64,000 bases of DNA, from assembly GCF_009600605.1 (NCBI RefSeq), contig NZ_VWNA01000001.1, positions 2,962,501 through 3,026,500 of the forward strand, given 5' to 3'. This DNA comes from Segnochrobactrum spirostomi (GTDB taxonomy: Bacteria > Pseudomonadota > Alphaproteobacteria > Rhizobiales > Segnochrobactraceae). The translations under genes were made by a program, and so were the position numbers. Below, in pieces: positions 1 through 64,000 of the stretch. The notes beneath the pieces are model-generated. The model did no database searches, was not told the origin of the DNA, and saw only the letters and a list, made by a program, of their open reading frames with translations. Every line of letters begins with the position of its first letter. The stretch's first letter is position 1.

Positions 1-1323
1 CTCGAAACCCTCCAGCGCAACATCGTGCTGTCCCATGCCGCAGGAACCGGCGGGCCCATGCCGGTGCCGGTGGCGCGGCTGATGATGGCGCTCAAGCTCG
101 CGAGCCTCGCCCAGGGTGCCTCCGGCGTGCGGCCGGAGACGATCGACCTGCTCGAGGCGCTGCTCGCCCGCGATCTCATCCCCGTCGTGCCCTCGCAGGG
201 CTCGGTCGGTGCCTCCGGCGATCTCGCACCGCTCGCCCACATGACGGCCGCGATGATCGGCGTCGGCGCCTTCCATGTCGGCGACCGTATCGTTCCCGCC
301 GCCGAGGCGCTCGCCGCCGCGGGCCTCGCGCCTTTGGTGCTCGGCCCGAAGGAAGGGCTCGCCCTCCTCAACGGCACCCAGTTCTCCACGGCGAACGCGC
401 TCGCCGGCCTGTTCGAGGCGGAGCGGCTGTTCCAGGCCGCGCTCGTCACCGGCGCCCTCTCGACGGACGCCGCGCGCGGCTCGGACGCGCCGTTCGATCC
501 CCGCATTCACCGTCTGCGCCGCCATCGCGGCCAGATCGCCGTCGCCGATTCCCTGCGCGGGCTGATGACGGGCAGCGCGATCCGCGCCTCCCACCTCGAA
601 GGCGACGACCGGGTCCAGGACCCCTATTGCCTGCGCTGCCAGCCCCAGGTGATGGGCGCCGCCCTCGACGTGCTGCGTCAGGCGGCAACGACGCTCGAGA
701 CCGAGGCGAACGGCGTCTCCGACAATCCGCTGATCTTCGCCGAGGACGGCGAGGCGCTCTCCGGCGGCAACTTCCACGCCGAGCCGGTCGCCTTCGCCGC
801 CGACATGATCGCGCTCGCGGTGTGCGAGATCGGCTCGATCGCCGAGCGGCGCATCGCCATGCTGGTCGATCCGGCGCTGTCGGGCCTGCCGGCCTTCCTC
901 ACCCCGAAGCCGGGGCTCAATTCCGGCTTCATGATCCCCCAGGTGACGGCGGCCGCGCTCGTCTCCGAGAACAAGCAGCGCGCGACCCCGGCGAGCGTCG
1001 ATTCGATCCCGACGTCGGCGAACCAGGAAGACCACGTCTCGATGGCGGCGCATGGCGCCCGCCGCCTCCTCGCCATGGTCGAGAATGCGACGGCCGTGAT
1101 CGGCATCGAATTGCTCGCTGCCGCGCAGGGCTGCGATTTCCATGCGCCGCTCGCCTCGAGCCCGGGGCTCGAGAAGGTGCGGACGCGGCTGCGCGCCGAG
1201 GTGCCCCACCTCGACGACGACCGCCATTTCCACCCGGACATGGAGGCCGCCATCGCGCTGGTGCGCGCCGGTGTGCTCGCCGAAATCGTCGGCGCGGCCG
1301 CGCTGCCGGCCGTCACCGCCTGA
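1..1323 (+). CDS. hutH: Histidine ammonia-lyase, 3' part (5' end outside window)
   Basis: The reading frame is open from the first base, so the gene starts upstream; 440 residues are visible of the roughly 510 usual for the family. The enzyme deaminates L-histidine to urocanate, the first step of the hut pathway. The Ala-Ser-Gly triad that cyclises into the MIO electrophile is seen in the motif VGASGDLAP (bases 205-231), and the segments following it ([23 protein letters not shown]) are typical of the aromatic ammonia-lyase family. hutG follows 27 bases downstream on the same strand, which supports the assignment and suggests a hut operon. The cytoplasmic homotetramer is family knowledge, not visible here. 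Confidence 0.95.
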
Positions 1324-1350
1324 GCCTTCGGCCGCGCAGGGATCACCGTC

Positions 1351-2187
1351 ATGACCGAGACGAAAGCTCATCCTCACTGGCTCACCGTGCGGCGCGGCGC
1401 GGCGCCGCTCGTCGTCAGCCTGCCCCATACGGGGACCGACCTGCCGCCGGAGATCCTGCCCGATCTCGTCTCGCCCTGGCTCGCCCGTCGGGATGCCGAT
1501 TGGTGGATCGAGACGCTCTACGACTTCGCGGCCGACCTCGATGCGACGATCGTGCGGACCGCGATCTCGCGGACCGCGATCGACGTCAACCGCGATCCCT
1601 CCGGCGTTTCGCTCTATCCGGGGCAGGCGACGACCGAGCTCTGCCCGACGACGACGTTCGACGGCGAGCCGCTCTACCGCGAGGGCCGCGCGCCCGACGC
1701 GGCGGCGGTGGAGGCCCGCAAGGCCGCCTATTTCGTGCCCTATCACGCCGCGCTCGCCGAGGAGATCGGTCGCCTCAAGGCGATCCACCCGCGCGTCGCG
1801 GTCTATGATTGCCACTCGATCCGCTCGATCATTCCGCGCCTGTTCGACGGCACGCTGCCGGAGTTCAATCTCGGCACCAACTCGGGAGCGAGCTGCGCGC
1901 CCGCGCTGTCGCAGGCGATCGAGGCGATCCTCGCCGCGAGCGGGCGGCCGATGGTGGTCAACGGCCGCTTCAAGGGCGGCTACATCACCCGGCATTATGG
2001 ACAGCCCGAGGCGGGTGTTCACGCCGTGCAGATGGAACTCGCCTGCCGCGCCTATCTGCGCGAGCCGCTGGGGCCGGTCTCCGAGGCCGATTGGCCGACG
2101 CCCTACGACCCGGCTTATGCCGCGCCGCTACGCGCCGTGCTGAAGGACGTCCTCGAAGCCTGCCTGACCTTCGCCCGCGCCGGATGA
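1351..2187 (+). CDS. hutG: N-formylglutamate deformylase
   Basis: This 278-residue protein matches the N-formylglutamate amidohydrolase family over its whole length. It carries the N-terminal SLPHTGTDLP segment and the central YDCHSIRS segment, whose histidines and acidic residues are likely metal ligands. It hydrolyses N-formyl-L-glutamate to glutamate and formate, the last step of the five-step histidine route used by many Alphaproteobacteria and pseudomonads. The ATG lies 27 bases after hutH and the two are probably co-transcribed. A strong hairpin follows 43 bases after the stop. Confidence 0.92.
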   Translation: MTETKAHPHWLTVRRGAAPLVVSLPHTGTDLPPEILPDLVSPWLARRDADWWIETLYDFAADLDATIVRTAISRTAIDVNRDPSGVSLYPGQATTELCPTTTFDGEPLYREGRAPDAAAVEARKAAYFVPYHAALAEEIGRLKAIHPRVAVYDCHSIRSIIPRLFDGTLPEFNLGTNSGASCAPALSQAIEAILAASGRPMVVNGRFKGGYITRHYGQPEAGVHAVQMELACRAYLREPLGPVSEADWPTPYDPAYAAPLRAVLKDVLEACLTFARAG

Positions 2188-2230
2188 AGGGCCCACGGGC
2201 CGAACCGGTTCGGGACCCCTCCGACGGCAA

Positions 2231-2263
2231 CCGGCCGGCCAATCGTCACGATCGGCCGGCCGG
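2231..2263. terminator. Bidirectional terminator-like hairpin between hutG and the peptide array
   Basis: A near-perfect inverted repeat: a 10-bp GC stem (CCGGCCGGCC with GGCCGGCCGG), one A/C mismatch, 4 more pairs (ATCG/CGAT) and a 3-base loop. It lies between the convergent genes hutG (+) and the first small peptide gene (-), as expected for a shared terminator. There is no clear T-tract on either side, so intrinsic termination is inferred. Confidence 0.6.
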
Positions 2264-2294
2264 ATATTCGCCTCAAGACCGAGGCGCCGTGCCT

Positions 2295-2438
2295 TCACAC
2301 TTCGTAGTGCGGGTCGAAGGGCGGCGGTGGCCAGTCCGTCGGCAGGGTAGCTTGATAGAAGGGGTAGCAGACGACACCGCCGTTCGCCTCAGCCAGTGCC
2401 GTGTCGTCGAGAGATTCGACGTCGCGTTCCGTGTCCAT
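2295..2438 (-). CDS. Small double-glycine leader peptide 1 (47 aa, Pro/aromatic core)
   Basis: This 47-residue gene is easily missed because of its size. The leader ends ...LDDTALAEANGG with Leu at -12, Leu at -7, Ala at -4 and Gly-Gly at -2/-1, the canonical pattern cleaved by C39 peptidases. The predicted 26-residue core starts VVCYPF, has four consecutive prolines and is rich in Tyr, Phe and Pro. A GGAG ribosome-binding site lies 8 bases before the ATG. It sits 45 bases downstream of peptide gene 2 on the same strand and probably shares that promoter. It is one of seven paralogous leaders near a C39 exporter (10180-12351). The core has no recognised relatives, and its activity is unknown. 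Confidence 0.75.
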   Translation of the reverse strand: MDTERDVESLDDTALAEANGGVVCYPFYQATLPTDWPPPPFDPHYEV

Positions 2439-2483
2439 AATGGTCGCTCCGAGATGGACTGGTTGGTATGGCGCGATGCGCGA

Positions 2484-2723
2484 TCAGGCGGTGACGACCG
2501 GCACCGGCTGGAAGTCGCCAGTGAAAGACGAGGCCGGCCGGCCGTTGACGGAGATAACCGGGCCGGGCGCCATCGGCGGCAGCGTGACGGTGCCCGCGAT
2601 GCCGCCGACACCCCCGTCCGTCTCACCTTGGAAGGCCTGCATCGGGGGAAATTCCCAGCTTCCGCCGTTCACCGCGCAGAGGGTGCGGTCGTCGAGAGCC
2701 GTCGTGGTGCGGTTGGTGTTCAT
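2484..2723 (-). CDS. Small double-glycine leader peptide 2 (79 aa)
   Basis: A 79-residue peptide with an N-terminal leader ending LDDRTLCAVNGG (Leu -12, Thr -8, Leu -7, Val -4, Gly-Gly), matching the C39 peptidase recognition pattern. The predicted 58-residue core starts SWEFPP and is rich in Gly, Pro and Val, with no cysteine. The start is set by a GGGAG site 8 bases before the ATG; upstream in-frame starts lack such a site and would destroy the leader position. About 157 bases of sequence just upstream are repeated before peptide gene 7, so the two arose by duplication of gene plus 5' leader. The likely promoter is at 3097-3124, giving a 5' leader of about 365 bases. Confidence 0.8.
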   Translation of the reverse strand: MNTNRTTTALDDRTLCAVNGGSWEFPPMQAFQGETDGGVGGIAGTVTLPPMAPGPVISVNGRPASSFTGDFQPVPVVTA

Positions 2724-2880
2724 GATTTCTACTCCCAGTGTTCGATGGACCTGGGGATTCGACGTCTTGGTCCCATAAGGGCAGGCGCCGCATCCGGTTG
2801 AGATGGGCGAAGACAGTCGGGGCCGGACCGGAGGGTTGCCGTCAGTCGGCAGCGCGGGCGGAGAGGTCGCCGAGAGCTTC
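2724..2880 (-). repeat. Conserved 5' leader block, copy 1 (upstream of peptide 2)
   Basis: This block matches 6755-6942 upstream of peptide gene 7 over almost its full length, with one insertion of about 30 bases in the second copy. Long identical runs include the segments reading TCGGGGCCGGACCGGAGGG and GATTCGACGTCTTGGTCCC on the plus strand. A small stem (TGCCG with CGGCA, loop TCAGT) lies at about 2837-2851; in the other copy the stem is one pair longer (TGCCGG with CCGGCA). It is inside the inferred transcript and may be a structured leader. Confidence 0.7.
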
Positions 2881-3096
2881 ATTCGAGCGATGAAGGTCGA
2901 GGCAGAAAGACTTTCATGAGAGGAGAGCGCCGTAGTATACGAAGAGGAGTATTCTTGATCGTTCCGATCTGATGTCCCTCGGACCCAATCGAAGTTTTCC
3001 TTCCATTCTTCGACGGCTACTTTCCTCTATCGATAGACGTTTGCGGAAGTGTAAGGCATCACCTCAAACTGCTTCGACGTCGTTTCGATAGAGATA

Positions 3097-3147
3097 ATGA
3101 TACGCTCGGCATCGGCGGGCGCAACGGCGGAATGCGAACGTGTCGCA
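3097..3147 (-). promoter_or_regulatory. Promoter module A with palindromic operator (for peptides 2 and 1)
   Basis: Read on the minus strand there is a TGCGA-CACGT-TCGCA palindrome (3133-3147), then 8 bases, then a -35 TTGCGC (3119-3124), a 16-base spacer and a -10 TATCAT (3097-3102). The same arrangement occurs at 7121-7182 and, with a decayed palindrome, at 4941-5010. The sequence after the -10, rich in TCGAAACGACG, is also shared. The palindrome is about 50 bases upstream of the inferred start, 11 bases closer than in the other perfect copy, so both sit on the same helix face. Confidence 0.65.
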
Positions 3148-3252
3148 TTCTTAATCCAGCGGACAGATATCGTTCAGCTTTGCCACCGACGCAAAACCGT
3201 TGGGACGTCGTCGCCCACCGGCGCCCTGGGCCCGTCTCTGCCAGCTCTGAGG

Positions 3253-4194
3253 TCAGGCCGGGCGTAGGCGGACATAACGCTGTTCCTGCACCGGGGTGCC
3301 CCATTGGGTGCCGAGCCACTCTTCTGCGAGGACGAAGCCGTGGGCTTCGTAGAGGTGGCGGGCGGCCTCCAGGCCGCGCAGCGTCCACAGATGGGTCTCG
3401 CCGAAGCCCTGCGCGTCGGCGAAGGCGGTGGCTGCGGCGATCAGGCCCCGTCCGACACCGCGGCCGCGCAGGCCGTCATCGACGATGAACCAGCGCAGGT
3501 GAGCCTTGCCCGCGCCGAGATCCTCGCCGTCGATGGCTATCGAGCCGACGATGTCGTCACCCTGCATCCCCCGCCAGATGCGGTTCGCGGGCCGATCGAG
3601 CCGGGCCGAAAATTCCGCGAGCCCGGTCGCCACCACCGCCTCGAAGGCCGCGCCGAAGCCGGCGACGCGCGCATAATGGCGGGCGTGGAGGGTTGCGATG
3701 CGTCCGATCAGGCCGGGATGGTAGCCGGTCTCGATGCGGATCGCGGGGCCGGCCTCGCCCACGCCGCCGTTCGCGGCCGTGAGCGCATCCGCATAGAGCC
3801 GGATCCCCTCGGCGACGGTGAGCGCCTCGGCCGGCTCGAGCCGGCCGAGCGCACTCGAGACCTGAAGCCGGGCGAAGCGATGAATGCCGGCGACGAGGGC
3901 CTGCCCGTCCGCGCTCAAGGCGAGCGCCTTGGTGCGCGCGTCGTTCGGCCCTGCCGCCTCCTGCACCGTGCCGGACTCGACCAGCTTGCGCAGCATGCGG
4001 CTGACGCTCGACTTTTCGAGCCGCAGGCGGCCGGCGATCTCGCCCGCCGTGATGCCGGGGTGGGCGTCGATCTCGATCAGCGCATGAACCGCGGACGGGG
4101 GCAGATCCGTCCCGGCGAGGCCGTCGCCCATGAAACCGAGTTCCCGGACGAGGCGGCGGGACGCGGCGCGGATGTCTTCGATGGGAGCCGTCAT
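3253..4194 (-). CDS. MarR-type regulator fused to GNAT acetyltransferase
   Basis: A 313-residue two-domain protein. Residues about 1-145 form a winged-helix MarR-like domain (ITAGEIAGRLRLEKSSVSRMLRKL is the recognition region). Residues about 150-313 form a GNAT domain with the acetyl-CoA loop RGRGVGRGLI and the C-terminal LYEAHGFV motif. Such HTH/GNAT fusions are common in Proteobacteria and mostly uncharacterised. Either the ATG used here or a GTG two codons upstream could be the start; neither has a clear ribosome-binding site. A near-palindrome lies just upstream. It stands between peptide genes 3 and 2, so it could regulate the array or acetylate a peptide for self-protection; both are inference. 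Confidence 0.85.
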   Translation of the reverse strand: MTAPIEDIRAASRRLVRELGFMGDGLAGTDLPPSAVHALIEIDAHPGITAGEIAGRLRLEKSSVSRMLRKLVESGTVQEAAGPNDARTKALALSADGQALVAGIHRFARLQVSSALGRLEPAEALTVAEGIRLYADALTAANGGVGEAGPAIRIETGYHPGLIGRIATLHARHYARVAGFGAAFEAVVATGLAEFSARLDRPANRIWRGMQGDDIVGSIAIDGEDLGAGKAHLRWFIVDDGLRGRGVGRGLIAAATAFADAQGFGETHLWTLRGLEAARHLYEAHGFVLAEEWLGTQWGTPVQEQRYVRLRPA

Positions 4195-4205
4195 GCGCAC
4201 AGATA

Positions 4206-4220
4206 GTTGTATGATGCAAC
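4206..4220. promoter_or_regulatory. MarR-type operator candidate
   Basis: The 15-base sequence GTTGTAT-G-ATGCAAC is a palindrome with one mismatch, resembling the TTGYAT...ATRCAA sites of MarR proteins. It lies 12-26 bases upstream of the start of the MarR-GNAT gene, so autoregulation is likely. It differs from the TGCGA-N5-TCGCA palindrome of the peptide promoters. Confidence 0.5.
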
Positions 4221-4373
4221 GATATCCGCACTGAATACGGCAATCAGCCTTCCGAGGGAAGGGGCCGGACGGCTCCGGTGTGCCGCGGCGCGCTGGCGGT
4301 CCGCGAGTTTGGGAGACCGCGTCGGCGCGCGAGCCGCAGGTCGATCCTGCGCATCGCCCCTCTCAAAAGCGAA

Positions 4374-4404
4374 CCGGCCGGTCGTCCGAGGCACGACCGG
4401 CCGG
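4374..4404. terminator. Terminator-like hairpin downstream of peptide 3
   Basis: A perfect 12-bp inverted repeat (CCGGCCGGTCGT with ACGACCGGCCGG) with a 7-base loop. On the minus strand it lies 74 bases after the peptide 3 stop and before the MarR-GNAT promoter, so it probably separates the two transcripts. It shares the CCGGCCGG core with the hairpin at 2231-2263. Confidence 0.6.
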
Positions 4405-4477
4405 CTATCAGGCTCGTCTCAGGGATCGGCCGTGTCCGCCGCGATCGGGAAAACGGCGATCCGGCGGCGTGCGTGGG

Positions 4478-4660
4478 TCACGGTATGATCTTGGGGCGGC
4501 GGAAGTCCGCCGTGCCGTCTTCATCCGGCTCCTGCTCGCCATCGTTCGCCAGGATGCGCGGGCGGGGCAAGCCGTCGTTCCCGCCGCTGACATCCGCCAG
4601 CGCGGTGTCCTCCAGCGGCTGGGTTTCGGCCGGGATCTTCTTGTCGTCGATGGTGCTCAT
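4478..4660 (-). CDS. Small double-glycine leader peptide 3 (60 aa, acidic core)
   Basis: A 60-residue peptide. Its leader ends LEDTALADVSGG with Leu -12, Leu -7, Val -4 and Gly-Gly. The predicted 33-residue core starts NDGLPRPR, is strongly acidic in the middle (EQEPDEDGTAD) and ends in KIIP; it has no cysteine. The ATG follows a GGAG site at 8 bases. It has its own upstream promoter module at 4941-4968, about 275 bases before the start, and a hairpin terminator after it, so it seems to be a separate transcription unit. The leader ties it to the other six; the core is unique here. Confidence 0.75.
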   Translation of the reverse strand: MSTIDDKKIPAETQPLEDTALADVSGGNDGLPRPRILANDGEQEPDEDGTADFRRPKIIP

Positions 4661-4940
4661 GATGGTTTCTCCGAGGATGGCTTGTAGAACGGGGCGCCGG
4701 GATCGGCCCCCTCATGGAACGGTGCCGCCGCGCACGCGGGATGCGCGAAGGCACGCTTGGCTCGGGTCTGCCGCAGAGCGGAAATCGCTGTGCTCGGCAT
4801 CCCAGATCACCCCCATACCGGTATTCGTCCGATATCCCCAATATGGGTACCGATCTTCATCGATCCGAAGAGGCTCCAATCATCATCCGAATTTCATTAG
4901 CCGTCGGATTTTATTGGAATTCGTCGTCTCGACGAAGAAG

Positions 4941-5010
4941 AGGATACGCTGGAGACATCTGAAATCAAGCCGCATCGGGGATCCGACGCACGATATGTCT
5001 AGGGTTTAAT
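4941..5010 (-). promoter_or_regulatory. Promoter module B (for peptide 3)
   Basis: On the minus strand: -35 TTGATT (4963-4968), 16-base spacer ending CCAGCG, -10 TATCCT (4941-4946), then TCTTCTTCGTCGAGACGACG, matching the downstream part of modules A and C. The ATTAAA tract at 5004-5010 lies exactly as far from the -10 as in module C. The palindrome is decayed here (only GACATAT is recognisable), so regulation may differ. Confidence 0.55.
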
Positions 5011-5182
5011 CTGGACGAAAGGTCCCGTTCACAGTCGGTGGCGCTGCGCCACACACCGTGCGTCATGTCTCGATGAAGGCGGCGAACTCGTGCGGCGCGC
5101 CGGTGGGAAGAGCCTGCTTGAGGTGAGCGCGGAAGGCCGAGACGCGGGTCCTCGATCGGATCGCAGTCTGGCGGGCGGCCGA

Positions 5183-5500
5183 TCAGGCGAGGTCGATCGG
5201 CGTCGGCCCGAAGCCGCTCGGGGCGTTCGACGGCGCCGAGGCGACGTCGAGCGGGCCGTTGACGACGGCCCCGAAGGCGGCGCTGCCGGTGACGGCCTCG
5301 CCGAATGAGGGGAGGCCGCCGGGCTGGCCGTTGTTCGCCATGGCGGCGTCGGCCGCGAGCGCCTGCGACACGGGCGTGGCCGCGATGCCGCCGAGGTTGA
5401 TCGGTGCGACGCCGCCGGCGACGACATCGCGAAGCGCCGCGTCGGCGAGCGGCACGATCTTTGCGCCGAGGACGGAAGCAGAATTCCGGTCGATGCTCAT
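5183..5500 (-). CDS. Small peptide 4 with AG-type leader (105 aa)
   Basis: A 105-residue peptide in the same array. The leader reads LADAALRDVVAGG. If cleavage follows the first glycine (VVAG|G), then Leu is at -12, Leu at -7 and Val at -4, in register with the other six; cleavage after the second glycine would be off by one. So an Ala-Gly rather than Gly-Gly processing site is likely. The core is about 75 residues, Ala/Gly/Pro-rich (PINLGGIAATP, GQPGGLPSFGEAVTG) and free of cysteine. A GGAG site precedes the ATG. It lies 176 bases downstream of peptide gene 5 and may be the last gene of the peptide 7-6-5-4 transcript. Confidence 0.72.
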   Translation of the reverse strand: MSIDRNSASVLGAKIVPLADAALRDVVAGGVAPINLGGIAATPVSQALAADAAMANNGQPGGLPSFGEAVTGSAAFGAVVNGPLDVASAPSNAPSGFGPTPIDLA

Positions 5501-5625
5501 GATGGGGCTCCTCGGCGTTGGTGGCCGCTTCGGGTCTTATCCCCGTGGCGGCTCGCAGGGCAAATCCGCGGCGGACGGCGCTCAATGCGAGTTCGGCCAC
5601 GGGCGCGATCTTTGTCGAACGGGGA

Positions 5626-5666
5626 GCCGGATCGGCGGAGGCGCGATGTCGCTCCGCCGATCCGGC
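5626..5666. terminator. Long hairpin downstream of peptide 5
   Basis: A perfect 14-bp inverted repeat (GCCGGATCGGCGGA with TCCGCCGATCCGGC) with a 13-base loop, starting 11 bases after the peptide 5 stop on the minus strand. No T-tract follows. A weaker similar stem (CGGCGGA/TCCGCCG, about 6034-6065) follows peptide 6 at the same relative place, so the hairpin was part of the duplicated unit. It could attenuate transcription or stabilise mRNA ends. Confidence 0.5.
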
Positions 5667-5676
5667 CCGATCGGCC

Positions 5677-5913
5677 TCATTGGGGCAGGATGATGCCCGG
5701 GCCGACGCCGTACGGCAGGTCGTCCATGCCGTGGTCGTTCGGCGGCAGAGCCGGGCCGGGGCCGAGGAATTTCGGCTCCCCGTCCAAGCCCTTGTTCGGC
5801 TGGAGGATCACCGGGCCGGGCCCGAAATCGGCCGGGTTGATGAAGTTCATGAAGCCGCCCGTGACGGTATTCAGGGCGCGGTCGTCGAGATTGGTCATCT
5901 TGGTGGTGATCAT
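5677..5913 (-). CDS. Small double-glycine leader peptide 5 (78 aa, GPGP repeats)
   Basis: A 78-residue peptide with leader NLDDRALNTVTGG (Leu -12, Leu -7, Val -4). The 58-residue core has three GPG repeats (FGPGPVIL, LGPGPALP, VGPGIILP) and ends in LPQ. The last 32 residues equal those of peptide 6 except for one residue, while the first half of the core differs. GGAG precedes the ATG at 8 bases. The unit repeats with a period of 404 bases. Proline- and glycine-rich cores without Cys suggest an unmodified secreted peptide, but this is inferred. Confidence 0.8.
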   Translation of the reverse strand: MITTKMTNLDDRALNTVTGGFMNFINPADFGPGPVILQPNKGLDGEPKFLGPGPALPPNDHGMDDLPYGVGPGIILPQ

Positions 5914-6080
5914 GATCGTGGCTCCAAAATTTGGGTGTGGAAGCGGCTCCATTCCGATGCATCCGCATGGGCAGGCATGGGGAGGACGCCGCGTTCAAGG
6001 ATGGTTTCGGTAGGCTATTGGGGTGAGCCAGGGCGGCGGAAGATTGCGATACCGCTCCGCCGACCCACCCCGGATGGGCC

Positions 6081-6317
6081 TCACTGGGGCAGGATGATGC
6101 CCGGGCCGACGCCGTACGGCAGGTCGTCCATGCCGTGATCGTTCCGCGGCAGGGCCGGGCCGGGGCCGAGGAACTTCGGATTGAAGCCGGTCACGGTGCC
6201 CGAGGGCGGGATCGCCGGGCCGGGGCCGAGGTCGTCCGGGTTGAAGGGAAGGACGAAGCCGCCCGTGACGGTCTCCAGGGTGCGGTCGTCGAGGGTCTTC
6301 ATTTCGGTGGTGGTCAT
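6081..6317 (-). CDS. Small double-glycine leader peptide 6 (78 aa, paralogue of 5)
   Basis: The same length as peptide 5 (78 residues), with leader TLDDRTLETVTGG and GPGP repeats in the core. The C-terminal 32 residues match peptide 5 at all but one position (Pro to Arg before NDHGMDD), whereas core residues 1-26 have diverged (FVLPFNPDDLGPGP, then SGTVTGFN). The upstream sequence also matches (GAATTTGGGTGTG, ACCGCGTTCAAGG), showing tandem duplication of gene and spacer. The ribosome-binding site is weaker (AGGA). Confidence 0.8.
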   Translation of the reverse strand: MTTTEMKTLDDRTLETVTGGFVLPFNPDDLGPGPAIPPSGTVTGFNPKFLGPGPALPRNDHGMDDLPYGVGPGIILPQ

Positions 6318-6442
6318 GATCGTGAGTCCTGAATTTGGGTGTGAGGCGGGTTCATTCCGTGGGCTGCGTGAGCCGCTGCGAGGATGAACACCGCGTTCAA
6401 GGGATGGAGGGTCGATTGGGCTTCGGAGCGTGGTGAGCCGGG

Positions 6443-6754
6443 TCAGAACCAGCTCTTGACGTCGTCCCAGGCGCTCTCGGCGTGCGAGGCCACCCAGCCG
6501 ACGGCCGCACCGTCGACGCCGCCGGCGAAGGCTCCGCCGCAAGCGGCGCAGACCCCTTCGAAGATGGCCGTTCCGACGACAACCGGCAGGCCGATGGCCG
6601 TGGCGGCGGTGACGGCGGCGACGGCGCTCGCTCCGACGGCGATGGCGCCCAGCGCGCCGCCGGCGATGGCCCCGATTTCGGTGCCCGTCAGGCCGCCATT
6701 GAGGGCGACGAGCGCCCGATCGTCGAGGGCGAGAACATTCGCGTTGGTGTTCAT
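6443..6754 (-). CDS. Small double-glycine peptide 7, microcin-like hydrophobic core (103 aa)
   Basis: A 103-residue peptide whose leader ends LDDRALVALNGG (Leu -12, Leu -7, Leu -4, Gly-Gly). The predicted 82-residue core is a Gly/Ala/Val-rich hydrophobic stretch (IGAIAGGALGAIAVGASAVA and following) with a CAAC pair near core residues 48-51 and a C-terminal SAWDDVKSWF. This resembles the membrane-active class II microcins such as microcin V in composition, although no direct match is claimed. GGGAG lies 8 bases before the ATG. It is the first peptide gene after promoter C and shares its 5' leader with peptide 2. Confidence 0.8.
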   Translation of the reverse strand: MNTNANVLALDDRALVALNGGLTGTEIGAIAGGALGAIAVGASAVAAVTAATAIGLPVVVGTAIFEGVCAACGGAFAGGVDGAAVGWVASHAESAWDDVKSWF

Positions 6755-6942
6755 GATGGTCACTCCCAGTGTTCGATGCGTTCGATGGACTGGGGATTCG
6801 ACGTCTTGGTCCCTCGTTCGTGAGGGTGGCTCGCACGGAGCCGGGCGCCGCATCCTCGTGAGATGGGGCGAAGACGGTCGGGGCCGGACCGGAGGGTTGC
6901 CGGGTACGCCGGCAGCGCGGGCGGAGGGGTCTCGAGAGCTTC
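6755..6942 (-). repeat. Conserved 5' leader block, copy 2 (upstream of peptide 7)
   Basis: Second copy of the block at 2724-2880, with an extra segment of about 30 bases near 6800-6830. Conservation begins at the ATG and ribosome-binding site and runs into the non-coding leader, with a stem TGCCGG/CCGGCA at about 6895-6911. No reading frame is shared between the copies, so conservation is likely at DNA or RNA level or simply recent duplication. Confidence 0.7.
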
Positions 6943-7120
6943 GTCGTGGTGGAAGCTTTCCGAACCCTTGCGGGCTCGGTCTTCGAGAAGACGGGATGAG
7001 GAAAAGTCCCCAAGAATGGCGCAGTTTACATCCTGTCTTCCGATCGATCCGACGGTCGAAGCTTGAGAAGATCTTTAAGTTTCTTCCGTTTGCTTCGGTG
7101 TCGTCGTTTCGATGAAGTTG

Positions 7121-7182
7121 AGGATACGCTTTCGCCGGCAGGGGTCAAGCGGCGCAGGGCGCCGAGATGCGAACATGTCGCA
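7121..7182 (-). promoter_or_regulatory. Promoter module C with palindromic operator (for peptides 7-4)
   Basis: On the minus strand the TGCGA-CATGT-TCGCA palindrome (7168-7182) is followed by 19 bases, -35 TTGACC (7143-7148), a 16-base spacer and -10 TATCCT (7121-7126). The palindrome centre is near -61 relative to the inferred start, a usual place for an activator. It begins only 33 bases past the stop of the second exporter gene, so the peptides can be expressed independently of the exporter operon. The 5' leader to peptide 7 would be about 360 bases. Confidence 0.65.
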
Positions 7183-7214
7183 AGTTTAATCCCGTGGAGA
7201 GCCGGCGTTCAGGT

Positions 7215-10205
7215 TCACGCCATCTGCCGGCGGGCGAGCGTCGCGAAGGGGCCGGGAACCGCCATCAGCGCCTCGTATGAGCCCTGCTGCACGATGCGGC
7301 CGCCGTCGAGCACGACGATCCGGTCGGCCCCGGCGATCGTCGAGAGTCGGTGCGCGATGACGAGGCGCGTCGTCCTGAGCCGCTTCAGGGCGTCCGTGAT
7401 CTGCGATTGGGTCACGTTGTCGAGCGCGCTCGTCGCCTCGTCGAGGAACAGGATGCGCGGCCGGCGGATCAAGGCGCGGGCGATGAGGAGGCGCTGCTTC
7501 TGACCGCCGGAGAAGGTGGCGGCCCCTTCGCTGATCATCGTCTGCATGCCCATCGGCATCGCCTGGATGTCGTCGGCGAGGCGGGCCATCGCCGCCGCGC
7601 GCCAGGCGTCGTCGAGATTGTGGGGGCCGTTCGCGACGATGTTGTCGAAGATCGAGCCCGGCAGGATCTGGCCGTTCTGAAGCACGACACCGAGCTGCCG
7701 GCGGACCGCACCGGGATCGAGGGTGGCGAGGTCGCGCCCGTCGTAGGAGACCGTGCCCCGGGTCGGCTGCTCGAAGCCGAGCAGGAGGCGCAGCAGGGTC
7801 GATTTGCCGGCGCCGGACGGGCCGACGATGGCGACGAACTCGCCCGCCTCGAGGGTCAGGTTGATGCCGTCGAGCACCGGCCGGTTTGCTTGCGGATAGA
7901 AGAACGAGACGTTGTCGAGCGCGATCCGGCCGCTGAGCTCTCCCGGATCGGCTTTGCCGTTGTCGACCTCCGCCGTGGCGTCGAGGATCGGCCGGGTGCG
8001 CTCGTAGAGCGGCGCGAGGCCGTAGATCGTGACGAGGGCGCCGGCGAAGCTCGACAGGCCGGAGAAGAATTGCCCGAACGCGGCGTTGAAGGCGATGAAG
8101 CCGCCGATGCTGATCTTGGAGAGATAGAACGCGAACAGGATGAAGGCGACGGCCTGGAAGCCGAGCATCAAGCCGCTGCTGAAGAGGCTCTGCGAATAGA
8201 CGATGATGCCGCTGCGGCGCTGGATCGCCACATCGCGGGAGAAGCGTCCGGACCAGTCCCAGAAGGCGAAGCGCTCGGCGCCCGCCGTCCGCAGCTTCGC
8301 GATGCCCGCGATATATTGGAAGATGCGGGCGGCGAGCTGGCCGCGCAGCGCGAGCTGTTCGCGCTGGTAGCGGCGCTGGACCAGGGCGAAGGTCACGCTG
8401 CCGCCGAGGGTGACGAGGACGAACCCGAGGCCGACCAGGGCGAGTTGCCACTGGTAATAGACCATCATCGCGAAGCTCGCGACGGCGAACACCCCGCCGA
8501 ACAGGGAGCTCATGGTGGCGCCCGTGATCTGCGAACTCAGGGTGTTGATGCCGGCGGCGCGGCTTGCGAGGTCGCCCACCTCGTAGCCGCGGAAGAACGA
8601 CGCCGGGAGATTGAGAAGGCGGTCCCAGACGGCGGCCTGGACGACGGCGTCGACCCGTCCCTGGAGGCGGAGCTGCGACAGCGCCTGGGTCACCGAGAAG
8701 CCGAGATTGCCGATCGCGGCGCCGGCGAGCACGATCGTCACCGTTTCGAGGCCGCGATAATCGCCGTTCGGCACGATGACGTCGAAGATCGCGGCCGACA
8801 CCGCCGGGGTCAGCAGCGCGAGCACGGCGGCGGCGGCGGCGGCGAGCAGGATGGTCGCGATCGAGCCGACGTCGGAACTGACCGCGAAGCGGAGCAGCGA
8901 CCAGCCGTTGAGCGGGCCGTCCGGGAACGGGCGGTAGAACAGGTGGACATCCGGCTCGAGGGTGTCGGCGACCGCCGCATCGACCCGCTCGACCGCGCCT
9001 TTGCCGTCGACCAGCCGGTAGGCGCGGCCGCGGCGCAGAACGGCCACGGGTTCGCCGGCGCGGATGGCGACGAACGAGCCGAAATCGCCGCGCCACCAGC
9101 CCGGATAGAGCCGGGACCGCCGGGTGCGGACCCGCGCGCCGCGGGCGATCCGCTCGATCCGCGCGGCCGCGGAGGCGGGCTCGCCGGTGCTGCGGCCTCG
9201 GCGGTCGCGGACGATGTTGCGCAGCTCCGCCGCATCCCGCGCGAAGCCCTCGTGGGCCATCACCCGCAGGCACGCCTGGGCGAGCGCGTCCTCGACCGCC
9301 GCCGGATCGGGCCGGTCGAGGGTCGGGTGCAGGGTCGTCGCGAGATTGATCGCCGCCGCCTCGACCCGCCGTCGCGCCGCGACCTCGCGAACCTCGATCG
9401 AGCGGCGGTCACCGTCCGTGTCCGCGTCGCGTTGCCGTGCGAGGCGTTCGACGGCCGACGAGAGGAGGGTCGCGGCGGCGGTCGACAGCCGTCCGCGGGC
9501 GGCGAGATCGGACGAGGTCACGATCTCGATCGGGCTCGCGCCGGGGGCGCGCACCCAGACCGCGGCGGTCAGGCCGATCGGCGTCTTCGGCGGCACGACG
9601 TCCCGGTCGTAGAGACGCAGGCTCTCGGTCGAGACGAGCCAGAGGAGCCCGCGGTCGGCGCACACGGCAGCGCCCGCGGGCAGCACGCCAGAGCCGGAGC
9701 GGCGGTCGAGGGCGGTGAGATCGCGCGGGCGCAGCGGACCTTCGGCCGCCTCCAGGAGGCGCGAGACCCAGCCGTCATAGAGCGCGAACGGCGTGGCGCC
9801 CTCGTCGAGGCCCGCGTCGTCGATCCGCGCGCCCGGTAGCGGCACCGCGACGATCTCGAAGGCGGCGAGCGGGGCGTTCGCGTCGTGCCCGGCGGCTCGA
9901 TCGCCACCCCGGAGATCGCCGAAGGCCTCGCCGGCCTCGATTCGGCCGAGCGGGTGCCACGGCCCCTTGGTGATGGGGGCCTCGCCCGCGGCGGACGGCG
10001 CGAAGCGGACGGCGAACAGATCGACCGCGCCTGCCGCGATCCGCCAAAAGCCGGCGGCGGCGCCGAGACGGATCGCCCGGTGAACGCTCGGCAGCCGCGG
10101 CGCGGTCTCGAGGCTCGGCGGAAGGGTCGGGAGCGGCGGGGCGGCGGCGTTCTGGGCGAGCCCGTTCACCGCCGTCGGCTCATTCGGTGGCGATGAGTCT
10201 GGCAT
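7215..10205 (-). CDS. ABC transporter/ATPase, NHLM-type bacteriocin exporter subunit 2
   Basis: A protein of about 996 residues that fuses a long soluble N-terminal region (about residues 1-430, no peptidase motif), a six-helix exporter domain (about 440-720) and a nucleotide-binding domain. The last has Walker A GPSGAGKST (about 797), signature FSGGQKQR (about 903) and Walker B ILFLDEATSALD. This architecture matches the second ABC protein (ABC2) of NHLM-type bacteriocin export systems, which pairs with the C39-containing partner. The start used here follows a GGAG; an ATG five codons upstream is possible. It overlaps the end of the preceding exporter gene, indicating translational coupling. 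Confidence 0.85.
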   Translation of the reverse strand: MPDSSPPNEPTAVNGLAQNAAAPPLPTLPPSLETAPRLPSVHRAIRLGAAAGFWRIAAGAVDLFAVRFAPSAAGEAPITKGPWHPLGRIEAGEAFGDLRGGDRAAGHDANAPLAAFEIVAVPLPGARIDDAGLDEGATPFALYDGWVSRLLEAAEGPLRPRDLTALDRRSGSGVLPAGAAVCADRGLLWLVSTESLRLYDRDVVPPKTPIGLTAAVWVRAPGASPIEIVTSSDLAARGRLSTAAATLLSSAVERLARQRDADTDGDRRSIEVREVAARRRVEAAAINLATTLHPTLDRPDPAAVEDALAQACLRVMAHEGFARDAAELRNIVRDRRGRSTGEPASAAARIERIARGARVRTRRSRLYPGWWRGDFGSFVAIRAGEPVAVLRRGRAYRLVDGKGAVERVDAAVADTLEPDVHLFYRPFPDGPLNGWSLLRFAVSSDVGSIATILLAAAAAAVLALLTPAVSAAIFDVIVPNGDYRGLETVTIVLAGAAIGNLGFSVTQALSQLRLQGRVDAVVQAAVWDRLLNLPASFFRGYEVGDLASRAAGINTLSSQITGATMSSLFGGVFAVASFAMMVYYQWQLALVGLGFVLVTLGGSVTFALVQRRYQREQLALRGQLAARIFQYIAGIAKLRTAGAERFAFWDWSGRFSRDVAIQRRSGIIVYSQSLFSSGLMLGFQAVAFILFAFYLSKISIGGFIAFNAAFGQFFSGLSSFAGALVTIYGLAPLYERTRPILDATAEVDNGKADPGELSGRIALDNVSFFYPQANRPVLDGINLTLEAGEFVAIVGPSGAGKSTLLRLLLGFEQPTRGTVSYDGRDLATLDPGAVRRQLGVVLQNGQILPGSIFDNIVANGPHNLDDAWRAAAMARLADDIQAMPMGMQTMISEGAATFSGGQKQRLLIARALIRRPRILFLDEATSALDNVTQSQITDALKRLRTTRLVIAHRLSTIAGADRIVVLDGGRIVQQGSYEALMAVPGPFATLARRQMA

Positions 10206-12351
10206 AGGCTCCGTCCGCATGACGCAGGCTGTCGTGGGTTCCGCGCTGAACGATGCGCCCCCGCTCCAGGACGATGATTTCGTCGCAATCGCGGATGGTG
10301 GAGAGGCGGTGCGCGACGATGAGGCAGGCGCAGCCGCGCCGGCGGATGTTGGAATCGATGGCGAGCTCGGTCACGGGATCGAGCGCCGAGGTCGCCTCGT
10401 CGAGGAGGAGGAGGCTCGGCGAGCGGACCAGGGCGCGCGCGATTTCGAGGCGCTGGCGCTCGCCGCCCGAGAGATTGCGACCGGCCTCCGCCACCATCGA
10501 GCCGATCCCGGCCTCGCGTTGGCGGACGAGCTCGCGCAGGCAGGCGTCTTCGAGCGCCGCCTCGACCGCCATGTCCTCGATGGTCGGGTCCCACAGGGTC
10601 ATGTTGTTGCGGATCGAGTCCGCGAACAGGGTGATGTCCTGATCGACGGCGGCGACCGAGTTCGTCAGCACGGCGCGATCGATCGCATCGAGCGGACGGC
10701 CGTCGAGCAGGATCTCCCCCTGCCACGGCCGGTAGAGCCCGGCGGCGAGCTTGACGAGGGTCGATTTGCCCGACCCGCTCGCCCCGACGACGGCGACGCG
10801 CGCGCCGGGCGGCACCGTGAGCGAGAGCCCCTCGATGAGCGGGGCGGCGAGGCGGCTGTAGCCGAAAGTGATGTCGCGCAGTTCGAGGTGGCCCGAGAGC
10901 CGCGCTTCCGCCGGCGCCGTCGCGGGGCGCACGGGCCGCGGCGCCGACTCCGCATCCGGCGACCGGTAGCTCATGACGTCCTCGATGCGCTGCAAGTCGG
11001 CGCGGGCGGTCTGGAGCACGGCGCCGAGGCCGACGAGGCGGGCGATCGGACCGTTGAAGCTTGCGGCGAGTGCCTGGAAGGCGACGAGATCGCCGATCGA
11101 CAGCCGCCCCTCCATCACCTGGGTCGCGCCATAGCCGAGCACCGCGAGGTTGCCGATCGAGGTGAGGAAGCCCGGCATGACCCCGAGCAGCCGGGTGTCG
11201 CGCCCGATTTCCTGAGACAGCGACACGAAGCGGCTCTGGTAGCCGGCCCAGCGGCTGAAGAGATCGCCTTCGGCGCCCTCGGCCTTGATGGTTTCGATGG
11301 CGGCGAGGCCGCTCATGGCGACGGAGCTCTGCCGGGCGGAGCTCTGGGCGAGGAGCTGGGTCGCGTTGTCGAGGCGCAGCCAGACGAACCGCATCAGGCT
11401 CAAGTTGACGACGGCAAAGCCGATCGCGAGGCCGGCGAGGGGGGCGCTGTAGGCGATCATGATCGCGCCGTAGAGCACCAGCGTGACGATGCCGACGAGG
11501 TTGATGGCGAGATCGGAGGACAACGTGCGGGCGAGCCGCGCGTTCGATTGGAGCCGGCTCGCGAGGTCGCCGGCGAAGCGCTGCGTGAAATATTCGACCG
11601 GCAGCGACAACAGGTGCCACAGCATGCGCCCGGTCATGACGACCGCGAGCTTGATCTGCAGGCGCATCAGGAAATGCTGTTGCAGCCAGGTCAGAACGAG
11701 GCTCATCGCCCCGGCGGCGACGAAGCTGACGACGAGGGGCCGCACCCACCCGTCCTGTCCGTCGACCAGGAACTTGTCGATGTAGATCTTGCTGATCGCG
11801 GGGATGACGATGCCGGGCAGGACGAGCAGCAGAGTCGCGAGCGTGATGAAGGCGAAGGCTGCGCGCGAGCCTTGCAGCCGGCGGCGCAGGCCCGCCACCA
11901 GCGACGGCCGCCGCCCGCCCTTCGCGAAATTCGGGCCCGGCGCGAAGCTGAGCGCGACGCCGGTGAAGCTGTCGGAGAGTTCGGCGAGCGTCACGGTGCG
12001 TCGCCCGAGCGCCGGATCGTTGAGGTAGGCGATATCCTTGCCGATCCCTTCGAGCACCACGAAGTGGTTGAATTCCCAGTAGAGCACCAGCGGCATCGAC
12101 AGCCCGGCGAGGCCGTCGATGTCGACCTTCAGGCCTTGCGCCTCGAGGCCGTAGCCGCGCGCCGCCTTGACGACGTTGAGGGCGTTCGAGCCGTCGCGGG
12201 AGACGCCGCAGGCGATGCGCAGTTCTTCGAGCGGGATCCAGCGGCCGAAGTGCGCGAGCACCATGGCGAGGCAGGCGGCGCCGCACTCGACCGCCTCCAT
12301 CTGCAGGATCGTCGGCGTCCGCGCGCGTGCCGCGCGCCGGGTGGCCGTCAC
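10180..12351 (-). CDS. C39 peptidase / ABC exporter, NHLM-type subunit 1
   Basis: A 723-residue peptidase-containing ABC transporter. The N-terminal C39 domain shows Gln17 and the catalytic Cys23 in QMEAVECGAACLAM, His in EFNHFVVLEG and Asp in YLNDPA. It should remove double-glycine leaders while the peptide is exported. A six-helix domain follows, then the ATPase with Walker A GASGSGKST (about 524), LSGGERQR (about 627) and LLLLDEATSALD. The GTG start overlaps the TGA of the HlyD-like gene by GTGA. This is the enzyme expected to process the seven peptides encoded at 2295-6754. Confidence 0.9.
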   Translation of the reverse strand: MTATRRAARARTPTILQMEAVECGAACLAMVLAHFGRWIPLEELRIACGVSRDGSNALNVVKAARGYGLEAQGLKVDIDGLAGLSMPLVLYWEFNHFVVLEGIGKDIAYLNDPALGRRTVTLAELSDSFTGVALSFAPGPNFAKGGRRPSLVAGLRRRLQGSRAAFAFITLATLLLVLPGIVIPAISKIYIDKFLVDGQDGWVRPLVVSFVAAGAMSLVLTWLQQHFLMRLQIKLAVVMTGRMLWHLLSLPVEYFTQRFAGDLASRLQSNARLARTLSSDLAINLVGIVTLVLYGAIMIAYSAPLAGLAIGFAVVNLSLMRFVWLRLDNATQLLAQSSARQSSVAMSGLAAIETIKAEGAEGDLFSRWAGYQSRFVSLSQEIGRDTRLLGVMPGFLTSIGNLAVLGYGATQVMEGRLSIGDLVAFQALAASFNGPIARLVGLGAVLQTARADLQRIEDVMSYRSPDAESAPRPVRPATAPAEARLSGHLELRDITFGYSRLAAPLIEGLSLTVPPGARVAVVGASGSGKSTLVKLAAGLYRPWQGEILLDGRPLDAIDRAVLTNSVAAVDQDITLFADSIRNNMTLWDPTIEDMAVEAALEDACLRELVRQREAGIGSMVAEAGRNLSGGERQRLEIARALVRSPSLLLLDEATSALDPVTELAIDSNIRRRGCACLIVAHRLSTIRDCDEIIVLERGRIVQRGTHDSLRHADGAYARLIATE

Positions 12352-13670
12352 GGCTCGATTCCCAAGAGACGGCGGATCGCCGGCACGATGAGCACCGCCG
12401 GAGCGTCCTCGCGGATCGACACCTTGGCGCTCGCGAGCGTGCCCGTCTCGATCGCCTGATCCGGGCCGCGGCCGGAGGTCCAGGCGAAGCCGGACGGCGT
12501 CGACGGGTCCCGTTCGAGGGCGACGCCGAAGGCGATCGGCGGGGCGTTGCCGGCGAGGGTTTGAGCAAGCGTGGCGTTGCCGAGCTGCTGGGTGACCGCC
12601 TGCATGCTGAGCGGCGCCGGGCTGACCCAGACGATCTTGCCGCGGATGGTGCCGTAGCGCGACGGCGAGGCGGTCGAGGGCGCCACGTTGACGCTCATGC
12701 CGACCCGGACGTCCTTGCCGAGGCGGGGTTCGGCGAAGAACACGCCACGCAGGATCGGCTGCGCCTTCTGGATCGCGACGATTGGCGAACCGGGTTGCAC
12801 CGCGGTGTCGATCTCGCCCTCGCGCTCGACCACGACGCCGTCCATGTCGGCGACGATGCGGCCTTCCTGGTGCAACTGCGACTGGGCGTTGGCGAGCTGC
12901 TCCTGGGCCTGGAGGATGCGGTCGTCGAGGTTCGAGAGGGCGGTCTGGCGCTGGTTCTGGATGTCGAGGGAGCGCGCCTGAAGCTGCTGCAACTGGTTGC
13001 GCGCACTGTCCTGGGACGACGACGCGCTGATGAGGTCGTCGCGGGCGCTCTCGACCTGGACGGAGGTGGCGAGCCCCTTGGCTTCGAGCGCCATCAGCGA
13101 GGTGAGAATCTGCTGGCGGGCGGTGATCTGCTCGCCGGCCCACTTGATCTGATCCTGCAGCGTCGCCCGCTGCGCGGCGAAATCCTGGTTCTGCGCGGCG
13201 ATGAAATTGTCCCAGAAGGCGCTTTGGTTGGTGCGCTCCTGCTGCAGGGATTGCAGGGTGCGCTGGGCGTTGTCGCGCATCTCGACGTCGCTCAGGATCT
13301 CCACCTTGGCGAGGAGTTCGCCCTTCTTGACGCTGTCGCCCGGCCGCACCAGGACCGCGCGCAGAATGCCGGCAGCGGGGGCGACAATATCGTGCTGCTC
13401 GCCGAAAGCGGGGTCGAGAATGCCCTGCGCCTCGACCGAGGTCGCGATGCGCCCCGCGAGGCTCCAATAGAGGGCGAAGCCGAGCACCACGATGATCGAG
13501 AGGAGGAGGATCCACCCGGCCGGGCCGACGACGTGCATCAGCCGGTCGACCTGCTCGGGGGTGCGCAGCTTGTCGAGGGCCTGCTGGCGATAGGCGATCT
13601 CGCTCGCGTGTGCCGTGCCGCCGCTCGGAGCGGCCGGCGTCGGCGCGTTCGCCGCCGGAACGTCGCTCAT
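12348..13670 (-). CDS. HlyD-family periplasmic adaptor, NHLM-type secretion protein
   Basis: A 440-residue membrane-fusion protein. It has one transmembrane helix near residues 45-70 (AGWILLLSIIVVLGFALYW), a barrel/lipoyl segment, a long coiled coil rich in Gln and Leu (about 130-270) and a C-terminal lipoyl/barrel region. It would link the two ABC proteins to an outer-membrane channel, which is not encoded nearby. The start chosen precedes the cytoplasmic segment APTPAAPSGG. It is the first gene of the exporter operon, followed without gaps by the two ABC genes. The 227 bases upstream show no confident promoter. Confidence 0.88.
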   Translation of the reverse strand: MSDVPAANAPTPAAPSGGTAHASEIAYRQQALDKLRTPEQVDRLMHVVGPAGWILLLSIIVVLGFALYWSLAGRIATSVEAQGILDPAFGEQHDIVAPAAGILRAVLVRPGDSVKKGELLAKVEILSDVEMRDNAQRTLQSLQQERTNQSAFWDNFIAAQNQDFAAQRATLQDQIKWAGEQITARQQILTSLMALEAKGLATSVQVESARDDLISASSSQDSARNQLQQLQARSLDIQNQRQTALSNLDDRILQAQEQLANAQSQLHQEGRIVADMDGVVVEREGEIDTAVQPGSPIVAIQKAQPILRGVFFAEPRLGKDVRVGMSVNVAPSTASPSRYGTIRGKIVWVSPAPLSMQAVTQQLGNATLAQTLAGNAPPIAFGVALERDPSTPSGFAWTSGRGPDQAIETGTLASAKVSIREDAPAVLIVPAIRRLLGIEP

Positions 13671-13897
13671 GCCGACCTCGCCGGGGTCGGCACGGCACAG
13701 CCACGCGGATCGGCGACCGACAGCGGGACGACGACGCAACACCGCGTCGCTGGAAAAGACGCCACGGATATGCCCCCAAAGCCAGCCGGACGATCGACGG
13801 AACGGATAATCCCGGCGATCTAACGCGTTCGCCCGTCGGCCCGCAATCGGGTTTTTCCGCAGCGCACCGTCAAGGCTCGCGGGCGCGGGGTTTGTGC

Positions 13898-14659
13898 TCA
13901 GCGTGCGTCGGCGGCGAAGGCGTCGATCGCCGCCGCGAAACCCGTGCGGATCACGTCGATGTCGTTGGCGACGACGGTCAGGGCATAGCCCTCGGTCCGG
14001 CGGGCGCGGGCGGCGGCTGCGGTGAGGGTGAAGATCCCGCACGGCAGGTTGGCCGCCCGGCAGGCCGCGAGCACCGCGGCGCAGCCGGCCTCCCGCCGCG
14101 CCTCGGGATCGTCCGTCCCGGCATAGGAGAGGCCGAGATCGCCGGTGCCGATCAGGATGAAATCGAGGCCCGGCACCGCTGCGATCGCCGTCGCGTTCTC
14201 GACCCCGCGCGCCGTTTCGATCATCACGCCGACCGCGATGCCGTGCGCCGCTGCGAGATAGGTTCCGAACCCGCCGCCGAGCGGACGCACGCCGCCGCCG
14301 GAGCGCCGCCCCTGGGGCGGGAAGCGGGACGACGCGACGGCCGCCGCCGCCTCTTCTGCCGTCTCGACGAGGGGCACAAGCACGCCGTCCGCGCCGCTGT
14401 CGAGCGCGCGGCCGATCGCGAGCGGGGTGTTCTCCTCGACCCGGATCAGCGTCGGCGCACGGGTGAGCCCGACCGCCGCCTCGAGGCCGAGCCGGTCCCA
14501 AAGGCCGTGCTGGAGGTCGATGACGATCGCCTGCGCGCCCGTTCCGCCGGCGATCTCGGCGATCGCGGCCGAGCCGATCGCGAGCCAGACGAGGCCGAAC
14601 GGCTCGCCGCCGGCGAGGCGGTCACGCAAAGCGCGGTCGGTGGGGAGCATGGGGATCAT
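13898..14659 (-). CDS. HpcH/HpaI-type aldolase
   Basis: A 253-residue class II aldolase of the HpcH/HpaI (2-keto-3-deoxy acid) family. It shows the metal- and substrate-binding segments VIDLQHG, GADGVLVPLVET, MIETARGVEN and LDFILIGTGDLG. These enzymes cleave 2-oxo-3-deoxy or 4-hydroxy-2-oxo acids to pyruvate plus an aldehyde. The real substrate cannot be read from sequence. It follows the LLM monooxygenase gene on the same strand (66-base gap) and is likely the last gene of the GntR-led operon. Confidence 0.85.
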   Translation of the reverse strand: MIPMLPTDRALRDRLAGGEPFGLVWLAIGSAAIAEIAGGTGAQAIVIDLQHGLWDRLGLEAAVGLTRAPTLIRVEENTPLAIGRALDSGADGVLVPLVETAEEAAAAVASSRFPPQGRRSGGGVRPLGGGFGTYLAAAHGIAVGVMIETARGVENATAIAAVPGLDFILIGTGDLGLSYAGTDDPEARREAGCAAVLAACRAANLPCGIFTLTAAAARARRTEGYALTVVANDIDVIRTGFAAAIDAFAADAR

Positions 14660-14725
14660 CCTGGTGGTCGGGACGCGCCGGCGCGCGGGCCGGCGGCGGA
14701 AATGGGAGGGATCGGTGAACGCCCG

Positions 14726-15817
14726 TCACGGCGCACGCAGGCCGGCATCGCGCAGGAGCGGCAGCACGCGTTCGCAGAAGAAGGGCAGTTCGTCGCGATA
14801 ATTGACGAAGGAGAGCGCCGCGCCGGCATAGCCCTCTTGGGCGATGCGCACGAGATCGGCGGCGATGCGCTCCGGCGAGCCGACGAGGGGAAAGGTGCCC
14901 GCGCCGCCGGCGAAGCGCTGGCGATAGAGCCGGAACGCCTCGGAATCGTGGGATTGGGCGAACGCCTGCTTCTTCGCCATGTGGGCGTCGACCGCGTCGT
15001 GATCGGCCTCGTCGACGGCATAGCGGCGGTAATAATCCTGCGCCTCGGCATCGCCCTCGCGGCAGACGACGTGGCAGACCGTATAGACCCCGACCGTGCG
15101 GCCGGCGGCGTCGGCGCGGCGCGTGATGTCCTCAATGTGGCCCCTGCCGTCGGCGATGTCCGAGAAGGTCGTGAACAGAAAATCGCAATGGCGGGCGGCG
15201 AAATCGCGCCCGGGCGGGCCGAAGGCCGCGTTCATCGTCACCGGGCGCGGCGTCTGCAGGCTCGCCGGGCGGGAGACGACGCCCTTGAGGTCGTAATAAT
15301 CCCCGGCGAAATCGAACGGCGCGTCGGACGCATAGGCGCGTTCGATGATGGTCAGCCATTCGGCGGCTTGATCGTAGCCGCGCGCGACCGGCGTCTCGCC
15401 GAACATCGCGAACTCGTCCGGGTTCCAGCCGCAGACGATGTTGAGGCCGGCCCGCCCGCCGGAGATGTGATCGACGGTCGCGAGCGCCTTGGCGGCGAAG
15501 ACCGGGTGCACCAGGGGCACGTGGACCGTCATGAACAGGGCGACGTCGCGGGTCGCCTGGGCGAGGGCGGCGGCCCAGGTGAAGGTCTCGAACGACCATT
15601 CCCGAACCCGCGTCTTGCCGCCGAAGCCGCGCCAGCGCGCGATCGGCAGCACGAAATCGAGGCCTGCGTCGTCGGCGATGCGCGCCGCGGCGAGATTGTC
15701 CTCCCACGAGGCGCGCCAACGCTCCGGCACCGTGGTCATGGCGAGGCCGCCGTCGGCATTGAGCGAGAAGACGCCGAGCTTGAAGCGGTTCGGACCGGCG
15801 AGGGGATGGGGTCTCAT
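14726..15817 (-). CDS. LLM-class flavin-dependent monooxygenase (RutA/SsuD-like)
   Basis: A 363-residue bacterial luciferase-like protein. The segments RWRGFGGKT, VHPVFAAKALATVDHISGG and NIVCGWNPDEF are typical of the RutA/SsuD branch of FMNH2-dependent monooxygenases. Such enzymes open pyrimidine rings, desulfonate alkanes or oxidise similar small molecules with a partner reductase, which is not seen here. The ATG overlaps the stop of the GntR gene (ATGA), so the two are translationally coupled. The exact substrate is unknown. Confidence 0.85.
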   Translation of the reverse strand: MRPHPLAGPNRFKLGVFSLNADGGLAMTTVPERWRASWEDNLAAARIADDAGLDFVLPIARWRGFGGKTRVREWSFETFTWAAALAQATRDVALFMTVHVPLVHPVFAAKALATVDHISGGRAGLNIVCGWNPDEFAMFGETPVARGYDQAAEWLTIIERAYASDAPFDFAGDYYDLKGVVSRPASLQTPRPVTMNAAFGPPGRDFAARHCDFLFTTFSDIADGRGHIEDITRRADAAGRTVGVYTVCHVVCREGDAEAQDYYRRYAVDEADHDAVDAHMAKKQAFAQSHDSEAFRLYRQRFAGGAGTFPLVGSPERIAADLVRIAQEGYAGAALSFVNYRDELPFFCERVLPLLRDAGLRAP

Positions 15818-16533
15818 CGCGCCCCTCCCGCAGCTGCGGCCGGACCGGGGACGGTCGTGCCGGCTTCATCGCCCGAGAGGGCCGTGAAGCTCAGCTCGGC
15901 GGCGTCGATGAAGCGCGCCATGCGGTCCGCGGCGAGCACGGAATCGCGCTTGCGGAACGCATCGAGCAAGCCTTGCAGGCCCTCGACCACGATCGGCTGG
16001 GTCTCGGGATCGCGCAGGGTGGCGAGGCGCACGGCCTGGACCTGATCGGAGAACCGGGCGATCGCCGCGGCGAGCCGCTGGTTGGCGATCGCGCCGAGCC
16101 AGCCGGCGCGGAAGGCGACGTTCGCCCGGTGGAGCGCTTCCGCATCGCCGGCGCCCGCGGCCTCGGCGGCGAGGGCGGCCGCGACCGCCAGGCCCTCGAG
16201 CCCCTCGGCGGTCAGATCGCGGGCGGCGTGGGCGGCGGCGCGCGGCTCCAACAGGCGACGCACCTCGAAGATGTCGGCCATGTCGGCCCGTGTCAGCCGC
16301 GGCAGCATGAAGCCGCGGGTGGTGGCGACGAGATAGCCCTCGTGGGCGAGCTGGAGCAGCGCCTCGCGCACCGGCATCCGCGACACGCCGAGCGCGACGG
16401 CGATGTCGACGTCGACGAGGCGCTCGTCGAGGCCGACGGCGCCCGCGTGGATGCGGTCGCGCAGGGCCTGATGGACCTTCGCCCGGAGGCTGTCGGGCCG
16501 GCCGACGCGCGGGACCGAACGCGGTTCGCTCAT
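15814..16533 (-). CDS. GntR-family transcriptional regulator (FCD type)
   Basis: A 239-residue regulator with an N-terminal winged helix (residues about 15-80; RAKVHQALRDRIHAG and VSRMPVREALLQLAHEGYL) and an all-helical FCD ligand domain (about 90-215). The ATG chosen gives the usual family length; the frame remains open upstream without a good start. A perfect 14-bp palindrome at 16549-16562 lies 16 bases upstream of the start and is the obvious operator. It likely controls its own operon (monooxygenase, aldolase) and perhaps the divergent aminotransferase. Confidence 0.88.
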   Translation of the reverse strand: MSEPRSVPRVGRPDSLRAKVHQALRDRIHAGAVGLDERLVDVDIAVALGVSRMPVREALLQLAHEGYLVATTRGFMLPRLTRADMADIFEVRRLLEPRAAAHAARDLTAEGLEGLAVAAALAAEAAGAGDAEALHRANVAFRAGWLGAIANQRLAAAIARFSDQVQAVRLATLRDPETQPIVVEGLQGLLDAFRKRDSVLAADRMARFIDAAELSFTALSGDEAGTTVPGPAAAAGGAR

Positions 16534-16548
16534 GCGGGCTTCGCTCCA

Positions 16549-16562
16549 AACAATATATTGTT
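16549..16562. promoter_or_regulatory. GntR operator candidate
   Basis: AACAATATATTGTT is a perfect 14-bp palindrome and very AT-rich compared with its surroundings. It lies between the GntR gene (-) and the aminotransferase gene (+), close to the former. Perfect AT-rich palindromes immediately upstream are usual autoregulatory sites of FCD-type GntR proteins. Confidence 0.6.
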
Positions 16563-16680
16563 CTGCCGCCGTATCGGGCCGAGACACGGGCGCCCCTCGG
16601 CGGCGGTCTGCGGACGCCGATCGGGATTTCGGCCGGCATCTGGCACTTTCGGTGCGATTTAACGCGCATTCGTCGCCGGC

Positions 16681-16716
16681 TTTCAAGCTGGCGGGACAGA
16701 AATTTTAAGCTTGAAA
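16681..16716. promoter_or_regulatory. Inverted repeat in divergent intergenic region
   Basis: TTTCAAGC (16681-16688) and GCTTGAAA (16709-16716) form 8-bp arms separated by 20 bases, 85 bases before the aminotransferase ATG. It could be a second regulator site or lie in the promoter of that gene. No regulator is assigned. Confidence 0.35.
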
Positions 16717-16800
16717 TGGATACAGTTCTGACGGAGCATCGCGATCGACCTGCCGGGCGGCCCCAGGCCCGGCGGCGCCGAACCGAGGCCTGAACGTCCG

Positions 16801-18009
16801 ATGTCCGCCGTGCCCCCCGCCGCTTTCCTGCCGAACGAGCCCGCCACCGGCCCCCGCGCCGGCATCCGGCCGCAGATCCAGGATCTGCGCACCGAGAACA
16901 TCGCCGAACTCGCGGTGCGGGCGCGCTCGCTCGGCGGCGTCATTCCGCTCTGGTACGGCGAAGGCGACATGGTCACGCCGGCCTTCATCCGCGACGCGGC
17001 CAAGGCGGCGCTCGATGAGGGCAACACCTTCTACATCCCGAACATGCGCGGCATGGGGGCGCTCAACGAGGCGCTCGCGGCCTATCAGAGCCGCGTCCAC
17101 GGCCGGCCGATCGCAATCGAGCGCTCGACGGTGGCGCCCGGCGGCATGCAGGCCTTGCTGCTCGCGCTGGAGCTCACCGTCGATCTCGGCACCAACGTCG
17201 TCTATGTCGAGCCACAATGGCCGAACATCCACAACGCCATCCACCTTGTGGGCGGCGAGCCGCGGCCGGTGCCGCTCGGCTTCGACACCGACTGGCGGCT
17301 CGATCTCGACCGTCTGTTCGCCGCCTGCGACGCCCGCACCCGAGCGATCTTCCTGTCGACGCCCTCGAACCCGACCGGCTGGACCGCGACCCGTGACGAA
17401 TTGCAGGCGCTGATCGATTTCAGCCGCCGCACCGGCATCTGGATCATCTCGGACGAGGTTTACGGTCGGCTCTCCTTCGAAGGCGACGTCGCCCCGTCCG
17501 TGCTCCAGCTCGCCGAGGACGGCGACCGCGTCATGTCGGTCAATTCCTTCTCGAAGGCGTGGGCGATGACCGGCTGGCGGGTCGGCTGGCTGTCGCACCC
17601 GACCGGCGTCGCGGCCGAGCTCGCGGCGATGACGCAATATATCAACAGCGGCACCGCCGGCTTCGTGCAGGCCGGCGCGGCGGCGGCGATCACGCAAGGC
17701 GACGGCCTGATCGCCGAGATCCGCGGACGGGTGAAGGCGGGCCTCGATCTCGCCTACGACAAGCTCGGCCGCATTCCCGGGATCGTGCTGCCGGAGAAGC
17801 CGCGGGGCGGCATGTACGCCTTCTTCCGCCGCGAGGGCGAGCCCGATTCCAAGGCTTTGTGCCGGTCGATCCTGGAGACCGCGCGGGTCGGCCTCGCGCC
17901 CGGCTACCTGTTCGGCACGAGTGCACGGTCGTTCGTGCGGATGTGCGTGTTCCGCGATCTCGGCGAGCTCGAAACGGCGCTCGACCGCATGGTCGCGGCG
18001 ATGGGTTGA
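16801..18009 (+). CDS. PLP-dependent aminotransferase, class I/II
   Basis: A 402-residue fold-type I aminotransferase. It shows the substrate/PLP segment STPSNPTGW, the DEVYGRL aspartate, and the PLP lysine in NSFSKAWAMTGWRVGW. It resembles aspartate/aromatic-type enzymes that exchange an amino group between an amino acid and 2-oxoglutarate. Its substrate may be related to that of the downstream amino-acid ABC transporter and the divergent catabolic operon. The ATG gives a normal family length. Confidence 0.9.
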   Translation: MSAVPPAAFLPNEPATGPRAGIRPQIQDLRTENIAELAVRARSLGGVIPLWYGEGDMVTPAFIRDAAKAALDEGNTFYIPNMRGMGALNEALAAYQSRVHGRPIAIERSTVAPGGMQALLLALELTVDLGTNVVYVEPQWPNIHNAIHLVGGEPRPVPLGFDTDWRLDLDRLFAACDARTRAIFLSTPSNPTGWTATRDELQALIDFSRRTGIWIISDEVYGRLSFEGDVAPSVLQLAEDGDRVMSVNSFSKAWAMTGWRVGWLSHPTGVAAELAAMTQYINSGTAGFVQAGAAAAITQGDGLIAEIRGRVKAGLDLAYDKLGRIPGIVLPEKPRGGMYAFFRREGEPDSKALCRSILETARVGLAPGYLFGTSARSFVRMCVFRDLGELETALDRMVAAMG

Positions 18010-18075
18010 GGCAAGGTTCCGATCCGGCACGAAGACCGGGCGGGGCGACAGCAACAGACAGAGGGGATTTCAGAC

Positions 18076-18888
18076 ATGATCAATCCGACCCGCCGCCTTC
18101 TCGTGGCCGCGGCCGCCGCGCTCGGCCTCGCCGCGCTCGCGGCCCCGGCCCTGCCGGCGCACGCCGAGGAAACCCTGGTCGTCGGCGCCTATCCGGCGAA
18201 CCCGCCCTGGGAGAACAAGACGCCCGACGGCGGCTTCGAAGGGTTCGAAGTCGATCTCGCCAAGGGCATCGCCGAACGGCTCGGCATGAAGATCGAGTTC
18301 CAGGATCTCGGCTTCCAGGCCTTGTTCGCCGCGGTCTCGTCGGGCCGCATCGACATGGCGATCTCGTCGATTTCGATCACCAACGACCGCCTCAAGAACC
18401 AGGCCTTCACCCAGGGCTATTACGACAGCGACATGGCGCTCGTCGCCAACGGCGACACGTCGATGAAGTCGCTCGCCGACGTGAAGGGCAAGACGCTCGG
18501 CGCGATCGCGACCTCCGTCGGCGAGGCCTGGATCAAGACCAACACCGACAAATACGGCATCGCCGAATACAAGTCCTACGACACCCAGCAGAACCTCCTG
18601 CTCGACACCCAGTCGGGCCGCGTCGACGGCGCGGTCGGCGACATCGCGGGCTTTCAGTTCGCCTTCACCAAGATGAAGGGCATGAAGGTGGTCGACGTCA
18701 TCCCGACCGGCGACAAGTTCGGCATCATGCTGCGCAAGGGCTCGCCGCTGCTCGAGAAGGTCAACGACGCCATCAGCGCGATGAAGAAGGACGGCACGCT
18801 CGAGAAGCTGCACGAGAAGTGGCTCGGCGCCCCCGCCGCCCCGACCTCCGCCGTCAACACCGTCCTGCCGATCCCGCAGGCACAGTGA
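18076..18888 (+). CDS. Amino-acid ABC transporter substrate-binding protein
   Basis: A 270-residue periplasmic binding protein (SBP family 3). An N-terminal signal peptide (RRLLVAAAAALGLAALAAP ending AHA-E) is followed by the two-lobed domain, with GFEVDLAKGIAERLG, SGRIDMAISSISITNDR and VDGAVGDIAGF. It delivers a polar or cationic amino acid to the permease encoded at 19354. It lies 66 bases after the aminotransferase and is probably co-transcribed with it. Confidence 0.9.
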   Translation: MINPTRRLLVAAAAALGLAALAAPALPAHAEETLVVGAYPANPPWENKTPDGGFEGFEVDLAKGIAERLGMKIEFQDLGFQALFAAVSSGRIDMAISSISITNDRLKNQAFTQGYYDSDMALVANGDTSMKSLADVKGKTLGAIATSVGEAWIKTNTDKYGIAEYKSYDTQQNLLLDTQSGRVDGAVGDIAGFQFAFTKMKGMKVVDVIPTGDKFGIMLRKGSPLLEKVNDAISAMKKDGTLEKLHEKWLGAPAAPTSAVNTVLPIPQAQ

Positions 18889-18940
18889 AGGCGGGGCCGA
18901 GGCGTATTCTCTCGGCTCTGTGTGTCCCCCCTCTTCCTTC

Positions 18941-19083
18941 GCCCCGCTTGCGGGGAGAAGGTGGCCCGGTAGGGCCGGATGAGGGGCTCTTCGGCGCCGC
19001 CATCCCCCCATAACCCGTTGGGACAGATGAGCTTCCCCTCATCCGCCCCTTCGGGGCACCTTCTCCCCGAACGGGGAGAAGGG
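18941..19083. repeat. REP-like inverted repeat pair
   Basis: Two arms carrying GGGGAGAAGGTGGCCCGG and CACCTTCTCCCCG in opposite orientation, about 50 bases apart. The first arm holds the hairpin GTGGCCCGGTAGGGCC, the second GCCCCTTCGGGGC. A close copy is at 31860-32010. This is a dispersed intergenic repeat type frequent in Hyphomicrobiales. The rest of the 465-base gap (18889-19353) shows no gene. Confidence 0.75.
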
Positions 19084-19353
19084 AAGGCCCGTGAGGCCGA
19101 TCCCTGGCCAAACTGGGCGAAGGAGACGGGCGGATGAATAGACCTGGTGCCCCAGCCTGTCGTCCCCGCCGGTCTAAGCCTTTTCAGGGCGTCGGTGTGC
19201 GCCTCTCCGGGGTCTACGGTGTTTGCCCCACCGCCGTGCGCGGCGGAGACTGAGATCGTGGCTGCGGGGTCCGCGGCTGCCCCCTCGTGATGTTTGCCGG
19301 GCACGGCCCGCCGCCGCGGCGGCGGCCATGCGCGCTATGAAGGCCCGACGCCG

Positions 19354-20028
19354 ATGTCGCTGATCGACACCTTCTTCAATCTCGACGTCTTCCTTCAGGC
19401 GCTGCCGCTCCTCTTGCGCGGCCTCGTCAACACGCTGCTGCTCGGGGTGTGCGCCATCGTGTTCGGCACGGCCGCCGGCGTTGGGGTGTGCCTCGTGCGG
19501 GTCTACGGCCCGAAGCCGCTGCGCCGCCTCGCCATCGGCTACATCGACATCCTGCGCGCGGTGCCGATGCTCGTCGTGCTGATCCTGATCTATTATGCGC
19601 TGCCCTTCGTCGGCATCCGCCTCTCCTCGTTCGTCTCGGCCGCCCTGGCGATGGCGATCGTGCTTGCCGCCTACACGGCGGAGGTGCTGCGCGCCGGGCT
19701 CGAAAGCATCGGCAAGGGCCAATTCGAGGCCGCCGCCGCGCTCGGCATTCCCTTCCTCGTGACGCTGCGCAAGGTGATCCTGCCCCAGGCGCTGCGCATC
19801 GTGATCCCGCCGCAGACCTCGAACTGCGTCTCGGTGTTCAAGGACACCTCGCTCGCCTCGGTGGTGGCGATGCCCGACCTCCTCAAGCAGGCGACCGACG
19901 CCCAGGCGATGATGGCGAACCCGACGCCCCTGATCGGCGCGGCGTTGCTCTACCTCGCCTTCCTGTGGCCCCTCGTCCGCCTCGTCGCCGCCCTCGAACG
20001 CCGCAGCCGCGCCGGCTACGAGCGCTGA
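19354..20028 (+). CDS. Amino-acid ABC transporter permease
   Basis: A 224-residue inner-membrane permease of the His/Glu/Gln/Arg/opine family, with about five transmembrane helices and the EAA loop GKGQFEAAAALGIPFLVTLRKVILPQALR that contacts the ATPase. It should work with the binding protein at 18076. No ATP-binding subunit is encoded in the window, so one must be elsewhere or shared. The ATG selected places the first helix normally; upstream starts add an unlikely Arg-rich extension. Confidence 0.9.
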   Translation: MSLIDTFFNLDVFLQALPLLLRGLVNTLLLGVCAIVFGTAAGVGVCLVRVYGPKPLRRLAIGYIDILRAVPMLVVLILIYYALPFVGIRLSSFVSAALAMAIVLAAYTAEVLRAGLESIGKGQFEAAAALGIPFLVTLRKVILPQALRIVIPPQTSNCVSVFKDTSLASVVAMPDLLKQATDAQAMMANPTPLIGAALLYLAFLWPLVRLVAALERRSRAGYER

Positions 20029-20116
20029 GGCGGGGGCTGCGGCGGTGGCGGCCCTTGCCTCTCCGCGCCGGCGGCCTTAGCTCTCAGGGCGCGGGGCCCG
20101 GACGGGAGGGAGCGCC

Positions 20117-21216
20117 ATGCCGATCACCCTATCGAGTTTCGACGTCGCCCTGATCGTTCTCCTGATCCTCGTCGTCGGGGTCGTCTTCGCCGGCGTGAAG
20201 ACCGTGCCCCAGGGCATGAACTTCACCATCGAGCGGTTCGGGCGCTATCTGCGCACCCTGTCGCCGGGGCTCAACCTCATCATTCCCTTCGTCGACCGCA
20301 TCGGCGCGCGCATCAACATGCGCGAGCGCTTTCTCGACGTGCCGGAGCAGGAGGTCATCACCCGCGACAACGCGATGGTGACGGTCGACGGCATCACCTT
20401 CTATCAGATCGTCGACGCCGCGCAGGCGGCCTACGAGGTCTCAAACCTCGAAGGCGCGCTCCTCAACCTCACCATGACCAACATCCGCACCGTCATGGGC
20501 TCGATGGACCTCGATCAGCTCCTCTCGAACCGCGACGAGATCAACACGAAGCTCCTGCACGTCGTCGATGCCGCGAGCGGCCCGTGGGGCGTCAAGATCA
20601 CCCGCATCGAGATCAAGAACATCAACCCGCCGCGCAATCTGGTCGACGCGATGGCGCGCCAGATGAAGGCCGAGCGGGAGAAGCGGGCGATCGTGCTCGA
20701 AGCCGAGGGCGCCCGGCAGGCCCAGGTGCTCAAGGCGGAAGGCCTCAAGCAATCCCAGATCCTGGAGGCCGAGGGCCGCCGCGAGGCCGCCTACCGCGAC
20801 GCCGAGGCGCGCGAGCGCTCGGCCGAGGCCGAGGCGAAGGCGACCGAGATGGTGAGCGTCGCGATCGCCGCAGGCGATCTCCAGGCCATCAATTATTTCG
20901 TCGCGACCCGCTATGTGGACATGCTGGGGCGCATCGCCACGGCGCCCAACCAGAAGACGCTGATCCTGCCGCTCGAGGCGACCTCGGTACTCGGCTCGCT
21001 GTCCGGCATCGCCGAGATCGCCCGCGAGGCGTTCGGCGGCGACGCGTCGCGGCCCCGCCCGCCGGGGCGTCCGAGTTCCGTGCCGTCGGCCGGGGTGCGC
21101 ACGGCGGCCTCGTCCTCGGTGCCGACGGTCGGGGCATCGGATGCGGGGTCTTCGGGGCGGGTGCTTCGGGTGTCTGGTCGTCCGGCGCCGCGAGCGCCGG
21201 CTCGGACGAGCACTGA
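20117..21216 (+). CDS. SPFH/band-7 (QmcA-like stomatin) protein, apparent 3' frameshift
   Basis: An N-terminal helix (VALIVLLILVVGVVFAG) is followed by the SPFH domain (PQGMNFTIERFGRYL to about residue 200) and a coiled coil (AEREKRAIVLEAEGARQAQV), typical of QmcA-type membrane-microdomain proteins. The frame then stays open to 22432, passing antisense-free through nfeD in another frame and running in phase into the GDSL hydrolase. A one-base addition in the G4 run at 21154-21157 would end the protein at 21216 with ...WSSGAASAGSDEH, 26 bases before nfeD. The end given here assumes that shift. It forms a pair with NfeD. Confidence 0.8.
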
Positions 21217-21242
21217 GCGGCGCGGGACAAGGCGAGCGGGTC

Positions 21243-21755
21243 ATGACGGGCGGCTTCATCCTGACGATCGGCGAGGCGCTCGGCGCCTGGACCTGGGTCG
21301 TCGCGGGGCTCGTGCTGCTCGTCGCCGAGTTGCTGGCGCCCGGCGCCTTTCTGCTCTGGTTCGGCATCGCCGCGATCCTGACAGGGCTCCTCGCGGTCGC
21401 GGCCGGATGGCTCGCGCCGGCTCTCTTCGCTCCCGTGATCTCCTGGCAGGGCGAGCTCGTCGTCTTCCTCGTTCTCGCCGTGATCGCGGTCGCGATCGGC
21501 CGCCGCGTCATGGGCGGCCCCGGCCGGCGGCGGGCGGAGGCCGATCCGCGGCTCAACAGACGCGCCGAGAGCCTCGTCGGCCGCGAGGCGGTGCTCGTCG
21601 AGCCGCTGTCGGGCGGCGAGGGCCGCGCCCGCATCGACGACAGCGTGTGGCGGGTCGGCGGGCCGGATCTCCCGGCCGGCGCCCGTGTGCGCATCGTCGC
21701 CGCGCACGGCACCCGGCTCGAGGTCCATCCGGTTTCCCCGCCCTCCGCGCCGTGA
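21243..21755 (+). CDS. NfeD-family membrane protein
   Basis: A 170-residue short NfeD protein: two or three transmembrane helices (WVVAGLVLLVAELLAPGAFLL; LVVFLVLAVIAVAIGRR) and a C-terminal OB-fold (about residues 95-165, SLVGREAVL...GRARIDDSVWRV). NfeD proteins partner with SPFH proteins in membrane quality control, and the SPFH gene lies directly upstream. GGCGAGCGG precedes the ATG. Confidence 0.88.
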   Translation: MTGGFILTIGEALGAWTWVVAGLVLLVAELLAPGAFLLWFGIAAILTGLLAVAAGWLAPALFAPVISWQGELVVFLVLAVIAVAIGRRVMGGPGRRRAEADPRLNRRAESLVGREAVLVEPLSGGEGRARIDDSVWRVGGPDLPAGARVRIVAAHGTRLEVHPVSPPSAP

Positions 21756-21796
21756 CCCGCGCGGCGCCTGTCCCGTCCCAACAAGAGGTCCAGAGG

Positions 21797-22432
21797 ATGA
21801 AGACCCTGCTCTGCTTCGGCGATTCCAACACCTGGGGCCACGCCACGGAGCCGCGGCCGGACGGCCGCTACGCGCCGCACGAGCGCTGGCCGGGGATCGT
21901 CCGCGCGCGGCTCGCGCCGGATTGGACGATCGTGGAGGAGGGGCTGCCCGGCCGCACGACCGTTTGCGACGACCCGATCGAGGGCGCGCACATGAACGGC
22001 CAGCGTTATCTCCACGCCTGCCTGCGCAGCCACCGGCCGATCGACGCCATGGTGATCATGCTCGGCTCCAACAATCTCAAGGCGCGCTTCGGCCTCTCCG
22101 CCTTCGACATCGCCGAATCCGTGGCGACCCTGATCGCCGATATTCCCCGTGCCCTCGCGGGACCCGGCGGCGCGACACCGGCGATCCTGATCGTCTGCCC
22201 GCCGCCCCTCACCGGCATGGACGGACGCTACGCGGCGATGTTCGCGGGCGGCCACGCCAAGTCGATCGAGATGCCGCGCTTCTATGCGGAAGTCGCCGAG
22301 CGCGTCGGGGCCCGCTTCCTCGATGCCGGGACGATCATCCGTTCGAGCGACGTCGACGGCCTTCACCTCGATCCGGACGCCCACGCGGTGCTCGGCGGTG
22401 CGATCGCGGACATCGTCGCGACGATGGCGTGA
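21797..22432 (+). CDS. SGNH/GDSL-type hydrolase (arylesterase-like)
   Basis: A 211-residue serine hydrolase with block I CFGDSNTWG (nucleophilic Ser), block III GSNNLK (oxyanion Asn) and block V DGLHLDPDAH (Asp and His of the triad). Members hydrolyse aryl esters, acyl groups or thioesters; arylesterase-like is the nearest recognisable class. The GAGG before the ATG and normal length support this start. Its frame is continuous with that of the SPFH gene upstream, which is probably an artefact of the frameshift described there. Confidence 0.88.
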   Translation: MKTLLCFGDSNTWGHATEPRPDGRYAPHERWPGIVRARLAPDWTIVEEGLPGRTTVCDDPIEGAHMNGQRYLHACLRSHRPIDAMVIMLGSNNLKARFGLSAFDIAESVATLIADIPRALAGPGGATPAILIVCPPPLTGMDGRYAAMFAGGHAKSIEMPRFYAEVAERVGARFLDAGTIIRSSDVDGLHLDPDAHAVLGGAIADIVATMA

Positions 22433-22469
22433 GGGGGGCTGAACGTTCGGCGCGTCTCGTTCGCTGCCG

Positions 22470-22634
22470 ACCCCACCCCGGCGCTGCGCGCCATCCCTCC
22501 CCCTGGCAGGGGAGAGGTAAAGGGTGTGATTTTCCGATATGTTGGCGTTTGATCGGTGCTGCGGACCGAAGCCGTAGAAGTCCCGCCCCTGCCGGGGGAG
22601 GGACAGACCGGCGAAGCCGGTCAGGGTGGGGTGG
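22470..22634. repeat. Long imperfect inverted repeat
   Basis: Arms ACCCCACCCC...TCCCTCCCCCTGGCAGGGG and CCCCTGCCGGGGGAGGGA...GGGTGGGGTGGG flank an AT-richer centre with GATTTTCCGATATG. This is a second REP-like family, distinct from those at 18941 and 31860. It fills the 244-base gap between the GDSL hydrolase and the membrane protein gene. Confidence 0.65.
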
Positions 22635-22676
22635 GTGCCGCGCGGCGCCGTGCCGGAACGAGAGGACGAGGGCGAC

Positions 22677-23207
22677 ATGAGCGAGAATCTGCACGGCCGG
22701 ATGGGAAGCTTCTGGCTCTCGGAGCTCCCTTACATCGTGATGCTGATCCTCGTGCTCGTCGGGATTGCGATCACGAGCCTCGTTCCGGGCTGGACCGCCG
22801 GCTATTGGCAGCTCATCACGGTGGCGTTCGCCGCCATCGCGATCGCCAGCGAATGGCCGCGGCTCGAGACCGACAGCCGATGGTGGCGCCTCGTCCTCGT
22901 GCAGGTGCTGCACTGGGGCGCGATCTTCCTCGCGATGCGGGTGCTGTTTCTGCCCCATGTCGCTCAGATGCTGAACAGCGATTCGATCGGGCTTGCCGTT
23001 CTGGGGCTCCTCGCGCTCGGGACCCTGCTCGACGGCATTCATCTCGCCTCGTGGCCGATCGCGGTGGTCGGCGTGCTGCTCGGGCTCTCCGTGCCGGCGA
23101 TCGCCTGGCTCGATCAGGCGACGGTGATGATCACCGTGATCGCGCTCGCCCTCATCGCCGCCGGCGGCAGCTACATCTGGTATCGCCGCGGCGGCCGCTT
23201 CGGCTGA
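22677..23207 (+). CDS. Integral membrane protein of unknown function
   Basis: A 176-residue protein with about five hydrophobic helices (YIVMLILVLVGIAITSLV; YWQLITVAFAAIAIA; LVLVQVLHWGAIFLAMRVLF; GLAVLGLLALGTLLDGI; VMITVIALALIAAGGSYIW). No catalytic or family motif is recognised. A GAGGACGAGGGCGAC stretch precedes the ATG. It is convergent with the autotransporter gene, with only 19 bases between the stops. Confidence 0.75.
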   Translation: MSENLHGRMGSFWLSELPYIVMLILVLVGIAITSLVPGWTAGYWQLITVAFAAIAIASEWPRLETDSRWWRLVLVQVLHWGAIFLAMRVLFLPHVAQMLNSDSIGLAVLGLLALGTLLDGIHLASWPIAVVGVLLGLSVPAIAWLDQATVMITVIALALIAAGGSYIWYRRGGRFG

Positions 23208-23226
23208 GCCTTCCCCGGACGGCGGA

Positions 23227-26200
23227 TCACCAGCGATAGGTGAGCCCCAGATTGCCGGACCAGCCGTTTAGGGTGGTCGAGCCGAGCCCGAACTGGTAGC
23301 CGCCGCTGCCGTAGAGGCGCCAGACGTCGGCGGCGGACGCCAGCGTGACGCCGCCCTGGACCTCGGCCCAGGTGCCGTTGGACGACGTCTCGAGGCTTTC
23401 CCCGCCCGAGGAGACGGCGCTGTCGCCGCCGAAGCCGTGCCAGAGATTGGCGCGGATCCAGGGCTTGAGGAGCGCGGTCTCCGACAGGGTGGTGGTGCGT
23501 TCGGCGAGCACGCCGAAGCGCGCCGTCCAAGTGCTGAAATCCGGGAACGAAATCGAGGCGACGCCGTCGTTCGCCGCCGACAGCGCGACAGTCTGATGGA
23601 TGATCTGGGCCTGCGGCGCGATCGTGGTGCCGGCCATGTCGAACGGTGCCGCGGCTTCGAGCGAGGCGGTCAAGGTGTGGCCCGAGGTCGAGAGGCCGGC
23701 ATCGGCGTTCGTCGAGGCGCTCGCATCGTCGAGCCAGGCATATTGCAGCCGCCCGTCGAGATACCAGCCGCCCGGCCCGACATGGGTGATGGACGCCCCG
23801 ACGAACGGCGCGTCGAAGGAGAGGGTGCCGGCGGAGCCGAGCTTCGACGAGGCATCCGCGGTCGCCCGCCCATAGCCGGCCGAGAGGCCGACGATGTCCT
23901 GCTGGCCCTCGCCCCAGACCGAGCGGAGGAGATCGATGCCGCTCTCGAAGCCCCACAGGGTGGCATTGGCGCCGCTGTCGATGGCATCGCCGGACCGCGT
24001 CCGTGTCGTCTGACCGAACACGCGGCCCCAGGCCGCCGGCTTCTGCCAGCCGGCATCCGCGAGCGCCGGCGGGCCGCCGCGATCGAGATAGGTGCCGATC
24101 GCCGCAAGGCCGTAGGCCGCGGCGACTTGGGGCAGGGCGGCGTAGGTCGCGATCTCGGGCCGGTAGGAGGATTGTAGGTACCAGCTCTGCGCGCTGCCCG
24201 TGGAAACGGTCGCGAGCTGATATTGGAAGAGGCCCACGCGCAGCCTGTCCGCAAGCGTGAACGCCGCTCCGGCGGTGTCGGCGCCTTGGGAGGCTTCGAC
24301 GACCAGGATGCCGTTGCCAGTCGTCAGCGCGCCGGTGCCGCCGACATTGGTGACCGCGAGCGTGGTGCTGCCGCTCGCGGTCCCGGTGACGACCAGCCTG
24401 TCCGTCGCCGAGCCCGATCCGCCGAGCACCGTCTCGATCGCGAGCGTGCCGCCGTTGCCCGCATAGGTGCCGACCGTGAGCACGGTACCGGGGCCGCCCG
24501 AAAGGGCGACGCGCCCGGCATTGGCGAGGCTCCCGATGGTCGAGGCACCCGGCACGGTCCACGTGCTCGCCGCATCGAGAGAGACGGAGCGCGCGCCGCT
24601 CGCGGTGCCGGTCCAGGTGGAGCTCGCCAGCGTCACGTCGGTGCCGCCGGTCGCCTGCGGGTTGGTGTCGGAGAGGGCGCCGGTGACATTGCTGCCGTCG
24701 GTGAGCGAAAGCGCGAGGGTGCCGTCGAGGCCGTCGCTGAGCCGGGTGACGGCGACGAAGGTGCCGGATGCGCTCGACGCCGTGACGCCCGAGAGGGCGA
24801 GCGTCGCCGTCTGGCCGGCCTGCGAGAAGGTGACGTCGGCAACCGGCCCGCTCGCCGCCACGGTGCCGTTCGCGAGCGAGACCTGGGCGCCGTCGGTGAT
24901 GGCGAGCGCCGGGCCGCTGGTCGTCGTGATCGCGAGGCCGTCGCCGGAGAAGGTGCTGATGCCGTCGATGCCGAGGGCCGCCACCGAAGCGCCGCCGGCT
25001 TGGATCGAGCCGCCCGTCAGCGCCACGTTGGCGCCGCCGGTCACGGAGATCGCGTAGGCGCCGCTCCCCGTCGTCGTGACATTGGCGCTGCCGGAGATCG
25101 CGCTGCCGTAGCCGTCGGCATGAAGGCCGTCGGCGTTCGTGCCCGAGGTCGTGATGGAGGCGTCGTCGAGGGCGATGGTGCCGCCGAGCACGGCGGCCGC
25201 GCCGTAGGAGTCCGTGCCGCTCGTCGTCACCGCGGCAGAGCCGGAGAGGCGGCTGCCGGTGCCGGCGGCGCGCACGCCGGCCGCATCCGTGCCGGTCGTC
25301 GCGATGGCGGCGCCGGTGAGTGTGATCGCGCCGCCCGCCGTCGCATTCGCGCCGTGCGCTTGGTAGCCCGAGGTCGACACGGCGGCCGAGGCTTCGAGGC
25401 TGCTGCCGTTGCCGTTGGCGTGGAGGCCGTCGGCATAGTCGCCGGAGGTCGTGACCGCCCCGGCGGTGAGCCGGATCGCGCCGCCCGACCCTGCGTCCGC
25501 GCCGTAAGAGCCGGTGCCCTGGGTCTCGAGGTCCGCGCCGCTCAGGATGAAGCTGCCGTCGCCGCTCGACGCGAGGGCGTGGGAGCCGTCGCCGAGCGTG
25601 TAGACCTTGCCGGTCGAGAGATCGATGATCGCCCCGCCAGTCGCGAGCGCGCCGTCCGCACCGTTGCCCTCGGTCGAGAGATTGGCCGCGCTCGTCCCCC
25701 GCGAGCCGAGGCCGGCGACATAGAGGGCGTGGCTGCCGTCGCCTTTGGTCAGCACGCTGCCGCTCGCGAGCGACACCGATCCCCCGCTGTCGGCCATCGC
25801 GCCGTGGGCACCGCCACCTTCGGTGACGATGTCGGCGGAGGACGTGATCGCGCTGCCGCTGTTCTTGGCGAGCGCGCCGATCGCGCCGTCGCCGCGGGTC
25901 GAGACGCTCGCGCCGGGATCGAGGGTGATGGTGCCGCCGTCCTCGGCGAACGCACCGTAGGCGGCGCTGCCGGTGGTCGACACGCTGCCGGCGGTCGACA
26001 GGGTTGTGCCCGTCCCGGCCGCGCGCACACCGTGGGAGCCGGCTCCGCTCGTCGAAATCGAGCCACCGTCGAGCGTGATGGCGGCCCCGCCCGAGGCGTT
26101 GGCGCCGATCGCATTGTCTCCGCTCGTCGTCGCCTGGACCGTGCCGCGGATCTCGCTGCCGTCGCCGTCGGCGGACAGCGCATTGGCGCCGGTGCCGCTC

Positions 26201-26799
26201 GTCGTGACGGTGGCGCCGTCGAAGCCGATCGCGGCGCCGGCCTGGGCCGCGGCGCCCGTCGCGCCCGCGCCGGAGGTGGAGATCGTGGTACCGCCCGAAG
26301 CGGTGATGTCGCTGCCGGTGCCGAGCGCGTCGAGCCCGACGGAGCCCGCCCCCGTCGTCGTCACCGTCGTGCCGTCGAGGCTCGCGGTGCCGCCGGAGCG
26401 GGTGCGCAAGCCGCTGGCGCCGGCGCCCGAGGTCGTGACGGTGCCGCCGCGCAGGGAAATGGTGCCGAGTGTCTCGGCGAGGCCGCCCGCGGCGCCGTCG
26501 CCGGAGGTCGAGACCGTCGCGCCGCTGCCTTCGATCGTGCCGCCCTCATGGGCGAACAGGGCGGGCGTGGCGGCGGCGCTGGTCGAGGCCGTGCCGCTCA
26601 CCGTCTTGGTCTCTCCGTTGCCGGCATCGACTTGTTGGGCCGCGGCGGGGAGGACCGACACGGGCCCGAGCGGCAGGGTGCCGAGCACGAGCACGAGCGC
26701 GCGGCGCGCGCGCTCCGTTCGCCGTGCCTGCTGTCCCGCCTTCGCCACAGCCGCCTGCCCGCACTCCGACGTTCCGCGCGACGGCGCGGCCACAATCAT
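23227..26799 (-). CDS. Autotransporter (type Va), beta-helix passenger
   Basis: A 1190-residue protein with an N-terminal export signal (RRALVLVLGTLPLGPVSVLPAAA-Q). The passenger of about 820 residues is built of some 25 degenerate repeats of the form TSGxGAxGxxAxGGxxI, predicted to be a right-handed beta-helix. The C-terminal translocator barrel (about 930-1190) starts near WGRVFGQTTRTR and ends in LTYRW with an aromatic last residue, as required for BAM insertion. No peptidase or lipase motif is seen in the passenger, so an adhesin-like role is likely. CtrA-like boxes lie immediately upstream. Confidence 0.9.
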   Translation of the reverse strand: MIVAAPSRGTSECGQAAVAKAGQQARRTERARRALVLVLGTLPLGPVSVLPAAAQQVDAGNGETKTVSGTASTSAAATPALFAHEGGTIEGSGATVSTSGDGAAGGLAETLGTISLRGGTVTTSGAGASGLRTRSGGTASLDGTTVTTTGAGSVGLDALGTGSDITASGGTTISTSGAGATGAAAQAGAAIGFDGATVTTSGTGANALSADGDGSEIRGTVQATTSGDNAIGANASGGAAITLDGGSISTSGAGSHGVRAAGTGTTLSTAGSVSTTGSAAYGAFAEDGGTITLDPGASVSTRGDGAIGALAKNSGSAITSSADIVTEGGGAHGAMADSGGSVSLASGSVLTKGDGSHALYVAGLGSRGTSAANLSTEGNGADGALATGGAIIDLSTGKVYTLGDGSHALASSGDGSFILSGADLETQGTGSYGADAGSGGAIRLTAGAVTTSGDYADGLHANGNGSSLEASAAVSTSGYQAHGANATAGGAITLTGAAIATTGTDAAGVRAAGTGSRLSGSAAVTTSGTDSYGAAAVLGGTIALDDASITTSGTNADGLHADGYGSAISGSANVTTTGSGAYAISVTGGANVALTGGSIQAGGASVAALGIDGISTFSGDGLAITTTSGPALAITDGAQVSLANGTVAASGPVADVTFSQAGQTATLALSGVTASSASGTFVAVTRLSDGLDGTLALSLTDGSNVTGALSDTNPQATGGTDVTLASSTWTGTASGARSVSLDAASTWTVPGASTIGSLANAGRVALSGGPGTVLTVGTYAGNGGTLAIETVLGGSGSATDRLVVTGTASGSTTLAVTNVGGTGALTTGNGILVVEASQGADTAGAAFTLADRLRVGLFQYQLATVSTGSAQSWYLQSSYRPEIATYAALPQVAAAYGLAAIGTYLDRGGPPALADAGWQKPAAWGRVFGQTTRTRSGDAIDSGANATLWGFESGIDLLRSVWGEGQQDIVGLSAGYGRATADASSKLGSAGTLSFDAPFVGASITHVGPGGWYLDGRLQYAWLDDASASTNADAGLSTSGHTLTASLEAAAPFDMAGTTIAPQAQIIHQTVALSAANDGVASISFPDFSTWTARFGVLAERTTTLSETALLKPWIRANLWHGFGGDSAVSSGGESLETSSNGTWAEVQGGVTLASAADVWRLYGSGGYQFGLGSTTLNGWSGNLGLTYRW

Positions 26800-26801
26800 G
26801 G

Positions 26802-26835
26802 TTAAGAGCGGGTAAACTGGTTAAGGCGGCGTTAA
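26802..26835. promoter_or_regulatory. CtrA-like binding boxes
   Basis: TTAA-GGCGGCG-TTAA (26821-26835) is an exact TTAA-N7-TTAA match to the CtrA full site. TTAA-GAGCGGG-TAAA (26802-26816) is a near match. Both lie in the 40 bases between the kdsD stop and the autotransporter start. CtrA control of surface genes is known in Alphaproteobacteria; here it is inferred from the motif alone. Confidence 0.45.
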
Positions 26836-26839
26836 GCGC

Positions 26840-27862
26840 TCAGGCGGCGCCGCGACGCAGGAGATCGTGCAGGTGGAGAATGCCCACCGGCCGCTCGCCT
26901 TCCACCACGAACAGCGCCGTGATCGACGAGGCGTTCAACATTTCGAGCGCCGACGCCGCGAGCGTTTCAGGCGCGATGGCGCGCGGGCGGCGGCTCATCA
27001 CCTCGTCGACGCTGCGGGCGAGCAGGTTGTCGCTCAGGTGGCGGCGCAGGTCGCCGTCGGTGACGATCCCCGCGAGCCGGCCGGTCCCGTCCACGACGCC
27101 GAGGCAACCGAAGCCCTTCTGCGTCATGATGAGGATCGCCTCGCTCATGCGCGCCCCGAGGGGGGCGAGCGGCAGGCGGTCGCCGGTGTGCATGATGTCG
27201 CGCGCGAGCTGAAGGCTCGCCCCGAGCTTGCCGCCGGGGTGGAAGACGCGGAAATCGTTCGGCGTGAAGCCGCGCGCCTCAAGGAGCGCGATGGCGAGGG
27301 CGTCGCCGAGCGCCAGCATCAGGAGCGTCGAGGTGGTGGGGGCGAGCCCGTGCGGGCAGGCCTCCGCCGCGGTCGGCAGCGTGAGCGAGATGTCGCTCGC
27401 CCGCCCGAGCGCGCTGTCGGCCCGCGAGGTGAAGGCGATCAGCGGCACCGAGAAGCGCTTCGCATAGGAGATGATCGAGGCGAGTTCGGCCGATTCGCCC
27501 GACCAGGAGAGCGCGATCACCGCGTCCTCCTCGGTGATCATGCCGAGATCGCCGTGGCTCGCTTCGGCGGCGTGGACGAAGAAGGCGGGCGTGCCGGTCG
27601 AGGCGAGGGTGGCGGCGATCTTGCCGCCGATGTGGCCGCTCTTGCCGACCCCGGTGACCACGACGCGGCCGCGAATGGAGCGCAGCCGCCGGATCGTCGC
27701 CGCGAAGGCGTCGCCGAGATCGTGCCCGAGCGCGGCGCGCAGCGCCTTCATGCCCGCGATCTCGGTCTCGATGACCCGTCGCCCGGAGGCGAGCCAGCCG
27801 ATCGCTTCATCGTCCGAGGAGGTCCGGCTCTCAGCCGGCGCGGGGACCGATCCCGTCATCAT
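26840..27862 (-). CDS. kdsD: Arabinose-5-phosphate isomerase, KpsF/GutQ family
   Basis: A 340-residue protein with an N-terminal SIS sugar-isomerase domain (about 45-180; VTGVGKSGHIGGKIAATLASTGTPAFFVHAAEASHGDLG) and two CBS domains (about 215-335). It converts ribulose 5-phosphate to arabinose 5-phosphate, the first step of Kdo synthesis for lipopolysaccharide. The length and domain order match KdsD/KpsF. The autotransporter gene follows 40 bases downstream on the same strand. Confidence 0.93.
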   Translation of the reverse strand: MMTGSVPAPAESRTSSDDEAIGWLASGRRVIETEIAGMKALRAALGHDLGDAFAATIRRLRSIRGRVVVTGVGKSGHIGGKIAATLASTGTPAFFVHAAEASHGDLGMITEEDAVIALSWSGESAELASIISYAKRFSVPLIAFTSRADSALGRASDISLTLPTAAEACPHGLAPTTSTLLMLALGDALAIALLEARGFTPNDFRVFHPGGKLGASLQLARDIMHTGDRLPLAPLGARMSEAILIMTQKGFGCLGVVDGTGRLAGIVTDGDLRRHLSDNLLARSVDEVMSRRPRAIAPETLAASALEMLNASSITALFVVEGERPVGILHLHDLLRRGAA

Positions 27863-28090
27863 CGTCGTCGTCGCCTTCTATCGAACCGCGGCGTCAGAAC
27901 CGCGATGTGCGCCGGCAAAGCGGCGAAAGTGCGGGACCTCCGGGGCTTGGCCCGGTCCCGCCGTCGGCTCGCGGCGGGCGGCCCGCGATTCCGACGAAGG
28001 TGATTCATAGCACGGCGCGAACGCGAACGGCAGCATCGCGGCAGGATGCCGCGCGGCGGGCGGGTAGGACCGGGGCGAGCCAACCTTACG

Positions 28091-28098
28091 TTAACCAT
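28091..28098 (+). promoter_or_regulatory. Possible CtrA half-site upstream of lytic transglycosylase
   Basis: TTAACCAT matches the CtrA half-site consensus and lies in the 370-base divergent gap between kdsD (-) and the transglycosylase gene (+), 135 bases before the latter. The rest of the gap (27863-28232) is GC-rich and shows no gene or clear promoter. Confidence 0.3.
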
Positions 28099-28232
28099 AC
28101 GCCCATAAGGTCGCCGCGAGCGCGCCGTGCCCGAAAAGGTCGGCGGAGACACGGCCGAGAGCGGCCGAAGAGGTGGCCGAGGTCCTGGCAGAGATGCCGG
28201 CCTAGACGCCACGAACCCCGGGAGAAACGCAC

Positions 28233-29483
28233 ATGACGGTCACGCTGGGCGAACCCTTCGCACCGACCCGCCGCGCGCTGATCGCCGGGCTCGCGGGTGC
28301 CGCCGCGCTCGTCGCGGCGCCGTCCGTGTTCGCCGCCGATGCCGCCTTCGTCGCCTGGATCCGCCAGTTCGCGGCGGTCGCGCGGGCGAACGGCATTCCG
28401 GCTACGCTCTACAACCAGGCCTTCGCCGGCATCAACACGCCGGACCCGGACGTGCTGCGCCTCGCCGCCAAGCAGCCGGAATTCACCAAGCTCGTCGGCG
28501 ATTATATCGAAGGCGCGGTGACCGACGCGCGCATCGCCACCGGCCGCAAGATGATGGCCGAGTACAAGAACGCGCTCGCCCGCATCTATGCCCGGTTCGG
28601 GGTCGAGCCGCAGATCGTGGTGGCGATCTGGGGCATCGAGACCTCCTACGGCGCCGTGCTCGACAACCCGAAGATCGTGCGCAGCGTGGTGCGCTCGCTC
28701 GCGACCCTCGCTTATGCCGGCGGGCCGCGCGCCGATTATGGCCGCACCCAACTCATCGCCGCCCTGAAGATCCTCCAGCACCACGACGTGGCGCCGCGCG
28801 GCCTCACCGGCTCGTGGGCCGGCGCCATGGGCCACACCCAGTTCATCCCGACGAGCTTCCTGAAATATGCGGTCGATCTCGACGGCGACGGCAAGCGCGA
28901 CATCTGGAATTCGGTGCCGGATGCGCTCGCCACCACCGCGAACCTGCTCGCCCAGAACGGCTGGCAGCGCGGCGAGACCTGGGGCTACGAGGTCGTGCTG
29001 CCGCGCGGCTTCAACTATGCCTATGCCGACGAGAAGACGAAGCGGCCGGTCGGCGCCTGGGCGCAGCTCGGCATCCGCCGCAGCGGCGGGCGGGCCTTCC
29101 CGCGGCCCGGCGACGAGGCGAAGCTGATCCTGCCGACCGGCGCCCGCGGCCCGGCCTTCCTGATCCTCGGCAACTTCGACGTCATCAAGGCTTACAACAA
29201 CTCGACCTCCTATGCGCTCGCCGTCGGCTACCTCGCCGACCGCATCGTCGGCGTGCCGCCGTTCCAGACGCCGTGGCCGACCGACCTGCGGCCGCTCTCG
29301 ACCGCCGAGGTGACGGAGATGCAGGAGCGCCTCACCGCGCGCGGCTTCCCGACCGGCACCACCGACGGCAAGCTCGGGCCCGACACCCGCGCCGCGGTCC
29401 GCGCCTATCAGATGTCGATCGGCTGGCCGGCTGACGGCTTCCCGACCGACGCGCTCTTGCAGAGCCTGCGCGCGCCGCGCTGA
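28233..29483 (+). CDS. Lytic murein transglycosylase, MltB-type with peptidoglycan-binding domain
   Basis: A 416-residue protein. A signal sequence with twin arginines ([24 protein letters not shown], possibly Tat) leads into an SLT_2 domain (about 38-335) with the catalytic Glu in IWGIETSYG, then KILQHHDV and [19 protein letters not shown]-terminal peptidoglycan-binding repeat follows (about 350-412; [20 protein letters not shown]). It cleaves the MurNAc-GlcNAc bond of murein to 1,6-anhydro products in the periplasm. The start gives the only good signal peptide. Confidence 0.92.
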
Positions 29484-29617
29484 GCAAGGGCTTCGGAACG
29501 CCGCAGTGGACGCGTCGGCGTCCGTCGCCTCTTGACCGGGGGCCGGAAATTCCGTCAATCCGGGGCGGGACAGGATCGCCGGCCGCACCGCGGGCGGCGG
29601 CAACCGGAGTTTGCGAC

Positions 29618-31087
29618 GTGCGGGAGCCGAAGGCCGAGCGCCTCATCAAGGGTGCGACAGGGGATTGGGAGATCGTCATCGGCATGGAGGTCCATGCCCA
29701 GGTGACGTCCGAATCGAAGCTGTTCTCCGGCTCCGCCACCAAGTTCGGCGCCGAGCCGAACTCCCAGGTCTCGCTCGTCGACGCGGCGATGCCGGGCATG
29801 CTGCCGGTCATCAACGAGGTGTGCGTGCGCCAGGCGGTCCGCACCGGCCTCGGCCTCAAGGCGGCCATCAACCGCCGCTCGGTGTTCGACCGGAAGAACT
29901 ATTTCTATCCGGATCTGCCCCAGGGCTATCAGATCTCCCAGTACAAATATCCGATCGTCGGCGAGGGCGAGATCATCCTCGACATGCCGGACGGCGAGGT
30001 CGTCACGGTCGGCGTCGAGCGCGTGCATCTCGAGCAGGATGCCGGCAAGTCGCTGCACGACCAGCACCCGAGCATGAGCCACGTCGATCTCAACCGCTCC
30101 GGCGTGGCGCTGATGGAGATCGTCTCCAAGCCCGATCTGCGCTCCGCCGACGAGGCCCGCGCCTATCTCTCCAAGCTGCGCACCATCCTGCGCTATCTCG
30201 GCACGTCGGACGCCGACATGGAGAAGGGCAACCTGCGCGCCGACGTCAACGTCTCGGTGCGCCGCCCCGGCGGCCCGCTCGGCACGCGCTGCGAGATCAA
30301 GAACGTCAACTCGATCCGCTTCGCCGGTCAGGCGATCGAGTTCGAGGCGCGCCGCCAGATCGACATCCTGGAAGACGGCGGCACCATCCGCCAGGAGACC
30401 CGGCTGTTCGACGCCCGCAGCGGCGAGACGCGGTCGATGCGCTCCAAGGAAGAGGCGCACGATTACCGCTATTTCCCCGATCCGGACCTGTTGCCGCTCG
30501 AGCTCTCGGAAGCCTTCGTCGCCGACGTCGCCGCGACCCTGCCGGAGCTGCCGGACGACAAGCGCGCCCGCTTCATCGCCGATTTCGGCCTGTCGCCCTA
30601 TGATGCCGGCGTGCTCGTCGCCGAGCAGGCCTCCGCCGATTATTTCGAGACGGTGGCGCGCGGGCGCGACGCCAAGCTGGCGGCGAACTGGGTCATCAAC
30701 GAATTGTTCGGCCGCCTCAACAAGGAAGGCCTCGGCATCGGCGACAGCCCGGTGAGCGCCGAGGCGCTCGGCGGCATCATCGAACTGATCGGCGACGAGA
30801 CCATCTCCGGCAAGATCGCCAAGGACCTGTTCGAGATCGTCTGGTCCGAAGGCGGCGATCCGCGCGAGATCGTCGAGGCCCGCGGCCTCAAGCAGGTGAC
30901 CGACACCGGCGCCATCGAGGCGGCGGTCGAGGCGGTGATCGCCCAGAACCCCGACAAGGCCGAGCAGGCGCGGGCGAAGCCCACCATGGCCGGCTGGTTC
31001 GTGGGGCAGGTGATGAAGGCGACCGGCGGCAAGGCGAACCCGCAGAGCGTCAACGCGTTGGTGAAGGCGAAGCTCGGCATCGAGTGA
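29618..31087 (+). CDS. gatB: Aspartyl/glutamyl-tRNA(Asn/Gln) amidotransferase subunit B
   Basis: A 489-residue GatB. The N-terminal cradle has [30 protein letters not shown] and the GatB signature region [21 protein letters not shown]. The C-terminal helical YqeY-like tail (about 350-489) includes [22 protein letters not shown]. With GatA and GatC it converts misacylated Glu-tRNA(Gln) and Asp-tRNA(Asn) to the correct forms. gatA and gatC are not adjacent. The start is a GTG at the usual place. Confidence 0.95.
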
Positions 31088-31098
31088 CGCCCGCTCTT

Positions 31099-31172
31099 CG
31101 CGCCACGTCGTATCTGGCGCCACGTCGTATCGGGCGTGACGTCGCACTCGGCGTGACATTTGGCGTGACGCC
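31099..31172 (+). repeat. Short degenerate tandem repeats downstream of gatB
   Basis: About four tandem copies of a 17-base unit, GGCGCCACGTCGTATCK degrading to GGCGTGACGTCGCACTC and GGCGTGACATTT. They start 12 bases after the gatB stop. The remaining part of the 370-base gap before 31458 shows no gene. Function unknown. Confidence 0.6.
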
Positions 31173-31457
31173 CGCGCCCGCGGGTGGATGCTGGGGCCTG
31201 CTCGGGCGTCGCCGCCGGGGCGCGCGCCTTGCGGCGGGGCTGATGGCGACGGCGTGCCGTTCCCGCGCGAATCCGCCGCAGGCGGACCTTTTCGGCCGGA
31301 CGGCGCGGCGCGCCTCGGGTGTGCGGCCGGCATCGGCCGATGCCGGCGGGATTCTTTTGCACCGCGTCGCTCCCGCCCTAGCGAAACCAAACGGCTGTTG
31401 CCACGTTCCCTTGCGGACGAAGGTTCCGTCGGAACCCGCAAACGAGGAGACCGCATC

Positions 31458-31805
31458 ATGGCCGAGAACCGCATCGCCGAGGATGCCGCCGACGTCGCCG
31501 CCGACCTCGCGGCGCTGAAATCCGACATCGCCCGCCTGACGGCGACCGTCGCCGCGCTCGTCGAGCAGGAGACGACCGCCGCCGCCGACCATGTCCGCTC
31601 CCGCGTGCGCTCCGCCACCGAGGCGGCCGAGGCGAAGGCGGAGCAGCTCAAGGAGAGCGGCAAGGCCGCTTTCGGCGAAGCCCAGGCCCGCGCGGCGGGC
31701 GCCGTCGGCGACGTTTCGACGGCGATCGAGCGCAACCCGATCGCGGCCGTCGCCATCGCCGCCGGCCTCGGCCTCCTCGTCGGCCTCTTCACCCGCCGCG
31801 ATTGA
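31458..31805 (+). CDS. DUF883 (YqjD/ElaB)-like membrane-anchored protein
   Basis: A 115-residue protein with an amphipathic, Ala/Glu/Lys-rich helical body and one C-terminal transmembrane helix (NPIAAVAIAAGLGLLVGLF) ending in TRRD. This is the usual layout of YqjD/ElaB tail-anchored proteins, some of which bind ribosomes in stationary phase. A GAGGAGACC site precedes the ATG. A YqjE-like gene lies about 770 bases downstream, echoing the yqjD-yqjE pair. Confidence 0.8.
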   Translation: MAENRIAEDAADVAADLAALKSDIARLTATVAALVEQETTAAADHVRSRVRSATEAAEAKAEQLKESGKAAFGEAQARAAGAVGDVSTAIERNPIAAVAIAAGLGLLVGLFTRRD

Positions 31806-31859
31806 GGGGACAGGGGCAAGGCAGGGGCCTTGCCGGCGAGGTAACGAGTCGTCGCCGCG

Positions 31860-32010
31860 TCCTTCTCCCCTCGGGGAGAAGGTGGCCCGGTAGGGCCGGA
31901 TGAGGGGGGGCCTTTACGCTCCCTCCCGTTCCGCGAAGCTCCTGAAGAGGAGGGCCGAAGCCCCCCTCATCCGCCCCTTCGGGGCACCTTCTCCCCCGAG
32001 GGGAGAAGGA
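31860..32010. repeat. REP-like inverted repeat pair, second copy
   Basis: The same repeat as at 18941-19083: the first arm GGGGAGAAGGTGGCCCGG, the second CACCTTCTCCCC, with GCCCCTTCGGGGC in the second arm. Intergenic location between the YqjD-like and YqjE-like genes. Confidence 0.75.
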
Positions 32011-32572
32011 GGGCGGCGGCGATGGGGCTAAGGGGCTGATAGAGCCATGGTTGGTGGAGGGATGGGGCTTGTGCGCCCAGCTTGAGCGCCGCTTCGCCCC
32101 AGCTCCGCTTCGGCGTCAGCTTCGCCTCGCCGCTCTTCGCCCCGGCTTCGAGACTCCGGCCTTTCAGCCTTTCAGGGTGGCCCTCTCCCTCTCCGCCGTG
32201 ATCCCCGTTCTTGTGGCGGGGACCCAGGAGCCCAGGCCACCGCGCCCGCCGCAGCGGCTTGGCTAGCCCGGAAAGGGATGGGACTCCCTCGACAGCCATA
32301 AGCCGCAGGGCGTCCCGCGCCCAAACCCGGCGAGACGTTGTGGACACCCGGGGGCGAAATCCTGGAACAATGTCCGCAACGAACGTCTTCTCGAACGGCG
32401 GGACGCGCGTCCTGCCGATCGACCGCAGCGGAGGGCCGCCCACGCTCCGCCGCCGAGACCGAAGCCGGCGAGCGCCGGCAGACGCAGCCAGACGGGCGCC
32501 GCGCGACCGGCGCCGTGACGCCACAGACTTTCGCAAGGCCCGGCCTCCGCGAGGCCCAAAGAGGACGCAGCG
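32011..32572. other. Intergenic stretch without recognised gene
   Basis: 562 bases between the REP-like repeat and the YqjE-like gene. All frames give only biased high-GC translations with no family features or ribosome-binding site. A segment near 32200-32245 (TGATCCCCGTTCTTGTGGCG) looks like other common intergenic repeat debris. No terminator or promoter could be defended. Confidence 0.5.
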
Positions 32573-33034
32573 ATGATGAAGCTCTTGATGGAGATCGCCG
32601 GGGCGCAGCTCATCGCCGATGCCGGGCGTCGGGCGAAGCGTGGGCTCCTTCAGGTCGCCTGGATGATCGCGGCCGGGCTTCTCGCCCTGATCGGGCTGGT
32701 CTTCCTGCTCGTCGCGGTGGCGATCTGGCTGATGCCGGTGTTCGGCCCGGCTGGCGCCATCGCCTTGGTCGGCGGCGCCACCATCATCATCGGCCTTCTG
32801 ATCGTGCTGATCGTCAGCGTCGCCGCCCAGACCCCGCGACGCCGCCCGCTGCCCGCCGCCGGCGCCTCGGTCGGCGACGCCGCGGCCGGCCTCGCCGCCG
32901 GCTTCGGCCTCGGCCGCCGCACCCGCCCGACCACCTCCGACGCCCCGCCCTCCGAGACCGGCGGCGTTCCCCCCGCCGTCACCGCCGCCGTCGTCGCCTT
33001 GGTGGCCGGCCTGATCGTCGGACGGAGGATTTGA
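32573..33034 (+). CDS. YqjE-like / phage-holin-3-6 family membrane protein
   Basis: A 153-residue protein with two long hydrophobic helices (GLLQVAWMIAAGLLALIGLVFL; GAIALVGGATIIIGLLIVLIV) and a Pro/Ala-rich tail with a third hydrophobic segment near the C-terminus. This matches the Actinobacteria-type holin/YqjE superfamily, which is cellular and not phage-specific. Two consecutive ATG codons are possible starts, preceded by GAGGACGCAGCG. It is the last chromosomal-type gene before the AT-richer region. Confidence 0.7.
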   Translation: MMKLLMEIAGAQLIADAGRRAKRGLLQVAWMIAAGLLALIGLVFLLVAVAIWLMPVFGPAGAIALVGGATIIIGLLIVLIVSVAAQTPRRRPLPAAGASVGDAAAGLAAGFGLGRRTRPTTSDAPPSETGGVPPAVTAAVVALVAGLIVGRRI

Positions 33035-33076
33035 GGGCACCTGAGGACGCGTACGAGCAGGTCGCGCGGGCGTGCT

Positions 33077-34210
33077 CTATAACTGATGAACGATTGCTGC
33101 TAGTCGAGTGTTGTAGCCTTCGAGTTGGTTAGGTGTACCACCCGTCCTGTTGAGATGGTACCTGTGTGTCGAGCCGGGTTCCGGGTAGTTGCTTCCGAGT
33201 TTCAGTGCTTGTAAGTTGATGCCATTGTAGTCGCAGATCAGGCCAAGTCGTCTCATATCCCACATGTGCTCGAAGATCGAAAAAGCCGGTGCTCCGAATG
33301 TCGCCGCTTCGGCGACTGCTCTGTCTTTCATTGACGTCATTGATTGACGATGTAGCCGCTGTGCCTCTGTGTAGCTGTGGCTGCCGCTGAGCCGATACGG
33401 TGTCGTCATGTTGGATACAAGCATATATGGTTGCGCCATAGTGATGGCTGGCACAGTTAGGGAATTGCCTCGATTATCGAACCACGGGGAAGGATGTGCT
33501 GTAAACTCATCGTCGATAAACTTCCCGAGGCCGGAAGAGGGCTCAAACATAAACTCGATACTGCGCAGGACGGCAAATTGACTTGCCTGCGAGTTGGGTG
33601 AGTAAGCTGAAATCCAATAATCCGCCCCCACCAGCCCCATGTGAGTTGTAATTACGTTGAAATACGGATCAGTATCAATGAAAATGATGTCGCTACCCTT
33701 CTTATCCAGAGAATCCACTGCCGATTTAATGAAGGATCTTGTAAGTAGATAGCTTGAATACTCGGGCCCAGTGGGCGCGCGTCCAGATCGTCTTGGCGGC
33801 TGAGGCAGCTGTTCAATAAGTTGTATTGTCCGCTCCAGGTCAAAATCTCCGCACAATAGGCCAAGATTTTGCGGGAGAGGCTCGGCCTCGGCGTTGCGAA
33901 CACTGTTGGGCACGATAGTGTAATTATTTGCATCGGGCCAGCCGATGCCTGACGGCACGTCATTGAGGCAATCCAAAAGATAGGATTGGACCGTCTTTCG
34001 CGGCAACGTGGTCATGAGCGAGATAATAAGGTCCTCGCCGCCATGGTGCCCGCCACCCAGTATCATGCGCGAGACGTCGCACTGTGGGCTGAGATCAATA
34101 ACCCAGACTTGCTTATCAGGATTCCTGACTGCAGCCTCGCAGGCAAGTTGAAAAGTCAACGTCGATTTTCCAATGCCGCCCTTATTTGCCCAGACGACGT
34201 AGCTAGTCAT
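33077..34210 (-). CDS. Orphan ParA-like P-loop ATPase, AT-rich
   Basis: A 377-residue ATPase with deviant Walker A KGGIGKST (about residues 10-17), VIDLSPQCDVSRM and the Walker B-like DIIFIDTDPY. This is the MinD/ParA/Soj class of dimerising ATPases used to position plasmids, proteins or complexes. Base composition is near 50% G+C, far lower than the flanks, so the gene was probably acquired. No ParB-like partner or parS array is adjacent. It lies just outside the inferred prophage end. It could be plasmid-derived, part of a defence or partition cassette, or a decayed island. Confidence 0.8.
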   Translation of the reverse strand: MTSYVVWANKGGIGKSTLTFQLACEAAVRNPDKQVWVIDLSPQCDVSRMILGGGHHGGEDLIISLMTTLPRKTVQSYLLDCLNDVPSGIGWPDANNYTIVPNSVRNAEAEPLPQNLGLLCGDFDLERTIQLIEQLPQPPRRSGRAPTGPEYSSYLLTRSFIKSAVDSLDKKGSDIIFIDTDPYFNVITTHMGLVGADYWISAYSPNSQASQFAVLRSIEFMFEPSSGLGKFIDDEFTAHPSPWFDNRGNSLTVPAITMAQPYMLVSNMTTPYRLSGSHSYTEAQRLHRQSMTSMKDRAVAEAATFGAPAFSIFEHMWDMRRLGLICDYNGINLQALKLGSNYPEPGSTHRYHLNRTGGTPNQLEGYNTRLAAIVHQL

Positions 34211-34423
34211 GGATAAGCCTCGCAGTAGCCGCAGGCGCGTTGCGCTCAACGGCGAATCGATCTGAGCTTGCATCTTAACAGTCAGGCAACCCTACGCGCA
34301 CGCCCCCTATCCTTATCGCCCGCGACGTCGTGCTCCTCCCTCGGGGTGACGTGTCACCCGCCGAACAGTGTCGTCACAGGCAACGCGACCCAGCCCCCTG
34401 GACGGCCTTTGGCAGCGGGCAGA

Positions 34424-34702
34424 ATGGCGCCGACGCTCACCAACACCGATTACGTCCTCGCCGTCCCGTGCCGCCGCTACGAGGGCGAGTACCTCTATGT
34501 GGTCGAGAACACGAACGGGATGCGCCGGCTGGTGCGAGCCGAACCGGTCTGGGGCTCGGCCGACAAGCTGCGGCTCTGGCGGGACAACGCGCACTATCCC
34601 GATCAGGTGGTGCGGCGCGCCGTATTCGACCGGTTCGTGATCGGGCGGGTCATCGCAGACATCAAGACCCGCGACCCGGCCGCGATGGCAGCCCTCGTGT
34701 AG
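34424..34702 (+). CDS. Small hypothetical protein, possibly cut by the prophage end
   Basis: 92 residues, no recognised family. The sequence looks like a real protein (LTNTDYVLAVPCRRYEGEYL, RLWRDNAHYPDQVV). The ATG gives the first sensible start; the ribosome-binding site is weak (GCGGGCAGA). The stop codon TAG (34700-34702) falls inside the first of the tandem repeats that may mark the prophage terminus, so the natural C-terminus may have been lost to the insertion. Confidence 0.5.
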   Translation: MAPTLTNTDYVLAVPCRRYEGEYLYVVENTNGMRRLVRAEPVWGSADKLRLWRDNAHYPDQVVRRAVFDRFVIGRVIADIKTRDPAAMAALV

Positions 34703-34742
34703 CGCGCAAACTCGTTTGGCGTAGTGCGCAACGCATTTTGGC
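34699..34742 (+). repeat. Tandem 22-bp repeats, candidate transposase sites of prophage right end
   Basis: Two directly adjacent 22-bp units, each GTAG-Y-GCGCAA-N5-TTTGGC (34699-34720 and 34721-34742), identical at 16 of 22 positions. Mu transposase sites R1 and R2 are also adjacent 22-bp units just inside the right end, and Mu-like termini begin 5'-TG, which is present at 34698-34699. No left end is in the window to confirm the match. Confidence 0.45.
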
Positions 34743-34755
34743 GGCGTTTGCCGCC
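34740..34755. terminator. GGCGGC-GTTT-GCCGCC hairpin, copy 1
   Basis: A perfect 6-bp GC stem with a 4-base loop, next to the tandem repeats. Nearly identical hairpins occur at 55109-55124 and 63615-63630, each between prophage transcription modules. No T-tract, so the terminator role is tentative. Confidence 0.4.
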
Positions 34756-34894
34756 CCAGCTTCGGCACCCCCTCGAACGACTTTCGAAGCCGCTTCCACA
34801 CCCTGACACGAGACCCTCAGAGGCGGGGCTTGATCTCGCCGACCTCCTCCTGCGTTAATGAGAACATAACAGGAACGATCATCGGGGCGCAGCC

Positions 34895-35215
34895 ATGCTC
34901 ATGCTGGAGCGAATTCAGGGCGAGAGAGCCTATCAGGTGATGGCCGAGCGCGTTCACGTGGGCATCATCCGATATCATGAGGAATCTCCACCGGACACAC
35001 CGCGATGGAGCTGGAGCGCCGGCGGGTTCGGGGGCTGGTACGGCTCCGGCGCGAGGCAGGGTCGGGTCGAGACAATCGACGAGGCGATGCGGGCGTTCAG
35101 AGCCGTTTGGGAGCGATGGGTGCGAGACGCCGGTCTGATCGAACGGGCGTACCCGTTAGACTGGCCACCACAAAAAAGGGACCTTGATCCGACCGAAACC
35201 GCTGTCATCGAGTAG
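34895..35215 (+). CDS. Hypothetical prophage protein (106 aa)
   Basis: A 106-residue protein of unknown function. It has a conserved-looking aromatic/Gly patch (WSWSAGGFGGWYGSG) and an amphipathic helix (IDEAMRAFRAVWERWVRDAG). It is plus-strand, convergent with the methyltransferase gene and separated from it by a strong hairpin. The spacing from the candidate right end and the opposite orientation suggest an accessory (moron-type) gene. The 150 bases upstream are AT-richer (GTTAATGAGAACATAAC) and may hold its promoter. Confidence 0.6.
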   Translation: MLMLERIQGERAYQVMAERVHVGIIRYHEESPPDTPRWSWSAGGFGGWYGSGARQGRVETIDEAMRAFRAVWERWVRDAGLIERAYPLDWPPQKRDLDPTETAVIE

Positions 35216-35235
35216 CCCTTCGATTGTCAAAGAAC

Positions 35236-35257
35236 GCTCGCCGCGTGCGCGGCGAGC
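35236..35257. terminator. Bidirectional terminator hairpin
   Basis: A perfect 10-bp inverted repeat, GCTCGCCGCG / CGCGGCGAGC, with a 2-base centre, between the convergent hypothetical gene (stop 35215) and the methyltransferase gene (stop 35269). It would end both transcripts. Confidence 0.6.
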
Positions 35258-35268
35258 CGGGCCGAGCC

Positions 35269-35988
35269 CTATGCGTCAGGGCCGGCCGTGAGCCGGTCCA
35301 CAGCGATCCTGTAGATCTCCGGCACCACCTCGATCCCGAGATAGGCGAGGCCCCGTCGGGCGCATGCGAGCCCCACGGGCGCCGAGCCCATGAACGGATC
35401 CAGCACCGGGCCGTCCACGACCGCGAGCAACCCCTCCATCACCTCGATCGGCTTGCCCGCGATGTGCCGTTTGAACCGGGGAACGCCGGCCCGCAGCACG
35501 CCGGGCGCAACCGGCCCGGCGAGCGGACGCGGGCCATTGGTGCCCCACACCACATATTCCGCCTGCTGCCGGTAGCGCCCGAGCTGCGGGCGGCACCTCT
35601 CCGTCTTGTCCCAGACCGCGATTCCGCGCCAGATCCAGCCCGCCGCCTGCAGCGCGTCCGTCGTCACGGGAAGCTGACGCCAGTCCGAGAACACAGCCGC
35701 GATCCCGCCCGGTCTCACCGCGGCGCGCGCTCGGGAAAGCCAGAGGGTGGACCAGGCGTAGAAACTCCGCTGGTCCATCGTATCGCCCGCAAACTCGGGA
35801 TAGAGCCCGCGATCTGACGAGGTCTGATATTTGCGGCTGGGCACCGCAATCCGCTCGCCGGCCGTCGTACCGCCCGAGCAATAGGGCGGGTCGGCGATAA
35901 GCGCGTCGAACACGCCGCGCTCGAGCGTTGTCAATATCTCCAGTGCATCGCCCAGGTGTAGGGTGGCCGAACCGATCCGGTCGATCAT
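35269..35988 (-). CDS. Phage DNA methyltransferase (probably N6-adenine, beta class)
   Basis: A 239-residue methyltransferase with the catalytic motif ADPPYCSGG near residue 33 and the S-adenosylmethionine motif DPFMGSAP near residue 200. The order (catalytic motif first) is that of beta-class amino-methyltransferases; Ala replaces the usual second Gly in FMGSG. It lacks a cognate restriction gene. Its ATG overlaps the stop of the Com-like gene (ATGA), as in the com-mom pair of Mu, so it probably modifies phage DNA against host restriction and is expressed late. Confidence 0.85.
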   Translation of the reverse strand: MIDRIGSATLHLGDALEILTTLERGVFDALIADPPYCSGGTTAGERIAVPSRKYQTSSDRGLYPEFAGDTMDQRSFYAWSTLWLSRARAAVRPGGIAAVFSDWRQLPVTTDALQAAGWIWRGIAVWDKTERCRPQLGRYRQQAEYVVWGTNGPRPLAGPVAPGVLRAGVPRFKRHIAGKPIEVMEGLLAVVDGPVLDPFMGSAPVGLACARRGLAYLGIEVVPEIYRIAVDRLTAGPDA

Positions 35989-36155
35989 GCTCTGTCGTCA
36001 TCGTGGCGCTCCTCGCGCTCTCGTGCGGGCTCGATCGGCCTCAGGTGGTTCAGGGCGCCGCAGCGCCTGCATTTGATCTCGAGCGACGCGGCGATCGCAC
36101 CCGCCGCCGCTCGAAACATCAGCGCGCGGCACCGGCCGCACCTGAAATCGTCCAT
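35985..36155 (-). CDS. com: Com-like zinc-finger translational regulator (56 aa)
   Basis: A 56-residue protein, short enough to be overlooked. It has two CxxC knuckles (FRCGRCRAL near residues 6-9; IKCRRCGALN near 29-32) and a charged tail (EREERHDDD). In Mu, Com is such a zinc finger; it melts a stem in the com-mom mRNA to allow mom translation. Here the stop TGA overlaps the ATG of the DNA methyltransferase gene, the same layout, so the same control is inferred. The 153 bases upstream (36156-36308) show no gene. Confidence 0.8.
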   Translation of the reverse strand: MDDFRCGRCRALMFRAAAGAIAASLEIKCRRCGALNHLRPIEPAREREERHDDDRA

Positions 36156-36308
36156 TGTCTACGGCTCTCGAATCTGAGCCCCTGATCCGGCTGCGCGCAG
36201 CAGCGGCGGGGCGACGTTGAGCCGTCAGGTCGTCGTGCGGGTATCGGTTGGCGCCTCGCCCGCAGATCCGGGCGGCTTGCCGTCCGGACCCCCGTCGTCT
36301 CCCCGGCA

Positions 36309-37061
36309 TCAGACCGCTGGCGGCCATCCCTCGGTGATGTCGATCGCGTCGAGCGCCACGACGTCGGCCGCGGCCGCGACCTCATCCTTCAGCGCCCATG
36401 ACCGAGCGAGCACGGCCTGCCCCCACGCGACCATGGCGAGCAGCACCCGGTGCCCCTCGCCAAAGGTCACGGTCACGGTGACGTTCGCGGCGTCGCGAAA
36501 CGCAGCGCCCTCCTCGTCGCCATGGCCGGCCGCGACCATGGCGGCGTAACCGCTTGCCGCCGTGAGCCAATTCGTCCTGTCTTCGAGGCCGCGCGTCTGG
36601 AGCGTGTGCCCTGTCAACGGCCCGTCCGGCACGGTCCACCCGCCTGTCAGGATCGCGTCCCGCCGCGCCTCGACCGCGAGCCGCAGAGCCGCGCGGCGAG
36701 CTGCGAGGCCATCGGAGACGGTGATCGCCGCGTCCGCCGATCCGGACCACATCGGCTCGACGCGCGCTCCGGCGATCGAGGGCTCGGTGCAGTCCGTCGC
36801 AATCATGGTCGCCGGATCGATCGCGGCAATCGGCGTCTCGCCGGCGATCGAGCCGGATGCGAGGAGCCAGGCGCCAGCAATGTTCACCGCCGGCGTGACG
36901 ATCGCCCGCTCGCCGGTTTCCGGATCCGGCTCGCCCCACACGGCGCGCGCGGTGACGAGGTCGACCTCAAGGGCCGCGCCGCGTGCGCCGTCTTCGAGAC
37001 CGTCGAGTGCGGCGGCGCGCTCGGCGACCGTCGTGAATCGATAGAGGTGCATGAGCGTCAC
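36309..37061 (-). CDS. Tail-fibre-associated protein with DUF4376-like C-terminus
   Basis: About 250 residues. The C-terminal 110 (RRDAILTGGWTVPDGPLTGHTLQTRGLEDRTNW and on) resemble DUF4376, a domain found in phage proteins encoded directly after the tail fibre and thought to aid its assembly. The GTG start overlaps the tail-fibre stop (GTGA); an ATG three codons on is possible. It is the last gene of the tail module before com. Confidence 0.7.
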   Translation of the reverse strand: MTLMHLYRFTTVAERAAALDGLEDGARGAALEVDLVTARAVWGEPDPETGERAIVTPAVNIAGAWLLASGSIAGETPIAAIDPATMIATDCTEPSIAGARVEPMWSGSADAAITVSDGLAARRAALRLAVEARRDAILTGGWTVPDGPLTGHTLQTRGLEDRTNWLTAASGYAAMVAAGHGDEEGAAFRDAANVTVTVTFGEGHRVLLAMVAWGQAVLARSWALKDEVAAAADVVALDAIDITEGWPPAV

Positions 37062-39024
37062 CACGTGAGAGCCGAAAGGGCCTGGAGTTGGGCATCAGAT
37101 AGGGCCTGACGCGTGACGATCACACGCCGAGCATAAGCAGCCGCCAATGGAGCTACGATGAGCGCAGCCGGCGCGCTGCTCGCCGACGGCGCTGTTGCGA
37201 TGCCGGTCGGCGCCCGACCGTTGATGGCCCACCGCAGGCCGGAAGAACTCCACGTCGCCGCCATGCGTACCACTGTGCCGGTCGCAATCGTGACCTCTTC
37301 GGATCGCCCCATCTCGCCGGAGGCGCCTAGAGCGATCTGCTGTGCGTAGACCAGTCCGGACTGCCCGCGGATGCGGGCGAGATACCCCGGATTGTTCCAC
37401 GACCCGCCGCGCTGAACGCCCACGTCGAGCTGAGTGCTCGACGTCCCGGACGGCGCAAAAGGCATGCTGACCTCGACAAAAAATGCTCCGGTACGCGCCG
37501 AAAAGAGCGACGGCTCGAGTAGGGGCACCGAGAGGAGGTCCGCAGCTCGAGCGGCGGACGTGCCCGCAGTGAGAATGTCCGAGGTTGGCGACGCACGGGG
37601 CTCCAGTCCCGCGCCCCAAATCGCGATCGAATACCCGCTGCGGTCAAAGATCGGGACGATGGTGAGAGTGCCATCCGCAAGCGTCTTTGCGGCAACCCAC
37701 ACTCTCTTCCAAATGCCTTTGGTGAGCGTGAACGCCGCAGGGGTGAAGGCGGACGTCGTGGCGCCGCCCGCATCACGGAGATAAAGCGCCATGCTGTTTG
37801 TGGTGAGAGTGTCGCCGCCTGCCACGAGCTGGAGCCATGCCGGCATCGTGTAGGTGGTGCCGTTGGTGCCCGCGATGCCTCCCTGCGATACGAATGCGTT
37901 CGCGGAGGCATTCATGACGAGCACCTTGGCCGTGCTGCCATCTGGCGCCGTCACGGTCGTTCCCGAGATGGTAGCGTTCGCGCCGACCCCCCAGGGCGTC
38001 ACTGATATGTCGGTCGACCGAAGCGCCAAGTTGGTGCTGCCCGGCTCGATCAAGAGCCCCAATTTGTCACCGCTGTACTGATCGTACTCGATCCGCGGGA
38101 CATTGTTCGCGGCCGTCAGCATGGTTCCGTTCGGCCCGAAATAAGTCCCGCTCGACGCCCGGGTGAACGCACCGCCCATCCCCGTGGCCCACGCTGCCAG
38201 ATCACCGCTCGGAACACCGAGATCGCGCGCCCAATAGACGCCAGCCATAGGCGAAATGACGAGGTCCGGCTCGACACCGACGGCGCCGCCGACAGCGGTA
38301 GCCGCCACGATGCGGCGGATCTCCGATGCGAGTTGCACGACGGCGTTGGAGTTGTTCGACGTCGTCACCGTCGCCGTGAACGCGGCCACCTTCGCGTCAA
38401 CGCTGGCTTTGCTCGCCGCGGCCGCGTTGGCGCTCGCGGCCGCCGCCGCAACGGCCGCGTCGAGCGCGGGGGACGTCCCGAGCGCCAGATTGGCGGAGAG
38501 CGACACCGTCCCGTCAGACAGCGAGAACGACATGACGTCGCTATAGGTCGCCCCATTGTTCGTGGTCCGCTGGATCCGCAGGCGGTCGGTCCCGTACATG
38601 CCGATGCGCCACTCCTCACCGTCCCCGGTGCCGAGTGTGATTCCGGCGAGCGCGTCGGCTGTTTGCCGTCGGAGGACGATCTCCCGGCTATTCCCGGCTG
38701 TACGGAGCAACTTGCCAATCGAATCGATGTAGCCGACCAGCGTGGCGGCAAGAAAGCTCGCCGCGTCCGCGTCGGACGAGAAGAGCGGCTTGATCCGGAT
38801 TGGTGCCGCCGTGCTCGTCGGGCCGGCATATGGCCGGTCGAGCGTCAGTGTCGTGCTCGTCGCACCGGCCACGGCGTCGGCGATGATCTCGTAGGTCTGC
38901 CCCCCGGGTACGGCGCGATCACCTCGAAGCCGCCCCGGATCAGCAACGCCAATGTCGTCCCCGCCCACGAGAGCGTGGCCGACCCGTTATTCGCGACGAC
39001 GTTCTCGGGCGCGATCCATCTCAT
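37058..39024 (-). CDS. Tail fibre / receptor-binding protein, needs -1 frameshift
   Basis: The N-terminus begins MRWIAPENVVANNGSATLSW in one frame and runs about 41 residues to APYPGG. The rest (QTYEIIADAVAG... to LQALSALTW) is in the -1 frame. The switch is at a run of six G (plus-strand C 38900-38905). Together they make a fibre of about 655 residues, with an N-terminal attachment part, an Ala-rich coiled coil (about 200-250) and a C-terminal beta-rich half (AFTRASSGTYFGPNG, LLIEPGSTNLALRS) of the phage head-spike/fibre type that contacts the host. The ATG overlaps the upstream stop (ATGA). Confidence 0.75.
38899..38905 (-). other. G-GGG-GGC heptamer at tail fibre frame switch
   Basis: In the zero frame the codons are GGG GGC preceded by G, fitting X-XXY-YYZ. 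A -1 slip yields PGG-QTYEI, joining the two fibre halves exactly. Equally, one extra G in this run would give a continuous gene. Both readings produce the same protein. Confidence 0.5.
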
Positions 39025-39416
39025 GTGAGGCTCCAATCGATTGTGGCGGCGGCCTCGAGGGCGGCCGGATGGCGCGCGGCGCGGATGGCGTGGATCGCCG
39101 CCCGCCGCCGGCGCTCGATCTCGGCGCTGGCGGCGGCGCGGCGCGCCGCCTCGCGCTCGGCGGCGGCGAGGACGGCCCGGGCGACGTCGGCGAGCGTTCC
39201 GCCGGCGACGAGGTCCGCGGCGAGGTGGGGATAGGTATCCGCCGTCGGCGCCGGATCGGCGAGCGCCGCGGCGGCCTCGGTGGCCTTGCGCTCGTAGATC
39301 GGATCGATCGCCGACGCACATTCGCGCGCAAGCGCGGCGCCGGCCTCCGCATTGATCCGGTCCTCGGCGGCGGCGGCGAGCGGCGCCAGGTCGACGGTCG
39401 CGACGTACCGGGTCAC
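39021..39416 (-). CDS. Hypothetical phage tail protein (131 aa)
   Basis: 131 residues, mostly Ala/Arg/Glu-rich helix (LAAAAEDRINAEAGAALARE; AAEREAARRAAASAEIERRRRAAI), suggesting a coiled coil. The GTG start overlaps the previous stop (GTGA), and its own stop overlaps the tail-fibre ATG. Position between tip protein and fibre suggests a connector or chaperone; no family is recognised. Confidence 0.6.
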   Translation of the reverse strand: MTRYVATVDLAPLAAAAEDRINAEAGAALARECASAIDPIYERKATEAAAALADPAPTADTYPHLAADLVAGGTLADVARAVLAAAEREAARRAAASAEIERRRRAAIHAIRAARHPAALEAAATIDWSLT

Positions 39417-39883
39417 GGCGCGGCCTCCTCGGGCTCCGGCTCGGCGGGCGACGGAGGCGGAGGCGGCGGCTCGTGCGCGACGATCGTCACGTCGAGATCC
39501 TGGTACGGCCAGCACACGATCTCGACGCGATATGTGGCCGGCATCGTCGAGACGATTTCGAGCGTCCCGTCGTCCACCGCGACCGCCGCGCCGTCGACCG
39601 TGACGACGGCGCCGGCCGGGATGCCGGCGATGGTCGCGGCGTCCTCGCCGTCGGCGCGGATATCGGTGCGGTCCGGCCCGCGCAGCACCGGCCGCGCGAC
39701 GAGCGACCCGCCGGCGACGTCGACCATCACCGGTGCGTCTTGGTACATCGCGGGTGTCACGACAAAACCCTCGTCCGGCTCCGCATTCAGCGAGACGCCC
39801 CAGGGCGGCAGGGTGACCCAGCGCGTGATCTCTCCGATGCGCGCGCCTGTGGTCCGGTAATAACAGCCGGTGGTCGGGATCAT
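39413..39883 (-). CDS. Hypothetical phage tail protein (156 aa)
   Basis: 156 residues with a beta-rich body (TLPPWGVSLNAEPDEGFVV, IAGIPAGAVVTVDGAAV, ATYRVEIVCWPYQDLDVTIV) and a Pro/Glu C-terminal tail. It overlaps the tail-tip gene by four bases. Probably a small tail-tip or fibre-attachment component; not recognised. Confidence 0.6.
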   Translation of the reverse strand: MIPTTGCYYRTTGARIGEITRWVTLPPWGVSLNAEPDEGFVVTPAMYQDAPVMVDVAGGSLVARPVLRGPDRTDIRADGEDAATIAGIPAGAVVTVDGAAVAVDDGTLEIVSTMPATYRVEIVCWPYQDLDVTIVAHEPPPPPPSPAEPEPEEAAP

Positions 39884-42800
39884 CGTTTGAGCCTCAAGCA
39901 GAACAACGAGATGCTTCCGTTGTAATAACCTGTGCCGGGACGCAGTCTCGCAGATATCGTGAATGTCGTTCCGTATCGACCCAGCGGAAATACGTTGCTC
40001 GTTTGCGCGCCACCTGGACCAAAATAGCTATCGAATAGGTAGCCATCCACGTAGATATCGACGCTTCGTCCGTCGACAGGGATGGAGCCGAACGAGCCGA
40101 TCAGTTGCCATCCGATTAAGCACGGAAACCCCTCCGGGTTTGCGACGACGAGATTGAGCAATGTCGGCGTAGACGGGGTGACGTATACAGAATTATTCGC
40201 TGTGCTCGTCTCGATGACCGCCGAATTGTTGATGTTCGACGTCCCGACGACGAGATCTCCGATCTGGGCCGACGAGGCGATCAACTGCCCCGTCGTGATC
40301 ATGTTCGCTTCGATCGTCGGGATATACGCTTTCGCCAGCTTGCCGCTCGAGTCGAACAGCGCCGCCACGGTACCGGCCGACGACATGATGATCGTGCGCG
40401 CCGCCTCGAGCACGATCCGACCGCCGTTGTCCGTGTCGACCAGCAGGCCGGCCTGCTGCAGCGCCCCGCCGAGCTGCGCAAGCGCTCGGGCGAGCAGGCG
40501 AATGCGGCTCTGCGCACCCGTCGGGCCGGCGATGACGTCGAATTGCAGCCGCCCGGTCGCCGTCGCCTGATTGGCCGTCGCCTGCGCATTGGTGATCAGC
40601 GTCGCCTGCGCACCGTCCGCGCTCACCCGCGCGTTGCGCTCGTCCGTGATCGCCGTTTCAGCCGAGCCGAGCCGGCTCTCGGCCGTCGTGAGCCGCGTCG
40701 CGACCGACTCGTTCGTGCCAGCCTGCGCGACCGCGAGATCCGTGAGCGACGCGCTCGTTCCGGTCGACCCGACCTGCGCCTCGATCGTCGTCACGCGCTG
40801 GGCGATCGCCGTGTCGGCCGCCGCGAGGACGGTCTGTACGTCCACGATCGAGGCGTCGGTCTGGTCGAGATGCACCGACAGGCTCTCGACGATCTCGGCG
40901 ATCGCCGCGGCTTCCGCCCGCAGCGTGTCCGAAAGCCGGCTGCGCGCCGCGCGCTCGCCCGATTCCTGCACCGCCGTCGCCAGCAGCGACAGCGCGTCGC
41001 CGATCGCCGGCAGCCGCGTCGCATAGTCCCGCGCCCGCGCCTCGATCAGCGCCGTGAGCGAGGCCTCGGAACCGACCCGCGCGAGCTGCTCCCGGGTCGC
41101 CGCGGCATTGGTATCGCCGAGCGAGGCGGTGAGCCCGTCGAGCTGGTCGGCGAGCGCGCCGGTCTCGGTCGTCAGCGACTGCTGCGTCCGCAGGATGCCG
41201 GCGATCGACGTGCCGACCGAGGACTGCACATTCTCGATCTGAGAGGCGAGCGCCGCGTCGCCGGCGGCGAGCGCGGTCTGCACCTGCGCAATGCTCGAGG
41301 TCGAGCCGCCCTTGACCGCCTCGAGCCGCTGCTCGAGCGCGGCCGCGACGGCGCCGGTCGCGGCGTCGATCTCGGTGCGCAGGCTGTCGACCCGCCGGAC
41401 ACCCTCCTCGCGGGCGGCGGCGGCGGCCCGCTCGGCCGAGATCTGGTCGAGCACGCGGCCGAGCTGCGCCTCGACGATCGCCGCCGCATTCGCCTGCGCC
41501 GCCGCGACCTGGTTGCGCGCGTCGGCGACGGTCGCGTCGCCGAGCTGATCGACGGTGACGAGATAGGCCCGCACGTCCGCGCCGAGATCCTGGAGATCGA
41601 CGTCGCCGACGTCCGGTGCGATGACGTCCCGCCACAGCGACCAGGCGCCGTCGCCGATGCCGGAGCCCGCGAGCCGCATCTGCACTTGATAGGCCGTGTT
41701 GCGCGTCAACCCGCCGACGAGGATCACCGACGCCGCGACGCCGGCGCCGGTGATATCCGCCTGCTGGCGCATGACGACGCTGGGATCGCTGGCGCGCCGG
41801 ATCTGGAAATAGGCGATCTCCGCGTCGTCCGGATTGACCCACGTCGCGAGGATCGCCGGCGCTGTCCGCCCATTGTCGCCGTGCCACGGGAAGGGAGCGA
41901 CCGCGAAATCGACCGCGTCTCGAACGATCGCCGAAACGGGGATGAAAACGGCGTCCGACCGCGGCCGGATCATGCCGGCGGTCGGCGGATAATAATGGTT
42001 GGGGTCGACCTCCTGGATTGTCAGGGTGCTGTCGTAGTTCTGCTCTTCGTTCGACCCCTCGACCGAGAACAGCTTATAATCGAATCCTCTTTCCTCGCTG
42101 TACCACGCGATGACATGGCCGGCCCGGAGCCAGATCCACCGCGCCGCGAGGGACAGCGCAAGGCGACGCTGCCGGCGCGACTCGAGCGCGGCCTGACTCT
42201 GCAGCCGCTGCACCTGGTCGAGCTCGTCCACAAGCGTCGTGTCGAGTGGCTTGGAGCGACGGCCGCCGTCCTGCGCGATGAGGGTGGTGTTCTCGTAGAG
42301 GGGGGCGTCGCCTTTTTCGCCCGTCTCCCAGTTGAGATAAGTCGCGGCGACGGTGTTGACCCGCTCGTCGTCTTCGGCGAGCAGGTCGGTGGTCAGCTCG
42401 CGGCTGGCGAGCACGTCGGCGTCGGTGATGATCGCGACGGGCGTCGAAAGCATCGACGGCAGGATCGCGACGAACCGCCCACCGAGGTCTGCGAGGCGGC
42501 CGCCTGCGGTCGCGACGAGGGCCTCCATCGCGTCATAGGGCGGCGTATCGACGGTGATCTCGCCGCCCGCCGTGTATTGCGGGATCTGGCGGCCGTCGCC
42601 CGTGGTGATGATCCGGTCGCACTCGTTGGCCGCCGCGTAGAAATTGTCGAGCGGCCAAATGTCGGTGTCGGAATCCTCCAGACCATAATGGTGCAGCAGC
42701 GCGCCCGAGGACGCCGCGACCTTGATCCCGCGCGCGACGTTGTAGGCTTGCACGATCGGATTGCGGCTAATCCGATAGGTGCCGAGCGAACCCCAGCGCA

Positions 42801-43467
42801 TCGGCCCGTTTCCGCTGACGGTCGAATCGAACCGCGGGTCGTAGCAGGCCGCTCCCTGGATGCCCCACTTGAACGTGGGGATCTTGTTCATCCGCGTCTT
42901 CTGGTACATCGCCCAGGGGCGGACATAGGCCGTCGAGCGCCCGATCGCCGTCGTCGGCCACGCGTTGTGGCCGCTTTGCTGCGCGCCGTCGACCAGCACC
43001 GGATCAGCCGCGTTCTGCCAGCCGCTGTAGAAGCGGTACGATAGAAGATCACCGCTCATCAGCGAGACGTCGCCGTTTCCGGTCGTCCCGCGATAGGTGA
43101 TGATCTCGCCGTTGACCCAGACGCGCTCGATGACCTCTATCGGATGGTCCGCAAGGCGGATCGCCATCCCGAGCAGGACATTTTCGTGGTAGTTTTCGTT
43201 GCGGCCGTAATGCCCCCACGTGGCCGCGAAATCGAGCTGTCCGCCCACAACCGCCCGGCCGAGCACGAGCGTCTGCGGCCGATCCGGATCGAGCGAGAGC
43301 GTGGTCTCGATACCCCCGCCGCCGTTCGAAACCTTGGCCTTCGAAAACAGGCTCGAACTCGCCGCCGACAGCCCGGCGACGACGGCGGCGTCGATCACGC
43401 CGCCGACGAAGGTGCCGGCGCCGATCGCGCCGCCGATGACGGGGATGAGGCCGAGCAAAAAGCTCAT
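39880..43467 (-). CDS. Tail tip / host specificity protein (J/TipJ-like)
   Basis: 1195 residues. The N-terminal half carries hub-like domains (LILVLGRAVVGG-type start, VNGEIITYRGTTGNGDV, NPIVQAYNVARGI, YDAMEALVATAGGRLADLGGRFV), as in siphoviral central tip proteins. A fibronectin-like segment follows near 560-650. A long heptad-rich part (about 680-1020, with DATVADARNQVAAAQANAAA) resembles the DUF1983 stalk of J proteins. The ATG used gives a hydrophobic N-terminus (LLGLIPVIGGAIGAGTFVGG). It overlaps the upstream gene by ATGA. Confidence 0.85.
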   Translation of the reverse strand: MSFLLGLIPVIGGAIGAGTFVGGVIDAAVVAGLSAASSSLFSKAKVSNGGGGIETTLSLDPDRPQTLVLGRAVVGGQLDFAATWGHYGRNENYHENVLLGMAIRLADHPIEVIERVWVNGEIITYRGTTGNGDVSLMSGDLLSYRFYSGWQNAADPVLVDGAQQSGHNAWPTTAIGRSTAYVRPWAMYQKTRMNKIPTFKWGIQGAACYDPRFDSTVSGNGPMRWGSLGTYRISRNPIVQAYNVARGIKVAASSGALLHHYGLEDSDTDIWPLDNFYAAANECDRIITTGDGRQIPQYTAGGEITVDTPPYDAMEALVATAGGRLADLGGRFVAILPSMLSTPVAIITDADVLASRELTTDLLAEDDERVNTVAATYLNWETGEKGDAPLYENTTLIAQDGGRRSKPLDTTLVDELDQVQRLQSQAALESRRQRRLALSLAARWIWLRAGHVIAWYSEERGFDYKLFSVEGSNEEQNYDSTLTIQEVDPNHYYPPTAGMIRPRSDAVFIPVSAIVRDAVDFAVAPFPWHGDNGRTAPAILATWVNPDDAEIAYFQIRRASDPSVVMRQQADITGAGVAASVILVGGLTRNTAYQVQMRLAGSGIGDGAWSLWRDVIAPDVGDVDLQDLGADVRAYLVTVDQLGDATVADARNQVAAAQANAAAIVEAQLGRVLDQISAERAAAAAREEGVRRVDSLRTEIDAATGAVAAALEQRLEAVKGGSTSSIAQVQTALAAGDAALASQIENVQSSVGTSIAGILRTQQSLTTETGALADQLDGLTASLGDTNAAATREQLARVGSEASLTALIEARARDYATRLPAIGDALSLLATAVQESGERAARSRLSDTLRAEAAAIAEIVESLSVHLDQTDASIVDVQTVLAAADTAIAQRVTTIEAQVGSTGTSASLTDLAVAQAGTNESVATRLTTAESRLGSAETAITDERNARVSADGAQATLITNAQATANQATATGRLQFDVIAGPTGAQSRIRLLARALAQLGGALQQAGLLVDTDNGGRIVLEAARTIIMSSAGTVAALFDSSGKLAKAYIPTIEANMITTGQLIASSAQIGDLVVGTSNINNSAVIETSTANNSVYVTPSTPTLLNLVVANPEGFPCLIGWQLIGSFGSIPVDGRSVDIYVDGYLFDSYFGPGGAQTSNVFPLGRYGTTFTISARLRPGTGYYNGSISLFCLRLKR

Positions 43468-43913
43468 GCGGCCTCGCTCGCGCTCGAAGCCGCAGCCGCC
43501 GGCACGCCGACGCGGAAGGCCCTCATCGCCGCCGTGAGGTCGAGCCGGCCGAGCCCGTCGGGGCCGCGTGCGATGATCCACGCCCCGAACGACACGCCGA
43601 GCACGATCACGCCGTCGTCCCGCCGGATCGCCGTCCAGTCGCCGGCGTGCGCCATCGCGACCGGGATCTCGTCATAGATCGAGGCCGCGAGCCCGGCGAC
43701 GTCGCCCCAGCCGCGTTTGACGAGGATGCGCTGCGCGCCGCGCTCGGTGGTGTACGTGCCGCGGATGTCCGCGATCGGGTCGACACCGGTCAGCGCCAGC
43801 GCGCAATCCGCCGCCCAGGTCACGCAATCGGCGACGCCCCATGCGAACGGCGTTCGAAACTCGCGCAGGAAGCATTCGCCGAGGATCTTGCCGACATGCA
43901 CGAAGCCCGTCAT
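43464..43913 (-). CDS. NlpC/P60-like tail protein (DUF6950-like)
   Basis: 149 residues with WGVADCVTWAADC early on, the place of the catalytic Cys of NlpC/P60-like folds, and HAGDWTAIRRDDGVIVLG later with the likely His. Such proteins, encoded just before the tip protein in siphoviruses and gene transfer agents, are believed to open murein during DNA entry. Weak fold-level assignment; the exact family is uncertain. Confidence 0.7.
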   Translation of the reverse strand: MTGFVHVGKILGECFLREFRTPFAWGVADCVTWAADCALALTGVDPIADIRGTYTTERGAQRILVKRGWGDVAGLAASIYDEIPVAMAHAGDWTAIRRDDGVIVLGVSFGAWIIARGPDGLGRLDLTAAMRAFRVGVPAAAASSASEAA

Positions 43914-44509
43914 TTGACGCTCCGTGACGTGCCGAACGCAATGTCGATGCCTTTGAGGGCGCCGGTATATTGGGAATAGGTGTCGTTCGGGTCGCGTCGG
44001 CGCATGGCGGCGTCCGAGCGTCGCGCGGTCGACGCCATCGTGAGCTGATGCCCAGCGCCCTTCGCGGTGATGGTGATAGCGCCTTTTCCGCCCGCTTCCG
44101 GCTCGTCGATGCGGGCCGCCGTGATGCGGCCACGGAACCGGGTCACGAGCCCGTCGATGAGCTGGTTGGGATCGGTCTCGACGTCGAACACGCCGATGAG
44201 ATATTCGAGGCGCGCGTTGGTCATGTCCTGACCGCGTGCCATGAGCGACACGGCGCTCGAGATCTGCGACAAGGTGATCGTGAGGGTCGGGATCGACCCG
44301 TTCATCGTCGTAGTGCGACCGGAGACGCTGAACAGCGTTCCGCTCCCATAATAGGTCCGCCCCGAGATCGAGACGTTGTCGACGTCGTCCCAGAACCCGA
44401 TGGGGTCAGGGGTGCCGTCGAACTTTCGCGTCTCCGACCAGATGAACCGACGCATCTTCCATCCCGGGCGTGAAAGAGCGGCGATCTGAGCAGCGGTGAA
44501 ATCCCACAT
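43910..44509 (-). CDS. Tail hub-type protein (DUF2163-like position)
   Basis: 199 residues beginning MWDFTAAQIAALSRPGWKMR. A beta-rich body follows (GTLFSVSGRTTTMNGSIPTLTITLSQISSAV; LVTRFRGRITAARIDEPE). In gene order (distal tail, hub, peptidase, tip) it takes the place of the DUF2163 hub protein of gene transfer agents and RcapMu-type tails. The family assignment rests mainly on position. Confidence 0.6.
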   Translation of the reverse strand: MWDFTAAQIAALSRPGWKMRRFIWSETRKFDGTPDPIGFWDDVDNVSISGRTYYGSGTLFSVSGRTTTMNGSIPTLTITLSQISSAVSLMARGQDMTNARLEYLIGVFDVETDPNQLIDGLVTRFRGRITAARIDEPEAGGKGAITITAKGAGHQLTMASTARRSDAAMRRRDPNDTYSQYTGALKGIDIAFGTSRSVK

Positions 44510-44519
44510 GGGATGAACC

Positions 44520-45167
44520 TCACAAGGTGCTCTGCAGCGCCGAGAAGCCGATCCGAACGCGGCGGTTCGGTGCGGCGTCTTCCGTGCGGCTGTCTTTCTG
44601 GACGACGAAGCGCGCGGTCGGGACCGCGAAATAGACGGCGGCGCCGACGGTCCAGCCCGGGCGGATATCGGGAAACAGGCGCAGCGTGATGGCGCCACCG
44701 CCCGCATTCGCGGCGCGTGAGACGCGGTGCAGCGCCCGCTTGGCGCCGCCATCGCCGTAGTCCCAGCAGACATAATCACCGGGCGCCATCTGCAGGCCGT
44801 TCGGTACGCCGCCGATCGTCGCGAAGCGCGAACCGGTGACGCTCTGCAAGGTACCGGTGCCGGACCATCCCAACGCGGCGAAGCCGCTCGGATGCCGATG
44901 GGGATAGGGCCGCAACGCGTCGTAGCCCCAGAACCGCGCACCGACGGTGCACAGTTCGTCGAGCCATCCCCGCACTACGCCATGCTCCCAGGGGTCCAGA
45001 TAATCCGTCTGCCAGGTCCCGAGCCACAGCGCGGGACCGTAATCCGCGTCATAGGCGGCGCCGCCGCGCTCGATCGATGGCCCGTTCTGCGTCAAGAATT
45101 TGGGCTGCAGCAACATGCTCTCGAGGCGCAGCTCGACCGGGATCGTAAGAGGATCGGGGAAGCTCAT
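44520..45167 (-). CDS. Distal tail-type protein (215 aa)
   Basis: 215 residues with an aromatic-rich middle (YGPALWLGTWQTDYLDPWEHGVV; FWGYDALRPYPHRHPSGF) and a beta-rich second half. It follows the tape measure gene directly, overlapping by four bases, so it takes the distal-tail (DUF2460-like) position. No close family is recognised from sequence. Confidence 0.6.
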   Translation of the reverse strand: MSFPDPLTIPVELRLESMLLQPKFLTQNGPSIERGGAAYDADYGPALWLGTWQTDYLDPWEHGVVRGWLDELCTVGARFWGYDALRPYPHRHPSGFAALGWSGTGTLQSVTGSRFATIGGVPNGLQMAPGDYVCWDYGDGGAKRALHRVSRAANAGGGAITLRLFPDIRPGWTVGAAVYFAVPTARFVVQKDSRTEDAAPNRRVRIGFSALQSTL

Positions 45168-48100
45168 GTCGAACGCCCTCGCGTCGCTTTCCGCGCACGT
45201 TGCGTCACCACCGGCGCGTCCCGCATCGAGCGCTCATAGGTCCGCCGATTGCCTTCATCGACGATTTGACGGACCTCCTCTTTGCTCACGCCGGCGTTCG
45301 CGCCGACGGTGATGGACGTGACCGGCGCATAGGTGCCCCAGCCGCCGCCGGCGACGCGGTCGTTCGCCGCCGCCTGAAAGGCCGGGTTGGCGCCGACGGC
45401 AAAGGCCCGCGTCGCCCCGACGGGCCCGCCCTCGGCAAACCCGGTCCGGCCGGCATTGAGCGCGTCGAGGAACGGCAGGTGGCGAGACGCCACCGCCGCC
45501 CGCACGACGAACTCGCCGTCCGAGAGATACGCGGGGATCGAGTCGGACGTGCCGGAGCCCGCGCCGGTCACGCGGCCGCCGCCGGCGAGCTGGGTCGACG
45601 GCTTGCGGTGTGGTAAGGCGAAATCTCCGCCGCCGGTCGAACCCGCCTTCGCCCCGAACAGGTTCCCGAGGCCACCGAGCACGATGCCGAGGATGCCGCC
45701 GCCGCTGTCGCTGCTGCTCTCGCCGGATCCGGAGAGGCTCGACAGGATGGATTGCAGGCCGGAGCCGAACGCCTGCACGAACTGGCTCACGCCCTGTTCG
45801 AGGCCGCCGATGAGCTGGCCGAACGCGTCCTGGGCCTCGCCCGTGGTGGCCGTCGCAGACGTTTGCAGCGTGTCGCCGGCGGCGCCGATGCCGCGGGCGG
45901 AATCGAGCAGCGACGAGGCGCTGCCGCTGAGCCCGCGGCCGAGCGTGCCGAGCCCGCTGGAGGCGTCCCGGGCCGAGCGCGCCAGCGCGTCGACCGCCTC
46001 GGCCGCCGAGCCGCCGCCCTGCGCCGAGCGCAGCCCGAGCGGCTCGACATGCCACGCCTCGTTGTCGAGCGGAAACGACAGCCCGTAGCGCCCCGCATTG
46101 TCGTGCGCCCACGATCGCGCGTCCGCCGACGAATAGGAGAGATCGGCCGCGAGCCCGCGATTGTGGTTCGAGGATCCCGGCGGGGCGACCCATTTGCGCG
46201 CCGCGGACTCGGACCCGTACTTCGCCACCGCGTCGGCCCAGAGCTGCGCCTGGCGCTCCGTCGACCGAAACCCACTGGTGATGCCGATTTTGAGCCCGCT
46301 CGACGACGCATCCGAGATCATCGCCTCGAGGCGACGGCCGAACTCCGGATTGAGCCCGCCCGTGGTCGCCGTCCACGCCGCCGCCTGGGCGCCGGCGGCT
46401 GTCGTGCCCGTCGCCGCCGCTCCGGTGACGCTCCGCGCCACCGCGCCGGGCAGGCCGGCGCCGTTGTCGTTCGCCGCCCGGCTGTTGTCGTTCGCCCCGC
46501 GGCCGCCGCCGAAGAGATCGGCCATCGTCCCGAGATTGGTTCCGAACAACGCGTTTTTGATCGGATTGAGGATCGCGAGCTTCGCGAACGTCTGGATGAG
46601 ATCGGCGACGATCGAATTGATCGTCGTGCGCAGGGTCTCCCAGGAAAGCCCGTTCTGCGCGATCGACTGCGTCAGGTTGTCGAGCGCGCTCGCCCCGAAA
46701 TCGTGCAGGGTCGAATAGGCGTCCTGCTGCCGCTCGAGCGACACGGTGAGGTCCGCCTCGAGCGCCGCATTGGCGCGGTACCGCGCCGCCTCCGACGACG
46801 AGAGGTCGATGCCTTGGCGGCGCAGCTCCTGCTCGGCCTTGAGCGCCGCGAGCGCGCGCTCGCGCGCCGCCGTGCTGGCGCCGACGAGGCTCGTCTCGGC
46901 GCGGAGCTGCGCCAGGCGCTCGTCCTGCGAGGCGAGCATGCCGAGCGCGCGGCCGCGCCGCTCCTCGGCCGCGAGCTGGCCGTAGGCCGTCCGCAGGCCG
47001 TCGATCACCCGCCCCAGCTCGGCCTTCGCGGCGCCTTCGGCCTTGGCGTAGGCGATGAGCAGCGGCCGCAGCTCCTGCTCGACCTTCATCTGCTGCTCGG
47101 CGTCGGCGCGGCTCGTCGCGTCGGACGCGATCGCCGCATTGAGCGCCCGCTGCGCCGCGATGTCGGCCTGGAGCGAGGACGCGCGGGTCTGGTATGTCGC
47201 GAGCCCCTCGGCGAGCGCGCGCTGCCGCGCCGTCTCGATCTGGACGGAGGCCTGCGCCGTGGTGATCTCCTGACCCGTCAGCTCGATCGCCGTGCGCCGC
47301 GCGGTGAGCTCCGCCTGGGTGAGCGGGTCCTGGGCGGTCGCGAGCGCCATGTCGATGCGCGCAAGCGCCTGCGCCTTCTGGCTCGCATCCATCCAGGTCT
47401 GCAGCGCGCGCGTCTTCGCGTCGAGCGCGGCCGTCGCATCGGCGCGCTCGTCGCCGAGGAGGCCGCCGGCGAGACCGGCTCGAAGGGCATTCGAATCCGT
47501 TTCGAGCTGGCGCCGGCGTTGCGCATCCGAGGCGGCCGATGAACCCTGCGCGATCCCGGCAGCCCGTGACGTCGCCGTGTCGCGGGCGGCGGCGAGACGC
47601 GGATCGGCGCGCCCGATGCTGTCGATGAGCTTGTCGCGCAGGCCGGGGTTCGGAATGATCGTCCCGAACGCCTGGTCGAACGGGTTCTGCGCCTTGACGC
47701 CGGCGCCGACACGGGCGCCGAGGGCGCCGGCGATCGAGGATGCCGTGTCAGGCCCGCCGGCCGCCATCTGTCGCGCGGCGAGGATCGGACCGAGCACGTC
47801 CATCGCCGCGCGCGCCTTCTCGACGGTGCCGTCGATGGCGCGGCCCGTCGCGTCCCAGGCGTCGGATGCGCCGCGGGCCACATCGTCCCAGAAACGCGCG
47901 AGCGTGCCGAGCGCCTCGGCGGCGCCGGCGATCCGGGTCTGCAGCGTGGCGAGCAGAACGGTCCGCGCTTCTTCGCCCCGGTTCTGCTCGACGAGCTTTT
48001 GGACGTAGCGCGCCGTCGCACCGTCGATCAGGTGGAGCTGGCGATAGAGGATGTCGGCGCCGGCGGCCGGATCGGAGAAGATCTTCGCGAGTTGGTCGCG

Positions 48101-49288
48101 GGCCTCGTCGGTGGTCGTGCCGAGCGTCGCGCCGAAGTCGCGAGCGATCGCGATGAGCCCCTGGAAATTCCGCGTGCCGATGGTGCCGGTCCGCAGGAAC
48201 GCTGCCTCCATCGCCCGGGCCGAGACGACGGAGACCGATCCGGCCGCCGCGCCGGCGCGGGCCATCGCCTCGAGCTCGGCCGACGACGCACCGAGCGAGG
48301 CCCCGAGCCCGCGCGAGGCGATGTCCACCTCGCGCATCGAACCGACATAATCCGACCACGCCATGGCGCCGGCCACGACCGCCGCCGTCACGCCGCCGGC
48401 GGCCACCCGGGCGGGTGTGAGCACGGACACAAGGGCCTGGAACGTCCCTTTGATCCCGCCGAAGAGCGGGGCAATCTGCGAGCCCTGCTGGACGAGAACC
48501 GTCAGGGGGTTCTGGCCACTCGCCAGCGACACGACGACGTCGTTGAGCTGAAACGAGAGCTGCTGCGCCTGCCAGCCGGCGAGCTTGCCGGTCTTCGAAA
48601 ACTCCTGGAGCCCCTTGCCGGCGGCGCGGGCCGCGACGACGTGCTCGGCGAACGCCGCTTTGGTCCGCCCGATCGCGGCGGTGGCCTGCGCCGACGACAG
48701 CACGCCGTCCTTCTCGGCCTGACGGATCTCGGCGAGCTGCGCGCGGTAGTCGCGGGAGGCGGCATGGAGCGGCACATAACGGCCGCGCAGGGTCTCGGCG
48801 GCGGCCGCCTGCTGGGCGGTGGCGGCGGCGACGGCCCGGGCGCGGGCCTCCTCGTCGGCCGTCGCGGCGGCGAGCGCGCGCTGCCGCGCCTCTTCCTCGG
48901 CCGTGAGCTTGGCCGTCGCGGCGGCGGCCGCGGCACGCTCCCGCGCGATCCGCTCCTGCGCCGCCCGTGCGCGGTCGGTGGCGGCCGTCGTGGCCGTCGT
49001 GGCCGTCGCGACCTTCTGCTCGGCGGTCGCGCTCTGCTCGGCCGACGTGCGCACGGCGGCGTGCGCGGCGGCCTGCGCCGCGGCAGCTTTCGCCGCAGCC
49101 TCGGCCGCTCGGGTCGCCGCCTGGGTGGCCGCCGCGAACTGCCCGAGCGCGGCGCCGAGCGCGGCGGCCTGCGCAGAGGCCGCCTTGGCCTCGGCCGTCA
49201 GCGTGTCGACCGCGTGCGTGGTCGACGTCAGCCCTGCATTCGCCTGGGCCACGTCGGCCGTGACACGCATCGCCAGCTCGAGGGCCAT
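45164..49288 (-). CDS. Tail tape measure protein with M15 peptidase domain
   Basis: 1374 residues. The N-terminus is a long Ala/Gln/Glu coiled coil (about 1-330), followed by hydrophobic segments (GGVTAAVVAGAMAW), more coiled coil, and a Gly/Ser-rich C-terminal part. Near residues 985-1085 lies an embedded D-Ala-D-Ala carboxypeptidase-like (M15/VanY) domain with GFRSTERQAQLW, the zinc motif SNHNRGLAADL (His, Asp) and EAWHVEP (Glu, His). Length sets the tail; the peptidase would open murein on injection. GGAGG lies 6 bases before this ATG; a GTG one codon upstream is less likely. Confidence 0.9.
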   Translation of the reverse strand: MALELAMRVTADVAQANAGLTSTTHAVDTLTAEAKAASAQAAALGAALGQFAAATQAATRAAEAAAKAAAAQAAAHAAVRTSAEQSATAEQKVATATTATTAATDRARAAQERIARERAAAAAATAKLTAEEEARQRALAAATADEEARARAVAAATAQQAAAAETLRGRYVPLHAASRDYRAQLAEIRQAEKDGVLSSAQATAAIGRTKAAFAEHVVAARAAGKGLQEFSKTGKLAGWQAQQLSFQLNDVVVSLASGQNPLTVLVQQGSQIAPLFGGIKGTFQALVSVLTPARVAAGGVTAAVVAGAMAWSDYVGSMREVDIASRGLGASLGASSAELEAMARAGAAAGSVSVVSARAMEAAFLRTGTIGTRNFQGLIAIARDFGATLGTTTDEARDQLAKIFSDPAAGADILYRQLHLIDGATARYVQKLVEQNRGEEARTVLLATLQTRIAGAAEALGTLARFWDDVARGASDAWDATGRAIDGTVEKARAAMDVLGPILAARQMAAGGPDTASSIAGALGARVGAGVKAQNPFDQAFGTIIPNPGLRDKLIDSIGRADPRLAAARDTATSRAAGIAQGSSAASDAQRRRQLETDSNALRAGLAGGLLGDERADATAALDAKTRALQTWMDASQKAQALARIDMALATAQDPLTQAELTARRTAIELTGQEITTAQASVQIETARQRALAEGLATYQTRASSLQADIAAQRALNAAIASDATSRADAEQQMKVEQELRPLLIAYAKAEGAAKAELGRVIDGLRTAYGQLAAEERRGRALGMLASQDERLAQLRAETSLVGASTAARERALAALKAEQELRRQGIDLSSSEAARYRANAALEADLTVSLERQQDAYSTLHDFGASALDNLTQSIAQNGLSWETLRTTINSIVADLIQTFAKLAILNPIKNALFGTNLGTMADLFGGGRGANDNSRAANDNGAGLPGAVARSVTGAAATGTTAAGAQAAAWTATTGGLNPEFGRRLEAMISDASSSGLKIGITSGFRSTERQAQLWADAVAKYGSESAARKWVAPPGSSNHNRGLAADLSYSSADARSWAHDNAGRYGLSFPLDNEAWHVEPLGLRSAQGGGSAAEAVDALARSARDASSGLGTLGRGLSGSASSLLDSARGIGAAGDTLQTSATATTGEAQDAFGQLIGGLEQGVSQFVQAFGSGLQSILSSLSGSGESSSDSGGGILGIVLGGLGNLFGAKAGSTGGGDFALPHRKPSTQLAGGGRVTGAGSGTSDSIPAYLSDGEFVVRAAVASRHLPFLDALNAGRTGFAEGGPVGATRAFAVGANPAFQAAANDRVAGGGWGTYAPVTSITVGANAGVSKEEVRQIVDEGNRRTYERSMRDAPVVTQRARKATRGRST

Positions 49289-50012
49289 CACACACCTCCG
49301 TTGAGGACGCCGAGCGCGCCCTGCTCGAGCGCCTGCAGATCCTCGAAATTCACGCCCTCAGCCCCGAGCCGCCGCATCGCGACGTCGACCGCCGCATAAT
49401 CGAGGCCGATCCAGGTGACGCCGGAGTACCCGGCGATGGACCGCCATTGCGTTCCGAGACGCGTGAACAGCCTCACCGCGGGCCAGAGCTCGACCATCAC
49501 CTCGACCGTCTCCGGATCCGCGTCCGGAACCTCGATAGCGACACCGAGGCGCGCGAACTCAGCGCGCATCTCCTCGTCAGGCGGGGTGGGCTTGGACGGG
49601 TCGGTGCGACCGGTAACCGCGCGTGCCCAGGCCGCGCCGACCTCGATCAGTTTCCCCTGGGGCCGCCTTCGAGCGCCTCGGTCAGGCCGCGATAGGCCGC
49701 AGTGCGGAACCAGCTCCATTCGAGGGCGCGCGCGAAGGTGTCGCGCTCGAACGGAACCGGCTCCTTCTGCGCGTCCACGACCTCGCTCCAGTCGTGCACC
49801 ACGCGATAGAGCAGCTCGTGCTCGCGCTTCTCGCGTTCGTCGGGATCGAGGGCGGCAAGCTCGGCGGCGAGGCCCTGCGCCTCCGAGCGCGGAAGGGCCT
49901 CGAACCGCAGCTTGAAGGATTGCTTGTTGAATTTGCCGGGCCGCGCTTCGTCCGGCACGTCGGCCGAACACGGCCACCAGAACAGATAGCGATCGACGAG
50001 CGTGAACATCAT
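49288..50012 (-). CDS. Tail assembly chaperone GT, made by -1 frameshift
   Basis: The G frame (50012-49650) is joined by a -1 shift at GGGAAAC to a second frame of 120 residues running from LIEVGAAWARAVTG to QGALGVLNGGV. This gives a protein of about 241 residues, the classic gpG/gpGT arrangement of siphoviruses immediately upstream of the tape measure gene. The second frame has no start of its own and ends by overlapping the tape measure ATG. The long form should bind both tape measure and tail tube protein during assembly. Confidence 0.8.
49647..50012 (-). CDS. Tail assembly chaperone G (short form)
   Basis: 121 residues (MMFTLVDRYLFWWPCSADVP... to EALEGGPRGN), the un-shifted product, ending at TGA one codon after the slippery site. 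Typical size and position of gpG-like chaperones between the tail tube and tape measure genes. Either of two consecutive ATG codons may be used. Confidence 0.8.
   Translation of the reverse strand: MMFTLVDRYLFWWPCSADVPDEARPGKFNKQSFKLRFEALPRSEAQGLAAELAALDPDEREKREHELLYRVVHDWSEVVDAQKEPVPFERDTFARALEWSWFRTAAYRGLTEALEGGPRGN
49650..49656 (-). promoter_or_regulatory. Programmed -1 frameshift site G-GGA-AAC
   Basis: In the G frame the codons read AGG GGA AAC TGA, so the heptamer G-GGA-AAC fits X-XXY-YYZ exactly and is followed at once by the stop. Lambda uses GGGAAAG at the same step. A -1 slip continues as CTG ATC GAG (LIE). Confidence 0.85.
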
Positions 50013-50060
50013 GACCTCGCGGGCGACGTGAGAGAGGGCGCGGCGGCGGCCGCGCGGGCG

Positions 50061-50990
50061 TCAACGGAAGGTGAGCGTGAGCTCGTCGTTGCCGGACGCG
50101 GGCCGCAGCATCAGCGGCAGCGTGTTGTTGATGATGGCGTCGGTCTGGCCGTAGGTCGGCCGGCCGATCTGGACCGCCGGCGCGGCGATATCGACGATGT
50201 TGCCGGCGACCATTCCGTGGGTGATCGCGAGCGCGCCCGTCGTCCCCGCCCGGGCGAGCGAAAACCAGTCCTTCGTCCCGATCGCGACCGCCTCGATCAC
50301 CATCGAGCCCGTCGCCGAGCGGTCGGTGATCTCGATGCCCTCGTAGTTCACGAGGCTCCGCACGGTGACGGTGTTGCCCACGTCGATCGAGAGCGATTCC
50401 GCGATCGCCGAGTGGCCGTGGAGGGTCCACACCGGCGTGTTGGCCTTGGAGACCGGCACCGCGGGGAGCCAGGAGGTGAGCGTCACGGACGGGAGCGCAA
50501 CGTCCGCGATCGGCCCGAGCAGGCCCTTGAAGTTGAACTGCAACCTGGGGATCTGCTTCGGCGCGAGATTGAGCGTGCAGGTGCCGCGGGCCCCGAGCAG
50601 CACATGATTGACGCCGTCGAGATTCGCGTAGATCGAAACCGCCTGGAACCCGCTGGAAATCGGATTGTACGCGACGCTCGCGCCCGCGGTGATGACCTCC
50701 GCGAAGGCGCATGCCTTCAGCAGCGGCGCGAGCGCAGGCGGCGTGCCGAGCGTGCCCGAGCCCGAAAGCTCGACCGAGAACTGCAGCTCGTTGTAATTGC
50801 CGACGAGGAGCGCTCCCTGATTGCCGAGATACGGGACCATGTAGTCCCGCTGGATCTCGTCGCCGGCGAGCGGCGTCAGGGTGACGTCGAGCGCCTGGAT
50901 CGCGTTCGCGGCGCCCGTCGGCACGGCGTCCGTGCCGACAGTCGTCTCGACCTTGGCGAGGATCGCCATCTTCTTCCAGCGACGCGCCAT
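50061..50990 (-). CDS. Tail tube / major tail protein
   Basis: 309 residues with a typical tail-tube opening (KMAILAKVETTVGTDAVPTGAANAIQ) and beta-rich body (DEIQRDYMVPYLGNQGALLVG; RLQFNFKGLLGPIADVALPSVTLTSW). It lies upstream of the G/GT chaperone pair, as expected of the major tail subunit. Good length for the family. Confidence 0.85.
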   Translation of the reverse strand: MARRWKKMAILAKVETTVGTDAVPTGAANAIQALDVTLTPLAGDEIQRDYMVPYLGNQGALLVGNYNELQFSVELSGSGTLGTPPALAPLLKACAFAEVITAGASVAYNPISSGFQAVSIYANLDGVNHVLLGARGTCTLNLAPKQIPRLQFNFKGLLGPIADVALPSVTLTSWLPAVPVSKANTPVWTLHGHSAIAESLSIDVGNTVTVRSLVNYEGIEITDRSATGSMVIEAVAIGTKDWFSLARAGTTGALAITHGMVAGNIVDIAAPAVQIGRPTYGQTDAIINNTLPLMLRPASGNDELTLTFR

Positions 50991-50991
50991 G

Positions 50992-51201
50992 TCACTTTCC
51001 TTTCCTGGCCGACGTGGTCACGTCTTCGGTCGGTTCGGCCGCGGGTGTGGGTTCGGCCGGCGCGGGCTCGGCCGGCGAGTCACTGGCGATCGGCGCTGCG
51101 ATCGGCGCCGGCGCCGGCGTCTCGCCGTCCTCGGCGAGCGGCGTGAGGCCACCGGTCTTCGGGTCGTAGAGCCAGCGTCCGCCGCTGGTGGCGATCGTCA
51201 T
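50992..51201 (-). CDS. Small hypothetical tail-module protein (69 aa)
   Basis: 69 residues: a short N-terminal motif (SGGRWLYDPKTGGLTPL) then a Pro/Ala/Glu-rich disordered tail ending SARKGK. It overlaps the upstream gene by four bases and is one base from the tail tube gene. Such small proteins with a WxYDPxTG-like motif recur beside tail tube genes; function unknown. Confidence 0.6.
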   Translation of the reverse strand: MTIATSGGRWLYDPKTGGLTPLAEDGETPAPAPIAAPIASDSPAEPAPAEPTPAAEPTEDVTTSARKGK

Positions 51202-51617
51202 GTCCGGATCTCCCGCGTGGTGCGCCAGGTTTGCACGTACCAGAGGACGCCGTTGCCGGCGGTCGAGGTGGAGGAGCCGGCGAACTCGCAAGGTTCGGCC
51301 GCTTCGTCGTGAGACCAGCCGGCGAGCGCCTTCTCGATCGCGTCGCGATAGGTGTCGACGAGCGAGACGCGCTCGCCGCCCCGGGCGTCGCCGGCGCGGC
51401 GCAGCACGACGGCGACGGCGAACTCGACCTCGACCCGTTGGGCGAAACCCGTCGACAGCCGGTTCCGGGACCCGGTCTCCTCGACCGGGATCACGAAGGC
51501 CGCGCCGTGCGGCGGCGCCGTGCCGGCAGCGAGCGACGCGAGCTTCTCCGCGCCGTCGACCGACGTGAGCGTCGGCATCGCCTCCGCCTCGAGGCGCGCG
51601 ATGACGGCGCCGATCAC
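51198..51617 (-). CDS. Tail terminator-like protein (Gp37-type)
   Basis: 139 residues, similar in size and outline to phage tail terminators/Gp37 proteins: N-terminal helix (IGAVIARLEAEA), central strand QRVEVEFAVAVVLR, and RDAIEKALAGW. The position directly after DUF1320 and before the tube proteins supports the role of capping the tail at the neck. Confidence 0.65.
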   Translation of the reverse strand: MIGAVIARLEAEAMPTLTSVDGAEKLASLAAGTAPPHGAAFVIPVEETGSRNRLSTGFAQRVEVEFAVAVVLRRAGDARGGERVSLVDTYRDAIEKALAGWSHDEAAEPCEFAGSSTSTAGNGVLWYVQTWRTTREIRT

Positions 51618-52033
51618 AGCCAGCCCACCAGGCGCTCGCGCGTGAACGCCGGCGGATCACTCTCGGCGCGCACAGCGCCGGCGGTCGCGTCCGCCTTGAT
51701 GCCGGCGACGTCCGGTAGGGCGAGCCGCCCGGCCGCCGCATCCCGCAGCGCCTGCAGCGCGCCCTGGTAATCGCGGACCACATGATCCGGCGCGCCGTCG
51801 CGGTGCAGCACGTACCGCGCGATCGAGACGGACCACGCGGTGACGATCGCCGGCACCGGCGCGAGCGGCAGCGCGTAGCGCACGCCGACATAGGAATCGA
51901 TCGTCTGCGCCGCGAAGGCGATCGCCGCGGCGACGACGGCCGGATCGGCCACGCCGTCGCGGTCGCGGTCGGCGATAGCGAGGATCTCGTCCTCGCCGGC
52001 CCGGTCGACGATATCGGCGAGCGTGGCGTACAT
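51614..52033 (-). CDS. DUF1320 (Mu Gp36-like) head-tail protein
   Basis: 139 residues with the DUF1320 hallmarks: MYATLADIVDR at the start, AAQTIDSYVGVRYALPLAPVPAIV in the middle, and a C-terminal helix. Gp36 of Mu lies between the major capsid region and the tail genes, and this gene is in the same place. Likely head completion or adaptor function. Confidence 0.85.
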   Translation of the reverse strand: MYATLADIVDRAGEDEILAIADRDRDGVADPAVVAAAIAFAAQTIDSYVGVRYALPLAPVPAIVTAWSVSIARYVLHRDGAPDHVVRDYQGALQALRDAAAGRLALPDVAGIKADATAGAVRAESDPPAFTRERLVGWL

Positions 52034-52036
52034 CGA

Positions 52037-52270
52037 TCACTCCGTGCGCGGTTGCGGCGCGATCGGCCGGGCCGCCTGCTGGCCCCAGAACACGGCCTCC
52101 TGCAGCCGTCGCTTGGCGAGCGTCGCCTCGGCCTTGCCCGGCAGAGCGTCGAGCAGCTCCCACAGCGCCTGCGCGGCGTAGTGGACGCCGAAGACCTCGA
52201 AGGCCGGGCTATCGCCCGCCGCCGGCGGGCCGGCCCTGACCGCTTCGTCGAAGGGCGTCGTCATTTCCAC
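52037..52270 (-). CDS. Small hypothetical head-module protein (77 aa)
   Basis: 77 residues without a recognised family; FEVFGVHYAAQALWELLDALPGKAEATLAKRRLQEAVFWGQQA suggests two helices. It lies 3 bases upstream of the DUF1320 gene. Starts at MEM or MTT are both possible. Tandem repeats lie just before the start. Confidence 0.6.
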   Translation of the reverse strand: MEMTTPFDEAVRAGPPAAGDSPAFEVFGVHYAAQALWELLDALPGKAEATLAKRRLQEAVFWGQQAARPIAPQPRTE

Positions 52271-52317
52271 GACCGCTTCATTTCGAGGACCGCTTCATTT
52301 CGCGGACCGCTTCGCCG
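52271..52317. repeat. 17-bp tandem repeat
   Basis: GACCGCTTCATTTCGMG occurs twice in direct succession (52271-52287, 52288-52304), with a third partial copy. It spans the end of the 89-residue gene and the gap before the next. Possibly recent slippage. Confidence 0.7.
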
Positions 52318-52564
52318 GGGTCGAGGGCGATCCGGAGGCCGGTCCCGCATCGGCCTCCGGATCTGTGCCGTCCCCTCCGAGATCGGGGGCGGCCTCAGCG
52401 GTGACGTCCTGATCGGACAGCGGAACCGCCTGCATATTCGAGGGCGCCGCCGCGATGTGCGACGCCAGCTCGCCCAGCTCGACCAGGGCGGGCGGCACGA
52501 CGGAACCGGCCGCATAGCGGACGCCGTCGTGGAGCACGTGTCGGATCCAGTGATAGACGCTCAT
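52295..52564 (-). CDS. Small hypothetical protein downstream of major capsid gene (89 aa)
   Basis: 89 residues: a structured N-terminal part (MSVYHWIRHVLHDGVRYAAGS, PPALVELGELASHI) and an acidic/Pro tail ending AKRSAK. Similar small genes follow the capsid gene in Mu-like phages (gp35 position). It starts 9 bases after the capsid stop. No function assigned. Confidence 0.55.
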   Translation of the reverse strand: MSVYHWIRHVLHDGVRYAAGSVVPPALVELGELASHIAAAPSNMQAVPLSDQDVTAEAAPDLGGDGTDPEADAGPASGSPSTPAKRSAK

Positions 52565-52573
52565 GGACTGACC

Positions 52574-53503
52574 TCAGATGATCGACTGGAACAGGAACCC
52601 GAGGTCGGGGGCGGCCACGATCTCCCGGACGCTTTCGCCGACGCGGACCCGCACCGAGCCACGCAGGCCCACCTTCGGCTCGTCGAGCGTGCCGGAGACT
52701 TTGGTGCCGAACTCGGCGGTCCACCCGAACGTCGGAGACCCGTCGATCGAGCGGGCCAGCGGATTGAGGGACAGCAGGGCGGCGCTATTGCCCCAGAGGC
52801 GCGTGCGCTGGACGGGCTGACCGGGACGGGCCGCATTGTAGAAGGCCGAGCCGACGACGATCGCGTCGAGCTCGAACAGATCCGCGACCGCCTGGAGGGT
52901 CGCCACGCCCTCCTGCGTCCCCGACGGTCGGATCGAGGCGATGACCTGCGGATTGCGCCGCAACTTGGACCAGCCGGCGCGCCCGATCACCATGACGTTC
53001 GGGTCGGCGACCATGCTGTCCTTCGCGTCGATGACGTTGTCGACCGGGTGCGAGCTGTCGCTGCTCCACTGAGAGGAGCCCGACAAAGTCAGCACGTTCG
53101 ACGTCGGGTAGGTGGACGGGTCGAACGTCATCGCCGCAACCCGCTGCTCGCGCACGAGCATCAGAGTATCGGCGAGGCGCTCGGCGGCGAAGGCGCGGGG
53201 GTCCTGACCCTCCGGCGCGTTGGCGATGTCGTCGTTGGGAACGATGTCGTCGAATCCGAAATCCACGACCGAACCCGTGCGCTCTTCGGTTTCGAACTCG
53301 AGCACGTTCGGTTCGCTTTTGCGGCCCACCCGTCCGTCCGGAATCGTGATCTGCTGACCGAACGGAAAGTAGTTCCACTTGAATTCGCGTTTCGACAACG
53401 CCGGGCCGACGCGAGGAAAAACGCGATCGGCAATAAAGGCCGCGTTTTTATAGGCGATCACGATACCGGTCAGAACCGGATTAACGGGAAACGGGAAGGA
53501 CAT
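52574..53503 (-). CDS. Major capsid protein
   Basis: 309 residues of a Mu-T/HK97-fold type capsid protein: NPVLTGIVIAYKNAAFIADRVFP at the N-terminus, PSTYPTSNVLTLSGSSQWS, the VMVIGRAGWSKLRRNPQVIASI segment typical of this class, and a C-terminal RVRVGESVREIVAAPDLGFLF. The scaffold/protease gene and a cement protein gene lie just upstream. Confidence 0.88.
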   Translation of the reverse strand: MSFPFPVNPVLTGIVIAYKNAAFIADRVFPRVGPALSKREFKWNYFPFGQQITIPDGRVGRKSEPNVLEFETEERTGSVVDFGFDDIVPNDDIANAPEGQDPRAFAAERLADTLMLVREQRVAAMTFDPSTYPTSNVLTLSGSSQWSSDSSHPVDNVIDAKDSMVADPNVMVIGRAGWSKLRRNPQVIASIRPSGTQEGVATLQAVADLFELDAIVVGSAFYNAARPGQPVQRTRLWGNSAALLSLNPLARSIDGSPTFGWTAEFGTKVSGTLDEPKVGLRGSVRVRVGESVREIVAAPDLGFLFQSII

Positions 53504-53542
53504 GCTTGCCTCGTCGCCGGCGGCCGGCGTGTTGGATGCCGA

Positions 53543-53911
53543 TCAGCCCTGGATGCGGGTGGGGTGAACGAAAACGTCGCTGAAATCGCCGCTCGAAGCA
53601 GCCTCGAACACGGCCCGCGCGGCTGCGATGGCGTTGGCGCCGGCGGCGGGCGCCGCGGCGACGGCCTTGCCGTCGGCGGCCGCCGTGAGCCAGGCGCCGC
53701 GGGTCACGGCCCCGCCGGCCTCGACGCTCGCGATCCCGAACAGCACGACGTCGACGGGGCCGCCGGCATCGACACCGTTCGGCGCGTCGGTGACGCCGAT
53801 GATCTCGTCGGTGGCGGCCGTCGCCGGCACGACCGTGCGGTCGGCGGAGAGACGGACGAAGCGGCGGTGCTCGACGCGGGCGCCGGCGGTGTAGTTCTTG
53901 ATGATGTTCAC
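53543..53911 (-). CDS. Capsid cement (decoration) protein, DUF2190-like
   Basis: 122 residues, Gly/Ala/Val-rich small beta-barrel-like sequence (YTAGARVEHRRFVRL; EIIGVTDAPNG; GGAVTRGAWLTAAADGKAVAA), typical of capsid cement proteins located between the scaffold/protease and major capsid genes. The ATG overlaps the protease stop (ATGA). Confidence 0.78.
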   Translation of the reverse strand: MNIIKNYTAGARVEHRRFVRLSADRTVVPATAATDEIIGVTDAPNGVDAGGPVDVVLFGIASVEAGGAVTRGAWLTAAADGKAVAAAPAAGANAIAAARAVFEAASSGDFSDVFVHPTRIQG

Positions 53912-54423
53912 GACTGGCTCCGCTTCTGGATGCGCGCGGCCGCCTCGGCCACGGTGATGGTCTGGCCCGCCTTCGCGGCCGCATCGACCTCCGCCGTGAT
54001 GGCCTCGGCAATCGGGCCGACGGAGGCGACGTCGGCGAAATCGATGGAGGCGGCGTCACGCCCGGCGATCTCCCCCGTCACCACCGGGATCGGCAGCTTG
54101 GCGAGAAAGTCGGCGAACGCGCCGCGCGGCGTGGTCTGCACCGCGTCGTCGCCGTCGCCGAACTCGAGCGTGTCCTCGCCGAGCTCGGCGAAGAGCGCCG
54201 TCGCCGCGCTCGCGAGCCCCTTCGGCAGGCGGCCGGCCGCGACGGCAGCCTCCACGGTCGCCGCGTCCTCGCGGGCGCGGGTCTGGCGCGCGGCCGCGGC
54301 CGCGGCGGCTTCGCGGGCGGCGAGGTCCGCCTCGCGGCGGGCGATTTCCGCCTCCCGGGCGGCGATCGCCGACGCGTCGGGGGCGGAGGCGGCCGGAGCC
54401 GGATCCGGCGTCTTGAGCTTCAT
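53908..54423 (-). CDS. Internal scaffold protein (Mu Z-like), nested start
   Basis: An in-frame ATG inside the protease gene starts MKLKTPDPAPAAS right at the domain boundary, preceded by GAGG at 5 bases. It would yield the 171-residue scaffold alone, as gene Z lies within I in Mu. Inferred from position and ribosome-binding site. Confidence 0.5.
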   Translation of the reverse strand: MKLKTPDPAPAASAPDASAIAAREAEIARREADLAAREAAAAAAARQTRAREDAATVEAAVAAGRLPKGLASAATALFAELGEDTLEFGDGDDAVQTTPRGAFADFLAKLPIPVVTGEIAGRDAASIDFADVASVGPIAEAITAEVDAAAKAGQTITVAEAAARIQKRSQS

Positions 54424-55071
54424 CGTGTCCTCGTCGGAATCGGAGAAGGAGGAGGGCGGCGCCGGATCGGTGGGCGTGAGAGCGACCTCGACGGCGCGCT
54501 GCGCCAGGGATTCGATCTCGTAGGGCGAGAGCGTCTGGTTCGCCGCCTCGAGCCCTTCCTTGCTGACCAGGTAGTCCCGCAGGCCGCGGAAGAGGCGCGC
54601 GATCGAGCCGATCGCATCCGCGGTCTGCCAGTCCGCGAACTCGAGCACGAGCGCGTCGTCGTCGGACGCATCGCCGAACTCGATCGGCCGGAGACCTTTG
54701 ACCGCCGGCGCCGTCGCGCCCAGAAACCCGACGTGGCGGAGCTGGGTGCGGCCCGGGGTCGGATTGTTCGGCGCGTTGGGCAGGAAGAAGGACGCCGAGA
54801 CCTTCTTGAAGCGCTTGCGCTGAACGATGTCGGCGAACGCGGGCTCGACGTCCTTCGGGACGGCGACGAGCCGATCGCCCTCGACCCGAAGGCCGGCGAT
54901 CCATCCATAGGCGGGATCGTCCAGGCGCGGATGGCCCACCACGATCGGCGCCTCGTGGAGCGCGGGATCGTAGGCGGCGGCGATCGACGCGAGGTCGCTT
55001 TCGCTGAAGGCGATCGCATCGCCTTTGAGCGGCTTGTGGACACCGGCGCGGAAGATTTCGAACGGCTTCAT
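53908..55071 (-). CDS. Prohead protease with scaffold region (Mu gpI-like)
   Basis: 387 residues. The N-terminal protease domain (about 1-215; MKPFEIFRAGVHKPLKGD, EAPIVVGHPRLDDPAYGWI, RKRFKKVSASFF) is of the Mu I protease type. The C-terminal 170 residues are a charged Ala-rich coiled coil (AAREAEIARREADLAAREAA) like a scaffold. The start shown follows a normal GAAAGATGCCCCGTC-free spacer better than the in-frame upstream options, and gives the family N-terminus. Confidence 0.85.
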   Translation of the reverse strand: MKPFEIFRAGVHKPLKGDAIAFSESDLASIAAAYDPALHEAPIVVGHPRLDDPAYGWIAGLRVEGDRLVAVPKDVEPAFADIVQRKRFKKVSASFFLPNAPNNPTPGRTQLRHVGFLGATAPAVKGLRPIEFGDASDDDALVLEFADWQTADAIGSIARLFRGLRDYLVSKEGLEAANQTLSPYEIESLAQRAVEVALTPTDPAPPSSFSDSDEDTMKLKTPDPAPAASAPDASAIAAREAEIARREADLAAREAAAAAAARQTRAREDAATVEAAVAAGRLPKGLASAATALFAELGEDTLEFGDGDDAVQTTPRGAFADFLAKLPIPVVTGEIAGRDAASIDFADVASVGPIAEAITAEVDAAAKAGQTITVAEAAARIQKRSQS

Positions 55072-55108
55072 GACGGGAAAGATGCCCCGTCGTGCGGTTC
55101 TCGCTAAC

Positions 55109-55124
55109 GGCGGCATTTGCCGCC
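55109..55124. terminator. GGCGGC-ATTT-GCCGCC hairpin, copy 2
   Basis: A 6-bp GC stem with a 4-base loop between the G-like gene (stop 55299) and the protease gene (start 55071). With the 227-base gap it marks a break in the otherwise gapless operon, perhaps a terminator followed by a promoter for the capsid module. Confidence 0.4.
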
Positions 55125-55298
55125 CCGGACACCGCGATTCAGCCGATGGGAGGGACCATCGCACCGAGGCGGTCGTCGGCGCAAGCCCGGGCCTCTACCA
55201 GATGGCCCCGTCCGCCCACACAGCCGTTTCAAATCCCGTTTCGAAAAAATCCGGCGGGCGAAGGAGCCGCCGAGCCGAAACGGCCGCCGTGCGCCTTC

Positions 55299-55871
55299 CT
55301 ATGCGGTCGGCTCCCACAGGCCGCCGAGGAGGTCGGTGATGGCCTCGAGCCCGCGGGTGCGATCCTCGGCCGAGACGCCGAGGAAGGGACGCGCCGGAAT
55401 CCGGATCACGTGCGCGCCGACCGTGACTGTGCGCTCGAGGTTGGCGCGCCGGCGCTTCACGAACGTCGCGCTGAAGGAGCGCTCGGCCGCGTCATAGGTG
55501 TGATAGATCGATTGCGTCCGCGCCGGCTGCTGGATCGTCGCGCCGAACTGGTGGACCCGCGCATGCCGCCGGTTCGTGCCGACGAGCAGCTCCGTCACGC
55601 CCTCGAGCTGCCAGCGGATGCCGTCGCGCAGCTCGCCGGTCTCCTCCAGGATCCCGGGACCGCGCTTGCGTCGTGCGTAGGCCGGCGAGAGAGGCGCCCA
55701 CGCCACGCCCTCGGGCGAGCGCTTCGTCGTCCGGAGCCGCTCCTTCGTGGAGCCGACGAGGATCTCGCCGAGGATCTTGAGCCCTTGAGAAGGATCGCGG
55801 CCGAACTGCAGCATGCGGCCGAGCGCGGCGACGACGTCGCCGTCGTCGACTTCGAACGTCACGCCCGTCAT
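55299..55871 (-). CDS. Virion morphogenesis protein (Mu gpG-like)
   Basis: 190 residues matching the phage virion morphogenesis family: a start GVTFEVDDGDVVAALGRMLQFG, then KERLRTTKRSPEGVAWAPLSPAYARRK and IPARPFLGVSAEDR. In Mu, gpG is a tail completion/head morphogenesis factor encoded after F. Same order here. Confidence 0.88.
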   Translation of the reverse strand: MTGVTFEVDDGDVVAALGRMLQFGRDPSQGLKILGEILVGSTKERLRTTKRSPEGVAWAPLSPAYARRKRGPGILEETGELRDGIRWQLEGVTELLVGTNRRHARVHQFGATIQQPARTQSIYHTYDAAERSFSATFVKRRRANLERTVTVGAHVIRIPARPFLGVSAEDRTRGLEAITDLLGGLWEPTA

Positions 55872-55980
55872 AGTTGATTCCTCCAGGCCCGGGGCCTATC
55901 TTGAAGCAATCCGCAGGATGAGCGCCGATCGCCGCCGTAGCCTGCGGGTGGGTGCGTTTGGACGGCCGAGCGCACCGATC

Positions 55981-57234
55981 TCACTTCCTGCCCCTGCGAT
56001 AGAGCAGAGCCCCCTGACGCTGCCGCGCGATATATTGCGGCTTCGCGTCGTAGCCGGTGACGCCGGCCCATCCCGCTTCGGTCCAGGCGAAAGACGCGAA
56101 GAGATCGTGGCCGCTGATCTTCGTGCGCCGCAGGTAGGTGCGGCGCAGGACGGTCGAGCCGTCCGGCGTGCGCGCCCAAGAAGCCCAGATCTCGTCGGGG
56201 TCGCGGATCGCATCGGCGAGCAGGAGCAGGTACCGATGCCGGCCGGATTTCGTGACCTTGTAGCGCGTCGTCTCGCCGTCGAGGTTGCGCTGCTCGAACA
56301 TCCGCTCGCTGAGCGTGACGATCCCGCCCGAGGCGTCGCGATAGGCGACCGGCTTCCCGATCATCGCGCCGAACTCGGCGAGCATCGCGTCGATGTACTC
56401 CCCGTCGGCGAGGCCGTCGGGCAGGATCCGTGACGGATCCGCGGGCCGCTCCGGCGGGAGCGCCGGTAGCTTTGCCGGATCGATCGCCGGCGCGGCACTG
56501 ACGGGCGGCAGCGGCGTCTGAAGCTCGGGCGGCACCAGGCCGGCGACGGCCTCCTCGCCGACATTGTATTCCCAGCCGCGGTCGATGCCCGGATACCGCG
56601 TTTCGCTTTGTCCGGTTCGGGGGTCGAATGCCCGATAGGACGAGCCCGCCGGTGTCGGATCCGGCCCGCTTTTGCCGAGGCGCGCCAGATCGCGCTCGGA
56701 CAACGTCTCGACGTCGCAATGGCAGCCCCAGCCGTTCGGCGGATACCAGACGCGCCACCACGGGTTCGTCGCGAGTAAGACCGTGCCGTCGAGTGCGAGA
56801 TGCACCGGGCGCGGGTGGCGCGCATAATTGTGCCGGTACCGCCAATAGGGACGGGCTTTCAGCACGTCCGGGTCCGTCATCTGCTGATAGCGGCCGGCCA
56901 TGTAGCTCGTCCGCATATTCGTCCTGTAGATGACGCCGGCGCGCCAGGCGCGCGTCTCCTCGTCGCTCTTGCCGGCCCGCGGCCGTGGCTTCCAGCCGGC
57001 CTTGGTGATGAGATCGTCGAAGCTCGCCTTGAATGCCTCGTAATCTCCAGCGTGGCGCTCGAGCGCCGAATAGACGTCCTGGATCAGGCCGACCTGCGTC
57101 ATGCCGGCGACCGACGCGGCGCGGACATGAGCGCCGTGCCGGAGATCGTCCCAGCGCTCGGTCGGCAGCGCGACCTTGCGCCTTAGGAACGCGATCTGCT
57201 CCTGGAAATCGAGACTAACGCCGTCGGCCGCCAT
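55981..57234 (-). CDS. Minor head protein (Mu gpF-like) with C-terminal PBECR2-like domain
   Basis: 417 residues. The N-terminal part matches the Mu F / SPP1 gp7 minor head family (WRAGVIYRTNMRTSYMAGRY; HPRPVHLALDGTVLLATNPWWRVWYPPNGWGC with HCDVETLS). The C-terminal 110 residues (GETTRYKVTKSGRHRYLLLLADAIRDPDEIWASW; TVLRRTYLRR) resemble the phage-associated PBECR2 domain, predicted to be an RNase-like toxin fold. Family knowledge supports injection of such domains; not shown here. Confidence 0.85.
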   Translation of the reverse strand: MAADGVSLDFQEQIAFLRRKVALPTERWDDLRHGAHVRAASVAGMTQVGLIQDVYSALERHAGDYEAFKASFDDLITKAGWKPRPRAGKSDEETRAWRAGVIYRTNMRTSYMAGRYQQMTDPDVLKARPYWRYRHNYARHPRPVHLALDGTVLLATNPWWRVWYPPNGWGCHCDVETLSERDLARLGKSGPDPTPAGSSYRAFDPRTGQSETRYPGIDRGWEYNVGEEAVAGLVPPELQTPLPPVSAAPAIDPAKLPALPPERPADPSRILPDGLADGEYIDAMLAEFGAMIGKPVAYRDASGGIVTLSERMFEQRNLDGETTRYKVTKSGRHRYLLLLADAIRDPDEIWASWARTPDGSTVLRRTYLRRTKISGHDLFASFAWTEAGWAGVTGYDAKPQYIARQRQGALLYRRGRK

Positions 57235-57235
57235 G

Positions 57236-58738
57236 TCAGCCGCCGCCGGTCTCGTCGACGATCGCCGCGCGGCCGGTGAGGTCGGCGAGCGTCATCGCCG
57301 CCTCGAGCACGTCGGTGAGGTCGGACGGATCGAGGGACGGCAGCACGGAGAGGAGCCGCTCGGCGAGATCGTCTTCCGACGTCGCGGCCATCACCTGCGA
57401 GCGGATGATCGCGATCATGCGGTCGAGGATCGGCTGCGCCGTGACCGCGAGCTGCTGCACGATCGGATCGGTCGGCGTGGGCGGCGTCGCCGCGGCATTG
57501 TCCGCGAAAAGCGCATCGGTGACGCCGGCGCGCGGCGGGATGTCGGGCGCCGCCGGCGGCGTCGGTGCCGAGGTCTCGACCCACTCGCCGCCATAGGTCT
57601 CGGTCACGTAGGCGAGCGTGGGCTTGAAGCCCATGTCGGCGATCTTCTTGTCCCGCTCCGCCCGAGTGTTGAGATCCTCGACCTCCTCGAAATCTCGCCA
57701 CACCGTGGGCGGTTTGGCGCCGGGCAGGTTCAGCTCGACGATCCAGCGGACGAGGCTCTCGTTGAGCGTCGCGCTGATCAGGTCCGCGTCCGCCTTGGCG
57801 ATCGCGAGGCGGACGTCGTTGTGGACCTCGCCGAGAGCACGCGCGCCTCTTTGCCCCGAGTTTGTGCTCAATGTCTCGCCGAGCACGGCCTCGCTCATCA
57901 GCTCGTCGAGATAGCGCGCGAGCGGATCGTGCATCGTGCCGGCGCTGGCCGACTTCGACTCGAGCAGCGTCACCAACACGTCTTCCGGCACGGCGAGGCC
58001 GGCATCGTTCGCGATGCCGCGAATGACGGACAGGATTTCCCGCTGACGCTTCTCGTCGTAGCCGCCCGAATATTGGGCCATCACCGTCGGCGATGCGTAT
58101 TTCTCGGACGCACGCAGCCAATAGGCGAGCACCTGGCGTTTAAACCACGCCGGCCAGAACAGCACGGAGCCCAACCCGTGGCCGTAGGGATCGTCGTCGT
58201 CGTGCTCGATCGAGTAGCGATGGACCACGAATTTCCGGTCCGGCACCGGCTCGCCGTCGATGCTGTTCGCCCGCGTGAGGAGCCGCAGCGAGCCGTCGAG
58301 CGCGAACCTGAACCTCTGCTGACGGCGGATCTTGATTCGCTCGACCGCCCATTCTCCGTCGCGCAGACCCCACATGACCTCGCCGACGGCGAAGCCTTTC
58401 GGCACCGCGCCCATGAACCCCATCGTGGCCCGGTCGAAGGCGAAGGCGTCGAACTGCCGTCGCACCAGATCCGCCGCGCGCTTGTCGATCGCGCTGTCGC
58501 TCGCCTCGCGCACCACCCACGGCCGCGCGACCACCTCGAGCGTCCGCTTCTGCAGCACGGCGTGCGCGTGCGGGTCGCGCCGGATCTCGTCGTAGACCCG
58601 GAGCCCTGCCGCGCCGCCACGGCGAGCGAGCACCTCGTCCCGCGGCTGGAGCGTCGTGCTGTACAGCGGTACCGTCGGATCGGCGGCGACCCCCGCGATC
58701 TCGACGGTCGGCGGCGCCTTCTTCGTCTCGTCCGCCAT
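57236..58738 (-). CDS. Portal protein (DUF935, Mu gp29-like)
   Basis: 500 residues, typical of DUF935 portals: LQPRDEVLARRGGAAGLRVYDEIRRDPHAHAVLQKRTLEVV at the N-terminus, ERIKIRRQQRFRF, DRKFVVHRY and DPYGHGLGSVLFWPAWFKRQVLAYW in the middle. The portal dodecamer forms the DNA channel at one capsid vertex. It starts immediately after the terminase gene. Confidence 0.92.
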   Translation of the reverse strand: MADETKKAPPTVEIAGVAADPTVPLYSTTLQPRDEVLARRGGAAGLRVYDEIRRDPHAHAVLQKRTLEVVARPWVVREASDSAIDKRAADLVRRQFDAFAFDRATMGFMGAVPKGFAVGEVMWGLRDGEWAVERIKIRRQQRFRFALDGSLRLLTRANSIDGEPVPDRKFVVHRYSIEHDDDDPYGHGLGSVLFWPAWFKRQVLAYWLRASEKYASPTVMAQYSGGYDEKRQREILSVIRGIANDAGLAVPEDVLVTLLESKSASAGTMHDPLARYLDELMSEAVLGETLSTNSGQRGARALGEVHNDVRLAIAKADADLISATLNESLVRWIVELNLPGAKPPTVWRDFEEVEDLNTRAERDKKIADMGFKPTLAYVTETYGGEWVETSAPTPPAAPDIPPRAGVTDALFADNAAATPPTPTDPIVQQLAVTAQPILDRMIAIIRSQVMAATSEDDLAERLLSVLPSLDPSDLTDVLEAAMTLADLTGRAAIVDETGGG

Positions 58739-58739
58739 C

Positions 58740-60389
58740 TCACATCCTCAGGAAGTCGTCGAGCGAGCCGAGTTCGCTCGGGAAGGTGAAGGCCTCGGTC
58801 CCGGCCGCGGCCACCCGGGGCAAGCCGGCGACCGCCGGCGCGCCTTCCGAGCCCCGCTGCAGCGAGGCGTACCAGGCGAGCAGGCCCGCGATCGCCGCGT
58901 CGCCGTGTCGGTCGGCACCGTTCGCGCCGACCGTGCGGGCGTTCTCGGGCACCTTCGCGATGCCCCGCGTCATCTTGATCGCCCGGTAATCGTTCGCGAT
59001 GTCGTCGTCACGCGGCAGGATGATCGTCGCGTCCTCGAACGCGGCTCTCAGTTTCGGCATGTTCTCGCGGTAGAAATCGGCACTCGGCTTGATTTCGCTC
59101 ACGCGCGAGGAGCCGCATTTCTGGCGCGCGGCCTCGGCGTGACTGGCGCCGTTGCCGTTCGCGTCGAACGCGGCGTGGAAGAACCGCGGCAGACGGTCGA
59201 TGATGTAGAAGAGGATGCGGCTCTGCGCGGAATACGGGACGTCGTCGAGCTCCAGGATGAACGGCGGCCGGCGACGCAGTGTCTGCTCGATCTGCACCGG
59301 ATGGATGACCGAGAGGTCACCGGAGCGCGCAAAGTCTTGCCCGAGGCAGGATCGCAGCGTCGGGTCGAGCGCGTCGAGATGAGGCTTGAGCTCGCGGTCG
59401 CAGAACTCGTCGACCTCGGCCTCCCAGATCCGCGTCGGCCAATCCACCATGCCGGCCGGCGCGCGCCAACGGATCACTGGGATGCCGTCGACCATGCGGG
59501 ATTCGATCAGCGCGCGGGAGAGATAAGCGCCGGTGCCGAGCGACGGAATGCACCGCAGCTCCTCGTCGCTGTCGGCACCATAGGTGCGATAGATCTCGGC
59601 ACGCCATTTGGCCTCGCCCTCGGCCGTCCATTCCCGGCCGGTCACGAGGCAGACCCGGCGATAGAGCCCTTGCTCGATGGCGTCGTCGAATGTGCAGCGG
59701 ACGATATTGCCCGGCCGCTTGCCGGCGCGGATCTCCTCGATCAGCGCGTTGAACGGGTTGTCGATGCCGTTGTGGGTCGAGATCACCAGCACCTTGCCGC
59801 CCCAGATGAGGAACGCCATGGCCGCCTTCAACAAGCCTTCCGCATCGTCGTGGAACGCAAATTCGTCCAGGATCACGTAGCCTTGCCGGCCACGGAGAGA
59901 CCGAGGACGGGACGACAACGCGATGATTTCGAAGCCGCTCGCGAACCCAATTCGAAACGCCTGAATGGTCCGCGGCTCGCCGTGTGCATCGGTCCCGTCG
60001 GCGAAGAGGAATTCACCTGTCTCGGTGCACGCCGGCATGAACGCCCGCGCCCACATGGCACAGCAATCGATGAACTCGCGCGCCATATCGAGGTTGTACC
60101 CGATATAGAGACAGTCCATTCCGCGCGCGCTTTTCTGCGCACCGGCCGTCAGAACGGCGTCCGATCCGATCGCCCAGGTGAAGCCCACACGCCGCGACTT
60201 GTCGGCGACCGTCAGACCATGGGTCGACGTCGATCGCAGCAGCTCCTTCTGCTGCGGCAGCAGGACGTCCGGGAGCGACGTGAGGCCGAGCTGCTCGAGC
60301 GCGGGCGGCAGGCGCTGGAGTTGCTCTCGCCGGTGGGCGATCCACTCGTCCTCGGATATCGGGATATGTCCGGCCTCGTCGGTGAACAT
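58740..60389 (-). CDS. Terminase large subunit (Mu gp28-like)
   Basis: 549 residues. The ATPase part has VADKSRRVGFTWAIGSDAV (Walker A-like) and GYVILDEFAFHDD (Walker B with catalytic Glu). The nuclease part has acidic residues in GQDFARSGDLSVIHPV and FDANGNGASHAEAARQKCG. It packages DNA by the headful mechanism into proheads. Length and position in front of the portal gene match gp28. Confidence 0.92.
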   Translation of the reverse strand: MFTDEAGHIPISEDEWIAHRREQLQRLPPALEQLGLTSLPDVLLPQQKELLRSTSTHGLTVADKSRRVGFTWAIGSDAVLTAGAQKSARGMDCLYIGYNLDMAREFIDCCAMWARAFMPACTETGEFLFADGTDAHGEPRTIQAFRIGFASGFEIIALSSRPRSLRGRQGYVILDEFAFHDDAEGLLKAAMAFLIWGGKVLVISTHNGIDNPFNALIEEIRAGKRPGNIVRCTFDDAIEQGLYRRVCLVTGREWTAEGEAKWRAEIYRTYGADSDEELRCIPSLGTGAYLSRALIESRMVDGIPVIRWRAPAGMVDWPTRIWEAEVDEFCDRELKPHLDALDPTLRSCLGQDFARSGDLSVIHPVQIEQTLRRRPPFILELDDVPYSAQSRILFYIIDRLPRFFHAAFDANGNGASHAEAARQKCGSSRVSEIKPSADFYRENMPKLRAAFEDATIILPRDDDIANDYRAIKMTRGIAKVPENARTVGANGADRHGDAAIAGLLAWYASLQRGSEGAPAVAGLPRVAAAGTEAFTFPSELGSLDDFLRM

Positions 60390-60987
60390 CAGGCCGTTCC
60401 GTCACCTGCGGACTTCGTGACGCCGAGGATCCGGGCCTTGATCTCCTCGACCGTGGCGGCAGTGAGCCCGCGCGCCTGGCCGACCGCCTCGACCGCCTTC
60501 GCCGCTTGCCGCGCCGCCTCCGCCTCGAGCGCCTGGCGCCGCTCGGCCGAGACCTTCTGCGTCTGCACGATGGATCTCAGAGCGTTCGCAAGCTCCATCG
60601 CCTGCTTCGGAGACGCGGTCGGCTCGTCCAGCAGCTCGAGGATCAGCATTTTGATCATCTCGCCGAGCGCGATATTGGATTCGTCGATCGCCCCCGGCGC
60701 GAATTGGTCTGCGAGGCCGGCGAAGACGTGGCGTGCTTCGGAGAGCCGCTTTTGCATCGCGGCGAGGCGGGCGGCCCGGCGCTGAAACGCGCTCGGCGAG
60801 ATCGGGTCCACGCCTTTGCCGGCGAGCCGCTCATTGAACTCAGCCAGAATGTCGCCCTGGGTGCGGCGACGCTGATTGAGCTGCGCGACCGCCCACAACA
60901 CGTCGTCTTGGGCTTCGTCAGGCAGCAGATCCATCGAATGGAGCCGCCCGCGGCCGCGGGGCCATCGTCGTTGCCGAGCCGCGCCAT
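60389..60987 (-). CDS. DUF3486 (Mu gp27-like, small terminase candidate), apparent frameshift
   Basis: The main part (MDLLPDEAQDDVLWAVAQLNQRRRTQ onward, 181 residues from 60934) is a DUF3486 protein, proposed small terminase subunit. The proper start, however, seems to be the ATG at 60987, which has GGAGG at 6 bases and gives MARLGNDDGP. It is in a different frame, so a -1 shift (or one more C in the C4 run at 60958-60961) is needed to join to RGRGRLHSMDLLP. If translation began at 60934 there would be no ribosome-binding site. The long C-terminal helix ends near the terminase start. Confidence 0.8.
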
Positions 60988-60996
60988 CGTGACCTC

Positions 60997-61293
60997 CTAG
61001 TCCGGCCGCGAGGGACGCTGAACGCCCTCGATCGCGATCTCGCGCCGGAGGTGCCGCGCGCCGCGCTCCGCGAGCGTGGCGACCCGCACGCTGCCGACGG
61101 GCGTGACGGTGACGGCCCGCTCCTCGGCCAGCCAATCGAGCTGACCGTGGACCCACCCGCGCTCGCGCGAGATCGCGAACGAGGCGAGTTCTTGGCGCAG
61201 GATCTCCGACGAGAGGCTCTCGTTCGGCTGCTCGGCGAGCGCCCGGAGGATGATGAGCCGGGCCTCCTCGACGATCCGATTTTCCATCGACAT
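60997..61293 (-). CDS. Mu gp26-like / VpaChn25_0724-type phage protein (98 aa)
   Basis: 98 residues with a winged-helix look (RLIILRALAEQPNESLSSEILRQELASFAI; GWVHGQLDWLAEERAVTVTPVG). Proteins of this type lie between the DUF2730 and DUF3486 genes in Mu-like phages, and are sometimes called ArsR-like. Function is not known; DNA binding in packaging is a guess. Confidence 0.8.
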   Translation of the reverse strand: MSMENRIVEEARLIILRALAEQPNESLSSEILRQELASFAISRERGWVHGQLDWLAEERAVTVTPVGSVRVATLAERGARHLRREIAIEGVQRPSRPD

Positions 61294-61299
61294 GCGCTA

Positions 61300-61632
61300 T
61301 CAACCGCGGCCGTGCCGCGCCTCCTCCAGAGCCATCTCGTGGAGCCTGCCGGCCATCGCCGCGACGGGCTTGAGCCGTTCGTCGAGGGTCTCCATGCGCC
61401 CGTCGAGCCGCGCGATCGCCATCTCGAGTCGGTGCGCGACGTCTTTGTCGGGCAGGTGCTCGATCTCGACCTCGACATGGGAGAGCCGGGCGTCGATCTT
61501 CTCGACCTTGTCCTTCAGCCGCTCGAACAAATCCTGACGCGCGCGGGAGCGCGGCGAGATCCACGAAATCACCAGCGCGGCGAGCGAAAGAAGCGGCGTT
61601 GCCCAGGCCCGAAGGTCTTCCCACACGAACAT
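61300..61632 (-). CDS. DUF2730 (Mu gp25-like) membrane-anchored coiled coil
   Basis: 110 residues: an N-terminal transmembrane helix (ATPLLSLAALVISWI) and a coiled coil (LFERLKDKVEKIDARLSHVEVEIEHL). This matches DUF2730, next to gp26 in Mu-type genomes. Role unknown, perhaps lysis accessory or structural. Confidence 0.85.
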   Translation of the reverse strand: MFVWEDLRAWATPLLSLAALVISWISPRSRARQDLFERLKDKVEKIDARLSHVEVEIEHLPDKDVAHRLEMAIARLDGRMETLDERLKPVAAMAGRLHEMALEEARHGRG

Positions 61633-61645
61633 TCGAACCCCCGAG

Positions 61646-61855
61646 CTACCCTCGGATCACCTGGCCGAGGGGCGTCACTGTGTTTTCTTCGACTGCGTAG
61701 TCACGGATCCGAATGTGATCAGGAAACCGTGCGTGGAGTTGCACGAGGAACCAGACACGGTCGGCTTCGACGATCGGCGTGAGAAAGATCGAGAGGCGCC
61801 GTTCGGCGGCCTCTCGGATCAACGCCTCGAAACTCTCCGTGCCGGGCTCGCTCAC
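61646..61855 (-). CDS. Small hypothetical prophage protein (69 aa)
   Basis: 69 residues (FEALIREAAERRLSIFLTPIVEADRVWFLVQLHARF) with no recognised family. It overlaps the upstream membrane-protein gene by four bases, so it belongs to the same lysis-proximal operon. Confidence 0.6.
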   Translation of the reverse strand: MSEPGTESFEALIREAAERRLSIFLTPIVEADRVWFLVQLHARFPDHIRIRDYAVEENTVTPLGQVIRG

Positions 61856-62367
61856 GAGGCTTTCGCCTCGCCGAGCGGGAGCGGCGGCGACACGACGACG
61901 TCGTCGAGGCCGGAGAGCGTGGCGAACCGCGCCTCGATCAGCTTTTCGAGCTCACCCGGCCCCGGCCGGAGCTTCGCAATCACGCTCGCGGCGTTCGTCG
62001 ACGCGTAATCGACCGCACTCGCGACGATGTCCGATCGCACGTCGATGCTCGTGCCCAGCTTGGCGACGGCGCGGTCGATCCCGTTGTCGACGGCCTCGCG
62101 CAGGGCGTTGCGGGCATGCGCGGCGACGACGAGCGCGGCCGCATTCGAGCTGAGATGCAGCCACCGAAGCGCGACGGCGAGCGCTGCCGCCACGAGCGCG
62201 TCGATGCCGTAGGTGAGAAGCCCGCGCACCGCGCCGGCGAGCGGCGCGAGATCGACGGTCGTGCCGTCCGCCGCAAACGCGGGCAGCGGGGCGAACAGCA
62301 CCAGGCCGGCGACCAACGCGACCGCGAGTATGCCGGCATATGCTCCGAGGACCTTCTTGTTGGACAT
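61852..62367 (-). CDS. Prophage membrane protein, holin candidate (171 aa)
   Basis: 171 residues: signal/transmembrane helix (AYAGILAVALVAGLVLFAPLPAFAA), a second hydrophobic segment (ALVAAALAVALRWLHL) and a soluble helical tail. It lies close to the amidase gene and could be the holin or a holin-like helper; similar proteins occur in RcapMu-type lysis regions. GGAGGGGCATC before the ATG supports this start. Confidence 0.6.
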   Translation of the reverse strand: MSNKKVLGAYAGILAVALVAGLVLFAPLPAFAADGTTVDLAPLAGAVRGLLTYGIDALVAAALAVALRWLHLSSNAAALVVAAHARNALREAVDNGIDRAVAKLGTSIDVRSDIVASAVDYASTNAASVIAKLRPGPGELEKLIEARFATLSGLDDVVVSPPLPLGEAKAS

Positions 62368-62420
62368 GATGCCCCTCCGGTTGCAGAATTGAGTGCACGA
62401 CTCGCGCGCTGGGGGTGGAG

Positions 62421-62681
62421 ATGAGTGATAACTACGTGACGACGGAAGAAGCCCTGAGGATCGTTGTCGACGCATTCGGAAAGCAGAATGCTGAGACGTA
62501 TGCACGGCTTATAGTTCTGGCTCTATCAACCCTCGGCCCAATGCAAAGACGAGGAATGATCTCTAGATCGCAGGTGCTCTCGATCGGAGAACACCTTTCA
62601 AAGCCGATGCCGGACCTCATGGCCGAGTTCCGAAAGCTTTCACCCGCAAAGCCCCGGAAAGGCCCCTATAGGCCTCGTTGA
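62421..62681 (+). CDS. Small plus-strand hypothetical protein in the lysis region
   Basis: 86 residues (MSDNYVTTEEALRIVVDAFGKQ...), the only plus-strand gene in the structural half of the prophage and clearly AT-richer than its neighbours (near 50% G+C). It overlaps the next gene end-to-end by 65 bases. GGGGG lies 5 bases before the ATG; a GTG two codons upstream is possible. No family. It may be a moron or a regulator. Confidence 0.6.
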   Translation: MSDNYVTTEEALRIVVDAFGKQNAETYARLIVLALSTLGPMQRRGMISRSQVLSIGEHLSKPMPDLMAEFRKLSPAKPRKGPYRPR

Positions 62682-62835
62682 TCTTCCGCGCGTACCCATC
62701 GCGGATATGTCTCTGGATCTCTTCCGCGGTCAGAGTGAGCACCGGAGCGAGCCGCTCTTGGGACACCACCGTCAGCCGCGCCTCGAGCGCATCGAGATCG
62801 GCGAGCGTGGCGGGTGCAGTGCTGCGATCCTCCAT
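62617..62835 (-). CDS. Small hypothetical prophage protein (72 aa)
   Basis: 72 residues (DLDALEARLTVVSQERLAPVLTLTAEEIQRHIRDGYARK), helical, of unknown function. It lies 13 bases after the amidase gene. Its 3' end overlaps the plus-strand gene at 62421-62681, so only one of the overlapping ends may be used at a time. Confidence 0.55.
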   Translation of the reverse strand: MEDRSTAPATLADLDALEARLTVVSQERLAPVLTLTAEEIQRHIRDGYARKINEAYRGLSGALRVKAFGTRP

Positions 62836-62848
62836 GCCGGCGCCCCCC

Positions 62849-63559
62849 TCAGCTCGGCGGCATCGCGTCGGCCGCGTCGACCAGGGCCTCGCGGGTGAGC
62901 GGGCCGTAGACGCCGTCGGCGATGAGGTGGTTGGCGGCCTGGAACGCCTTCAGCGCGGTCTCGGTCCCGCGACCGAACACGCCGTCGGCCGCGATCGCCG
63001 GCGCCTTGAGCACCCGGCGGAGCAGCGTCTGCATCCACCGCACGCCCTCGCCAGACGCGCCGTAGCGCAGCGTCGCCGTCGTCTCGACCGGCGTGTCCGC
63101 ATCGGTCGAGGGTAGCGAGGTCGCCGCCATGCCGAGATGACCGCGCGCGTCGAGGCCGAGCACGGTCCGGTAATCGTAGACCGGACAGGTCTTCGGGCTG
63201 ACCTCGCAATGGCCGTGGAACGTAACCCGCCCGACGCCGTAGGCGCGGTCGATCTGGCCGCAGAGATCGCGCACCGCGTCGTATTGCGCCTGCGTGAACA
63301 GCTCTTTCGTGAGCCCGGTGCAGCAGATCGCGATGGTGCAGGTGTTGTTGCCGTTTTGCGCCGCGGGAACCAACTCGATCGACCGGCCCGGCGCGATCGT
63401 CCCGTTCTTGAGAACGACGTAATGATAGCCGATGTCCGCCCACCCGTTGGCGAGATGCCACGCGCGGATCGTCTCGACATTGTCGTGCGCCGGATTGTCC
63501 GACGCGGAGCAGTGCAGAAAAACGCGGCTGACGGGCCGCCGGGGCTTCTGGAAGATCAC
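62849..63559 (-). CDS. Endolysin: N-acetylmuramoyl-L-alanine amidase with PG-binding domain
   Basis: 236 residues. An amidase_2 domain (about 1-145; FLHCSASDNP, WADIGYHYVV, FHGHCEVSPKTCP, which hold the zinc-binding His and Cys residues) is followed by a peptidoglycan-binding repeat (about 165-230; LRYGASGEGVRWMQTLLRRV, ADGVFGRGTETALKAFQ). It hydrolyses the amide bond of murein to free progeny. No signal peptide, so it needs a holin. Confidence 0.92.
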   Translation of the reverse strand: MIFQKPRRPVSRVFLHCSASDNPAHDNVETIRAWHLANGWADIGYHYVVLKNGTIAPGRSIELVPAAQNGNNTCTIAICCTGLTKELFTQAQYDAVRDLCGQIDRAYGVGRVTFHGHCEVSPKTCPVYDYRTVLGLDARGHLGMAATSLPSTDADTPVETTATLRYGASGEGVRWMQTLLRRVLKAPAIAADGVFGRGTETALKAFQAANHLIADGVYGPLTREALVDAADAMPPS

Positions 63560-63614
63560 GGGCCGGGCCTCCGATGAGGCCCGATCAAGGCGTGATTTCG
63601 CGGTTGGAATTAAG

Positions 63615-63630
63615 GGCGGCGTTTGCCGCC
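63615..63630. terminator. GGCGGC-GTTT-GCCGCC hairpin, copy 3
   Basis: The same hairpin as at 34740, now between the Mor-like gene (stop 63638) and the amidase gene (start 63559). The minus-strand sequence after it reads CTTAATTCC, slightly T-rich. It would end the middle transcript before the late operon. Confidence 0.45.
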
Positions 63631-63637
63631 TCGCGTC

Positions 63638-64000
63638 TTACTCGGAATCGAAGAGCGGCAACTGATCGCCGTCTCCCGGCGCATCGCGGCCGAGCACGCG
63701 TTGCACGGTTCGACGATGTACGCCGATTTTCCGCGCGATCTCAACCCGGGTTGCGCCGGCGCCGGCGAGCTCGCGGATGCGCCGCCGGCGCCGGCGGCCC
63801 TCGTTGATCATCATGCTCGGGATCTCGATGGTGTCGCCGCCCATGCGGCGGGCGATCGCAAGCGCCGCATTCATGCCGACCGCCTCGACGAGCCAGTGCC
63901 CGTCACGCACGTTCCGCACCTCCGGCACCACTTTGCGGAGGCATGCATAGCGCTCGCCGAGGATCCGCGCGGCGGTGAGGCCGGCGACCTCGGCGATCTC
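63638..64000 (-). CDS. Mor/C-type late transcription activator (partial at window edge)
   Basis: The frame is open to the end of the window, so the start lies beyond. Of the 120 visible residues, VGMNAALAIARRMGGDTIEIPSM and GATRVEIARKIGVHRRTVQRVLGRD match the dimerisation and helix-turn-helix parts of Mor/C activators of Mu, which switch on middle and late genes. Its position just before the lysis genes fits activation of the downstream late operon. Confidence 0.8.
   Translation of the reverse strand, partial: EIAEVAGLTAARILGERYACLRKVVPEVRNVRDGHWLVEAVGMNAALAIARRMGGDTIEIPSMMINEGRRRRRRIRELAGAGATRVEIARKIGVHRRTVQRVLGRDAPGDGDQLPLFDSE

What the first reader, a model, noticed from the sequence alone, without database searches (positions are those of the whole stretch)
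34693..34755. Candidate right end of the Mu-like prophage with tandem 22-bp sites
Two adjacent 22-bp units (GTAG-Y-GCGCAA...TTTGGC) follow a TG, as Mu R1 and R2 follow the terminal TG. The stop of the preceding small gene lies within the first unit, as if the prophage had cut that gene. The flanking bases CCTCG (34693-34697) would be the 5-bp target duplication.
Basis: inference. Interest (0 to 1): 0.55.

Follow-up and report, generated by a model that had tools for sequence, protein, structure and literature searches.

The report
Right end of a Mu-like prophage
The marked spot is the true right end of a 43.7-kb virus that jumped into the bacterium's chromosome like phage Mu, and mapping both ends exposed a strictly 10-base-spaced motif at the opposite end, shared with phage Mu, that may be where such viruses start packing their DNA.

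Summary
Confirmed. The two 22-bp units at 34699-34742 are the tandem right-end sites (R1, R2) of a Mu-like prophage running from 34698 to 78360 in window coordinates (43,663 bp; the window stops at 64000). The left end was found as predicted: an inverted unit, terminal CA, then CCTCG. Joining the flanks lengthens the cut gene from 92 to 105 aa in frame. In related prophages, 6 of 6 testable in a first set and 10 of 12 in a second have such ends with exact 5-bp duplications. The R1-R2 pattern occurs in 27 of 397 genomes of the order; the reversed control gave none.

New on the way: just inside the left end a motif (YGRRW) repeats at exactly 10-bp steps. It is at 22 of 26 left ends collected without using it and 1 of 80 right ends, and in Mu, B3, PM105, HS6 and MuM16-1. 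It is absent from five phages with a different small-terminase protein, two of them with transposases of our family; one phage with our type, martha, also lacks it. I propose it is the packaging start read by Gp27-type small terminases. That is inference; nothing was tested at the bench.

The parts
34693..34697 (.). 5-bp target duplication CCTCG, copy at the right end (other copy at 78361-78365, beyond the window)
34698..34720 (+). right terminus (TG at 34698-34699) and transposase site R1 (34699-34720), reading inward
34721..34742 (+). transposase site R2, direct repeat at +22 bp
   Evidence: same spacing in 5 of 6 first-set relatives, 23 bp in the sixth
34424..34702 (+). host-side gene remnant (C-terminal half of a CI-like repressor, PHROG 6201) cut by the insertion; its stop now lies in R1
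34698..64000 (-). part of the Mu-like prophage inside the window; it continues to 78360 (contig 2997198-3040860)
35269..35988 (-). N6/N4 DNA methylase gene just inside the right end
57236..58738 (-). Mu-type portal protein gene
58740..60389 (-). large terminase gene
   Evidence: PHROG 2, E 2e-34; Pfam match below its cut-off
60389..61624 (-). small terminase ORF; Mu Gp27-type domain in residues 225-403

Best explanation
34698 is the right terminus of a Mu-like (DDE-transposase) prophage inserted by 5-bp staggered transposition into the last codons of a small repressor-like gene. R1 and R2 (34699-34742) are adjacent, same-direction recognition sites for the phage's MuA-like transposase. The left end at 78360 carries inverted copies: L1 at the terminus and two weaker sites about 162 and 198 bp inside. 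Transposase bound at L1 and R1/R2 would pair the ends and join them to a target. Shown: sequence, termini, duplication, conservation. Inferred: binding, pairing and transposition. The left end also carries a 10-bp-phased array (positions 29-73 from the terminus) that I take, less firmly, to be the packaging start site (see the section on the most novel reading).
For: Left end matching the prediction, with CCTCG on both sides. MuA-like transposase (PHROG 310, rve, Mu-transpos_C), MuB-like AAA protein, HTH repressor near the left end in opposite orientation, Mu-type portal, Gp27 small terminase. Exact 5-bp duplications in 6 of 6 testable first-set relatives and 10 of 12 second-set ones (8, where the left end was ranked by motif before the duplication was checked; 2). 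R1-R2 pattern in 27 of 397 genomes of the order, own included, reversed control none, and in 56 stretches of IMG/VR. Phages RS1 and RC1 (transposase 44% identical over 53% of the query) share TGTAGCGCG... / ...TTACA ends with different flanking DNA.
Against: L1 matches R1 or R2 at only 14 of 22 positions; the inner left sites score 15 (position 162) and 14 (184 and 198) of 22 against the family consensus. Two second-set relatives fail: G285 (left-end motifs present, no duplication) and G008 (no left end in the stretch fetched). The first-set pairs were ranked with the duplication required. The RS1 and RC1 records show no 5-bp duplication at their ends, as might be expected of assemblies from mixed virion DNA. 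No empty site was found. No binding or transposition data.
Confidence: 0.96

Rival explanations
1. The prophage is bounded elsewhere, for instance at the tRNA-Ser gene 165 bp beyond the proposed left end, and the tandem units are an internal or unrelated repeat.
For: A tRNA-Ser(GGA) lies at L002:16525-16614, and phages often integrate at tRNAs.
Against: The only recombinase identified is a MuA-like transposase (not every ORF was scanned). Exact duplication at TG...CA ends here and in 16 of 18 tested relatives.
Confidence: 0.02
2. For the 10-bp array: it is a built-in bendable spacer between L1 and L2 that helps assemble the transposase complex, a role that host HU plays in Mu (recalled).
For: It lies between L1 and the inner left sites and not at right ends; helical phasing suits bending.
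Against: Phages RR1-B and KS10 have transposases of the same PHROG 310 family yet no array; absence goes with the small-terminase type instead.
Confidence: 0.3
3. For the 10-bp array: it binds a phage regulator such as the repressor and is an operator.
For: The repressor is the nearest identified regulator gene to the left end here.
Against: It hugs the terminus (first motif 28-50 bp in) and is shared by phages of different host groups.
Confidence: 0.08

Closest known systems
Escherichia phage Mu (also D108, SfMu)
   Same: Transposase and oppositely oriented repressor at the left end (MuB recalled), termini beginning TG; D108's record marks two transposase sites in tandem at the right end, 21 bp apart. 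Mu, SfMu and D108 carry the same 10-bp array at positions 32-66 of the left end.
   Different: The sites here read YGCGCAA...TTTGGC and lack the CGAAA core of the Mu consensus quoted in the D108 record.
Rhodobacter phage RcapMu
   Same: Its record marks attL1 and adjacent attR1/attR2 as repeats potentially associated with transposase recognition; right end begins TGTAGCGCG.
   Different: No 10-bp array at either end; DUF1804 protein beside the large terminase instead of Gp27 type.
Rhodovulum phage RS1 / Rhodobacter phage RC1
   Same: Closest transposase among the named phages (44% identity over 53% of the query), similar gene order, TGTAGCGCG / TGTAACCCG ends, Gp27-type small terminase in RS1.
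   Different: In RS1 the TGTAAC-type end with the array is on the tail-gene side, not the repressor side.
Ancylobacter lacus contig NZ_JAHBGE010000049.1
   Same: Most similar transposase found (66% identity, residues 10-503).
   Different: Only 1.9 kb precede the match in the fetched locus, less than the 4.8 kb between transposase and left end here; its ends were not examined.

Membership tests
Mu-like transposable phages | MuA-like DDE transposase and MuB-like ATPase | tested here: met
   PHROG 310 E 1.4e-90; rve and Mu-transpos_C; PHROG 296 E 6e-54; AAA_22
Mu-like transposable phages | TG...CA termini with a 5-bp target duplication | tested here: met
   relatives
Mu-like transposable phages | Several transposase sites at both ends, tandem at the right | tested here: met
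   By sequence only: R1, R2, L1 and weaker inner left sites
Mu-like transposable phages | Transposase binds these sites | not testable with these tools
   needs footprinting
Mu-like transposable phages | Repressor near the left end, opposite to early genes; Mu-type head and packaging genes | tested here: met
Mu-like transposable phages | Replicative transposition; host DNA at both virion ends | not testable with these tools
   needs induction and virion DNA
Genus Muvirus site type | Sites with the Mu consensus (CGAAA core) | tested here: not met
   Consensus as quoted in the D108 record; own R1, R2 and L1 lack CGAAA
pac site read by Gp27-type small terminase (the array) | Array at one end only, with a Gp27-type small terminase in the same phage | tested here: met
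   Own. Elsewhere 7 of 8 other phages with a checked Gp27-type protein have it at an end; martha does not. The second end was not scored for PM105 and HS6.
pac site read by Gp27-type small terminase (the array) | Required for packaging; bound by the small terminase | not testable with these tools
   Mu's packaging site was mapped in Groenen and van de Putte 1985, seen here only as a reference title

The most novel reading that the evidence does not exclude
Transposable phages whose small terminase is of the Mu Gp27 type share a packaging start signal: four or five YGRRW motifs spaced exactly one 10-bp helical turn apart, starting about 30-50 bp inside one terminus. A ring of small-terminase subunits would contact one motif per turn on one face of the DNA. 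The signal would survive wholesale change of the transposase sites around it, be missing where the small terminase is a DUF1804 protein, and sit at the other, tail-gene side in phage RS1, which would then package from that side.
Probability: 0.45. Interest if true: 0.65.

Novelty: new member of a known kind. Interest (0 to 1): 0.5.

Why it matters
The exact boundaries of a divergent Mu-like family are now fixed, so such prophages and their deletion remnants can be delimited by a short DNA pattern. The phased left-end array, common to Mu and distant relatives, gives a concrete, mutable candidate for how Gp27-type small terminases choose where to start packaging. If the array is already known as Mu's pac sequence in literature not held here, its conservation, exact period and link to small-terminase type would still be useful.

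Tried and rejected
Left ends near 75783 or 70091, suggested by 15/22 matches, were rejected: no CA and CCTCG there. Empty site: the tRNA-Ser stretch is 99% alike in one same-family genome, but in the loci compared the flanks around it do not match. Left pattern in 327 genomes, nearly all of other orders of the class: no match; own L1 does not match that pattern either, so it is narrow. Strict array test in Vibrio phage martha: none within 900 and 700 bp of the record's ends; allowing 9-11 bp steps gave one hit at chance level. Away from the ends, four-unit scores of 18 also occur by chance: 2 in the own 82 kb, 2 in RS1, 4 in RR1-B, 4 in martha, 0 in KS10. One right end of 80 passed the test (L160) and is unexplained. 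Literature: the array was not found described in the listings, nor in the passages read (five papers, passages only, none read whole). The 1985 packaging paper did not appear in those listings; I did not look it up by id. KS10, used as an array-less phage, is reported to lack TG...CA termini and flanking repeats (passages of PMC2628397), so it is a distant comparison.

Full report
The observation. Two 22-bp units stand at 34699-34720 and 34721-34742, after a TG at 34698-34699 and after CCTCG at 34693-34697. The gapped pattern has two matches in the window and none in 100 dinucleotide shuffles. The small ORF that precedes them ends at 34702 inside the first unit.

The left end. The window is contig 2962501-3026500 of a 5.4-Mb genome, and 18 kb beyond it were fetched (L002; window coordinate = L002 + 62000). 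They hold a MuA-like transposase, a MuB-like ATPase, a transcriptional regulator and an opposite-facing HTH repressor. Searching for inverted units led to ...GCGTCACA|CCTCG: the last phage base is 78360, the prophage is 43,663 bp, and CCTCG flanks both ends. This combination occurs once in 18 kb; 1000 first-order Markov simulations gave 5 in all. Reading inward, the left end has L1 at the terminus and weaker sites at 162 and 198 (15 and 14 of 22 against a family consensus; a further, overlapping 14 at 184). Joined at CCTCG, the cut gene reads on in frame, 105 aa instead of 92. It resembles the C-terminal half of CI-like repressors (PHROG 6201, E 6e-6). Of three relatives found two could be aligned again and end within about a dozen residues of it, so the cut removed only a tail.

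Relatives. The transposase search gave matches at E <= 0.001 in 48 of 199 genomes, 20 places with E below 1e-80, own included. For nine I asked for left and right stretches. Two right stretches were off the contig (G071, G061) and one contig stopped short (G050, where no convincing pair appeared). In the other 6 of 6 the top-ranked ends were TGTAAC[GC]CGCAA (left) and TGTAGCGCGCAA (right) with an exact 5-bp duplication (the duplication was required in the ranking). The second right unit lies 22 bp on in five and 23 bp on in the sixth. The tandem right pattern then matched 31 places in 27 of 397 genomes of the order, own included, with no match for the reversed control, and 56 stretches of IMG/VR. 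Of the 25 places not yet studied I asked for 20 left stretches; 13 came back and 12 were tested, one being left out because its right end was not among the loci. Ranked by motif alone, 8 had an exact duplication; two more did once their left ends were found (G007, G242). G285 has left-end motifs but no duplication, and for G008 no left end was found. RS1 and RC1 align over 39.5 kb that begins TGTAGCGCGAC and ends GTCGGGTTACA with different flanks; neither record shows a duplication there.

The phased array. In the aligned left ends YGGG recurs at about 30, 40, 50 and 60 bp from the terminus. For a test I collected left ends by the L1 pattern only: 27 found, 26 after removing near-copies; some are prophages already in the duplication set. 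With the motif fixed beforehand, 13 of 26 had YGGGW pairs exactly 10 bp apart (26 pairs), none at 5-9 or 11-15 bp; of the right ends, 80 of 88 after removing near-copies, none had a pair at 10 bp. A looser four-unit score (YGRRW, >=18 of 20), set after looking at the family and at Mu, is met at 10-bp period by 12 of 14 duplication-proven left ends and 0 of 14 right ends (own and RS1 scored apart), by 22 of 26 pattern-found left ends and 1 of 80 right ends, and at no other period from 7 to 14. In the own 82 kb, scores of 19 or more occur only at the left end; two chance scores of 18 lie elsewhere.

The same array is in Mu (positions 32, 42, 52, 62), SfMu, D108, B3, MuM16-1 and HS6 (shuffle p 0.0005-0.009) and in PM105. 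The terminus of HS6 was placed by eye in a circular record. These phages had mostly been seen by eye before scoring, so the p-values are descriptive. RS1 lacks the array on the repressor side (p 0.61) but has it on the tail side (p 0.0035; also first noticed by eye). It is absent from both ends of RcapMu and of the D3112 record (that record's right end does not begin TG and may not be the phage end), from the terminal 700 bp of RR1-B and KS10, and from the left end of MP22.

What it tracks. Small terminases of Mu, B3, HS6, MuM16-1, RS1 and own are Gp27 type (PF11985 / PHROG 426), as is martha's; SfMu (100%) and PM105 (28%) match Mu Gp27 by tblastn. D108's was not checked. Of these nine, eight have the array at an end; martha, whose left terminus I could not place, has none. 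D3112, RcapMu, RR1-B, KS10 and MP22 (tblastn) carry the DUF1804 / PHROG 756 protein instead, and none of the five has the array at the ends examined. The transposases of RR1-B, KS10, martha, RS1 and own are all PHROG 310, so array loss does not follow the transposase family. With profiles built from six Gp27-type and two DUF1804-type proteins, a Gp27-type ORF was found in 13 of 14 duplication-proven relatives and a DUF1804-type in none (18-kb stretches; G107 gave neither). The phages are related and few, so this association is suggestive, not proof.

Mechanism. Shown: exact ends, duplication, conserved tandem right sites, a left-only phased array. Inferred from Mu biology: transposase pairs L1 with R1-R2 and makes 5-bp staggered joints. 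Inferred here: the array is the packaging start. Mu packages from its left end, taking 50-150 bp of host DNA (passage in PMC5977238). I recall that its pac site maps about 32-54 bp from the left end, within the span of the array; the 1985 paper was seen only as a reference title (PMC5418689). The main rival is a bendable L1-L2 spacer for the transposase complex.

Verdict. The finding is correct and is a new member of a known kind. The array is the more interesting result and could be tested in laboratory Mu.

Noticed in passing
L002:16288-16332 (window coordinates 78288-78332, minus strand): 10-bp-phased YGRRW array at the prophage's left end, shared with Mu and others; candidate packaging start site.
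   Followed up: yes
L240 (G007:C55:185675-196990) and L241 (G242:C5:281455-290959): Elements of only 11.3 and 9.5 kb with intact ends and exact duplications; inside are transposase N-terminal pieces together with tail or head genes, so they look like internal deletion remnants.
   Followed up: partly
L075 (RS1), both ends: End types look swapped relative to the genes: TGTAAC plus array on the tail side, TGTAGC on the repressor side.
   Followed up: partly
L002:9003-9308: Small ORF right after the transposase gene resembles that protein's own C-terminal part (47% and 72% identity in two pieces; Mu-transpos_C just under cut-off): a partial duplication.
   Followed up: partly
window ~31850-32230 and L002 ~16890-17070: Intergenic repeats that match on both strands, present in dozens of copies in this genome and also in a same-family genome.
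   Followed up: no
G253:C37:190156-190264: Two right-end patterns 75 bp apart in the same direction in one genome.
   Followed up: no
G285:C2:177411 and 180623: Two left-end motifs about 3 kb apart, neither flanked by the duplication of the right end at 148796.
   Followed up: no
window 33077-34273: ParA-like gene beside the cut repressor remnant, outside the prophage; no match in the two same-family genomes.
   Followed up: no
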